Source: Pelotomaculum sp. (GTDB lineage: Bacteria; Bacillota; Desulfotomaculia; Desulfotomaculales; Pelotomaculaceae). From it: a stretch of 42,266 nucleotides of DNA. Where the stretch lies: NCBI GenBank assembly GCA_018435055.1, contig JAHDOA010000012.1, positions 1-42,266 of the forward strand, read 5' to 3'. Positions 1 to 42,266 of this stretch are shown one piece after another (the stretch's first letter is position 1; the number at the start of each line of letters is the position of its first letter). The notes beneath the pieces were generated by a model. That model saw only the letters and a program-made list of their open reading frames with translations, ran no database searches and was not told where the DNA came from. The position numbers were made by a program, and so were the translations under genes.

Positions 1-47
1 TACATCATTTCAGATGCATGGATACATTATAAAGGATTATATGATAA

Positions 48-121
48 TGGCTCACTTTATCCGGAATAGTGGCTCATTCGAAAACGGAAAGCTGGCTCAC
101 TTTGGCCGGACTGGTGGCTCA
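48..121. repeat. IS21-type terminal repeat cluster (four TGGCTCA copies)
   Basis: TGGCTCA occurs at 48-54, 70-76, 93-99 and 115-121, a regular 22-23 bp spacing; two of the copies are followed by CTTT and a CCGGA-like half. Repeated short boxes of this kind at the element ends bind the transposase in IS21-family insertion sequences. The cluster lies directly beyond the stop codon of the truncated istA fragment, so it is read as one end of a decayed IS21 copy. The spacing is too short and the units too small for a CRISPR array. Confidence 0.6.
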
Positions 122-133
122 AAATGGACAAGA

Positions 134-277
134 TTACCCAGCATAATCTTCTTTGCTCATATTCCAGTATTTACCGACAGAAGTGTAGGTGAGCCCCAGC
201 GCTTTAGCAGTCTTGGTCTGGGAAAGTCCAAGTTCTTTGTACTCTTGGATTTTTTGGTATTGCTCGATACCGATCAT
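134..277 (-). pseudogene. istA: IstA N-terminal remnant (IS21 family)
   Basis: A 47-codon minus-strand reading frame begins at 277 behind a strong AAGGAGG site at 284-290 (6 nt spacing). It encodes a helix-turn-helix peptide starting MIGIEQYQKIQEYKELGLS and containing the stretch SQTKTAKALGLTYTSVGKYW, which matches the DNA-binding start of IS21-family transposases. Full IstA is about 400-500 residues with a DDE core; none of that is present, and neither is istB. The frame stops at 134 and the terminal repeats follow at once, as if an internal deletion joined the gene start to an end of the element. Confidence 0.65.
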
Positions 278-387
278 GTTTTTCCTCCTTAAGTTTTATT
301 ATTAAAGCTAGAATACATATACCAACGCAAGCATAGGCATCACCTCCTTGATTAGCTTATATAAGGTAGTATTTTTGCTTTAGAAAT

Positions 388-434
388 AAAAATAAAGGCT
401 TTCAAAGTCATTTTAACTATAAAAGCCTTATTTC
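388..434 (-). terminator. Terminator-like hairpin after the TRD-HEPN gene
   Basis: Read on the minus strand, AAATAAGGCTTT pairs with AAAGCCTTTATTT across a loop of about 17 nt (one bulged base), and the 3' arm runs into a T-rich tract. It lies about 120 bp beyond the 556-2097 gene and is a plausible intrinsic terminator for that transcript. The rest of 298-555 is AT-rich and shows no other gene or repeat that I can support. Confidence 0.45.
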
Positions 435-555
435 TATTAATTCATTTTACTTTTTATTGTTCTAATGGTGCACATCTACACATCTAACAGTATAGTAAAG
501 ACTGTAATTCACTAACTGAAAACTCTTTATCACTGCAACTTATCATATCTTCATT

Positions 556-2097
556 TTATGAAAGGATGAAACCTCTTGTCTTTAGGACATCATTTAAATA
601 ATCAATAACTTCCCTGCAAACCATCTCATTAATTTCCTCGGATTTAAGACATAATTTGGCATGTACCAAATTTCTTTTTTGGCGAATAAAATGAGCTTTA
701 TCTGCTTCCTCCATCCAGGCAGGCTTCTGAATTTCTTTTATTATATTAATATAATCAATAAGATCAGCACGTTTGCTCCTACCATTTCTATCTTGTACAT
801 ATAAGTCTTCGTTAAAATAGTTTTTTCTATGTTTTTCACTAACCCAATCGATTAACACTGCTTCAAGAATTGAACCACAGAGAATCAACGTTGCTTTATA
901 TGCTTTTGCTCGGAAACAAGCATTAAGTTCTTTTAGATCTTCCTCTAAAAACTCCCTAATTATTTCTCCTTTATACAGCCTTACATTTTTCACCATCTCT
1001 ATGTTCAAAATATCCTCGACACTATGTACATCAGGATCTTGTGAAAAAAAACTAAAAAAATCATTGTATTCCGATACTGATTTCTGTTGATAATGCTGGA
1101 GTCTAAAATACTTTTCATATTCAATCAAAGATTTCTTTGGTAATATAACCGGGATATTCTCCCAATCCCTCTTTGCCATACGCGGTAGAACCGTGCCAGT
1201 TGTATTGGCACTTATAACAGTTCTACCAGTTTCGCTTTTAATATAACTATATATATAGGCAGCTTCCTCTGTATTATTTGGACGTATTACGGTATCATTT
1301 GCACCAGCATAAATTTCTCCGCTTAGCTCATCTAATAATAGGTAAAGCTTATCCGTCATACTATTCTTACATATAATATCACCCTTACAAATTAAAGTAT
1401 CCGTTTTCCACCCTTCACCAATTTCTTCGCAAGAGATAGGGTATTTAAAATCACGCACTCCAATGACCTTAGCCCTTTCGCCACGTACAGAGCGAGGTCT
1501 AATCACTGAAGCTATAGTTGACAGCGGCACTGTTCTTTCTTGTTTCAAGAAGTGATAAATATCATATACAGCTTTACTATAATGCTGAGGAAACACCTTA
1601 TCTAGATTGATATCTTCTGAGCTAAAAGTGTTGAATTTATAACAATCCCCATCAGCTGGAATAATTCCTTCTATGACCCATTGTTCAATTTTCGCACAAT
1701 AATCACGAAAATCAGCGGGATAAATATCTATCGGAATACTATCTTCTCGCAATCCTAAACGATATGAGCGTCCATAATAAAGTCCATTGTTATATGTTCC
1801 AGAAAGCACATAATTGTTTTTATCCTTTTGTAATATAAGTAGCATTAAGTTCACTGCTGTACCAGCCATCGGATTTGACAAGCCAAAAATACCTGAGATA
1901 TGATATGTATCAAACAAAATTCGTCTCTTATTTCTCCCTTGAATCCCCGTCAATGTCGACAAGTTCTCTGTAGTTATTAAATATGTCATTTCATCATCGC
2001 GCTGTAAAATTTCATCTACCCAGGCATCTCCAATCCTATTCCCCATTGGGTATCGCGTTCGTTTTTTTATCAGCTCTAAAATATTTAGTGTGCTCAT
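556..2097 (-). CDS. TRD (HsdS-like) protein with C-terminal HEPN-like domain
   Basis: 513 residues. Residues 60-92 (HISGIFGLSNP... then VNLMLLILQK) resemble the part of an N6-adenine methylase that follows the NPPF motif, but the SAM-binding and NPPF motifs are absent. Residues about 188-335 look like one target-recognition domain: PLSTIASVIRP, GDIIC, then GTVLPRMAKRDWENIPVILP, the usual end of a Methylase_S repeat. Residues about 380-513 are helical, with ILCGSILEAVLIDW and RQKRNLVH (R472/R475, N476, H479), the pattern of DUF4145/HEPN-like domains. HEPN proteins are often RNases in defence systems, so an infection-triggered RNase or a sensor attached to the restriction system is possible (inference). 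It lies 331 bp after hsdR, is co-oriented, and has a purine-rich ribosome site at 2101-2115. It has only half the TRDs of a normal HsdS. Domain calls are by eye. Confidence 0.6.
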   Translation of the reverse strand: MSTLNILELIKKRTRYPMGNRIGDAWVDEILQRDDEMTYLITTENLSTLTGIQGRNKRRILFDTYHISGIFGLSNPMAGTAVNLMLLILQKDKNNYVLSGTYNNGLYYGRSYRLGLREDSIPIDIYPADFRDYCAKIEQWVIEGIIPADGDCYKFNTFSSEDINLDKVFPQHYSKAVYDIYHFLKQERTVPLSTIASVIRPRSVRGERAKVIGVRDFKYPISCEEIGEGWKTDTLICKGDIICKNSMTDKLYLLLDELSGEIYAGANDTVIRPNNTEEAAYIYSYIKSETGRTVISANTTGTVLPRMAKRDWENIPVILPKKSLIEYEKYFRLQHYQQKSVSEYNDFFSFFSQDPDVHSVEDILNIEMVKNVRLYKGEIIREFLEEDLKELNACFRAKAYKATLILCGSILEAVLIDWVSEKHRKNYFNEDLYVQDRNGRSKRADLIDYINIIKEIQKPAWMEEADKAHFIRQKRNLVHAKLCLKSEEINEMVCREVIDYLNDVLKTRGFILS

Positions 2098-2428
2098 CTC
2101 CCTCCCCCTCTCCTATAAATCTTGGTGATTTCCTCACGTTCGCTCGCTATAGTAATCTTCATCGTTCTAATAGTCTTACACCTTTCACGCCTGTTTACTT
2201 CACTTTCATAAGATTCTTTGCACTTCGATCCACCTTATTAATTATTTTGGACTTTTCGTTAGTGAATTCATCTTTAAAAATGAACTATAGAGGTAAATTA
2301 TTTATTCTTTCGTTGATTTTAAGATAGCTTGAGTTCTTTGATATTTGCCTAATTATATTTGCAGCCAATAGATTGTGGACCTTCTTCTCCTCCACACCTA
2401 AAAAGTTGTATAACACAGCTTTCTTTAA
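2098..2428 (-). other. Gap between hsdR and the TRD-HEPN gene; in-frame extension after hsdR stop
   Basis: No accepted gene lies here. After the TAG stop of hsdR (2429-2431) the same frame stays open for 47 more codons to a TAG at 2285-2287, giving a protein-like sequence containing EEKKVHNLLAANIIRQIS. An internal GTG at 2393-2395 could start a 36-codon peptide. A further open stretch ends in a TGA that overlaps the ATG of the next gene (ATGA). Either a small gene or the debris of one lies between the two. No clear promoter was identified. Confidence 0.3.
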
Positions 2429-5400
2429 CTACGCCGCTGGATAAGTGGTATATACAAACTCATAAATCTTTCGCCGATATTCATTTAATAATCTATCATC
2501 GTAACTATCAGGTAGTTCACTCCATAGGGTATCTCTGATAAGTATATCGACTGCTGCCTGAGTTTCTTCCTTTTCTGTCCAATGATCCAATTCACTGATT
2601 TTATCCTTGATTCGTTCCAACAATACCTTGGCAAGCTTTTTAACCTTTTTAATCTCAGCCGGAGTAAGTGAGTCCTTTAAAAGCAAATCATACATAGCCA
2701 ATTCTTCGTCATTGTTAAATCCTTCCCGTACGTATCTTTTTTCCTCATCATCCAGATCATTTACGAAGTTAGTTAAGTCAATAAATGTTTTCTCTATGGC
2801 AGCTTTATCCTGTTCAGCATTGTATTCCTCAATAATTTTCTGATATTGTTCATAATAGTTAATACGCGATGGGTTGCGCTTCATCATATTATCCAGCCTG
2901 TCATTGATAAGCTCCTGTAAATCTTTCATAAGAAGATTCTTATTCTTAACACGTGCAAATTCCTGCTGCAAGCGTTCAAAGTCAATATGGCTAATATCAA
3001 AGCGGCGACTTTCAGCTAAGTATCCACCACCATCTTCGTTTACATGATCTGGTAGCTTAACAACTTTGATATATTCACTAACTATATTGTGCAGCTGAAT
3101 CATTAAATCTGTATTATCCGAATGCTTCCTTTTTTCCTGCATCTGGTCATAAACTGCACTGATAGCATTTTTATAAGCTCGGTACTGATCTGTGACTTCT
3201 TGTTTTTCGACATACTTAAACAGTTTGAATAATTCCCTAGCCATAACTTCAAAACGTTTCTTCACTTCCTCTGAGACGCACATGGCATTGGCTCCCTCTT
3301 GAACCAAGGCCAACTTGTCAAAGTCAACTGCCTGAACGAGATCTGACAAGCTAAAACCATGCTGTTTCATGTATTCGATGATATCATTGGTTAATGCAAT
3401 GATACGAGCAATCAATTCTGCTTTATCAGGAGCAGGATCAGATCCATCAGTACCGCCTTTAGTTTTTGTATAATCAGCCAAAGCCTTCCTCAGTGCTTTA
3501 ACAACACCAACATAATCAACAATTAGGCCATTGCTTTTTCCCTCATAAACACGATTCGCTCGTGCTATGGTTTGCATTAAGGTATGTGCCTTTAATGGCT
3601 TATCCAAATAGATTGTAGAAAGGCATTTCACATCAAACCCTGTCAGCCACATAGCGCAAACAAATACGATTCGAAATGGATTATCAGGATCCTTAAATTC
3701 CTTGTCCATTTCTCGTTTTTCCATTTTGCTGCGATGGGGTTTAATATCCAGTCCCCATTTTTCAAAAGTAGCTACTTCATTTTGTTCCTGACTGATAATA
3801 ACCGCCATTTCTGTGTTTTTCATCCACTCTAGCCTACGGCTGATTTCCATGTATTCCTGTTGTGTGACTCCAGATAGTGAAGATTCAATTTCTTTTATTT
3901 TTAGCTCCCAATATTTCTGAGCTAAATTAAACATTCGAACTGCAGTTACTTTATTGATACAAACAAACATGGCTTTACCCGTTGTCCACAACTCAGAGTA
4001 ATGCTCTACAAAATCCTTTGCAATGGTATCCAAACGTTTTTCACTGGTAAGGACATGTATGTCCTTAGCTAGTTCCTGTTCTAGTTTAGCCTGCTGATTG
4101 ACATCCAGATCAGCCTGTTCTATTGCATCTAGTAGTTCATCATTAATTTCAGGATTATCTATCTCCAGTAGATCGGCTCTATTCTCATAATATAGAGGAA
4201 CTGTCGCTCCATCATCTACAGCACGCTTGAAATCATAAATAGAAACATAGCCGCCAAATGTTCTTTCGGTAATATTGTCGTAAGCGAACAGCGGTGTACC
4301 TGTAAATCCTATACGGGAAGCAGTAGGAAGCAATGTACACATATTATCAGCAAATATACCATTTTGTGTACGATGTGCTTCATCCGATAAGATTATAATG
4401 TCGTGGTCAGGAATAATTGGTGGTTCATCTGGTTTATTAAACTTATGTATCAACGTAAATATAAAGCTTGGATTTCCTTTTAACTTCTGAATTAAATCTT
4501 CACCGCTAGTAGCAATAAACTGTTTGGCCTTCGTAGTACCAAGCAAACCACAAGCTTCAAAAGTATCACTAATTTGCTTATTCAGCTCTTCACGATCTGT
4601 CAAAATAACAAATGTTGGGGAGCCTGCAAATTTTCGCCGAATCTTTTGTGCAAGAAATACCATGGAATAACTTTTCCCGCTACCCTGAGTATGCCAGAAA
4701 ACACCCAGTTTACCATTGTTCAGTTTTCGATTCTTATAAGATTCAACAGCTTCGTTAACACCAAGGAACTGATGGTTTCTTGCCATAATTTTTGCCGTTG
4801 CACCACCAGAAGTATCAAAAAGGATAAAATTTTCAAATAAATCCATGAAGTTTTTCTTATTACAAATACCTCTCAACATGGTTTCCAGTTCCACTGACCC
4901 AGTATCATCTTCATGTAAACGTTTCCAATCATTGAAAAACTCGTATTTACTACCTAGGGTACCTACTTTGGATTCCAAGCCATTGGACAACATCACAAAG
5001 GCATTGAAATGAAATAGCTGGGGAATGGTATCTAAATAGTCAGTGTAATTGCAGGTGTAGGCATCCTGTACATCTACATTTTGCTTTTTCAACTCTATAA
5101 AAAGCAGTGGAATGCCATTCACAAAGCCAACAATATCGGTTCTGCGACGATATAAATCACCATGAATCTTCATCTCCTTTACAGCAAGAAAATGGTTCTT
5201 TTCAGGCTCAGAGAAATTAAACACCCGGACCAACCTATCCTCCTGATCGCCGTTAGCTTTCTTAACTTTTATAGGAATGCCATCTCGAAGCATTCCATAT
5301 TTTTCGCGATTAATCTGCATTAAGCTACTAGAGGATGTATAAGCAAGAAGTGTTTTAATTGCAGAATCACAATACTCTTCAGTTAGCCAGTCGTTATTTT

Positions 5401-5584
5401 CAAACAGTGCCTTACGAAGGTACTTGGTAAGAACAATTTCTTTATAACTTTTACGCCCGAAGGTACCATTCACGCCGAGGACTTCCTTATTATAGGCAAA
5501 CTGAACATCCCACTCTAATTCATCATGAAGTAGGTTTCCCGCACTATTTTGCACTAATATATTTTCAGAATACTCCCAGCTCAT
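2429..5584 (-). CDS. hsdR: Type I restriction enzyme, R subunit (system 1)
   Basis: 1051 residues, full length for HsdR. The N-terminal PD-(D/E)XK nuclease is visible at D150 and E164-L-K166 (RRRTDIVGF ... LLFIELKKQ). The SF2 translocase motor follows: Walker A HTQGSGKS at 299-306, DEAH at 401-404 (ILSDEAHR), GFTGTP near 428, and the motif VI region MQTIARANRVY. The subunit binds the HsdM-HsdS methylase, translocates unmodified DNA using ATP and cuts it. The start has an AAAGGAGG site 8 nt upstream. The gene begins 13 nt after hsdS and is the fourth gene of the operon. It is clearly different in sequence from the second HsdR at 22246-25320. Confidence 0.96.
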   Translation of the reverse strand: MSWEYSENILVQNSAGNLLHDELEWDVQFAYNKEVLGVNGTFGRKSYKEIVLTKYLRKALFENNDWLTEEYCDSAIKTLLAYTSSSSLMQINREKYGMLRDGIPIKVKKANGDQEDRLVRVFNFSEPEKNHFLAVKEMKIHGDLYRRRTDIVGFVNGIPLLFIELKKQNVDVQDAYTCNYTDYLDTIPQLFHFNAFVMLSNGLESKVGTLGSKYEFFNDWKRLHEDDTGSVELETMLRGICNKKNFMDLFENFILFDTSGGATAKIMARNHQFLGVNEAVESYKNRKLNNGKLGVFWHTQGSGKSYSMVFLAQKIRRKFAGSPTFVILTDREELNKQISDTFEACGLLGTTKAKQFIATSGEDLIQKLKGNPSFIFTLIHKFNKPDEPPIIPDHDIIILSDEAHRTQNGIFADNMCTLLPTASRIGFTGTPLFAYDNITERTFGGYVSIYDFKRAVDDGATVPLYYENRADLLEIDNPEINDELLDAIEQADLDVNQQAKLEQELAKDIHVLTSEKRLDTIAKDFVEHYSELWTTGKAMFVCINKVTAVRMFNLAQKYWELKIKEIESSLSGVTQQEYMEISRRLEWMKNTEMAVIISQEQNEVATFEKWGLDIKPHRSKMEKREMDKEFKDPDNPFRIVFVCAMWLTGFDVKCLSTIYLDKPLKAHTLMQTIARANRVYEGKSNGLIVDYVGVVKALRKALADYTKTKGGTDGSDPAPDKAELIARIIALTNDIIEYMKQHGFSLSDLVQAVDFDKLALVQEGANAMCVSEEVKKRFEVMARELFKLFKYVEKQEVTDQYRAYKNAISAVYDQMQEKRKHSDNTDLMIQLHNIVSEYIKVVKLPDHVNEDGGGYLAESRRFDISHIDFERLQQEFARVKNKNLLMKDLQELINDRLDNMMKRNPSRINYYEQYQKIIEEYNAEQDKAAIEKTFIDLTNFVNDLDDEEKRYVREGFNNDEELAMYDLLLKDSLTPAEIKKVKKLAKVLLERIKDKISELDHWTEKEETQAAVDILIRDTLWSELPDSYDDRLLNEYRRKIYEFVYTTYPAA

Positions 5585-5597
5585 ATGTACGCCTCCT

Positions 5598-6767
5598 TTA
5601 CACCTCTATTTCACCGTTCATCAGTTTAGGAAGTAGAAAATCACGTGATTTTTGTAATAAAAATATTTTATCTATTAGAATCTGAATGACCTTAAAGTAT
5701 ATCTCGACAATACTTTCAAACTCTTCTGATATATTCTTAGTAGGAACTATAATTTTGCTTGCCTTTAGGTATTTAAAATGCCTAGCATAGTGATAGTTTG
5801 ACAAATCAATGTTCAATAAACTGCAATATAGTAGATGCTGTGGCATTTCTTCGACCCCTGATACAATAAGCTGAGTACCATCTGCTCCTTTAGCGAATGG
5901 AAAATTTATTAATTTCAATATCCTAGTATGATCGCCAAAAACAATTACTGGAACTCCTAAATCAACAATAGTTTCTCTGTCATCTGTATACCCTGCGATA
6001 AACTCTCTACTTTGGTCAATTATTGGGATTTCTCCACTGTTGTTATATTCTGATTTCTTTACTTGCTTAGTACGTGGTGTCTTCGAGATTAAAGAGCCAA
6101 CTTCTTTATACTCCCACCCCTCCGGCACACCATCTACTATCTTAGTGTTTTCATGGCCAGGGAATCGCAGTTTTACAAACCATTCTTTATACAATCGCAT
6201 GGCCGCTTCTTCCAGCAACTTAATCTGCTTTTGATTATTTTCAATTAAATCATCATAAGCAGAAAGGATGTCTGCTATTCGTCGTTGAGTTGGCAGTGGT
6301 GGGATAGGTATTTCAATTTGACTGAAGTTTTTTATCGGTAATTGTGGCTGTGCACTTCCTGTAATATAGCTTTGCATTCTTACTCTTTGGTAATCGCTCT
6401 TTAATAGCTGATATAAATATCTCTGCTCAACTTTTCCTTGTATTGCTCTAAGAATTACCATGCCAGAATTTATTCTAACATTATCATAAGGTATCTTATC
6501 ACTATAATAAGCAGTATTACCTATCGTCCCTCTCGAGGTAAAAACAATATCCCCGCGCATAAGTTTTCCTTTTCTCAGAATCTTGTCTTTCTCCTCAGTA
6601 ATAAACAAGTTATTATAAAAATTAAAACCTTGTCGAGTTACATTTCCAGTATTCAGAAAAAGGCAGTACCCTTTATCACGAAATTCATTTTGTTTCGGGT
6701 AATTTTTTCCCCTATCTCCATCTATAATGTCAGCTATCTCCCCAATTTTTTGTAGTTTCCACTTCAT
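5598..6767 (-). CDS. hsdS: Type I restriction enzyme, S (specificity) subunit (system 1)
   Basis: 389 residues, standard size. Two target-recognition domains are each followed by a conserved helical spacer: TRD1 ends QPQLPIKNFSQIEIPIPPLP, followed by TQRRIADILSAYDDLIENN; the C-terminal spacer ends SRDFLLPKLMNGEIEV. The subunit chooses the bipartite DNA target for both methylation and cutting. Its ATG overlaps the hsdM stop by four bases (ATGA), so the two are translationally coupled, giving equal amounts for the M2S complex. TRD2 is less conserved and its target cannot be predicted. Confidence 0.95.
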   Translation of the reverse strand: MKWKLQKIGEIADIIDGDRGKNYPKQNEFRDKGYCLFLNTGNVTRQGFNFYNNLFITEEKDKILRKGKLMRGDIVFTSRGTIGNTAYYSDKIPYDNVRINSGMVILRAIQGKVEQRYLYQLLKSDYQRVRMQSYITGSAQPQLPIKNFSQIEIPIPPLPTQRRIADILSAYDDLIENNQKQIKLLEEAAMRLYKEWFVKLRFPGHENTKIVDGVPEGWEYKEVGSLISKTPRTKQVKKSEYNNSGEIPIIDQSREFIAGYTDDRETIVDLGVPVIVFGDHTRILKLINFPFAKGADGTQLIVSGVEEMPQHLLYCSLLNIDLSNYHYARHFKYLKASKIIVPTKNISEEFESIVEIYFKVIQILIDKIFLLQKSRDFLLPKLMNGEIEV

Positions 6768-8722
6768 ATTCCCAGCTCCTCAAAATTCGCTGAAATTGTA
6801 TCCATTAACTGGTTTGCCTCTGACTGTAATGTTAAGAGTTCCTTATGAATTTCAGTCATTCTTTCTTCAAAGTTTTCATCATCTTCTTCTACAGGAGCTA
6901 CTCCCACATATGCGCCCGGAGTAAGGCTCCAGTTCTTTTCTTCTATTTCATCTATAGTTGCAACTTTACAAAGTCCCAGAACATCGGTATATGTGCCGTC
7001 TCCGAATTTTTCAGTGAGCCACTTTGCTTCTTTTATAACTGTGCGGCATGCTTTAATTTGAGATACTACTTCCTCAATGCGACTAGAAACAGATTTCTTG
7101 AAACGGTCCCAAGTTGTTGCGGTTTCATCGATGGTTTTAGCAAACTCCTTAGCTTCATCCTTCTCCAATCCATCACCATACTCACAAAGTGCTTTTAACG
7201 ATGCATTAAGTTCTGTAGTATACTTTTTCAACAAATCATTCAGCGGTAACAGCTGGTTAATATCCTCTGAAATTATAATGATATCTGAAATCTGAACTCT
7301 CAATGGTTTAAGTTTCTCACCATAGCCATTCAACAATATCGACACACTTTCAAATTCAGCATCTAGTTCTCTACAATCATTGATAATTTGAGTCCTATAA
7401 TCCTGTAATAGTTTTGTGTATTTCTCCGTCTCTCCACGATAGAGCCAGACAATGGCATTTAGGTTTTTCATCTGCCATTCACTCCACTCATTGAGTGTTC
7501 GATCCACTACGGTATAGTAATTACGTGAATCTATAAAAAGAACTTTATCCTTTAATTCTTCTTTCTTCCCCTTATCAAAGAACCACAGGGAGCAAGGTAA
7601 TGAAACCTTGTAAAAAAAATTATTAGCCACTGACATTAAACAGTCTACATGCCCGGTCTGAATAAGCTGTTTTCTTATTTCTCGATCCTTATTGCCGCTA
7701 TCTGTAGCAGAAGCAGCCATAACAAAGCCAGCTCGTCCGCTATCATTTAAATATGCATAGAAATATGAAATCCAAAGATAATTAGCGTTAGAGACTTCCT
7801 TTTTCTGATTTACCCCCGGCAGCCCAAAAGGTAAGCGTCCTGCATTCTGAGTAGATTCTGCTTTTACTTTATCTACATTAAATGGAGGATTAGCCATTAC
7901 ATAATCGCAGCTACCTTCCAGATTATGAGCATCATGATAGAAGCTGTTAGCCTCATCACCAGACTTGATTTTTGCATTCAGACCATGTACAGCCATATTC
8001 ATGATACATAACTTAGCGTTAAACTCCACTTTTTCTTGTCCATAAAAAGTCATAACAGAATTAGCATTGATGCCTTCAGCATTAACAAAGTCACTGGAAG
8101 AAACAAACATCCCACCACTTCCACAGGCTGGATCCAATACTATCCCATGAGTTGGCTCAATTATATTTACAATCATCTTTACTAAAGATTTAGGTGTAAA
8201 GAAAACTCCATCATCCGAAGCGATAGCTGAAGCAAATTTATTTAAGAAATACTCATATATACGTCCAAGGATATCATCGTTGATTTCATTCAATGCACTA
8301 TTGTTAAAAATACGCAACAATTCTTTCAACAAATCATTTCTAAAAGAAGTATATGTTTTAGGTAGTATTCCTTTCAATTGAGTACTCTCTGCCTCAATAA
8401 GCTCCATAGCTTCATTGACTGCTTTCCCACAATCAGCATCGTCTGGTAAATTGAGCAAATAATCATATCGTGCCTTCTCAGGTAAAAAGATAGCACTTTT
8501 CTGCTTAAAATCACTTGACTCAACAGGCAGTACACGACCATTTCGAACTGGACGGTCTTTTAGTATTTCTGCCTCTACATATTTAAACCGGCTATATGCA
8601 TAACGCAAAAAGATTAAACCAAGAACCGGCATGCAATATTCTTGAGAACTTAATTTAGAACCTTGACGTAAGAGATCTGCTGATTCCCATAATTCTGATT
8701 CTAATTTTCTTATATTTATCAT
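6764..8722 (-). CDS. hsdM: Type I restriction enzyme, M (N6-adenine methyltransferase) subunit (system 1)
   Basis: 652 residues from the chosen start. The N-terminal helical HsdM_N region (LESELWESADLLRQGSKLSSQ) is followed by the methylase core: SAM motif DPACGSGG at 197-204 and catalytic NPPF at 278-281 (YVMANPPFNVD). The C-terminus carries an extra helical region (about residues 430-650), longer than in minimal HsdM. An ATG at 8737 is in frame but lies inside the AATGGAGG ribosome site of the ATG at 8720-8722, so the latter (MINIRKLESE) is the likely start. The stop overlaps hsdS by ATGA. It modifies host DNA and, with HsdS and HsdR, restricts foreign DNA. Confidence 0.95.
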   Translation of the reverse strand: MINIRKLESELWESADLLRQGSKLSSQEYCMPVLGLIFLRYAYSRFKYVEAEILKDRPVRNGRVLPVESSDFKQKSAIFLPEKARYDYLLNLPDDADCGKAVNEAMELIEAESTQLKGILPKTYTSFRNDLLKELLRIFNNSALNEINDDILGRIYEYFLNKFASAIASDDGVFFTPKSLVKMIVNIIEPTHGIVLDPACGSGGMFVSSSDFVNAEGINANSVMTFYGQEKVEFNAKLCIMNMAVHGLNAKIKSGDEANSFYHDAHNLEGSCDYVMANPPFNVDKVKAESTQNAGRLPFGLPGVNQKKEVSNANYLWISYFYAYLNDSGRAGFVMAASATDSGNKDREIRKQLIQTGHVDCLMSVANNFFYKVSLPCSLWFFDKGKKEELKDKVLFIDSRNYYTVVDRTLNEWSEWQMKNLNAIVWLYRGETEKYTKLLQDYRTQIINDCRELDAEFESVSILLNGYGEKLKPLRVQISDIIIISEDINQLLPLNDLLKKYTTELNASLKALCEYGDGLEKDEAKEFAKTIDETATTWDRFKKSVSSRIEEVVSQIKACRTVIKEAKWLTEKFGDGTYTDVLGLCKVATIDEIEEKNWSLTPGAYVGVAPVEEDDENFEERMTEIHKELLTLQSEANQLMDTISANFEELGI

Positions 8723-8764
8723 TAAACAAGCCTCCATTTGATTGATATTTCACAATAATAAATA

Positions 8765-8974
8765 CTAATTCCGTTTGGTATCCATTTCCATGATATCACA
8801 GACGTCACATTCCAACGCTATACAGATTTTTTGTATTATTTCTGTACTAACATTTTCGTTTTTACCAAGCTTTGTTATCGTAGCAGAACTTATACCCGCA
8901 AGCTTCTGCAAGTCTTTCTTTTTCATATCTCTATCAATAAGAAGCTTCCATAGTTTTTTATAACTAATTGCCAT
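8765..8974 (-). CDS. Cro/C1-type (XRE) regulator heading restriction system 1
   Basis: 69 residues, almost entirely an HTH_26-type helix-turn-helix: MAISYKKLWKLLIDRDMKKK, then DLQKLAGISSATITKLGKNE, ending CDVCDIMEM. A longer frame extends to 9076, but the ATG at 8972-8974 has a GAGGTG site 7 nt upstream and matches the start of the paralogue at 28790-29011, so the short form is preferred. About 47 of the first 64 residues are identical to that paralogue. As the first gene of the hsd operon it probably delays or limits restriction expression by binding the palindromic region upstream (inference). Confidence 0.9.
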   Translation of the reverse strand: MAISYKKLWKLLIDRDMKKKDLQKLAGISSATITKLGKNENVSTEIIQKICIALECDVCDIMEMDTKRN

Positions 8975-8984
8975 TGTAATCACC

Positions 8985-9026
8985 TCTATGTATGTATAAT
9001 TACATGATATCATTAGCATCATTATA
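8985..9026 (-). promoter_or_regulatory. Probable promoter/operator of restriction system 1
   Basis: On the minus strand a TATAAT (9021-9026) is followed by a perfect ATGATATCAT palindrome (9004-9013) and a TGTA...TACA inverted pair (about 8990-9003), just before the ribosome site of the XRE gene. No good -35 was seen at 17 bp. The arrangement suits autoregulation by the small regulator. Confidence 0.45.
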
Positions 9027-9117
9027 TTGCAAACATTTTCTTTAAGTTCGCATGATTTTTTATTTGTATTCAACAATTATTACTCTAAATCCTATATTGT
9101 CAGGTGTATAGAATGTT

Positions 9118-9325
9118 ACATCCATCCCATCTACTCAACCCTGCTTATTTATCTATTCTGTCAACTCACCCCTATCTAATATCAGTCTCAAATTTCAATC
9201 AAAAAAACACCCTCGATATGTTTCCATGAACATACATCGAGGGTTTAAGTCGATTTGACAAATTTATTTTTATTTTATCAAACACAGTATTTTAGAGGCT
9301 TTGCGGACTTATATCTAAGACATAC
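9118..9325. repeat. ~210-bp non-coding repeat, copy A
   Basis: This segment aligns along its length, with scattered mismatches and small gaps, to 16803-17019 in the same orientation. Shared blocks include ACATCCATCC, TCTGTCAACTCA, CCCTCGATATGTTTCCATG, ATCGAGGGTTTAA, GACAAATTTA and CAGTATTTT. It contains a minus-strand terminator. The flanks of the two copies are unrelated. Copy A lies just beyond the 3' end of ietS and copy B just beyond the 3' end of erm(G). Its nature is unknown: element end, mobile terminator or MITE-like repeat. Confidence 0.75.
9200..9243 (-). terminator. Intrinsic terminator of the ietAS operon
   Basis: Read on the minus strand, CCCTCGAT pairs with ATCGAGGG and the hairpin is followed by TGTTTTTTT. 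It lies about 200 bp beyond the ietS stop codon, inside repeat copy A. Confidence 0.7.
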
Positions 9326-9445
9326 GCAAATAGCTTCAAAATGCAACAACCTATCTGGATTTATGTTTTATACTGATTCTTACTTTTTCTACTTCATTTT
9401 TTCTTTTTCTTAGTGGGATTGTGCTTGTTTATGCTATATCTAATA

Positions 9446-11806
9446 TTAGTTGCGAATTACAACGTCTGTTTGAAGCTTAATATTGGTATGCCAGAAGTTA
9501 TATTCATCTAGCTTTTGGTTTGCTTCATTATAAACAGGTTTTGTTCCGGTCGGGTCCTTAATAGTTACAATGAGGCAGAACTCTTGGCTTGGTACAGTAC
9601 CTTCCATTTGAGACTTAACTTCGATGTGATCTCTGTAAAGACCTTTTATATACAGATACCAATTCTTGTCTTTCGTTAAGTACTTAAGCTGGTTACCATC
9701 AGTCATTTCAGATAAGTCGACTGCATACTTCTTTACAGGATAATACTTATCTCCATACTTAATCAGTAATCTTTCTTTCAGAGCAAATTCATCCGTATTG
9801 CTTCTCATTTTCTTCTTGCTGTAATAATCTTCAAGAAGCACATTCTGAGAACCATCTCGTCCTACTGGATTAAGAATATTTCTTTTGGATGTATCCCTAT
9901 CCTTCTTAGCATCATATGTACCCATTTTAATATCTACATTAGATTGGCAATACTCTGCTCTCTGTGTCGAGTCAAGAATTGGGTTGTATACCAAAGTTAC
10001 AATGATTTGTCCCGTAAAGTAATCTCCATCCACAAGACATTCAGGCATAGGAAAGTCCATTATATCAATGTACTCACCCTTTGCAATTTCATCACGCAAG
10101 ATCAAGGTAACTTCGTGAGGTGAATTATATAAAATTTCTCTTACAGGCTGTGGTTTCCCGAATCCCACTTGATTTACTCTTTCAGTTACTGGAACTCTTA
10201 GATTTTCTGAATAACTTGCAGAATGGACAATCAAGGCCTTGATTAATAAGGGATCAAACTCTTCTTCCATTTCTTGATGTAAACCTGCCGCGAGTGATGC
10301 AATGCGAGGTGTAGAATAACTTGTACCCACTGATTGACAGATTGCACCATCCAATCCGAATGATCTCACCCCTGTTATAACCATCCTTCCTGAAGCATCT
10401 ACACCAGCATTTCCGCCATAATGTACTATTTCTGGTTTAATGATGTAGGATGGTCCACGACCAATTCTTGTAAATGGTGATGGATTATCAACCTCAGCTA
10501 AATCTAGTGCGGATTTTTTATGTGCAATAGATCCTACCACTATAGACCTTACACTGTCAGCGCCTTGATGGATCTTCCCTTTTGGATGACCCATCTTAAA
10601 ATTTTTACAGTTTCCCGCAGATTTACAGATTAAAACTCCATACTGATCCTGCAAAGCATCTAGTGCAACAGCAAAATCGGAGAAGCTATATTCATCCACT
10701 TCATTGATAATGCTAATTGACAGATTCCACACTTTCACATCTCTGTGATGGGCTTTGACAGCCTCTTGGATGTTTCGAATTAACTCATCTTCTTCGATGC
10801 CCTCCTTATCAGTATCTGGATAAACACAAGCATCCAGGACTTTAACACCTTCAGTACCTACCCACTTTTTTCCTTCCAAGTGATCACCATAGATGACTAC
10901 TCCTGAAACAAAAGTTCCATGATCTTTTTTTACATAAGGTTCTGGATATGCAGTATATCGCTCTTCAACAAGCCATGGTTTCACATGTGGAATATCAGCT
11001 ATTCCGTTATCTAAGATGCCCACTATCGCATACTTTTTTCCTTCTTTAGGAGTTAAAATGTTAATTGTTGCTTCATCGTTTTCCATATCAAGAGCAACTG
11101 TATATTTTGGCATAGGTTCGATGGAAAAAATAGCTTCAAAGATTTCATTTTTATTAAGAGTAGTCATATACTCATCAAGGTTAACACCCTTAACATTGTA
11201 GACTACATGGTTCGGTGTATAATTGGTTCTGATTACTTCGTGCCCTATTTGCTTCATTGATCTTTCAAAGTAGTTTCTAATTGCTGTATTTTGCTCGTAA
11301 TTTTGAAAATCAATGAGTTTAACTTTATAGTCAACAGACTCAGCACTTTCGTTCTTGTCAATTATAGGTTCAAAATCAGATATGCTATCAATTGCAGATA
11401 ATGCGTGGGCATATCGCTGAGTATTCTTTAAACGCTCAAGTATTTTATCTACTTCTCGAGAGTTATCTACTTTGATAATTAGCTCATCTTCATCCGCCAG
11501 TCCTAATACATTATTATCTGTGCCGGTCCTAAATAAGTTGCTTACTTCACGTCTATGGGTTTTTGCCGTTGCATCGTCAATAATTCTAGTCTTGAAAACA
11601 AATGGAATTAAAGAGTTATTCCTTTCCTTCTTTAACACTTTCGTCCTAAAGTCCTGAAATCTATCAACAAAAACTCTAGACTTAATCTGTAGTTCTTCTA
11701 GACTTAATATGAATTTAGGTGGATCTCCTCCTCCACCAGCTTCAACTCTCATATTGTCTACTTCTCTTTTAGCAAAAAACTTAATTGGTAATCTTTCATC
11801 AGCCAT
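9446..11806 (-). CDS. ietS: S8 (subtilisin-like) serine protease of an ietAS-type system
   Basis: 786 residues. The catalytic tetrad is complete: D266 (GILDNGI), H296 (KKDHGTFVSG), oxyanion N399 (SAGNCKNF) and S496 (VGTSYSTP). A long N-terminal region (1-255) precedes the protease, and about 270 residues follow it; there is no signal peptide, so the protein is cytoplasmic. It follows the AAA+ gene by 20 nt with a GGGGTGG ribosome site. The pairing of a cytoplasmic S8 protease with an AAA+ ATPase is that of IetAS, first described as a plasmid toxin-antitoxin pair and later as an anti-phage system. The protease is the expected effector (toxin) and the ATPase the regulator; targets are unknown. 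Confidence 0.88.
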   Translation of the reverse strand: MADERLPIKFFAKREVDNMRVEAGGGGDPPKFILSLEELQIKSRVFVDRFQDFRTKVLKKERNNSLIPFVFKTRIIDDATAKTHRREVSNLFRTGTDNNVLGLADEDELIIKVDNSREVDKILERLKNTQRYAHALSAIDSISDFEPIIDKNESAESVDYKVKLIDFQNYEQNTAIRNYFERSMKQIGHEVIRTNYTPNHVVYNVKGVNLDEYMTTLNKNEIFEAIFSIEPMPKYTVALDMENDEATINILTPKEGKKYAIVGILDNGIADIPHVKPWLVEERYTAYPEPYVKKDHGTFVSGVVIYGDHLEGKKWVGTEGVKVLDACVYPDTDKEGIEEDELIRNIQEAVKAHHRDVKVWNLSISIINEVDEYSFSDFAVALDALQDQYGVLICKSAGNCKNFKMGHPKGKIHQGADSVRSIVVGSIAHKKSALDLAEVDNPSPFTRIGRGPSYIIKPEIVHYGGNAGVDASGRMVITGVRSFGLDGAICQSVGTSYSTPRIASLAAGLHQEMEEEFDPLLIKALIVHSASYSENLRVPVTERVNQVGFGKPQPVREILYNSPHEVTLILRDEIAKGEYIDIMDFPMPECLVDGDYFTGQIIVTLVYNPILDSTQRAEYCQSNVDIKMGTYDAKKDRDTSKRNILNPVGRDGSQNVLLEDYYSKKKMRSNTDEFALKERLLIKYGDKYYPVKKYAVDLSEMTDGNQLKYLTKDKNWYLYIKGLYRDHIEVKSQMEGTVPSQEFCLIVTIKDPTGTKPVYNEANQKLDEYNFWHTNIKLQTDVVIRN

Positions 11807-11826
11807 TTTTTACACCACCCCTTCTT

Positions 11827-12921
11827 TCACTCCGGAGAGTTCGCTACATCTCTCACCTTCCTAATCGAAAAACCATAGTTATCGCAGATTTCCTTTTGTG
11901 TCACCCCATATTGCAACAGGTATTTAATAAAATCATTCTCACTGATAATTTTATGGTTTCTATATAAATATACTTCTTGCAATATGTCCCAATTACGAGT
12001 CATATCCTTTTTGTTTATGATGGATTTCTTTATTGCGTTATTTACTACTGTTTTGACATCTGCATGGCTAATGCCATCTAAGGCGGCTGCCAACATTTCC
12101 AGTTTCTTTTCATTCTCCATCACATTACTTTTTGTATTCTTTGTATACAACTTGATCAACTGCATGATCTCTTCTTTATTAGGCTTCTCTAATGTAATAA
12201 TCTTAGAGAACCTTCTCCAAACAGCTGGATCCAATAATTCATGATGATTGGTTGCTGCAATTAAAATACTGTTTTGACTAAAATCATCAATGTTTTGGAG
12301 TAAGCTGTTCACAACCCTTTTTAGTTCTCCTAGTTCATGCTTGTCATCCCTAAGTTTTGCTACAACATCAAATTCATCAAGGAATAAGATACAGTCCCTT
12401 TTCGAAGCATAGTCGAAAATTCTCCTGATGTTCTTTGCTGTGCTTCCTAAGAGTGATGAGACCAGACCATCAAGTCTAACGGTCACAAGTGGTAACCTCG
12501 TCTTATATGCGATAAATCTTGCTACCGTTGTTTTCCCACACCCGGGCGGGCCATACAATAGCAATGAGCTAACCATCTCAATTCCAGCTCGTAAAATCTC
12601 ATCCCTCTGCCAATAGCTTTTAATAAATTCATCGATCTCATCATTAACATAATGCTTCAATATTGGTATCTCAAATGATTTATCCGGGATAAAGATATCA
12701 ACCATCTCCATACGGCTTTCAAAATCCACTGGCTTAGTAGAAAAATCATCTAAGGAGGCCATTCTAGTTTTTTTATTCACTAATAGAGAGCGTATTTTCT
12801 TGGCTAGTAAATCATCACCAGATTTCTCCATGTTCTCTGCTAGAACTTGAGCATAATTATATACCTTCTCTTTATCACCAATCATTCCACCTTCAATTAT
12901 TTTCACAATCTCTGTGTACAT
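11827..12921 (-). CDS. ietA: AAA+ ATPase of an ietAS-type system
   Basis: 364 residues. Walker A GPPGCGKT at 124-131, Walker B CILFLDEFD near 178-184, sensor 1 in IAATNHH (N225) and arginine fingers in VWRRF (R236/R237): a complete classical AAA+ (FtsH/VPS4-like) module. Residues 1-100 form a variable N-terminal region. The last 30 residues (YGVTQKEICDNYGFSIRKVR) look like a small helix-turn-helix, suggesting DNA contact or autoregulation. It is the first gene of the two-gene operon, with a GGAGGA ribosome site and a good promoter at 12945-12974. In known pairs the ATPase restrains or directs the protease. Confidence 0.88.
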   Translation of the reverse strand: MYTEIVKIIEGGMIGDKEKVYNYAQVLAENMEKSGDDLLAKKIRSLLVNKKTRMASLDDFSTKPVDFESRMEMVDIFIPDKSFEIPILKHYVNDEIDEFIKSYWQRDEILRAGIEMVSSLLLYGPPGCGKTTVARFIAYKTRLPLVTVRLDGLVSSLLGSTAKNIRRIFDYASKRDCILFLDEFDVVAKLRDDKHELGELKRVVNSLLQNIDDFSQNSILIAATNHHELLDPAVWRRFSKIITLEKPNKEEIMQLIKLYTKNTKSNVMENEKKLEMLAAALDGISHADVKTVVNNAIKKSIINKKDMTRNWDILQEVYLYRNHKIISENDFIKYLLQYGVTQKEICDNYGFSIRKVRDVANSPE

Positions 12922-12944
12922 TTTTCATTCCTCCAGACATACAT

Positions 12945-13041
12945 ATTCTAACCTATTGTCGTTCTCTTTGTCAATGTATTTGTTATTATTATATGCATTT
13001 CCGTTATTTATAGTCCGTTTTATGTTGTTTTAACTCCGTTA
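12945..13041 (-). promoter_or_regulatory. Promoter of ietAS with upstream AACGGA repeats
   Basis: On the minus strand TTGACA (12969-12974) and TAGAAT (12945-12950) are 18 bp apart and precede the ietA ribosome site. Upstream, AACGGA occurs three times (plus-strand TCCGTT at 13000, 13014 and 13035), which may be binding boxes for a regulator. Confidence 0.65.
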
Positions 13042-13092
13042 TTTGTAATTTAGACTTGGTTTCGTTGCTTTTTCAGGAGTCAGTCTTTCCTC

Positions 13093-13140
13093 AAAATAAA
13101 AACAACCAAGAAACCTTTTTCAATAAAAGCTTCCTGGTTG
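13093..13140 (-). terminator. Orphan minus-strand terminator upstream of ietA
   Basis: Read on the minus strand, CAACCAGGAAGCTTTT pairs imperfectly with AAAAAGGTTTCTTGGTTG (4-nt loop) and is followed by TTTTTATTTT. No minus-strand gene now lies upstream of it; the transposon occupies that place. It is likely the leftover 3' end of a gene removed or displaced by the insertion. Confidence 0.65.
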
Positions 13141-13388
13141 ATCCATTTACACGCTTAGATTGATGTGTATAGCTGATATCTATTCATAACATCTTCTGGT
13201 ATGGTAAATTTCAGTTTTTCTTTTTCATCAAGGTGTTTCAGCTAGCCTAAAAAGTCAGAAAGCTGATGGTATTGCCTGACCGGAGATTGCTGGATATAAT
13301 GACCATATCTTAAGAAAGGAAAGACGCCTCTGTTAATGTGCAACTGCGGTCACAGGAGCACCAGAAGCGTCACCAAAAGGTATGGTAA

Positions 13389-13931
13389 TTGTATCAAACT
13401 ATAGAATACTTGAAAAGCCTGAAAAAGGAGTTTTTTGTTAGGAGCGAGGAGCAGAGTCTTTGTCCATGTTGTAATGGTCATTTAAAGGTAGTTGGTAGCC
13501 GGGAAAGAACATGTATCACTGGGTTGGGAGAAAAGAAGGTTTTAATAATTAGGCGGCTGGGCTGTACCCAATGCAGAAAAATCCATCATGAACTCCCGGA
13601 CAAACTGGTACCCTACAAACGTCATGTGAGGGAGAGTATTGAAGCGATATTGAATGAAGACCCAGCTGCCAGTGTCAGTGCCGACCAAAGCACCTTGGAA
13701 AGGTGGAAAAGATGGTTTAATGATATGTTTGATTACTTCCAAGGATGTTTAAAGTCAATCGCTATTCGATCTGGTCAAGAAAATGTGGAAGATAAATCCG
13801 GTCTTCCCAAGTCCAAGCTCCAAAGGATATGGCAGTATGTAGGTAATGCCCCGGGATGGCTGGCAAGAATTGTCCGGCCCATAGTAAACACAAATTTATG
13901 GGTACATACCCGTTCTGCATTTTGCCAATAA
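13389..13931 (+). CDS. DUF6431-type zinc-ribbon protein of the transposon
   Basis: 180 residues from a TTG start (weak ribosome site; another start is possible). CPCC at 26-29 and a later CTQC give a zinc-ribbon; the stretch RRLGCTQCRKIHHELPDKLVPYKR is typical of the small proteins encoded just upstream of DDE transposases in clostridial elements. The C-terminal half is helical with many basic and aromatic residues. Probably a DNA-binding accessory of transposition. The function is inferred from gene position only. Confidence 0.6.
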   Translation: MYQTIEYLKSLKKEFFVRSEEQSLCPCCNGHLKVVGSRERTCITGLGEKKVLIIRRLGCTQCRKIHHELPDKLVPYKRHVRESIEAILNEDPAASVSADQSTLERWKRWFNDMFDYFQGCLKSIAIRSGQENVEDKSGLPKSKLQRIWQYVGNAPGWLARIVRPIVNTNLWVHTRSAFCQ

Positions 13932-13980
13932 ATACATAGCAGTAAAATCATGCTGAAACCTTAAAAAGGAGAGGATCAGC

Positions 13981-15332
13981 ATGAAAGATCAGAAGAAGGC
14001 AGAAGAGATGGCAGTGCAGCGTGTGCAATTGTTATCTCCACTCCTGGATGATGGAATCGATGCAGCTCAGGCCAAGCTGATTAAAAAGAGGATATGCGAA
14101 GAAACTGGAATATCCGAACGTACATTGCGCAGATATCTGGCTCAGTACAAGAATAGCGGCTTCAGCGGACTTAAACCCAAAGGCAAAGAGCGAAGGACAA
14201 GCGAGGCTATTCCCAGTAACATTTTGGAACAAGCCATACTCTTGCGCCGCCAAGTGCCAGGTCGCAGCATCGCCCAGATTATTCAGATACTAGAGTGGGA
14301 GGGACTGGTCCAGCCCGGGCAGATCAAGCGCAGTACCCTACAGGAGAAGCTCAGTGAACGAGGTTACAGCGCCCGGCACATGCGAATGTATGCCGAAACC
14401 GGAGTAGCCGCCAGACGGTACCAGAAGAAATATCGCAACCAGCTCTGGCATTCAGATATTAAATATGGTCCCTATTTACCCATAGGCCAGGGTGGAAAGA
14501 AGAAACAGGTATATCTAGTACTCTTTGTAGATGATGCTACTCGATTTATTTTGCACGGCCAGTTTTATCCCGTGTTGGATCAGGTTATCGTTGAAGATTG
14601 CTTTAGGCAGGCCATATTAAAATACGGAGTACCGGAAAAAGTATACTTTGATAATGGGAAGCAGTACCGGAACAAATGGATGAATAGAGCCTGTGCCAAA
14701 ATGGGGATTAGACTGCTGTTTGCTAGGCCTTATTCGCCAGAATCCACCGGCAAGCCTGAAAGGATCAATCGAATCGTGGATTCCTTTTTAGCCGAAGCTG
14801 CACTGGAGAAACCCCAGGATTTAGATAAATTAAACCAGTTGTTCTGGGTATGGTTAGAAGAGTGCTACCAGCGCAAACCCCATTCGGGTTTACCTGATAA
14901 TATTTGCCCCGAGACAGCTTATCGCAGTGATAGAAAGGCCTTGAATTTTTAGATCCTGACATAATCGCTAATGCTTTTCTCCACTGTGAAGAAAGAAAAG
15001 TAGATAAGGCCGGCTGTATCAGTTTCGCTGGCAAGAAATACGAAGTAGGATTAAATTTCATAGGCTGCAAGGTAGACGTTATTTATGATCCTGCTGATAT
15101 TAGTGAACTGACCATTGAATATGAGGGACACCAGCCTTTTCAGGTCAAGGAACTGATTATTGGGGAGCGAAGCGCAAAAAGGCCTAAACTACCTGAACAT
15201 ATGCAGAAAGTTACGGCTGATTCTTCAAGATTGCTGAAAGCAGCGGCCAAGAAGAATCAAGAGAGAAAAGAATCTCATCTTCCCGTCGTTTCCTACCGAA
15301 GTGTATGGAAGGAGGACGGCAAAGATGTTTGA
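13981..15332 (+). pseudogene. DDE (rve/Mu-type) transposase, split by a -1 frameshift
   Basis: An AAGGAGAGG site precedes the ATG. The first frame gives 323 residues: HTH at about 40-60 (ETGISERTLRRYLAQYKNSG) and an rve integrase core with D159 (WHSDIKYG), D224 (VYFDNGKQ) and E260 (TGKPERIN). It stops at TAG 14950-14952 in AATTTTTAG. The next frame continues without interruption from 14952 to a TGA at 15330-15332 as about 126 codons (DPDIIANAFLHCEERKVDKA ... GKKYEVGLNFIGCKVDV), the beta-barrel C-domain of Mu-like transposases. Adding one T to the five-T run would restore a single protein of about 450 residues. This is either a disabling deletion or a programmed -1 slip on the T run. The gene overlaps the ATPase start. 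Confidence 0.8.
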
Positions 15333-16125
15333 GGAATATTACCAACTATCTAAAACCCCGTTTTCACGAGATATTCCTACTGAAAGTTTGTATCAGTCTC
15401 ACATGTTAGAGGAAATCTTGGGAAGGCTGGAGTACGCAGCCAAACGGCAGCTATTTGCGGTAGTTACAGGTGACAGCGGAACAGGAAAAACCACCACCAT
15501 ACGCAGATTTAAAGATATTTTAGATGAATCAAAATTTATGGTAATGTACTTAGCCGATTCCAAATTGACCCCGAGGCATTTTTACAAAGGGCTATTAGAA
15601 CAGTTAGGCTGTGAAGCCAAATTTTATCGCGGTGACGCTAAAAGGCAGTTACACCGTGAAATTGAGCTTTTACAGGGTATACATCAGATGCAGCCAGTAG
15701 TCATTGTAGATGAAGCCCACCTTTTAGATAAAGAGATGCTGGAAGAAGTGCGATTTTTGCTCAATTTCAAGATGGATGCCCAGAGTCCTATGGCTTTGAT
15801 TTTGGTTGGCCAGAGTGAATTATGGGATAGATTAAGACTTCAATCCTATGCCGCCATCCGGCAGCGGATTGATCTACAATGTAAATTACCTCACTTAGAT
15901 CGTGCCCAGGTGGGTGAATATGTGAAAAGTCACCTGGCTTATGCTGGTGCCGAACATGATATTTTCTCGGACAGCGCGATAGATGAAATATTTAAAATCT
16001 CCAGTGGTACGGCCCGGATAGTCAACAAGGTCTGTACTCATTGTTTGCTTTATGGAGCCCAGAACAATCGAAGAATTATTGATGACCACATGGTTAAGCT
16101 GGTAGTTCAGGGAGAGTTGAGTTAA
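15325..16125 (+). CDS. ExeA/TniB-like AAA ATPase of the transposon
   Basis: 266 residues from the ATG at 15325, which has an AAGGAGG site at 15309-15315; the in-frame GTG at 15301 is upstream of that site and less likely. The start MFEEYYQLSKTPFSRDIPT is typical of COG3267 ATPases. Walker A GDSGTGKTTT, Walker B VVIVDEAHLLD and sensor region ALILVGQSEL are present. Such ATPases select targets and activate the DDE transposase, as IstB, TniB and MuB do. The gene overlaps the end of the second transposase frame by 8 nt, indicating coupled translation and supporting the idea that the second frame was once, or still is, translated. Confidence 0.85.
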   Translation: MFEEYYQLSKTPFSRDIPTESLYQSHMLEEILGRLEYAAKRQLFAVVTGDSGTGKTTTIRRFKDILDESKFMVMYLADSKLTPRHFYKGLLEQLGCEAKFYRGDAKRQLHREIELLQGIHQMQPVVIVDEAHLLDKEMLEEVRFLLNFKMDAQSPMALILVGQSELWDRLRLQSYAAIRQRIDLQCKLPHLDRAQVGEYVKSHLAYAGAEHDIFSDSAIDEIFKISSGTARIVNKVCTHCLLYGAQNNRRIIDDHMVKLVVQGELS

Positions 16126-16802
16126 TTCTCCCTTCCCCCCAAAGGGGAGTCATATCATGGTCAGTACTTCCGTCAACTTAAGGACAACATATGCCGTCTA
16201 TTGCCGGACATCATGGGTTAGCAGTAACATCAAGGCTTTATCACCTGTTTCCTAAAATAACTGTAGAAAACTTCTTTTCTCTCACACATAAATTTACCTA
16301 ATACAGAATTGCTCTTCGATCCCTAGCAAAACTCTAGTAGTCTTTACCTTCAACAAACTCTCTCTTAATTCTTTCATCAAATCCTATAAATTGGGGATTA
16401 TGATGGTATTGGTATCCCTGACATTTCCTTCTTCCCCTAAGCTCCATATATCCATTTCAGCCATTCTCATTAAAAATTCTGCCCGTAATAATAAAACACT
16501 CTCCAAAAAGACTTTAGTACATCTGTATCTTTTTTAGGTATTACTCAAAATAAGTGAGTAAAAATCTCCTATAAGTCATCTGATTCGCTCTATCAATATA
16601 TCGAAGACTGTTAAAATTAAATCTTTGGCTTTGATTGATTTCACTGTAAGGAATTATTCTCGAATATTTAGAAATTAATATAAATCCGTTGAAACAGTCT
16701 ATAATTTTTCGGATATCCAGTTCACATATCAAAGCAGTATATACATTTCTCTTTTCACAAAAATCCAAATTAGTGTACGCACCATTCAGTTAGGTATTAT
16801 AT
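16126..16802. other. Gene-free stretch between the transposon and repeat copy B
   Basis: AT-rich sequence with many stops in all frames. A 75-codon minus-strand frame (16541-16768, TTG start, no good ribosome site) encodes an unrecognised peptide with ALICELDIRKIIDCFNGF; it may be debris of a transposase. A short CCCC/GGGG hairpin follows the ATPase stop at about 16130-16150. Nothing else is supported. Confidence 0.4.
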
Positions 16803-17019
16803 ACATCCATCCTATCTCCTCAACCTTATAAGATATATCTACTCTGTCAACTCAACCTTACCCATATTCTAGCTCAAATTTTGCACAAAAATATACCCTC
16901 GATATGTTTCCATGTACCCATATCGAGGGTTTAAAACGAGTAGACAAATTTACTTTCATTTTACGAAACCCAGTATTTTCAATGCTTTCCGAGCTTTATT
17001 TTCTAGACATCAGACATAC
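16803..17019. repeat. ~210-bp non-coding repeat, copy B
   Basis: Direct-orientation relative of 9118-9325 (see copy A). Its hairpin stem is perfect here (11 bp). On the minus strand the copy also holds a possible promoter, TTGAGG ... TATAAT, with 16 bp spacing near its left end. Confidence 0.75.
16887..16929 (-). terminator. Intrinsic terminator after erm(G)
   Basis: Read on the minus strand, CCCTCGATATG pairs perfectly with CATATCGAGGG (12-nt loop) and is followed by TATATTTTTGTG. It lies about 300 bp beyond the erm(G) stop, in repeat copy B. Confidence 0.6.
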
Positions 17020-17053
17020 AGTCTCAACATGGCTGGAGAGGACAGAATGAATG

Positions 17054-17154
17054 TCATTTGAGTACGTCCGTTCTCGGAAACATATCCACTTCGCTTTTGG
17101 CACTATCGGTATACGGGAACATATCCAATCTCTCTCTGGAATGTATACCATACT
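17054..17154 (-). pseudogene. Short coding remnant with two DMFP(Y/R)T motifs, possibly from a RumA/RlmD-type gene
   Basis: An open minus-strand stretch of 33 codons contains RERLDMFPYTDSAKSEVDMF and then PRTDVLK before TGA. VDMFP(H/R)T is the conserved near-terminal motif of 23S rRNA m5U methyltransferases of the RumA family, whose 3' end is a known integration site of conjugative elements. The DNA behind the two motifs is the near-repeat CGGRAACATATCC at 17075 and 17114. The identification is tentative: no upstream methyltransferase body is present. Confidence 0.3.
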
Positions 17155-17234
17155 TTTAAAAGGCAGAATAGCATTTTAACTTATGCTACCCTACCTATAA
17201 CTAAACATTTACAGTTGCATGTGGCCTATTGTTT

Positions 17235-18254
<1,020 letters not shown>

Positions 18255-18593
18255 ATGATTTACGTAGGCATTGATATTGCCAAACTCAACCATTTCGCTT
18301 CAGCCATTTCTTCTGATGGCGAAATACTCATCGAGCCGTTTCAATTCTCGAATGACGGTGATGGCTTCCAAATGCTGGTCTCCAAGCTCGATTCCTTCGA
18401 CAAGGGCAGCATCATCATCGGTCTTGAATCAACGGCACACTACGGCGACAACCTCATCCGATATCTTGTCGCTTCGCTTTACAAAGTGTGTGTTATCAAC
18501 CCTATTCAGACTTCTACCTTGCGAAAGAACAATATTCGCAAGACAAAGACTGACAAAGTCGACACTTTAATCATCTGTAAGGCTCTTCATAAA
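18255..18593 (+). pseudogene. IS110-family recombinase, N-terminal RuvC-like domain only
   Basis: The frame starts MIYVGIDIAKLNHFASAISS with an AGGGAGGAAC ribosome site. The DEDD residues of the RuvC-like domain are present: D in GIDIAK, E in GLESTAHYG, D and D in TDKVDT. Homology ends near KALHK (about 18593); the frame then runs on to 18665 through DNA antisense to the neighbouring nuclease gene, giving a meaningless tail. Normal proteins are about 300-430 residues and need a C-terminal Tnp domain with a catalytic serine, which is lost. The junction marks the left limit of restriction system 2. Confidence 0.85.
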
Positions 18594-19025
18594 CCGAGAA
18601 TAGTATTCTTCTTCAATGAGTTCTTTAGGTGCCTGAATGCGATAATTATCTGGATACTTTTCTGAAGGCCATTCCCATACATACTCCAAAATTCCAGAAA
18701 AATCTCCAATACGAACGGCGCATAAGTTCGGTGATCCAATAAGGACTGAAAACTTGATGTTCTCATTATCAAGCCTACGACAGAATTCTTCACACTTTTT
18801 TATTTCGCCCAAGCTCAACGGTTTGCCCTTGATTTCAAACCACCTATTTAAGTTTGGAATATAAAAGTCCGGAAGATATCTGGTTCCATCCATTTCGAAT
18901 CCTTCGATTTCATATTCGTAAGTTAGACCGACTGCATTGAAAAAGACTGCCCAGCGAGCTTCAAGTCGACTACGAAATCGGTGTCCGTCATATTCTGTTT
19001 CAATTGCTTTTATATCGTTACTCAC
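18567..19025 (-). CDS. PD-(D/E)XK nuclease-like protein, last gene of restriction operon 2
   Basis: About 152 residues from a GTG at 19023-19025, chosen because an AAGGAGG site lies 11 nt upstream; an ATG at 19067 overlapping the preceding stop (TAATG) would add 14 residues. HRFRSRLEARWAVFF, RYLPDFYIPN and WFEIKGKPL place E22, D53, E64 and K66 as a PD-(D/E)XK active site of the kind found in phage and plasmid hypothetical nucleases. The final residues (FMKSLTDD) are read from DNA that also encodes the IS110 fragment, so the original C-terminus may be lost and replaced. Role unknown; as part of the operon it could be an extra DNA nuclease. Confidence 0.75.
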   Translation of the reverse strand: MSNDIKAIETEYDGHRFRSRLEARWAVFFNAVGLTYEYEIEGFEMDGTRYLPDFYIPNLNRWFEIKGKPLSLGEIKKCEEFCRRLDNENIKFSVLIGSPNLCAVRIGDFSGILEYVWEWPSEKYPDNYRIQAPKELIEEEYYSRFMKSLTDD

Positions 19026-19066
19026 GGACGAATAAGCCTCCTTCTTCAAATGCAACACCATTACCA

Positions 19067-19696
19067 TTATTCATGTCTTACAAGAACTCTCTTAGTGTCC
19101 TTGTATTTTTCACGCAATGATGGGATGTTGATATCAGTACCTAATACTTCACGAACGACGCCCCATAGACCATCTTTTTCATCCGGGAAGCTATCCATAT
19201 ACTGGTTAAACGGGAGTTCCATCACAAACTTTGCCTGATCCTCGATGCCTCTGCCCGGAACACCATAATCCAATATAGGAGGCAACCCTGTTTTGATGTC
19301 TTTACCAAAAACAATAACTCCTGATGCCGGTGCGCCTCCAAGCAAGGTCATGCTTATCGCAAGATCAATCATTTTATCATCAAGGCTAATCCATGAGTGA
19401 TCAAAGTACAAACCTTGCCCAAGAACCTCACCTATGCACAGATCCGGTGTATATCCAATTTCGGTTAGGCAGACATATAATGCCGCGCATGTGGCGTGGC
19501 AAGCACCCCACCATTGTTTCCTCTCCATATACCGATACATGCTCGACAGCACATCTCCGATGTCTTCTTTGTATCCCCTCTCCCTAACAGCTTCTCTTAT
19601 GCGGTCAGGAATACTCATTGTTTCCTTTCGGAGACAGCAATTCTTATATTTCTTTCCGCTTCCACATGGACACGGATCATTTCTTCCTATTTTCAT
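19067..19696 (-). CDS. SEC-C zinc-motif protein with transglutaminase-like core
   Basis: 209 residues from the ATG at 19694-19696, 6 nt after AAGGGG; the adjoining ATG at 19699 is possible, and longer frames run into the upstream gene. Residues 3-21 are a SEC-C motif, IGRNDPCPCGSGKKYKNCC. Beyond it, GACHATCAALYVCL (C66 or C70), FDHSWISLDD (H100) and MIDLA (D111) are spaced like the Cys-His-Asp triad of transglutaminase/papain-like enzymes. A protease or amidase activity is therefore conceivable (inference). The gene lies 14 nt after the GmrSD-like gene. SEC-C motifs usually bind proteins or nucleic acids through zinc. Confidence 0.7.
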   Translation of the reverse strand: MKIGRNDPCPCGSGKKYKNCCLRKETMSIPDRIREAVRERGYKEDIGDVLSSMYRYMERKQWWGACHATCAALYVCLTEIGYTPDLCIGEVLGQGLYFDHSWISLDDKMIDLAISMTLLGGAPASGVIVFGKDIKTGLPPILDYGVPGRGIEDQAKFVMELPFNQYMDSFPDEKDGLWGVVREVLGTDINIPSLREKYKDTKRVLVRHE

Positions 19697-19710
19697 CATG
19701 CGCCCCTTCT

Positions 19711-22239
19711 TTATTGTTTTATAAACGGCACAATCACATCGTAGAACCTCTTCGTCCAATCAGCGTGGAAGTTAGCCATCTGGAGCCAATCGGTCTCATT
19801 CTCGATGCTGACGTTATTCAGCTGAATGAAGACCTTAGAGGATTTGATGTCGTCGCCACGGTTCCACTGGAGCATCGTGCCCAGCGCAGATTCTATTTCT
19901 GCTTTATGTGTATACAGGCTATCGAAGGCAGCCTTGTTTTCTTGCTTATTGCCTCTACCAAATACGACCTCTGCCCGCGCTGCATCAAAGTTTGCTACGC
20001 AGCAAAGATAGAAGCCACCTATACCAAAGAAGCCATTGATCCAGTTATCCCTTGACGGATTAACATTAGAGAAGGAACCGTCCTCGCCGTGCGCCTTCTG
20101 GATAATCGGAAGCGCGTATGTCCAGTATTTTCTCCGGAGCTCATATCGGCTGCCCGGCTCGTCCTCATTGGCCTCGTTTTCATCACGCAGGTAAAATACC
20201 AAATCTGCCGGATCTTCATCGTACAATTTGAAGAGACGACTCAGAACAGATAGCTTGCTCTGCGTGCTTGTGTTTGTCCAAACATAGATGCCATCGCCAA
20301 TCTCAAGCGACTTCGTGAATGCATCCTGATTTGTATTGAAGTGGAGAGCTATGTTCTCCTCCTCCGACATGGCCAGCTTAGTGATAATGGCCTTATCCTC
20401 GGCATACAGAATCTGAATAACCTTCTGGAACATCTCAACCCAGCTCGTTACCGGCTGCTCAGTGTTCTTAAAGGTAAACTTCGCAATTAGTCGTCCGGTC
20501 AGCTCACCCTCATCCTCAAGCGTATAAGTGTCAAGCTGCTTTTCTTCCGGTTTGTAATCTGTGACAGGTGCTGCCCAGATTGACAGAGCCCGACCCATGA
20601 GATATTCGCTGCGCTCCTCCAGCTCCGCCAGTGTCCACTTATCCTTCTTGGCAATCCAAGTATTCATGCGAATACCACTGTCATCGAAACCGTTCTGCAT
20701 GGTTTTCTTTTCAGTGAAAGAGCTATTGCTGTATTTCGAGTTATAGGCCGTCAGCGTAAGATTTGCCATGCGATGCAACCACAGCTCATGTATCTGCTCA
20801 TAGTCATCGCCCAGTTCCTTCTGCCATACTGGCGTTAGATGCTGAGGCATAATGTGCTCAATCGAATAGGTGCCGTCGTCACAGTGACGGTATACATCCT
20901 TATCCTCCGAAGTGCCGAAGTTCTCGAAGCGCTCAAGAATGTAAATCTTATTCTTGCTGTTCATCAGATAAACTGGACGTTCCTCAAATGCCGCCTTAAA
21001 CTCCACATCGTCCGGGAAGCGGGCACGCTCTTTCTTGGAAAGAAGTGCATACTTGAGCTTCTCGACATAGTTATCCTCGGTACCGTCGTATCGTATGATC
21101 TCTCGGTGCAGCATGAGGAAGATTTTATTCAGAGCATTTGTCGGCAGGTCACACATCGTCCTGCGGAACAGGTAATTCTCTGTCGTCAGGAAAATCTCAG
21201 TGACCTGTGCCAACGTCAGTTTGTTTTCGTTATATAGGCGCAGCACTTCGAGGAAATACGGCCTTGTTACCGTAGTCTCCAGACGATTCAGTCGGTCAAT
21301 ACAAGCGTCAAGGGCGGCACTGCCGGAATTACCATCAAGGAGAATCTGGTACCGCTTTGCATAGGCCAACATCTCGGCAAGGAGTGGTTCCGTTTCGATT
21401 TTTCCAAGCTCCACAAAGTCCTTAAAATTGATGTAGATCTTCTTCTGCTGCGGGATGGCCTGCTGCTTCACACTCAGGTAATCCCGGATAAAGGCGCTTA
21501 CATCATACTTCGTGCAGACCTCGATCTTATTCCAGTATTTCTCGTAATAATCCTCCTGCTCCTTAGAAGGCAAGCCCATCAATATGAAGTTTCTGATCTT
21601 ATCACCTTCACTGAGGTCAAGACCGGTCGAGTTCAGGCTCTCAAAAATGAGTTGCGGATTGTCGTCCATATCCAGCCGGATGTTTATAATCTCCAGACAG
21701 CAGATCGCATCGTAAAGCTGATCGATAGTGATTTCCTGTTTCTGAATGCGGTCATAAAAATAATCGTAGTTCACAGTCAAATTGGACTCGCGGATATGCT
21801 CCGTCGGATCAGAGAACAGCTTACCGAAAGCCGTCTGGTCATTCTTTACCGGTTTGAGCTTGATACGGGTATCCTCCGGCTTCCACTTGTCCACGAGGTA
21901 TTCCTCGAAAATTCGCTGCTTCAGATTAGAGGTCTCCGGCACAATGACACCCTTATCAATCAAGTTATACATGGCAAGGAACAACAGCGATACTGTAGTA
22001 AGGCGCTGCTGGCCATCGATGATCAGGAACTCCTCATTATGCCCATCCGGATTATAGACGGAAACAAGACTCCCGAAAAAGTGACTCTTCCGGTGTCCTT
22101 TGATGATCTTTACGAGGTCATCATACAGCTGCTTGCAGTTCTCGGTCTTCCAGTCATAATTTCTCTGGTACACCGGGATGACAAACCGCTTGTCGGAGCC
22201 CTCCATATATTTAACGAATTTGCATTCCGAACCCTTCAT
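19711..22239 (-). CDS. GmrSD-like type IV restriction enzyme (DUF262-DUF1524, C-terminal DUF4268-like)
   Basis: 842 residues. The N-terminal DUF262 domain (ParB/Srx-like NTPase) shows IPVYQRNYDW at 21-30, IDGQQRLTT at 74-82 and IFESLNSTGLDLSEGDKIRN at about 199-216. The DUF1524 His-Me nuclease has EHIMPQ (H462) and RMANLTL (N493). The last 170 residues resemble DUF4268 (YWTYALPIIQKA ... FFGIGGFYL). GmrSD enzymes cleave DNA with modified, often glucosylated, cytosines, which type I enzymes cannot cut. Its AAGGAGG ribosome site is encoded by the last codons (K-E-D) of hsdR and the gap is 6 nt, so it is translationally coupled to the type I system. Confidence 0.9.
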   Translation of the reverse strand: MKGSECKFVKYMEGSDKRFVIPVYQRNYDWKTENCKQLYDDLVKIIKGHRKSHFFGSLVSVYNPDGHNEEFLIIDGQQRLTTVSLLFLAMYNLIDKGVIVPETSNLKQRIFEEYLVDKWKPEDTRIKLKPVKNDQTAFGKLFSDPTEHIRESNLTVNYDYFYDRIQKQEITIDQLYDAICCLEIINIRLDMDDNPQLIFESLNSTGLDLSEGDKIRNFILMGLPSKEQEDYYEKYWNKIEVCTKYDVSAFIRDYLSVKQQAIPQQKKIYINFKDFVELGKIETEPLLAEMLAYAKRYQILLDGNSGSAALDACIDRLNRLETTVTRPYFLEVLRLYNENKLTLAQVTEIFLTTENYLFRRTMCDLPTNALNKIFLMLHREIIRYDGTEDNYVEKLKYALLSKKERARFPDDVEFKAAFEERPVYLMNSKNKIYILERFENFGTSEDKDVYRHCDDGTYSIEHIMPQHLTPVWQKELGDDYEQIHELWLHRMANLTLTAYNSKYSNSSFTEKKTMQNGFDDSGIRMNTWIAKKDKWTLAELEERSEYLMGRALSIWAAPVTDYKPEEKQLDTYTLEDEGELTGRLIAKFTFKNTEQPVTSWVEMFQKVIQILYAEDKAIITKLAMSEEENIALHFNTNQDAFTKSLEIGDGIYVWTNTSTQSKLSVLSRLFKLYDEDPADLVFYLRDENEANEDEPGSRYELRRKYWTYALPIIQKAHGEDGSFSNVNPSRDNWINGFFGIGGFYLCCVANFDAARAEVVFGRGNKQENKAAFDSLYTHKAEIESALGTMLQWNRGDDIKSSKVFIQLNNVSIENETDWLQMANFHADWTKRFYDVIVPFIKQ

Positions 22240-22245
22240 ATGTTG

Positions 22246-25200
22246 TTAGTCCTCCTTCTTAGCTCCGTATGGCGCTGGATCTTCAGCCACCATTGAAACC
22301 GGAGGCTCATAATCAAATGAATACACTTTTTCTGCGTCGGACTTAGGTGTTGTTGGCTTCTGATATGTTGCATTGAAAATCAAATCCAGTAACCAGTCCC
22401 TGAAGGACTGATTCCGGCGACTCCGGGTATCACCCTGATAAGCAGTATAAAGTTCCATTCCACTGGACATATTACGGAGGATTGCCTCCCATGTAGCGCG
22501 TTCACTCTCATCGCGAGCATTCTGAATATCCGAGAACTGCATTGCATTCTGATAACGCTCGTCCTTCTTGACCTCTTCGGCGATTTCCTGAATTTGCTTC
22601 TTGATTTTGTCTTCATCTGTCCAGTCGCAGTTTCCCCACACATCATGGAACGATTCGAGGATATGAGTAAGCGTATCCAATTCAGGTACTGGAATGCCTA
22701 TATCCGTCTGAACCGGCACAGGCTTCACCTCTGCATCCTCATTGGCCAGCGAGATTGACATGGTCTGCTGGGCAACAACTCGATAGCTATCAAGATCGAC
22801 GCTTTCGATGATTTTCTTATAATCGTCATTTTCGTCTCCCACTTTCGGGAGTTTTGGCACGAGAAGTGTCAGGAAAATAGACAGTTTCTCCCAGTCCGGA
22901 GAACCATACGGTAATATGGACGACAGGAAATTATAAGTACGCACAAATCCCTTTGCACTCTTCTTGAACTCTACCTTGTCGTCATATTCTAAAGCCTTAA
23001 ACAGCTCGACACACCTATCGATGATCGGATCAAGCTGTTCCCGATCTGCATTATTCAAGTAGAGCTCAACAAACGTGTTCACATCGTCATCGGAATAGAC
23101 CTGCATGGGCTCCATGTTGTCAATCAGATCATTTAGTTTGTTTGCATCTGTCTCGCCGGAAAGAACCGTGGTCTTATAGTATCGCTCAAAGGATTTCTGA
23201 ATATCAGCAGGATTGTTGATGAAGTCCAAAACAAAGGTATCTGTCTTGTACGGTGCACAACGATTCAAGCGCGAGAGCGTCTGTACTGCCTTAATGTCAA
23301 ACAGTTTCTTATCCACATACATCGTCTGTAAAAGAGGCTCATCATATCCGGTCTGGAATTTGTCCGCTACGACCAGAATACGATATGGATCTTTACGGAA
23401 TTCCTTCTCAATCTTGGCACTTGGAAATCCATTGATCTTTGCCTCGGTATATGTTTCACCATTATAGCGAGCTTCACCTGAGAAAGCGATCATCGGCTTG
23501 TACTGGCTTTTGCGCTCTTCCAGCTCTTTCTTGATAGCAAAGTAGTATTCAATCGCTCTTTGAATTTGATGGGTGACTACCATTGCACGAGCCTTGCCCT
23601 TAATCTTCATCCGGACATTATTATAAAAATGCTCAACAATGATACCGGCCTTTTCCTCTATAGCATGAGGATCGCTTTCCACATAAGAACGCAGGATTTT
23701 ATTTGCTCTCTTCTTATCGAAGAGCGGATCATCATTGACGGTCTTAATCAGGTGGTAGTAACTCTGATAAGGCGTATAGTATTTCAGGACATCAAGGATA
23801 AACTTCTCCTCGATTGCCTGCTTCATCGTATACACATCGTGTGGCTTAGCCCTTTTCGTTCCGTCCTCATTTAAGATCGGATTGCCGTTTTCATCAGTTA
23901 TGATTTCACCAAACATTTCAAGGGTCTTATTTTTCGGTGTGGCCGTGAACGCAAAATAGCTTGCGTTCTGAGCCATTTTCTTGCCCTCGATGATTGTGTT
24001 GATCTTGTCCTCAAAATCGTCATCATCGGTATAAACATTGCCTGAAATAACAATGTTCATCTTTGCAGCGAGACTGCCGTTCTGGCTCGAATGCGCTTCG
24101 TCGATAATGATCGCGAAGGTGCGATTCTTATATGCTGTAGAAATATCGTTCAAGATGAACTGGAACTTGTGCACTATGGTAATGATGATCTTCTTACCCT
24201 CATCCAAAAGGGTATGCAAATCGGACGCAGACTTTGCCCAGCCTACTGTAGAGGAAACCTGCGTGAATTGCTTTATCGTATTTTTGATCTGCTTATCGAG
24301 GTTGATACGGTCGGTAACCACAATAACAGTATCAAAGATATTCTTACCGCCGTTTTGAAGCGTGACAAGCTGATGGGCGAGCCAAGCTATTGAATTCGAC
24401 TTGCCACTGCCCGCGCTATGTTGAATAAGGTAACGCTGCCCGGCACCTTCCTTCTTGGCGCGGTCGAGAAGCATCGTTACAGCCTTCAGCTGATGGTACC
24501 TTGGGAATATTTGTTTATACGAAGTCTTCCCTGTATCCTCGTCCTTATCCGCAACAATCTGTACATAGTTTTCCAGAATCTTAGAGAACTCACTCTTCGT
24601 CAGTATATCTTTCCAAAGGTAATCCGTCTTGATTCCACTCGGATTTGGAGGATTACCTGCGCCATCCTCAAAACCTTTGTTGAATGGCATGAAATATGAG
24701 TCGTCCTTCTTCAGTTCGGTACACATCATGATTTCGTTATCATCAACAGCGAAATGCACAATGCAGCGCTTAAAGCTGAACAACTTCTCCGCAGGGTCTC
24801 TATCCGTTTTATACTGCTTGACCGCATCAGCAGTATTCTGCAGAGTGAACTGGTTCTTCAGCTCCATTGTGATAATCGGAAGGCCATTCAGGAAAATGCA
24901 GAGGTCAAGCGCAAGGCGGCCATATTCCTTGGAATACTGCAGCTGACGAGTCACGCTAAAAATGTTCTCGTCATATAGCTCTTGCGCACGCTGGTTTCCC
25001 TTGCTCGGCAACACCTGATAGAACTCCAGTGTCTTATTCTTATATTTAAAACCTTTTCTGAGTATCTCAATAACACCTTGGTCAGAAAGCTTCCGACTGA
25101 GCCTCTCCAGAAACTTCTTCTTTTCTGCCGGTGTATCGAGTATACGCAGCTCCGCTAAATCTCGTGGCTGTGTGCTTTGCAAATAGCGAAACAAACGCTC

Positions 25201-25320
25201 CTCATCAATCGCATACTCCTGATTGTAGTCAGCATTTGTCCCTTGCTCATAACCGTTTTCGTTAACAAGCCAGTTAACGATGAGAGTCTCGAAGCCATTT
25301 TCCTTGGTGTTACTTGGCAT
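22246..25320 (-). CDS. hsdR: Type I restriction enzyme, R subunit (system 2)
   Basis: 1024 residues. The nuclease site is D139 and E153-L-K155 (LALDLCIFL ... ITMELKNQF). The motor has Walker A HSAGSGKS at 301-308, DEAH at 407-410 (IIIDEAHSSQ), FTATPKNKT and TLSRLNRCAP (motif VI). It is of a different subfamily from the HsdR at 2429-5584. Its ATG overlaps the hsdS stop (TAATG). It translocates and cuts DNA lacking the system's methylation. Base composition is less AT-rich than in system 1. Confidence 0.96.
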   Translation of the reverse strand: MPSNTKENGFETLIVNWLVNENGYEQGTNADYNQEYAIDEERLFRYLQSTQPRDLAELRILDTPAEKKKFLERLSRKLSDQGVIEILRKGFKYKNKTLEFYQVLPSKGNQRAQELYDENIFSVTRQLQYSKEYGRLALDLCIFLNGLPIITMELKNQFTLQNTADAVKQYKTDRDPAEKLFSFKRCIVHFAVDDNEIMMCTELKKDDSYFMPFNKGFEDGAGNPPNPSGIKTDYLWKDILTKSEFSKILENYVQIVADKDEDTGKTSYKQIFPRYHQLKAVTMLLDRAKKEGAGQRYLIQHSAGSGKSNSIAWLAHQLVTLQNGGKNIFDTVIVVTDRINLDKQIKNTIKQFTQVSSTVGWAKSASDLHTLLDEGKKIIITIVHKFQFILNDISTAYKNRTFAIIIDEAHSSQNGSLAAKMNIVISGNVYTDDDDFEDKINTIIEGKKMAQNASYFAFTATPKNKTLEMFGEIITDENGNPILNEDGTKRAKPHDVYTMKQAIEEKFILDVLKYYTPYQSYYHLIKTVNDDPLFDKKRANKILRSYVESDPHAIEEKAGIIVEHFYNNVRMKIKGKARAMVVTHQIQRAIEYYFAIKKELEERKSQYKPMIAFSGEARYNGETYTEAKINGFPSAKIEKEFRKDPYRILVVADKFQTGYDEPLLQTMYVDKKLFDIKAVQTLSRLNRCAPYKTDTFVLDFINNPADIQKSFERYYKTTVLSGETDANKLNDLIDNMEPMQVYSDDDVNTFVELYLNNADREQLDPIIDRCVELFKALEYDDKVEFKKSAKGFVRTYNFLSSILPYGSPDWEKLSIFLTLLVPKLPKVGDENDDYKKIIESVDLDSYRVVAQQTMSISLANEDAEVKPVPVQTDIGIPVPELDTLTHILESFHDVWGNCDWTDEDKIKKQIQEIAEEVKKDERYQNAMQFSDIQNARDESERATWEAILRNMSSGMELYTAYQGDTRSRRNQSFRDWLLDLIFNATYQKPTTPKSDAEKVYSFDYEPPVSMVAEDPAPYGAKKED

Positions 25321-26684
25321 TATTCATCGACCTCCTCGTCTTCATTTTCTGCATCCTCTGAATCTTCATCCAATATTTCGTCCGCCATATCTTCATATGT
25401 AGGTATTGAAATACCTCTAACATCTACTTTACCTGTGACCACGTCAAAAATTGTACGTGTTTTCAGCTCCTGAATTAAAGAAATTTCTTTTTTAACATTT
25501 TCAATAGCATCATCAATTCGCTTGCAGATATTATCCAAATAATCGGCGATCGCTATCTGTTCATCCATCGGGACAACCGGCAGATCAATTTTTGCAAAAT
25601 TCGCATACCGAAGTGCCTGTCCATCTCTCACAAGATCAGAAGTCCCTCGCAAAGCTTTGATGTATTCCGGAGATTTCAAAAACCATTTGAAGAACCTGTC
25701 ATATACATACTCGTGATTTGGAATCAGCATTACATAGGCAGAACTGATTTTTCCACTATAATCACTGTACTCAATACCACCTTGAAAACTTCGCATACTA
25801 ATGACAAAATCGCCCTTTTCGACACGCTTAAGAATATCTTCACCCGTAAATACAACGGTCACTCGGCGGCCTTCTTGCTCCATAAACCATTTTTGTGGAA
25901 CGACTCCGTATTTTTGAGATGCTGTTAATTGTTCATCTTCCGGTTTAGCCTTCTCTTTTCTCAGAAAGAACAATCTCTTGCTTGGAAGCATATCCCAATC
26001 TTCTGGGATTTCATTTAACCATGTTGAACCGCTCTTTTTAAGAATGCTCCCCTTTATTCCTTTTGTAACAGCTGTGTTAATCGCAATAACTCTGAGTTCC
26101 TTGAGCTTCCTGATTTCCTGATTTTTTGCGTGGATAACACGGTTCATCTCCGCAGTTTTCCAGTCAAGAAATCTAACGATTTGATCTTGTTCATCAATGG
26201 GAGGGAAGACTACCTGATAATTTACAAGATCCGCAGCGGATAGAGTTTGGCGCACCCCCGCTCCAAGGCCATTAAAAATATTTCTTTTATACCAATCGAA
26301 GTACTGATAATAAAAATAGCGCAAATTCAGCTTCGTTCTCGGTCTGAGCCTAATGTATGCAGAGCTCATTATTCCACGTTCCCAAACTATGCCAACACGG
26401 CTGGTTGAAATGTTCTCTAAATCGATGAGCTTAAACACAAGCTCATCCTTATCGAACAATTGGTATGTGGCATAATCTGCTGGCGCAAGACCGATGGGAT
26501 GATCCACATCATTTCTAATAACGCCCCGAAGCGTTAATGAAAGGACGTTCGTTTCTTTCCCATCCTTGTTGATCTCTTTAGGGTTATCAAAATACCGTTT
26601 TGCTTTATCACAATCCCAATGTGATGGCATCTCTGCGTTCCATCTTATACCTGTTGGGACGTAGCCCTCGTATGTTTTCATCAT
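25320..26684 (-). CDS. hsdS: Type I restriction enzyme, S subunit (system 2) with acidic tail
   Basis: 454 residues, two TRDs and two helical spacers: QVVFPPIDEQDQIVRFLDWK ends TRD1, and KIDLPVVPMDEQIAIADYLD ends TRD2. It sets the DNA target of the complex. The start ATGATG overlaps the hsdM stop by four bases. Unusual is the C-terminal tail after GKVDVRGISIPTYEDM: about 20 of the last 25 residues are D or E (ADEILDEDSEDAENEDEEVD). Such a polyacidic tail is not part of the standard HsdS fold and might mimic DNA or bind a partner. Confidence 0.94.
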   Translation of the reverse strand: MMKTYEGYVPTGIRWNAEMPSHWDCDKAKRYFDNPKEINKDGKETNVLSLTLRGVIRNDVDHPIGLAPADYATYQLFDKDELVFKLIDLENISTSRVGIVWERGIMSSAYIRLRPRTKLNLRYFYYQYFDWYKRNIFNGLGAGVRQTLSAADLVNYQVVFPPIDEQDQIVRFLDWKTAEMNRVIHAKNQEIRKLKELRVIAINTAVTKGIKGSILKKSGSTWLNEIPEDWDMLPSKRLFFLRKEKAKPEDEQLTASQKYGVVPQKWFMEQEGRRVTVVFTGEDILKRVEKGDFVISMRSFQGGIEYSDYSGKISSAYVMLIPNHEYVYDRFFKWFLKSPEYIKALRGTSDLVRDGQALRYANFAKIDLPVVPMDEQIAIADYLDNICKRIDDAIENVKKEISLIQELKTRTIFDVVTGKVDVRGISIPTYEDMADEILDEDSEDAENEDEEVDE

Positions 26685-28747
26685 TCGAAATCCTCCATTA
26701 TTCCGGCAAGAACTCCGTCTGATTCCTTCTCAAGTGCCTTTAAATCTTTGATAATATCTTCTACAGGCCTTAATTCCACGGGCTTGTAAAAATACTTCGT
26801 AAAGCTAAGTTCATATCCGATAGAGGCCGATTTTTCATCGATCCACGCATCAGGTATATATGGCTTTATCTCTTTCTCCAAGAAGCCTTTTATTCCGCCA
26901 TCATAAAGCATCGGTATCTGCTCGCTGTCTTTGAGGTTCTTATCAGGCTCCATGTTGCCCTTGGAATCAAGAACCGGCTCTGCGTCCTCAGAAATGTAAG
27001 TCAAGTAATCTCTTAACAGTTTCTTCCGTTTTGCCGTTAGCTTAATGCCTTCATCCTTTGCAATAGCCTCGATTCTATCCATAAAAGAATTGAAACTATT
27101 TCCAACGTTGTCCTTCTCTTCATCCAGATATCTTCTGACAACCTTCACAAGGTCATCATCTTTCCCCTCTATCAATAGCATATCGAGTTTTTCTTCTTTC
27201 AAGTCAACTTTTAATCTTAAAGGCCGCTGAACATCCACAGCATAATAACCAAACTCTTCATTCGGAAAAACCATACTGAATTTTGGATCTGCATCTCTGT
27301 AGGCAAGATAGAGTTCGACAATTCTTCGCCGAATTTCCGGGGTGATTTCGCTATTTTTCTCACCAATGTTTTTCTTAAGCAGCGACTTCATTGACGTCGC
27401 GTCGATAAGCTGAACCGTCCCTTTTCGTTTCTCGTCTTTTTTATTTGTGAGAATCCACAAAAAGGTTCCAATGTCCGTGTTATAAAACATCTTTTCTGGC
27501 AATGCGACAATAGCTTCCAGCAGGTCATTTTCAATAATGTATCTGCGTAGATTGCTCGCGCCGCTTCCCGCGTTACCATTAAAGAGGGATGAGCTATTGT
27601 GTACCTCTATAATTCGACTTCCAAGTGAGGTCTTCTGTTTCATCTTGCTAATGTTGTTTGCAAGGAACAGCATCTGAGGATCACCAATATCAGGCAGCAA
27701 GGTATACTCCGGGTTACCATCATAGTCAATAATAAAACGCGGATCGGTAATCTCGTCTTTCTTAATATCTCCCCACGCCTTAAGTTCTGCCTTCCACGAG
27801 GTACCGAAGGGCGGATTTGAAAGCATGAAGTCAAACTCATCCTTCGGGAAGCCATCGTTAGAGATGGTGGAGCCGAAAAAGATATTATTGACCTGCGTGC
27901 CCTCGCCCTTAAGCAGCATATCCGCACAGGCGATGGCATATGTTTCGTCAAAGTTCTCCTGACCGAAAAGATTGATGGAGACCTTCTTGCCACGACGCTC
28001 AGCGAGATTCTGAATACAGGACTCGCCGACAGTGAGCATGCCTCCCGTGCCACACGCTCCGTCATAAATTCTATATGTGGTGCTCTGAATCTTATCCTGA
28101 ATCGGGATAAAGGCAAGGTCGGCCATGAGCTCGATAATGTCACGCGGCGTAAAGTGGCGTCCGGCGTCTGTCACATTTGTCTGCTCATTGAACATACGGA
28201 TAACCTCTTCAAACAGGGTACCCATTGTATGATTATCAAGTGCCTCCAATTTTTCAGAGCCGTCCTCATTTAGAACAGGCTTATTGCTGAGGTTGATGCT
28301 CGGATCGACAAATTTCTCGATAAGCAATCCAAGCCTATCCTGCTCGGAAAGGCGCGGAATCTGATCCCGGAAATGAAACTTATTAATGATCTCCTGTACA
28401 TTTTTGGAAAAACCATCGAGGTAGTCGATGAAGTCCTTCCGGAGCTGCTGTTGATTCGTTCTGGACTTCAAGTCACGCAGCGTGAAGTCAGACTTGTTCA
28501 CAAAGGCCTGTCCAGCTATTCCGCAGAGCGCGGGATCAATATCGACAGTGACTCCGTCCTTCTCGAATTTCTTCTTTGCCGCTACCACTTCATCGTGCTT
28601 CAGCTCCAAGACCGCATCAAAACGGCGGATGACCAGCATCGGAAGAATGACCTTCCTGTAGTCGCCCACATCATATACATCTACAAGGCAATCGTTAGCG
28701 ATTCCCCAGATAAAGGATTTCAATGCGTTATACGTTGACTGATTCAT
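26681..28747 (-). CDS. hsdM: Type I restriction enzyme, M (N6-adenine methyltransferase) subunit (system 2)
   Basis: 688 residues from the ATG at 28745-28747 (MNQSTYNALKSFIW), which has AAGGAG about 10 nt upstream. An ATG at 28789, directly after the XRE stop, would add 14 residues. The N-terminal HsdM_N helices, SAM motif DGACGTGG at 229-236 and catalytic NPPF at 311-314 are present. The N-terminal part differs from HsdM of system 1 (long insertion with NEDGSEKLEALDNHTMGTLFE). It methylates adenine in the target chosen by HsdS and protects host DNA. Confidence 0.95.
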   Translation of the reverse strand: MNQSTYNALKSFIWGIANDCLVDVYDVGDYRKVILPMLVIRRFDAVLELKHDEVVAAKKKFEKDGVTVDIDPALCGIAGQAFVNKSDFTLRDLKSRTNQQQLRKDFIDYLDGFSKNVQEIINKFHFRDQIPRLSEQDRLGLLIEKFVDPSINLSNKPVLNEDGSEKLEALDNHTMGTLFEEVIRMFNEQTNVTDAGRHFTPRDIIELMADLAFIPIQDKIQSTTYRIYDGACGTGGMLTVGESCIQNLAERRGKKVSINLFGQENFDETYAIACADMLLKGEGTQVNNIFFGSTISNDGFPKDEFDFMLSNPPFGTSWKAELKAWGDIKKDEITDPRFIIDYDGNPEYTLLPDIGDPQMLFLANNISKMKQKTSLGSRIIEVHNSSSLFNGNAGSGASNLRRYIIENDLLEAIVALPEKMFYNTDIGTFLWILTNKKDEKRKGTVQLIDATSMKSLLKKNIGEKNSEITPEIRRRIVELYLAYRDADPKFSMVFPNEEFGYYAVDVQRPLRLKVDLKEEKLDMLLIEGKDDDLVKVVRRYLDEEKDNVGNSFNSFMDRIEAIAKDEGIKLTAKRKKLLRDYLTYISEDAEPVLDSKGNMEPDKNLKDSEQIPMLYDGGIKGFLEKEIKPYIPDAWIDEKSASIGYELSFTKYFYKPVELRPVEDIIKDLKALEKESDGVLAGIMEDFE

Positions 28748-28789
28748 ATTTAAAAAACTCCTTGTCTGTTTATTGTCTTTGCCATTCAT

Positions 28790-29011
28790 TTATTCCACAT
28801 CCTTCGAATCATCGGGCACCATTTCCATGATGTCTCCGACATCACAGTTCAGGGCAGCACAAATCTTCGACAGGATTTCAGTACTGACGTTTTCATCCTT
28901 GCCAAGTTTCGCAAGTGTTGTTGTGCTGATCCCGCTGGCAGCTCTTAAGTCCTTTTTCTTCATATTTTTATCAATTAGTAATTTCCATAATTTCTTATAG
29001 CTGACTGCCAT
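28790..29011 (-). CDS. Cro/C1-type (XRE) regulator heading restriction operon 2
   Basis: 73 residues: MAVSYKKLWKLLIDKNMKKK, then an HTH (GISTTTLAKLGKDENVS) and CDVGDIMEM. AGGAGG lies 7-8 nt before the ATG. It is a paralogue of the regulator at 8765-8974, although the restriction genes behind the two differ. First gene of the operon, 0-42 nt before hsdM depending on the hsdM start. Likely an autoregulator that tunes restriction expression. Confidence 0.9.
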   Translation of the reverse strand: MAVSYKKLWKLLIDKNMKKKDLRAASGISTTTLAKLGKDENVSTEILSKICAALNCDVGDIMEMVPDDSKDVE

Positions 29012-29061
29012 GTATTCTCCTCCTAACCATTAGAGTCCTATCGGCAAAAGACGCTTTATAA

Positions 29062-29090
29062 ATTATAACACATCAGGCGAGAGATTTCAA
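29062..29090 (-). promoter_or_regulatory. Promoter of restriction operon 2
   Basis: On the minus strand TTGAAA (29085-29090) and TATAAT (29062-29067) are 17 bp apart, with TGTG before the -10. It lies 50 bp upstream of the XRE start and is the only clear promoter for the seven-gene operon. 29091-29286 holds nothing else I can support. Confidence 0.75.
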
Positions 29091-29286
29091 CCTGATTTCA
29101 GATTAAAAATTTGCATTTACGCATTAAATATCTCGCGTACCGCAATAAAAATACTTCCACTTCTTAGACGGTCGAACGCGGAAGGTCTGGGAAATAGCCC
29201 ATGTTCACTGTACTACTGTAGATTTCCTCGCCTGCTTTTTGCTAAGGGCATGTGCCACCGTTTAAAGAAAATTTACATTTGAGCCC

Positions 29287-29315
29287 TTGACTTCGTTGAA
29301 GCAACTGTGTATACT
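29287..29315 (+). promoter_or_regulatory. Promoter of the phage XRE-immA unit
   Basis: TTGACT (29287-29292) and TATACT (29310-29315) are 17 bp apart, 51 bp before the XRE start codon; the palindromic operator follows at 29320. Confidence 0.75.
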
Positions 29316-29319
29316 TAGT

Positions 29320-29351
29320 ATAGTATTTAAGCGAACACGCTTACATGCTAC
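29320..29351. promoter_or_regulatory. Palindromic operator AAGCG-AACA-CGCTT, site 1
   Basis: TAAGCG AACA CGCTTA forms the core of a 32-bp imperfect palindrome whose outer arms are ATAGTA and TGCTAC. It overlaps the expected transcription start. The same element occurs at 30551-30582, so it is probably a binding site of the phage XRE repressor (autoregulation). Confidence 0.65.
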
Positions 29352-29366
29352 GAAAGGAGGATCGTC

Positions 29367-29750
29367 ATGGAAAACAAATTCGGAGAATTTGTAAAAGCCA
29401 AAAGGCAGGAGAAAGAAATCAGCCTGCGAAAGCTTGCCGAGGAGCTGGGCATTGTCCCTGCTTACATGAGCGATATTGAAAAAGGAAGGAGGTATCCGCC
29501 AGACAAAGACAAAATCTATAAAATCGCTGAGGTGCTGGGTCTCAACGAAGATGACACAAATACGCTATTCGACTACGCTGCCCTCTCAAGAGATAACGGC
29601 GTATCTCCTGATCTATCTGACTATGTGATGGGTGTCGGCAATCTCCGCACTGCTCTTCGTAAAGCGCGTGACATCAATGCCGGTGAGGATGATTGGCAGA
29701 AAATTATTGACATGCTGGAAAATCAGGAAAAAAACGGAGGCAACACGTAA
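29367..29750 (+). CDS. Phage XRE-family repressor
   Basis: 127 residues. A HTH_3 domain occupies residues 5-62: FGEFVKAKRQEKEISLRKLA then VPAYMSDIEKGRRYPP. AAAGGAGG lies upstream. It is immediately followed by an ImmA/IrrE metalloprotease gene with one base between, the usual repressor/antirepressor-protease pair that controls induction of phages and ICEs. Unlike most such pairs it points the same way as the early genes, so it may act as a regulator in cis on its own transcript. Confidence 0.85.
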   Translation: MENKFGEFVKAKRQEKEISLRKLAEELGIVPAYMSDIEKGRRYPPDKDKIYKIAEVLGLNEDDTNTLFDYAALSRDNGVSPDLSDYVMGVGNLRTALRKARDINAGEDDWQKIIDMLENQEKNGGNT

Positions 29751-29751
29751 T

Positions 29752-30501
29752 TTGCGGTACTATGACTACAGCAAAACCCAGCTCGAAAATGAGGCGGACA
29801 GCCTGAACGAGTCTTTTGACAAAGAACGCCTTATCCGGCCTAAGAAAATTGATGTATATGACGTGGTGGATTTTATCCACTGCACGCCAGACTGGTTTTA
29901 CTTGTCACCGGATCAGTCGATTCTTGGAATGACAGCCTACAACAACGGCTACTACTATGCTTGGATTCCCATCAATGAAGCCGACGAGACTCCGCCAGAC
30001 AACATCGTATTCAATGGGATGTTTCCCAAAAAGACTCCTGTCGAAAAGGGAACTATCATCATTGATCGGAGTATCAACGAGGGCGACAATCGCGGAATCG
30101 AGAACTTCAGCTGCATTCATGAATGCTTCCATCAGAAGCTTCATACACGCTGCTTTATGAATCGGTCAGCAAATTACCAGCACTTCTGCCAGAAGAAAGC
30201 CTTCCGCGCAGAGACCGGAGACAGGTCAAACATGTCCGCTATCGAGGTCATTGAATACCAAGCCAATTACTGCGCTGCTGCATTCCTGATGCCACGGGAG
30301 GCAGCCACAGCTGAATTTCTTAAGACAATGGGCTTACGTTCATCACCGCCTGCACCACTTCCGAAAACCTACGATGTCGATCAGGCAATTTCTGAACTGG
30401 CCGAGAAATTCAGTGTCAACTACACACCCATGAAATACCGGCTTCAGGAATTAAAACTGGTATCCAGAGAGGAACTATCTCTCGACGAATATTTTTGTTA
30501 G
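29752..30501 (+). CDS. immA: ImmA/IrrE-family metalloprotease
   Basis: 249 residues from a TTG at 29752-29754, 11 nt after GGAGG and one base after the XRE stop; a longer frame reaching back to 29632 overlaps the XRE gene and is unlikely. HECFH (H123, E124, H127) and EYQANYCAAAFLMP (E168) form the zinc site of COG2856. Such proteases cleave the partner repressor on a host signal. A winged-helix-like segment (SELAEKFSVNYTPMKYRLQE) closes the protein. A strong terminator follows. Confidence 0.85.
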   Translation: MRYYDYSKTQLENEADSLNESFDKERLIRPKKIDVYDVVDFIHCTPDWFYLSPDQSILGMTAYNNGYYYAWIPINEADETPPDNIVFNGMFPKKTPVEKGTIIIDRSINEGDNRGIENFSCIHECFHQKLHTRCFMNRSANYQHFCQKKAFRAETGDRSNMSAIEVIEYQANYCAAAFLMPREAATAEFLKTMGLRSSPPAPLPKTYDVDQAISELAEKFSVNYTPMKYRLQELKLVSREELSLDEYFC

Positions 30502-30504
30502 CAC

Positions 30505-30541
30505 GGGAATGTGCTCTCACAGGTGCATTCCCATATTTTTT
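30505..30541 (+). terminator. Terminator after immA
   Basis: GGGAATG pairs with CATTCCC (with a TGC/GTGC extension) and is followed by ATATTTTTTA, starting 3 bp after the immA stop. Confidence 0.85.
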
Positions 30542-30550
30542 ACCATAGGT

Positions 30551-30582
30551 GTAGTAAATCAGCGAACACGCTTATATACTAC
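30551..30582. promoter_or_regulatory. Palindromic operator AGCG-AACA-CGCT, site 2
   Basis: GTAGTA ... AGCG AACA CGCT ... TACTAC, an improved version of site 1 with perfect outer arms. It contains TATACT (30575-30580), a possible -10 with a poor -35, so repressor binding would block this promoter directly. It drives the zinc-ribbon gene and probably the early operon. Confidence 0.65.
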
Positions 30583-30598
30583 AAGAAAGGAGGAAGGC

Positions 30599-30793
30599 AT
30601 GAACAAGCCGCTCAAATGTCCCGTTTGTGGAAAGAGAGCCTGCGATGTATCAGATATTCCGAAGGAAAAGCTGTACATCGAGCTCAAGTGTCCTAACTGC
30701 AATCACATCGTAAAAATCCTTTGCGATGAGTCAGCAGTAAAGGAATCCTCCCACAACCGTATTGCTGCTTACGCAATGCAGGCAGGAATGTAA
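30599..30793 (+). CDS. Small zinc-ribbon protein (Com-like)
   Basis: 64 residues with two CxxC pairs (CPVC, CPNC) about 30 residues apart, as in the small phage zinc-finger proteins of the Com type. AAAGGAGGAAGG precedes the ATG. It is the first gene after operator site 2 and so probably the first early product. Possible role: translational or transcriptional regulator (inference). Confidence 0.75.
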   Translation: MNKPLKCPVCGKRACDVSDIPKEKLYIELKCPNCNHIVKILCDESAVKESSHNRIAAYAMQAGM

Positions 30794-30813
30794 CAACTGA
30801 ATCGAAAACTTAA

Positions 30814-30932
30814 TACGCAAAGCATACCGAGCAACGGAGTCGAGATGAACTACCAAATGGCCGGATGACTTTGAAACACAATGTTTCAGAGTTATCCGGC
30901 CATTTGTGTTTCTTATGACTTCGGCTTTGCGT
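30814..30932 (+). ncRNA. Nested hairpin leader with a seven-codon upstream frame
   Basis: ACGCAAAGC (30814-30822) pairs with GCTTTGCGT (30924-30932), enclosing a long stem in which CAAATGGCCGGAT (from 30854) pairs with ATCCGGCCATTTG (to 30906), extended by GAAAC/GTTTC. Between the arms an ATG at 30845, behind GGAG, opens a seven-codon frame (MNYQMAG, stop at 30866-30868) that ends in the stem. No T tract follows, so it is more like a cis-acting leader or small RNA than a terminator. It lies upstream of the sigma-like gene. Confidence 0.55.
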
Positions 30933-30967
30933 TCTCTCGGCTCCTTTCGCTCAGAAAGGAACCGAAA

Positions 30968-31492
30968 ATGAAAAATTCTAAGAAAAACAATGACAACAAG
31001 CGTTACTTTCCACTTCGTGACCCGGAGAATCCCTTCAAGGTCACACTCACCCCTATCACCGAGGAGCAGTATCGTTCCCTCTATCCGGACATCTGGGCTA
31101 CCCAGAAACGTGAGCAGTATCATGGACGCTGCATGTGCCCGAAGTATTATCTTTGGAAATGCGACGGACAATGCGATCTGTGCGAATATCACGCTCCCGA
31201 TACTGTCTCTCTCGACGAACCACTCCCGGACGGCAACGGTACCCTCGGCGATTACATCCCGGATGACAAACCTTCTATTGAAGATATCTACGCTGACCGT
31301 GATCTTCTGAAGCACCTCATTGCCCGTTTCCGTGAGCTTGACCCGGACGCAGACCGCATTATCCAGATGCGCCTCGACAATCCGAAGATTTCAGATCGTA
31401 AAATCGCGGAAGCACTCGGTCGCCCGCAGCGCACCTTTGCCGACCAGATGAAGCGCTACTACACAGAGCTTCATAAGATCGAAAACAAGTAA
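30968..31492 (+). CDS. Sigma-70 region 4-like phage regulator with Cys-rich N-terminus
   Basis: 174 residues from the ATG at 30968 (GAAAGGAA upstream; the frame is open to 30881 through the hairpin). A Cys-rich segment CMCPKYYLWKCDGQCDLCEY (about residues 53-72) may bind metal. The C-terminus LDPDADRIIQMRLDNPKISD followed by a helix-turn-helix (RKIAEALGRPQRTFADQMKR) resembles sigma region 4. Probably a regulator of early or middle genes. A strong terminator follows immediately. Confidence 0.65.
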   Translation: MKNSKKNNDNKRYFPLRDPENPFKVTLTPITEEQYRSLYPDIWATQKREQYHGRCMCPKYYLWKCDGQCDLCEYHAPDTVSLDEPLPDGNGTLGDYIPDDKPSIEDIYADRDLLKHLIARFRELDPDADRIIQMRLDNPKISDRKIAEALGRPQRTFADQMKRYYTELHKIENK

Positions 31493-31503
31493 GCATTACA
31501 CCC

Positions 31504-31548
31504 TTTCCGGCCACTATCCACCAATCGGATGGTGGTCGGAAATTTTTT
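31504..31548 (+). terminator. Terminator after the sigma-like gene
   Basis: TTTCCGGCCACTATCC pairs with GGATGGTGGTCGGAAA across a 7-nt loop and is followed by TTTTTT. Confidence 0.9.
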
Positions 31549-31551
31549 ATA

Positions 31552-31620
31552 AAATCCTCCGCTCAAATCGGCAGTTCATCTCCAGTGGAAGGTGAAGGCA
31601 AGAGAACACCGCCTTTAGAA
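31552..31620 (+). repeat. Phage leader repeat, copy 1
   Basis: Nearly identical over about 40 nt to 36065-36106: AAAATC(C/G)TCCGCTCAAATC, then GTTCATCTCCAGTGGAA; both copies then reach GCCTTTA(G/A)A just before a ribosome site. This copy follows a terminator and leads into the small gene at 31638. It may be a promoter or an RNA leader shared by two transcription units. Confidence 0.7.
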
Positions 31621-31637
31621 AGCGAGGTGAACAACAG

Positions 31638-31844
31638 ATGATTCGCAGTTACGCAGACACCGGCGGCAACGTGAACGAGGAGATCAAGCTCCTGAATTCC
31701 ATCAGTCACGTATCCGCCAGACTGGCAAGGAACCTCTCACTCCTTGCCGCAAGCCAATCCGAGGAAGGAGGAAAAGAGAATGTCAAAAATGGCAGAAATG
31801 GCACAGACCATCGAAGAGCTCCGCACCGCTGCTGCTTCTATTAA
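31638..31844 (+). CDS. Small phage protein of unknown function
   Basis: 68 residues with a GAGGTG site 8 nt upstream. The start MIRSYADTGGNVNEEIKLLN is followed by a helical stretch SISHVSARLARNLSLLAASQ; the C-terminus overlaps the next gene by 65 nt in another frame and is of poor composition, so the true end may be functional only up to about residue 48. Not recognised; the ribosome site and its position behind the leader repeat support it being translated. Confidence 0.55.
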   Translation: MIRSYADTGGNVNEEIKLLNSISHVSARLARNLSLLAASQSEEGGKENVKNGRNGTDHRRAPHRCCFY

Positions 31845-32109
31845 TGTCGCAGCCGACTGGCTCTACCAGCAGTTATCCGGTGATCGCAATGAAGCGCAGG
31901 CCACGGAAGCTCCCACCAAGAAGGAACCGAAGCCTGAACTTAAGCTGGAGGATGTAAGAGCCGTACTTGCTGAGAAGTCCCGCGCCGGTCATACCGTAGA
32001 AGTACGCGCCCTGCTTAAAAAGTACGGTGCTGCAAAGCTCTCGGAGATCGATCCGGCAAACTACGAAGCCCTGATGAAGGACGCGGAGGTGATCGGCAAT
32101 GGCAGCTAA
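31780..32109 (+). CDS. Phage protein upstream of DUF2800 nuclease, rLin/Lsr2-like C-terminus
   Basis: 109 residues from the ATG at 31780, preceded by GGAAGGAGG. The N-terminus is a helix (MAQTIEELRTAAASINVAAD). The C-terminal 50 residues (LKLEDVRAVLAEKSRAGHTV then VRALLKKYGAAKLSEIDPAN) match the short domain often found in phage genes beside DUF2800, possibly involved in recombination. It overlaps the next gene by 11 nt, so the two are coupled. Confidence 0.75.
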   Translation: MSKMAEMAQTIEELRTAAASINVAADWLYQQLSGDRNEAQATEAPTKKEPKPELKLEDVRAVLAEKSRAGHTVEVRALLKKYGAAKLSEIDPANYEALMKDAEVIGNGS

Positions 32110-33238
32110 AGCACACGCAATCCTGTCCGCGTCCAGCTCCGACAGGTGGCTGCACTGCCCGCCGTCGGCAAGGCTCTGCGAAACCTATGAGGACAAAGGT
32201 TCAGACTACGCTGCAGAAGGCACCGATGCTCATGCGCTTGGCGAGCACAAATTGAAAACCGCGCTGGGACTTCCTTCAGAAGACCCGACCGACAGCCTCA
32301 AGTGGTATTCCGAGGAGATGGAGGACTGCACCAGCGGCTATGCCGAATATGTGCTGGAGCAGATCGAAGCCGCCAAGGAGACCTGTGCTGACCCGGTAGT
32401 TCTTATCGAACAGCGTGTAGACTTCTCCCGCTGGGTAGAACAAGGCTTCGGAACCGCCGATTGCGTCATCATCGCAGACGGTACACTCCGGGTGATCGAC
32501 TACAAGCACGGCTTAGGCGTCTTAGTCTCCGCAGAGGAGAATCCGCAGATGCAGTGTTACGCCCTCGGCGCTTTGGAGCTTTTCGATGACATTTATGACA
32601 TCGATCAGGTTTCCATGACCATTTACCAACCGAGACGCCAGAACGTCAGCACCTACGAGATCAGCAAGGACGACCTGTATCGCTGGGCAGATGAAGTCTT
32701 AAAGCCTACCGCAGATCTGGCTTTTGCCGGTGACGGGAACTTCCTGTGCGGTGAATGGTGCGGCTTCTGTAAGGCTAAGAACGAGTGCCGCGCCAGAGCC
32801 GAGGCAAATCTGAAGCTCGCGCAGCATGATTTCAAGCTCCCGCCACTGCTTACGGATACCGAGATCGAAGTCATTCTCGGCAAGGTAGATGAACTGGTTA
32901 GCTGGGCTTCCGATATTAAGGAATACGCTCTGCAGCAGGCTCTCTCCGGTAAGGAATGGACAGGTTTCAAGATCGTCGAAGGACGCAGCAACCGCAGATA
33001 CAGCAATGAGTCCGCCGTCATTGACGCGGTCGAGAAAGCAGGCTTTGACCCGTATGAGAAAAAGCTGCTCGGCATCACCGCCATGCAGAAGCTCCTCGGC
33101 AAGTCCCGCTTTGATGAACTCCTGACGGCTTACATCGAAAAGCCGCAGGGCAAACCCACACTTGTGCCGGATAGCGACAAGCGCCCGGCCATGAATACAG
33201 CAAAAAATGATTTTATGGAGGAAAACGACAATGAGTAA
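32099..33238 (+). CDS. DUF2800 phage nuclease (RecB/Cas4-like)
   Basis: 379 residues. HAILSASSSDRWLHCPPSAR is the standard DUF2800 start; EGTDAHALGEHKL and GTADCVIIADGTLRVIDYKH contain the PD-(D/E)XK residues; cysteines near CGEWCGFCKAKNEC resemble the Fe-S site of Cas4/AddB relatives. A GGAGGTGATC site lies before the ATG. It works with the DUF2815 protein encoded next in phage recombination/replication. The 3' end overlaps that gene. Confidence 0.9.
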   Translation: MAAKAHAILSASSSDRWLHCPPSARLCETYEDKGSDYAAEGTDAHALGEHKLKTALGLPSEDPTDSLKWYSEEMEDCTSGYAEYVLEQIEAAKETCADPVVLIEQRVDFSRWVEQGFGTADCVIIADGTLRVIDYKHGLGVLVSAEENPQMQCYALGALELFDDIYDIDQVSMTIYQPRRQNVSTYEISKDDLYRWADEVLKPTADLAFAGDGNFLCGEWCGFCKAKNECRARAEANLKLAQHDFKLPPLLTDTEIEVILGKVDELVSWASDIKEYALQQALSGKEWTGFKIVEGRSNRRYSNESAVIDAVEKAGFDPYEKKLLGITAMQKLLGKSRFDELLTAYIEKPQGKPTLVPDSDKRPAMNTAKNDFMEENDNE

Positions 33239-33803
33239 AAATGTAAAAATCAGCAATCCCATGAAGGTTATCACCGGTGTTGACACTCGCTGGAGCTATG
33301 CGAACGTCTGGGAGCCGAAGTCTATCAATGGCGGCACTCCCAAGTACAGCGTGAGCCTCATCATCCCGAAGTCCGACACCAAGACCATCGCCAAGATTCA
33401 GGCTGCTATCGAGGCTGCCTACAAGGAGGGCGAGGCCAAGCTCAAGGGCAATGGCAAGTCCGTACCGGCGCTCTCTGTTTTGAAGACTCCTCTGCGTGAC
33501 GGCGATGCAGAGCGTCCGGACGACGAGGCCTACAAGAATGCCTACTTCGTTAATGCCAATGGAACCTCTGCTCCCGGCATCGTGGACGCAGACCTGAATC
33601 CGATTCTTACCCGTTCCGAAGTGTACAGCGGCGTGTACGGTAGAGCCAGCATCACGTTTTATGCTTTCAACTCTTCCGGCAACAAGGGAATCGCCTGCGG
33701 GCTTAACAATTTGCAGAAGATCCGCGACGGTGAGCCTCTTGGTGGCAAGGCAAGCGCTGAGTCCGACTTTGCTACTGACGACGATGAAGATTTTCTCAAC
33801 TAA
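33231..33803 (+). CDS. DUF2815 single-stranded DNA-binding protein
   Basis: 190 residues from the ATG at 33231 (GGAGGAAAACGACA upstream; overlap of 8 nt with DUF2800). The start MSKNVKISNPMKVITGVDTR, WEPKSINGGTPKYSVSLIIP and the acidic end DFATDDDEDFLN are typical of DUF2815, an OB-fold ssDNA-binding protein with the acidic C-terminal tip that recruits replication partners. Confidence 0.9.
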   Translation: MSKNVKISNPMKVITGVDTRWSYANVWEPKSINGGTPKYSVSLIIPKSDTKTIAKIQAAIEAAYKEGEAKLKGNGKSVPALSVLKTPLRDGDAERPDDEAYKNAYFVNANGTSAPGIVDADLNPILTRSEVYSGVYGRASITFYAFNSSGNKGIACGLNNLQKIRDGEPLGGKASAESDFATDDDEDFLN

Positions 33804-33821
33804 GGAAAGGAGCGCAAAACA

Positions 33822-34013
33822 ATGGAAAGCACAGTTATGATTTCATCCCTTCTCTGCAACATCCTGATCGGATGCTTCTGCATCGTAGTCCTGTCTTGGG
33901 CAGTGGTCGCCATCCAGACGGTGATTAACGACTTCAAGCGTGAGAAACGCGAGGAGAAAAAGGCCGCGCAGGACGACGAATACCATATCAAGCGTATGGA
34001 ATCCCTGAAATAA
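33822..34013 (+). CDS. Small single-span membrane protein
   Basis: 63 residues; one hydrophobic segment (residues about 6-32, SSLLCNILIGCFCIVVLSWA) followed by a highly charged cytoplasmic tail (FKREKREEKKAAQDDE). AAAGGAG precedes the ATG. Unrecognised; small membrane proteins at this place in phages can anchor replication or modify entry. Moderately sure it is a gene. Confidence 0.65.
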   Translation: MESTVMISSLLCNILIGCFCIVVLSWAVVAIQTVINDFKREKREEKKAAQDDEYHIKRMESLK

Positions 34014-34027
34014 TCCAGTACCGGCAG

Positions 34028-34053
34028 GCGGCTTAGGAGTGATCTTAAGCCGC
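34028..34053 (+). terminator. Hairpin between the membrane protein and DNA polymerase genes
   Basis: GCGGCTTA pairs with TAAGCCGC across a 10-nt loop and is followed by TTGTTTG; a weak terminator or attenuator just before polA. Confidence 0.5.
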
Positions 34054-34077
34054 TTGTTTGAATTGAGGTGAAAATCT

Positions 34078-36066
34078 ATGCAAACACTTAGTATTGATAT
34101 CGAAACCTACAGCGACGTGAACCTATCCAAATGTGGCGTATATAAATATGCCGAGTCACCGGATTTTGAGATACTGCTGTTCGGCTACAGCTCCGATGGC
34201 TCCGAGGTGACGGTCATTGACCTTGCACAGGGAGAACGTCTGCCGCAGGAAATTATAGATGCCCTGACTGATGATACTGTCATCAAATGGGCTTTCAATG
34301 CAAATTTTGAACGGGTGTGCTTATCGCGATATCTCCGTGATCTTGGAGTTAGCCTTGACCCCTTCCATGATAACCACCCTCTCTCGACTGAATGCGCACG
34401 TTTCTTAAATCCGGAAAGCTGGCGCTGCTCTATGGTCTGGGCGGCCACAATGGGACTGCCGCTTTCTCTGGAAGGCGTAGGCTCTGTCCTCGGTCTTGAA
34501 AAGCAGAAACTCACTGAGGGAAAAGATCTGATCAAATACTTCTCCGTGCCCTGCGCTCCGACGAAAGCAAACGGCGGTCGCACGAGGAATCACCCTTTCC
34601 ATGCGCCGGACAAGTGGGAAGCCTTCAAAAAATATAACATCCGCGATGTGGAAACCGAGATCGGCATTAAGGATCGTCTTGCCAAATTCCCTGTGCCGGA
34701 GGAGGTCTGGGATGAATACCATATCGATCAGGAAATCAACGACAGAGGTGTCCGGCTCGACATGGATCTGGTAAAGGAAGCCATCGAAATGGACACCCGC
34801 TCCCGGTCAGAATTGACTGCTGCCATGAAAGATATGACAGCACTTGATAATCCAAACTCCGTCCAGCAAATGAAGCAGTGGCTCTCCGACAACGGACTCG
34901 AAACCGACAGCCTTGGAAAGAAAGTCGTGGCAGAACTAATAAAAACCGCTCCGCCAGAACTTCAAACCGTTCTGGAGCTCCGACAGCAGCTTGCCAAATC
35001 CTCCGTTAAGAAATACCAGACGATGGAGCGTGCGGTCTGTGATGATGGCAGGGCTCGCGGCATGTTCGCATTTTACGGAGCCAATCGTACCGGACGCTGG
35101 GCAGGCAGGCTTATACAATTACAAAACCTCCCGCAAAATCATCTCCCGGATCTGGCCGATGCTCGTGCCCTTGTAAAATCCGGCAACTTCGATGCTGTAA
35201 AGCTCTTATATGAAGACGTTCCGGACACACTCTCTCAGCTGATCCGGACAGCATTTATCCCGAAGGACGGTACGCAATTTTATGTTTCCGACTTCAGCGC
35301 CATCGAAGCAAGAGTCATCGCGTGGTATGCCGGTGAGACGTGGCGTCAAAAAGTCTTTGAAACCGGAGGTGACATCTACTGCGCCAGTGCCAGTCAGATG
35401 TTCCATGTTCCGGTTGAGAAGCATGGCATTAACGGCCACCTGCGTCAAAAAGGCAAAATCGCGGAACTCGCGCTCGGCTACGGCGGCTCGGTCGGAGCCT
35501 TAAAGGCAATTGGCGCTATAGAGATGGGACTTTCCGAGGATGAGCTTCCTCCTCTGGTGGACGCATGGAGGCAGACAAATCCCAACATCGTAAAATTCTG
35601 GTGGGATGTCGACCGTGCTGTCATGGAGGCTGTGAAGTATAAACACACAACCAGCAGCTATGGGCTTACCTTCTCCTGCCGCTCCGGGATGCTCTTTATT
35701 ACGCTGCCCTCCGGACGGAACCTCGCCTATGTGAAGCCAAAGGTCGGTACGAATAAATTCGGAGGCGAGTGTATTACCTATGAGGGCATCGGCAGCACAA
35801 AAAAATGGGAACGGCTCGATTCATACGGGCCGAAATTCGTGGAAAATATCGTGCAGGCAACCTCCCGCGACATTCTCTGCCATGCCATGAAGACGCTGCG
35901 CTGCTGCTCCATCGTCATGCATATTCACGACGAACTGGTCATTGAAGCAGACCCTCGCATGTCTCTTGACGTACTCTGTGAACAGATGGGCAGGACTCCT
36001 CCGTGGGCAAAAGGCCTGAAGCTCCGCGCCGACGGTTACACCACGCCCTTTTACAAAAAAGATTAA
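34078..36066 (+). CDS. Phage family A DNA polymerase with 3'-5' exonuclease
   Basis: 662 residues. The N-terminal exonuclease shows SIDIETYS (D7, E9), NANFERV and YNIRDVETE. The polymerase domain has motif A DFSAIEARVIAW (about 404), motif B RQKGKIAELALGYGGSVGA (about 454) and motif C IHDELVIE (about 616). A GAGGTG site precedes the ATG. It copies the phage genome together with the primase/helicase encoded downstream. Compared with bacterial PolI it lacks the 5'-3' exonuclease domain. Confidence 0.95.
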   Translation: MQTLSIDIETYSDVNLSKCGVYKYAESPDFEILLFGYSSDGSEVTVIDLAQGERLPQEIIDALTDDTVIKWAFNANFERVCLSRYLRDLGVSLDPFHDNHPLSTECARFLNPESWRCSMVWAATMGLPLSLEGVGSVLGLEKQKLTEGKDLIKYFSVPCAPTKANGGRTRNHPFHAPDKWEAFKKYNIRDVETEIGIKDRLAKFPVPEEVWDEYHIDQEINDRGVRLDMDLVKEAIEMDTRSRSELTAAMKDMTALDNPNSVQQMKQWLSDNGLETDSLGKKVVAELIKTAPPELQTVLELRQQLAKSSVKKYQTMERAVCDDGRARGMFAFYGANRTGRWAGRLIQLQNLPQNHLPDLADARALVKSGNFDAVKLLYEDVPDTLSQLIRTAFIPKDGTQFYVSDFSAIEARVIAWYAGETWRQKVFETGGDIYCASASQMFHVPVEKHGINGHLRQKGKIAELALGYGGSVGALKAIGAIEMGLSEDELPPLVDAWRQTNPNIVKFWWDVDRAVMEAVKYKHTTSSYGLTFSCRSGMLFITLPSGRNLAYVKPKVGTNKFGGECITYEGIGSTKKWERLDSYGPKFVENIVQATSRDILCHAMKTLRCCSIVMHIHDELVIEADPRMSLDVLCEQMGRTPPWAKGLKLRADGYTTPFYKKD

Positions 36067-36130
36067 AAATCGTCCGCTCAAATCAGGCGTTCATCTCCAG
36101 TGGAAATTGGAGGTGGACGCCTTTAAATCT
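36065..36130 (+). repeat. Phage leader repeat, copy 2
   Basis: Relative of 31552-31620. Here GGCGTTCATCTCCA (from about 36086) pairs with TGGAGGTGGACGCC (to 36121) with two G-U pairs, a 14-bp hairpin. The copy begins at the polymerase stop codon and ends shortly before the ribosome site of the gene at 36153. Confidence 0.7.
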
Positions 36131-36152
36131 GCCCGGAAAGGAGGACTCCCCA

Positions 36153-36575
36153 GTGAGCAACGATTATCGCAACAGCGAAGGCTATCCTGACCCAACCGCA
36201 GGTGAAGCACTCTCCCGGATTGCTGCAAATGAAAAGCAGTCCCTTCGTGCTTTCCGGCCTATTGTCTACATCTGCTCTCCGTTTTCAGGAGATGTGGAGA
36301 CAAACGTAGCCAACGCCAGACGCTACAGTCGGTATGCCGTGGACAAGGGATATATCCCTATCGCACCGCACCTGCTATTTCCGCAGTTCCTTGATGATGA
36401 CAATCCGGACGAACGTGAGCTTGGTCTGTTCTTCGGAAATGCCCTCATGAGCAAGTGCGCTGAGGTCTGGGTATTCGGCAGCCGCATCTCATCCGGTATG
36501 GAAGCAGAAATCAAACGCGCCAAGTGGAAGGGCTATCACTTGCGCTATTTCACAGAAGAATGTCAGGAGGTCTAA
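36153..36575 (+). CDS. DUF4406/nucleoside 2-deoxyribosyltransferase-like protein
   Basis: 140 residues from a GTG at 36153 behind AAAGGAGG (8 nt); longer frames reach back into polA and are unlikely. FRPIVYICSPFSGDVETNVA, GYIPIAPHLLFPQF and EVWVFGSRISSGMEAEIKRA are the sugar/nucleotide-binding motifs of the DUF4406 (Rossmann-like) family. Possibly modifies or salvages nucleotides during phage replication. Confidence 0.85.
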   Translation: MSNDYRNSEGYPDPTAGEALSRIAANEKQSLRAFRPIVYICSPFSGDVETNVANARRYSRYAVDKGYIPIAPHLLFPQFLDDDNPDERELGLFFGNALMSKCAEVWVFGSRISSGMEAEIKRAKWKGYHLRYFTEECQEV

Positions 36576-36579
36576 CGCT

Positions 36580-36909
36580 ATGTATGAAATTAAAGAAAAT
36601 CGCAGAGAGCTTTTCGATGGCACTGAGATCACTACCTACACCCGCGATGTTGTAAGTGCCAATATCCTGCAGGTCGAAGCCGGAACAACCGGCTACAAAG
36701 GTGGCGACACCGGCCACGGCGGACGCACCTATTTCCGCATTTCCGATGAAGCCAGCACAGATATCCATGTCACGCCTTTTATAGACAGATTCGGCTGCAA
36801 CGGTTTTGAAGTTACCCTCGGCGGCGACTGCGAACTGGAAACCATGATCCGCGCCCTGAAATTTATCACGAAGGTGCTGGAGGAAGAATCGGAGGAGGTG
36901 TACGACTGA
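36580..36909 (+). CDS. Phage protein of unknown function
   Basis: 109 residues; start 4 nt after the previous stop (CAGGAGG upstream). TGYKGGDTGHGGRTYFRISD and VTLGGDCELETMIRALKFIT are its most distinctive parts, as in a small family found next to phage primases. No function known to me. It overlaps the primase start by one base (TGATG). Confidence 0.75.
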   Translation: MYEIKENRRELFDGTEITTYTRDVVSANILQVEAGTTGYKGGDTGHGGRTYFRISDEASTDIHVTPFIDRFGCNGFEVTLGGDCELETMIRALKFITKVLEEESEEVYD

Positions 36910-39182
36910 TGTTTACCCTGTTTAGCGCCGATTTTATCGGCAATCCCGGAAACTGCTCCTATCCGCATAAAACCGTTGTCATGGATACGGACAGCATGAA
37001 AGCCGCAGTCAGTCACGACTATGTGTGTGCGGAGTACAAAAACCACTACCGCAACAGCGACAACTTCCTCTCCGCTGACTGTCTTCCCGTGGACTGTGAT
37101 AATGACCATTCAGAAGATCCGAAAGACTGGATCACACCGGCAGACGTGTTGGAGGCATTTCCGGGAGTAAGCCTCGTCATCCATTACAGCCGCTTTAATC
37201 AGCGCGAGAAAAACGGCAAACCGGCAAGGCCAAAGTTCCATGTGCTCTTTCCCATCGACCGGGTAACGGATGCTGCCCTCTATAGCGATATGAAGAAGCT
37301 GGTCAATTCCATATTTCCGTATTTCGATACGAAGGCACTGGATGCTGCTCGCTTCTTCTTCGGAACACAGGAGCCGAATGTGGAGCTCTATCCCGGTCGC
37401 ATGAACCTCACGGAATTTTTGAATGACGACGAGTTCGATGCAGACCTGCCCGGCGGCCACGAGAAGGATGTCGTGATCCCGGAAGGAAGCCGTAATGCTA
37501 CCATGTCCCGCTTTGCCGGTATCGTCATTAAGAAATACGGCGATACGGAAAAGGCCTACCAAAGTTTTCTGGAAAAGGCCGCGACCTGCGTGCCGCCTCT
37601 GGATAACAGCGAGCTTAGTACAATCTGGCACAGCGCCCAGCGTTTTTATTCCAAGATCAGCCGAGAGGACGGATATGTCCCTCCAGAGGTCTATAACAAC
37701 GAGAACAGCTATAAGCCGGAGGACTTTTCCGATGTGGGACAAGCTGAGGTGCTCTCGAAGTATTTTGCAAACGAGCTGCGCTACTCACCAGCCACCCACT
37801 TTATCCGATACAGCGATCACTACTGGCAGGAAACAGAGCCCGGCGCACAGGCCGTCGCTCATGAACTCACCCGCAGGCAGCTCGCAGAAGCCAATCGAAA
37901 TATGATGGAGGCTCTACAGAAGCTCAAAAATTGCGGAGCGCAAGAAATCCTTGATAACACATCCAAGGCCAAAGCTGAACAGCTGATGAGCGACGAGCAG
38001 ATGGAGGCCTATCAGGAGTTCCTTGCCGCCAAGGCCTACCAGAGCTTTGCCGTCCGTAGACGCGACTCCAAAAACATTACATCTACCCTCAAAGAGACGC
38101 ACCCGATGCTTGAAATCTCACCAAGGGATCTGGACGCGGACTGCTTCCTGCTCTGCACACCGGAGGCGACCTACGACCTTCGTAAAGGTATGGCCGGAGC
38201 CCGCGAGCACTCAGCAGATGACTTTATTACGAAAATCACGTCCGTGTCACCCGGAGGTAAAGGAGCGCAGCTCTGGCAGGATAATCTGGATCTGATTTTT
38301 CAGAAGGATCAGCAGCTTATCGACTATGTACAGATGATCTGTGGTCTTGCTGCTATCGGGAAAGTTTTTGTGGAGGCGCTCATCATTGCATACGGCGATG
38401 GACGTAACGGCAAATCCACCTTCTGGAATGCCATCTCCCGCGTGCTGGGACTCTACAGCGGAAATATATCCGCAGACACTCTGACTGTCGGCTGCCGCAG
38501 GAACATCAAGCCGGAAATGGCTGAGGTCAAAGGCAAACGCCTGCTGATCGCTGCGGAAATGCAGGAAGGCGCAAGGCTCAACGACTCCACCGTCAAGCAG
38601 CTCTGCTCTACGGATGATGTGTTCGCGGAGAAAAAGTATAAAGACCCGTTTTCCTTCAAGCCCTGCCACACGCTGGTTCTATATACGAACCACCTGCCTC
38701 GCGTCTCCGCCTCCGATGACGGTATCTGGCGCAGGCTTATCGTGATCCCGTTCAATGCCAAGATCGAAGGCAAGGCCGACATCAAAAATTACGGTGAGTA
38801 CCTGTATGAAAATGCCGGTGAAAGCATACTGGCATGGATCATCGAAGGTGCTAAAAAAGTCATTGCGCTGGACTACCAGATTCCGGTACCGGACTGTGTG
38901 ACGAAGGCCATCGATGAATATCGCAGCCAGAACGACTGGTTCGGACATTTTCTGGATGAGAAGTGCGATGTGGATGAGTCCTTTAAGGAAAGCTCCTCGG
39001 CGCTCTATCAGGCATACCGCAACTACTCGCTGGATTGCAATGAGTATGTGCGCAGCACGGCAGATTTTTACTTTGCGCTGGAGAAAGCCGGATTCGAGCG
39101 GCTGACACTGAATCGGAAGCGCTATTTTAAGGGCTTAAAGATTCATGATGACAACGGCGCAGAGGAAGATTTTCTGCAGTAA
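36909..39182 (+). CDS. P4-type primase/SF3 helicase
   Basis: 757 residues. The N-terminal part looks like an archaeo-eukaryotic-type primase (VDCDND at 61-66, then FHVLFPID). The C-terminal SF3 (D5/P4) helicase has Walker A GDGRNGKST at about 496-504, Walker B LLIAAEM and motif C TLVLYTNHLPR. It opens the origin and primes synthesis for the phage polymerase. A large inverted repeat lies 14 bp after the stop and might be its origin site. Confidence 0.93.
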   Translation: MFTLFSADFIGNPGNCSYPHKTVVMDTDSMKAAVSHDYVCAEYKNHYRNSDNFLSADCLPVDCDNDHSEDPKDWITPADVLEAFPGVSLVIHYSRFNQREKNGKPARPKFHVLFPIDRVTDAALYSDMKKLVNSIFPYFDTKALDAARFFFGTQEPNVELYPGRMNLTEFLNDDEFDADLPGGHEKDVVIPEGSRNATMSRFAGIVIKKYGDTEKAYQSFLEKAATCVPPLDNSELSTIWHSAQRFYSKISREDGYVPPEVYNNENSYKPEDFSDVGQAEVLSKYFANELRYSPATHFIRYSDHYWQETEPGAQAVAHELTRRQLAEANRNMMEALQKLKNCGAQEILDNTSKAKAEQLMSDEQMEAYQEFLAAKAYQSFAVRRRDSKNITSTLKETHPMLEISPRDLDADCFLLCTPEATYDLRKGMAGAREHSADDFITKITSVSPGGKGAQLWQDNLDLIFQKDQQLIDYVQMICGLAAIGKVFVEALIIAYGDGRNGKSTFWNAISRVLGLYSGNISADTLTVGCRRNIKPEMAEVKGKRLLIAAEMQEGARLNDSTVKQLCSTDDVFAEKKYKDPFSFKPCHTLVLYTNHLPRVSASDDGIWRRLIVIPFNAKIEGKADIKNYGEYLYENAGESILAWIIEGAKKVIALDYQIPVPDCVTKAIDEYRSQNDWFGHFLDEKCDVDESFKESSSALYQAYRNYSLDCNEYVRSTADFYFALEKAGFERLTLNRKRYFKGLKIHDDNGAEEDFLQ

Positions 39183-39195
39183 TCCGGGACTATGA

Positions 39196-39286
39196 CAAGG
39201 TGTATCAAGGTCTTATATAAAAACTCTCTTAGGCCTAAAAAAATAGCTCTAAGAAAAAGTTTGGTAAATACCATTGATACACCTTG
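39196..39286. repeat. Large inverted repeat after the primase gene (origin candidate)
   Basis: CAAGGTGTATCAA (39196-39208) and TTGATACACCTTG (39274-39286) are perfect 13-bp inverted arms; both continue as AGGT/TGGT-like extensions. Inside, AAACTCTCTTAG pairs with CTAAGAAAAAGTTT with a bulge. The loop region is AT-rich. Position next to a P4-type primase and the lack of a T tract favour a replication origin or protein-binding site rather than a terminator. Confidence 0.6.
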
Positions 39287-39323
39287 CACATCCCCTGAAA
39301 TTAACGCCTGACGGAGGTTTGCA

Positions 39324-39605
39324 ATGATAGAAAAACAGATAGAAAACAAGTTAACTATGGCGGTGAAAAAGAACGGCGGCATTGCACTTAAGCTGGTGTG
39401 TCCCTCTTTCGCAGGAATGCCCGACCGTCTGATCTTACTCCCTGACGGCCATATCGGTTTCGCGGAGCTGAAGGCACCCGGCAAAAAGCCACGCCCTCTC
39501 CAGCTCTCACGCCACAGGCTGCTGCGGGAACTTGGCTACCGAGTATATGTCATTGACGATCCGGAGCAGATTGGAGGGATGATCGATGAACTTCAATCCA
39601 CATGA
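39324..39605 (+). CDS. VRR-NUC domain nuclease
   Basis: 93 residues, the whole being a VRR-NUC (PD-(D/E)XK) domain: GMPDRLILLPDGHIGFAELK (D34, E48, K50) and RPLQLSRHRLLRELG. A GGAGG site precedes the ATG. It overlaps the SNF2 gene by 20 nt; this pair occurs in many phages and probably acts on recombination or branched replication intermediates. Confidence 0.93.
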   Translation: MIEKQIENKLTMAVKKNGGIALKLVCPSFAGMPDRLILLPDGHIGFAELKAPGKKPRPLQLSRHRLLRELGYRVYVIDDPEQIGGMIDELQST

Positions 39606-40938
39606 TTATCAGGCTTATGCCATCCGCTACATCGAAAAGCATCCCGTGGCTGCAGTCCTTTTAGATATGGGACTTGGCAAAACGATCATCAGCCTGACGG
39701 CAGTATATGACCTGTTGTTTGACAGCTTCGATGTGCATCGCGTTTTAGTGGTGGCTCCCTTAAGAGTCGCCCGCGATACATGGCCAGCAGAAATCCAGAA
39801 ATGGGAGCACCTAAGAGGTCTGACCTATGCGGTCGCAGTCGGGACACCGAAGGAGCGAAAAGCCGCCCTCATGCAGCAAGCGGATATCACGATCATCAAC
39901 CGTGAAAACCTGCAGTGGCTCATTGACGAGTCCGGCTTTCCCTTTGACTTCGATATGGTGATTATCGATGAGCTGTCATCCTTCAAAAATCACAAATCCA
40001 AGCGCTTTAAGTCGCTGATGAAGGTACGGCCACGGATTCACCGGATTATCGGGCTCACAGGCACTCCTTCCTCCAACGGTCTCATGGATCTGTGGGCAGA
40101 GTTTAAAGTGCTGGATATGGGCGAGCGCCTCGGACGCTTTATCACACAGTACCGGACAAATTACTTCATGCCGGACAAGAGAAACGGCGAGATCATCTAC
40201 TCCTACAAGCCACTGCCTTATGCGGAGGACGCCATCTATCGGAGGATCTCGGATATCACGATTTCCATGAAATCTACCGACCATCTGAAGATGCCGGAGC
40301 TGGTTTCAACAGAATATGAAGTGCAGCTTTCTGACTCTGAGCGCAGCCGTTATGAAGATTTGAAACAGGAGCTCATATTGCAGCTCCCTGATGGTGAGGT
40401 GACTGCTGCCAATGCCGCATCGCTTACAGGCAAGCTCTCACAGCTCGCAAATGGTGCCATATATGCCGATACCGGTGAGGTCATTGAGTTCCACGATAGG
40501 AAGCTGGACGCTTTGGAGGATATTATCGAGGCCGCCAATGAAAAACCGCTTCTTGTGGCCTACTGGTTCCGGCATGACCTAAGCCGCATCAAGAACCGCT
40601 TCAATGTTCGGGAGATCAAGACCAGCCGCGATATTGCTGACTGGAATGCGGGAAAGATTCCTGTAGCAGTCATCCATCCGGCCTCTGCCGGTCACGGTTT
40701 GAACCTTCAGGCCGGAGGCTCCACCCTTGTGTGGTTCGGCCTTACATGGTCTCTGGAATTATATCAGCAGACCAACGCCCGTCTCTGGCGGCAAGGTCAA
40801 GAATCCGGCACTGTGGTGATCCAGCACATTATTACCAAGGGCACCATCGACGAAAGGATCGTAAAGGCGCTATCCAAGAAAGAAATGACGCAGACCGCAC
40901 TGATTGACGCGGTCAAGGCTGACCTTGAGGTGGTGTGA
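39586..40938 (+). CDS. SNF2-family DNA helicase/translocase
   Basis: 450 residues. Walker A DMGLGKT at 27-33, DELS at about 128-131 (IIDELSSFK), GLTGTPSSNG, and the C-terminal motifs SAGHGLNLQAGG and ARLWRQGQ. Short phage type without extra domains. It works with the VRR-NUC protein. It ends in TGATG, coupling it to the next gene. Confidence 0.95.
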   Translation: MNFNPHDYQAYAIRYIEKHPVAAVLLDMGLGKTIISLTAVYDLLFDSFDVHRVLVVAPLRVARDTWPAEIQKWEHLRGLTYAVAVGTPKERKAALMQQADITIINRENLQWLIDESGFPFDFDMVIIDELSSFKNHKSKRFKSLMKVRPRIHRIIGLTGTPSSNGLMDLWAEFKVLDMGERLGRFITQYRTNYFMPDKRNGEIIYSYKPLPYAEDAIYRRISDITISMKSTDHLKMPELVSTEYEVQLSDSERSRYEDLKQELILQLPDGEVTAANAASLTGKLSQLANGAIYADTGEVIEFHDRKLDALEDIIEAANEKPLLVAYWFRHDLSRIKNRFNVREIKTSRDIADWNAGKIPVAVIHPASAGHGLNLQAGGSTLVWFGLTWSLELYQQTNARLWRQGQESGTVVIQHIITKGTIDERIVKALSKKEMTQTALIDAVKADLEVV

Positions 40939-41162
40939 TGACCGATCCTTATGAAAATCTCGCCAATGCCATCGTGTTGCAGGCAGTGAAGGATTACCGG
41001 GACGCCCTGAAGCGCCTGAAAAAGAAACCCGGTAATCAAGCCGCCATGTCGGATGCAATGGAGTGTGAACGGTTCTTCAGCTCCGGCTGGTACAAGGCCT
41101 TAACGAGTGTAGACGGCGAGTATCTCATACAAAAACTACGAGAGGAGGCGAAGTCCTTATGA
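40938..41162 (+). CDS. Small phage protein of unknown function
   Basis: 74 residues from the ATG at 40938, overlapping the SNF2 stop by one base (a GTG one codon earlier is possible). CERFFSSGWYKALTSVDGEY is a conserved-looking part; families with this motif lie before the DUF1492 regulator in Firmicute phages. Function unknown. Overlaps the next gene by 4 nt (ATGA). Confidence 0.75.
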   Translation: MTDPYENLANAIVLQAVKDYRDALKRLKKKPGNQAAMSDAMECERFFSSGWYKALTSVDGEYLIQKLREEAKSL

Positions 41163-41587
41163 CAGTAAAAGAATATCTCCATCAGGCCTACCGCCTTGAT
41201 CAGAGAATCAAGTCCGACACAATGGAAGCACAAAACCTGCGTGAGATGGCAGGCAGCGTGTCGGCTATCCAATATGATAAAGACCGCGTGCAGACGTCGC
41301 GTAATACCGAAGCACCATTTGTCCGGACACTTGAGAAGCTGTGGACACTGGAAAAGAAAATCGCCGGTGAGCTGGAAATGCTATCAGACCTTAAGAAACA
41401 GATACGGGAGGTCATTGAGACAGTTCCTGATACCGACGAGCGCATGGTACTCAAGTACCGCTACATTCACAACTATACGTGGGAGCAGATCGGAATGGAA
41501 CTCTGTGCAGATGCCCGCACCATTCGTCGCTGGCACGGTAAGGCGCTCCTTCATGTAACACTTCCGGATGATCCGATTATCATTTGA
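41159..41587 (+). CDS. DUF1492 / ArpU-like phage late transcription regulator
   Basis: 142 residues. The N-terminal helices (EYLHQAYRLDQRIKSDTMEA) are followed by a sigma region 4-like helix-turn-helix: RMVLKYRYIHNYTWEQIGME then ARTIRRWHGKALL. Proteins of this type end the replication module and switch on the late (packaging/structural) genes. The three phased TGTCC boxes that start 14 bp after the stop are its likely target. Confidence 0.88.
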   Translation: MTVKEYLHQAYRLDQRIKSDTMEAQNLREMAGSVSAIQYDKDRVQTSRNTEAPFVRTLEKLWTLEKKIAGELEMLSDLKKQIREVIETVPDTDERMVLKYRYIHNYTWEQIGMELCADARTIRRWHGKALLHVTLPDDPIII

Positions 41588-41600
41588 AATGCGCCCGAAA

Positions 41601-41651
41601 TGTCCTGCTTTGTCCTAAGATGTCCACCCGCCCTTTATGATAGTATATAAT
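41601..41651 (+). promoter_or_regulatory. Candidate late promoter with three phased TGTCC boxes
   Basis: TGTCC begins at 41601, 41611 and 41621, exactly one helical turn apart, followed 20 bp later by TATAAT (41646-41651, TAGTATATAAT). There is no -35 at the right place, as expected for an activator-dependent promoter. Confidence 0.6.
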
Positions 41652-41692
41652 CAGCGAAAAGAATAAAGAAACAGCTGCACGCGCAGCACACA

Positions 41693-41725
41693 AGCCTTGC
41701 GGGAACACCCTGCAGGGCTTTCTTT
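41693..41725 (+). terminator. Attenuator-like terminator in the late leader
   Basis: AAGCCTTGCGGG pairs (with G-U pairs) with CCTGCAGGGCTT and is followed by TCTTT. It lies between the late promoter and the HNH gene, so it would stop transcription unless read through. Confidence 0.55.
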
Positions 41726-41749
41726 ATGCCCTGAAAGGAGGCACGGCTT

Positions 41750-42097
41750 ATGCCAAGAAAACCACAACGACCGTGCCGCTATCCCGGCTGCCCACATCTT
41801 ACGGACGGCGTTTATTGTGAGGAGCACGCCAAGATCATGGAACAGCACTACGAGAAGTTCCAGCGCGGCTACTCTCCCGGCAAACGCTACGGCAGAGCAT
41901 GGAAACGAATCCGTGACCGCTACGTTCATAAGCACCCGCTTTGTGAGCAGTGCTTAAAGGAAGGACGCTACGTCGCGGTCGAGGAAGTCCACCACATTGT
42001 GCCGCTTGCTGAGGGAGGATCGAATGACGAGTCCAACCTTATGAGTCTTTGTCGTTCGTGTCACGAGAAGATTCACCGCGAGCGCGGCGACCGGTAG
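41750..42097 (+). CDS. Phage HNH endonuclease
   Basis: 115 residues. Zinc cysteines C65/C68 (CEQC) and C101/C104 (CRSC) frame the HNH motif with HH at 81-82, N96 and H105/H109. AAAGGAGG precedes the ATG. The HNH gene just before the small terminase is needed for DNA packaging and cos cleavage in HK97-like phages. A further N-terminal CRYPGC ... YCEEH pair may bind a second zinc. Confidence 0.93.
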   Translation: MPRKPQRPCRYPGCPHLTDGVYCEEHAKIMEQHYEKFQRGYSPGKRYGRAWKRIRDRYVHKHPLCEQCLKEGRYVAVEEVHHIVPLAEGGSNDESNLMSLCRSCHEKIHRERGDR

Positions 42098-42213
42098 GGC
42101 GGTCAAAATCTCTACGCCCCTCTTCCCCGGAAAACGGCGCGGGGTCTTTTACGCAAAAATTGCAATTCAAACAGGGTATTAAACCCTGCACCACAGAAAT
42201 GGAAGTGATCGAC
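42098..42213 (+). other. Non-coding stretch between HNH and terminase (cos/pac candidate)
   Basis: Contains GGTCAAAATCTCTACGCCCC, a CCCC...GGGG hairpin region (42126-42144) followed by TCTTTTACGCAAAAATTGC, and CAGGG/CCCTG arms at 42172-42188. A conserved block with a ...TTTTACGC... element at this position recurs in phages with the HNH-terminase pair and is a plausible packaging (cos) site. This is recall, not comparison. Confidence 0.4.
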
Positions 42214-42266
42214 ATGGCGAAAGACGGAACCTATCGCGGCGGGCGGCGTGTCAAAGCTGGCTCCAA
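42214..42266 (+). CDS. Small terminase subunit (P27 type), first 17 codons
   Basis: ATG at 42214-42216 with GGAAGTGATC upstream. The sequence MAKDGTYRGGRRVKAGS resembles the basic Gly/Arg-rich start of P27-family small terminases, and the position right after HNH is the expected one. Cut by the window edge. Confidence 0.7.
   Translation, partial: MAKDGTYRGGRRVKAGS

Follow-up and report, generated by a model that had tools for sequence, protein, structure and literature searches.

A conserved pseudo-methylase-TRD-HEPN fusion protein encoded beside restriction-modification genes

Introduction

What might a protein do that joins a DNA target-recognition domain (TRD) to a HEPN domain and is encoded at the end of a type I restriction-modification (R-M) operon? 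The question is raised by a gene in a 42,266-nucleotide stretch of DNA from Pelotomaculum sp., referred to here as the window. A first-pass annotation, made from the sequence alone, had placed this gene at positions 556 to 2097 behind hsdMSR, and suggested that a specificity-like domain fused to a latent RNase could sense the state of the target DNA or of the HsdM complex. We followed up these suggestions by comparing structural models, homologs, and gene neighborhoods.

Results and discussion

The fusion gene closes an apparently intact type I operon

The open reading frame was recovered at exactly the annotated coordinates (556 to 2097, minus strand), where it encodes 513 amino acids and is supported by seven full-length homologs (L021-L027). 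It starts with ATG, and the purine-rich AGGAGAGGGGGAGGGAG upstream constitutes a good ribosome-binding site. The genes of the operon lie on one strand (minus), in the order of a small Cro/C1-type HTH regulator heading the operon (8765 to 9076; PF13443), an intact N6-methyltransferase gene, hsdM (6764 to 8737; PF02384/PF12161, PADLOC MTase_I at 1134 bits), hsdS for a specificity subunit with two TRDs (5598 to 6767; PF01420 twice), hsdR for the restriction subunit (2429 to 5584; Pfam HSDR_N/SWI2_SNF2, TIGR00348), and the fusion gene last. HsdM carries the motifs DPACGSGG and NPPF, and a motif scan of HsdR identified Walker A (GSGKS), DEAHR, and a PD-ExK-like motif (DIVGFVNGIPLLFIELK); hence, the partner R-M system looks intact. 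The fusion gene is separated from hsdR by 331 nt. No convincing antitoxin gene was detected in this gap, in which the longest minus-strand open reading frame spans 43 amino acids. A search around the fusion gene yielded no terminator, and promoter-like matches were at chance level.

A second, different type I set (hsdM 26681-28789, hsdS 25320-26684, and hsdR 22246-25320) is present in the window, and beyond its hsdR lies a gene (19711-22239) for a GmrSD-like type IV enzyme that ends in DUF4268. Based on these genes (19711-28789), the window represents a defense island. An IetS/IetA anti-phage pair (S8 peptidase and AAA ATPase, 9446-12921) lies immediately upstream of the hsd operon, and an RrnaAD ribosomal RNA adenine dimethylase gene, possibly Erm-like, is also located within the island (17235-17990).

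A methylase remnant and a single TRD

Searches of the whole 513-aa protein against Pfam returned no family at E ≤1, and its NCBIfam and PADLOC matches were confined to the TRD. Residues 1-180 (1558 to 2097, minus strand) correspond to the post-catalytic half of an N6-adenine methyltransferase according to hhalign, structural comparison, and motif scanning. Residues 58-326 are colinear with residues 397-694 of a 723-aa M-S fusion methyltransferase (L012; hhalign, E = 2.3e-10), which bears DPACGTGG at position 236 and NPPF at position 324, and the alignment begins 70 residues after NPPF. As these catalytic motifs precede the aligned segment, the window protein begins past the catalytic half. SAM motif I and NPPY motif IV were found by motif scan in none of the eight family members (window protein and L021-L027). 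An AlphaFold2 model of the whole protein (44-sequence alignment, mean pLDDT 85.6) matched enzymes with a methyltransferase-TRD layout over residues 4-363, namely CamA (Z 13.1 over 300 residues), M.BseCI (12.6), M.TaqI (10.9), and BrxX (10.1). These results bear out the earlier impression of a methylase tail devoid of catalytic motifs. The pseudo-methylase segment is also homologous, in a weak match, to a segment of HsdM.

Residues 181-350 (1048 to 1557, minus strand) form a single HsdS-type TRD, as had been anticipated. The PADLOC Specificity_I model matches this region in 8/8 family members (E down to 8.6e-6 for the window protein), and a family profile searched against the sequences of HsdS crystal structures matched 5ybb and 3okg (E = 2e-6). 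Structural matches to the TRD model included Esub1 (Z 15.0), the PacII S subunit (13.9), and EcoKI HsdS (11.3). While type I HsdS proteins contain two TRDs and two conserved helical spacers, the fusion protein has a single TRD, with HEPN after it.

A HEPN domain with an invariant predicted active site

The first-pass annotation had proposed checking the C-terminus by structure prediction against HEPN folds, with any other fold counting as refutation of its reading. The AlphaFold2 model of residues 355-513 (49-sequence alignment, pLDDT 88.6) upheld the HEPN assignment, as the best 24 rows in the structural comparison were all HEPN entries or HEPN-family members (Z 8.4-11.5), with unrelated lyase helical bundles appearing from 8.3. 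The best match was 2hsb (Z 11.5, 2.8 Å over 117 residues), and others included sacsin (10.5), TT1696 (10.0), HepT toxins (9.5-9.9), Csm6 (9.8), and SO_3166 (9.6). The model has the four helices of the HEPN superfamily fold, with an insert between helices 2 and 3. Foldseek E-values were weak (0.05 and above), with leading matches nearly all to HEPN. A profile of the HEPN alignment returned nothing useful from the sequences of solved structures; the link to solved HEPN domains is accordingly one of fold comparison only. We conclude from the model that residues 372-513 (559 to 984, minus strand) are a HEPN domain, for which endoRNase activity, metal-independent in this superfamily, is predicted. 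The nearest Pfam model is DUF4145 (PF13643), which matched the window protein at E = 0.12 and 36/49 relatives weakly, at best at 7.5e-5. Where bit scores were given, they ranged from 12.9 to 21.1, under the Pfam gathering cut-off of 23.1. An "AbiJ-like" label considered for these relatives was dropped, given that their Pfam matches are to DUF4145 only, at sub-threshold scores, and that the AbiJ N-terminal domain is absent.

The predicted active-site motif is R475-N476-L-V-H479 (RNLVH; 661 to 675, minus strand), accompanied by the acidic residue E412 in HEPN helix 2 (862 to 864, minus strand). R475, N476, H479, and E412, together with G408 and S409, are identical in 49/49 relatives of varied architecture. 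In the model, R475-N476 close helix 3 (467-476) and H479 is the first residue of the loop leading to helix 4, a placement (helix 3 end or loop, with the acidic residue in helix 2) that matches the one described for HEPN active sites (PMC3710099). Measured from the invariant R475, the spacing is Rx3H, one residue under the textbook Rx4-6H, whereas R472 gives Rx6H in 43/49 relatives, L021, L026, and L027 being among the exceptions.

The fusion is a rare but conserved family

The HEPN core was used as seed in a scan of 84,980 species genomes, and hits were confirmed against the entire protein; this recovered seven homologs that cover it (25%-33% identity to the window protein). Their sources were rumen Clostridia and related MAGs, one Bacilli MAG, and two Psychrobacter. 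Six were matched end to end, and the seventh (L027), matched from residue 161 by tblastn, proved to be full-length once its open reading frame was read. All seven align end to end with the window protein and keep its architecture. Recurrence of the full layout in seven independent loci at such low identity is far beyond chance. These proteins constitute a conserved family. Its members join a HEPN domain to the target-recognizing and modifying portion of an R-M enzyme, from which the catalytic half of the methylase has been lost. The remaining HEPN relatives from the scan are without a TRD.

Prevalence of the fusion family appears to be low, since a family profile searched against 398 genomes of the phylum identified only the window protein and one other full-length or near-identical member (in genome G039), and samples of other classes yielded no member. 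Plasmid and phage collections contained no match to the window protein, and plasmids none to the L026 or L023 fusion proteins. A scan of viral contigs returned one locus only (L074), encoding a HEPN-only protein. This 248-aa protein (L074:7671-8417), which shares 53% identity with the HEPN domain of the window protein and is encoded amid the tail genes of a phage-like cluster, is possibly a phage-borne HEPN RNase without a TRD.

R-M genes adjoin the fusion gene at every readable locus

The refutation that the first-pass annotation had offered, namely homologs occurring mostly away from restriction genes, was not what the neighborhoods showed. R-M genes adjoin the fusion gene in 8/8 readable loci (the window and L021-L027), seven of type I and one of a BglII-like type II; the G039 copy was left out of this count, as its neighborhood is masked (5,000 N). 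In L022, L024, L026, and L027, the fusion gene follows hsdR within about 30 nt, and in L023, it follows hsdR, hsdM, and hsdS. The order in L021 is hsdR, hsdM, hsdS, a tyrosine recombinase gene, an inverted second hsdS, and the fusion gene; the recombinase and inverted hsdS (L021:6108-8320), which the fusion gene adjoins, are an arrangement characteristic of type I systems with phase variation. The type II case, L025, has the fusion gene 54 nt after a BglII-like restriction endonuclease gene, with a divergent C5-methyltransferase gene. Protein kinase-like and DndB-like genes upstream of the L025 fusion gene (L025:3912-7941) mark a mixed defense cluster. Genes downstream of the fusion gene vary by locus, so that there is no second conserved partner. 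Since R-M is the only conserved partner, control of an antitoxin kind would be expected to reside in cis or within the R-M complex.

HEPN relatives lacking a TRD had type I genes within 7 kb in about 6/46 loci, several in the arrangement M-S-HEPN-R. Relatives in or beside type I operons (L028, L033, L052, L062, L066, L070, and L010) are mostly located between hsdS and hsdR.

Apparent movement of the fusion among R-M systems

Comparison of close pairs indicates that the methylase remnant evolves fastest, the TRD next, and that HEPN is the most conserved. Identities of remnant, TRD, and HEPN were 74%, 83%, and 92% between L022 and L023 (remnant-TRD difference, P = 0.066), 56%, 79%, and 84% between L024 and L025 (P = 5e-6), and 46%, 75%, and 94% between L026 and L027 (P = 2e-8). 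Based on these sequence comparisons, the fast-evolving remnant may be a surface that faces a changing partner or phage protein. The TRD is 60%-83% identical among homologs whose associated R-M systems differ and include a type II system. We considered whether the TRD is shared with the cognate HsdS and rejected this, as TRD pairs from the same locus were no closer than others. The HsdR partners come from subfamilies that are distantly related to one another. For example, the L022 and L023 fusion proteins are about 80% identical, while their HsdR proteins match over 93 residues only, at 29%. Conservation of the TRD alongside such different HsdR proteins suggests that the module is passed from one R-M system to another while its TRD is not retuned.

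A recent transfer is apparent from the G039 copy (L009). This genome belongs to another family of the same phylum. In the readable part of its copy, residues 250-513, the protein does not differ from that of the window, and the two genes differ at 1 of 792 coding bases; the rest of the copy is masked. An IS21-type element adjoins the copy, and related IS sequence is found at the contig edge of the window. Upstream of the copy are 5,000 masked bases (L009:10502-15501), followed by a chromosomal rRNA methyltransferase gene. The R-M partner in G039 may differ from that in the window, since 5,000 bases seem too short for a whole hsdMSR.

A putative guard of R-M systems

Conservation as a unit, linkage to R-M genes, and anatomy point to a recognition arm controlling a toxin arm. 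The reading we favor, to which we give about an even chance, is that the fusion protein is an accessory guard of R-M systems, a back-up "suicide" switch similar to PrrC. The pseudo-methylase/TRD part would dock on DNA or the R-M complex in the manner of an ordinary modification enzyme and would hold the HEPN half silent. Where restriction is blocked or displaced, such as by a phage anti-restriction protein or through loss of the R-M complex, the released HEPN domains would pair and cleave host or phage RNA, and growth would stop before the phage matures. This would be analogous to PrrC with EcoprrI, with an M/S-like sensor replacing the ABC ATPase.

The guard reading draws on the HEPN fold and its invariant active-site residues, the methyltransferase-like scaffold lacking catalysis, and the consistent proximity to R-M genes, and is further supported by the TRD-less HEPN relatives in type I operons (about 6/46, plus L010). 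A guard of R-M systems in general also fits the pairing of closely similar fusion proteins with distant HsdR subfamilies. Precedents for the release of an RNase or toxin by anti-restriction proteins are provided by PrrC, PARIS, and Ronin (PMC12409349). Counted against it are the L025 type II system, which has neither a type I M nor S subunit, the Rx3H spacing from the invariant arginine, and the 331-nt gap in the window, which makes a promoter of the fusion gene's own possible. RNase activity, trigger, and defense function are what we infer from these data. More specifically, the pseudo-methylase/TRD part could be a bait for anti-restriction proteins (such as DNA mimics of the Ocr/ArdA type). 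It would imitate the methylase-TRD surface to which these proteins attach, and their binding would set off the RNase fused to it. Rapid evolution of the pseudo-methylase and indifference to the partner R-M system fit this idea without proving it, and we hold it only tentatively; if true, the protein would be a one-protein alarm for anti-restriction.

Among the alternatives, a stand-alone DNA sensor would use its TRD to bind its own unmodified site on incoming DNA, whereupon copies would pair through HEPN and cut RNA, with the adjoining R-M operon supplying protective methylation of the host or being a mere neighbor in a defense cluster. The full HsdS/CamA-type fold of the TRD suits such a role, as does its greater conservation relative to the methylase remnant in close pairs, which is expected for one fixed site. 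A fixed site would, however, need to be methylated by different partner systems, including one with a C5-methyltransferase, and the TRD has no special kinship to cognate HsdS TRDs, making this explanation rather unlikely. The original sensing proposal splits in two; its PrrC-like guard version fits the data, but the version in which the state of the target DNA is read is disfavored, because the TRD has no special kinship to the cognate HsdS TRDs and stays 60%-83% identical across R-M systems. As judged from sequence comparison, the fusion protein thus looks like a mobile R-M guard rather than a reader of its partner's target site.

Mobility could also belong to an addiction module, in which R-M proteins hold HEPN inactive and loss of the operon frees it to kill the cell, stabilizing the R-M operon on a mobile element. 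Sporadic distribution, recent transfer between families of the phylum, IS sequence at the edge of the contig, and the absence of a separate antitoxin gene are all compatible with this. Yet L025 has no type I subunits that could hold the fusion protein, and, as the window starts at a contig edge, the evidence for mobility is indirect; we consider such a module improbable. A similarly doubtful role is that of a regulator or decoy, with the pseudo-methylase/TRD competing with HsdS or binding HsdM and HEPN serving only in dimerization or RNA binding. Homology of the N-terminal part to HsdM (weak) and of the TRD to HsdS would permit this, and some HEPN domains are non-catalytic (PMC3710099), but mere dimerization would not need the four active-site residues (R, N, H, and E) to be invariant in 49/49 relatives, nor HEPN to be the most conserved part. 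Finally, the missing catalytic half of the methylase might mark a decaying methylase-TRD relic fused by chance to a HEPN gene. This is very improbable, as the breakpoint and architecture are common to eight diverged loci, conservation contradicts decay, and the frame is intact with a good ribosome-binding site.

Comparison with known systems

HEPN guards of type I systems are already known from PrrC; the methylase-TRD-HEPN fusion corresponds to no named system in the libraries searched, consistent with the first-pass annotation recognizing none. A survey of the freely accessible literature on HEPN with HsdS, TRDs, or methylases likewise yielded no account of such a fusion. In the principal HEPN survey, Anantharaman et al. 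(2013) reported many linkages between HEPN and R-M genes, in which R-M-linked HEPN domains are fused to nucleases, helicases, and ATPases, not methylases, although occasional fusions to nucleic-acid methylases are tabulated for one HEPN family (PMC3710099). In surveys of BREX and Dnd, HEPN is described as part of ATPases, and DndH as carrying an inactive methylase-TRD (PMC10853773 for DndH).

Individual parts of the fusion protein have counterparts elsewhere. Residues 4-363 share the methyltransferase-TRD layout of single-chain enzymes (CamA, M.BseCI, M.TaqI, type IIG, and BrxX-PglX), but unlike CamA/M.TaqI-type enzymes, the fusion protein lacks the SAM-binding and NPPY half and has HEPN at its C-terminus. 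DndH (TRD, inactive methyltransferase, and restriction endonuclease) similarly uses an inactive methylase-TRD as the recognition part of an effector (PMC10853773), although that effector is a DNase with an ATPase and no HEPN. Stand-alone HEPN genes (DUF4145-like solos) encode a related HEPN domain and occur in or beside hsdM-S-[HEPN]-R operons, but have a small, different N-terminal domain and neither the TRD nor the methylase part that the fusion protein combines.

The closest parallel in organization is PrrC with EcoprrI, in which a C-terminal HEPN domain is likewise carried by an accessory protein in a type I hsd locus (PMC3710099). PrrC is a latent RNase that is released when restriction is inhibited (PMC3710099; PMC12409349). 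Its N-terminal part is an ABC ATPase, whereas the fusion protein has the pseudo-methylase and TRD instead and no Pfam ATPase match. Linkage to a type I R-M locus, which is defining for PrrC and usually lacking in RloC, was found in 7/8 readable fusion loci. PARIS and Ronin resemble the proposed guard in releasing a toxin upon sensing anti-restriction proteins, and in Ronin the partners of the toxin are modification-type subunits (PMC12409349), but these are different proteins in which sensor and toxin genes are separate, and Ronin is without an R subunit. If it is a guard, the fusion protein would provide a compact link between the surface attacked by anti-restriction proteins and an RNase effector, and such alarms could pass between unrelated R-M systems.
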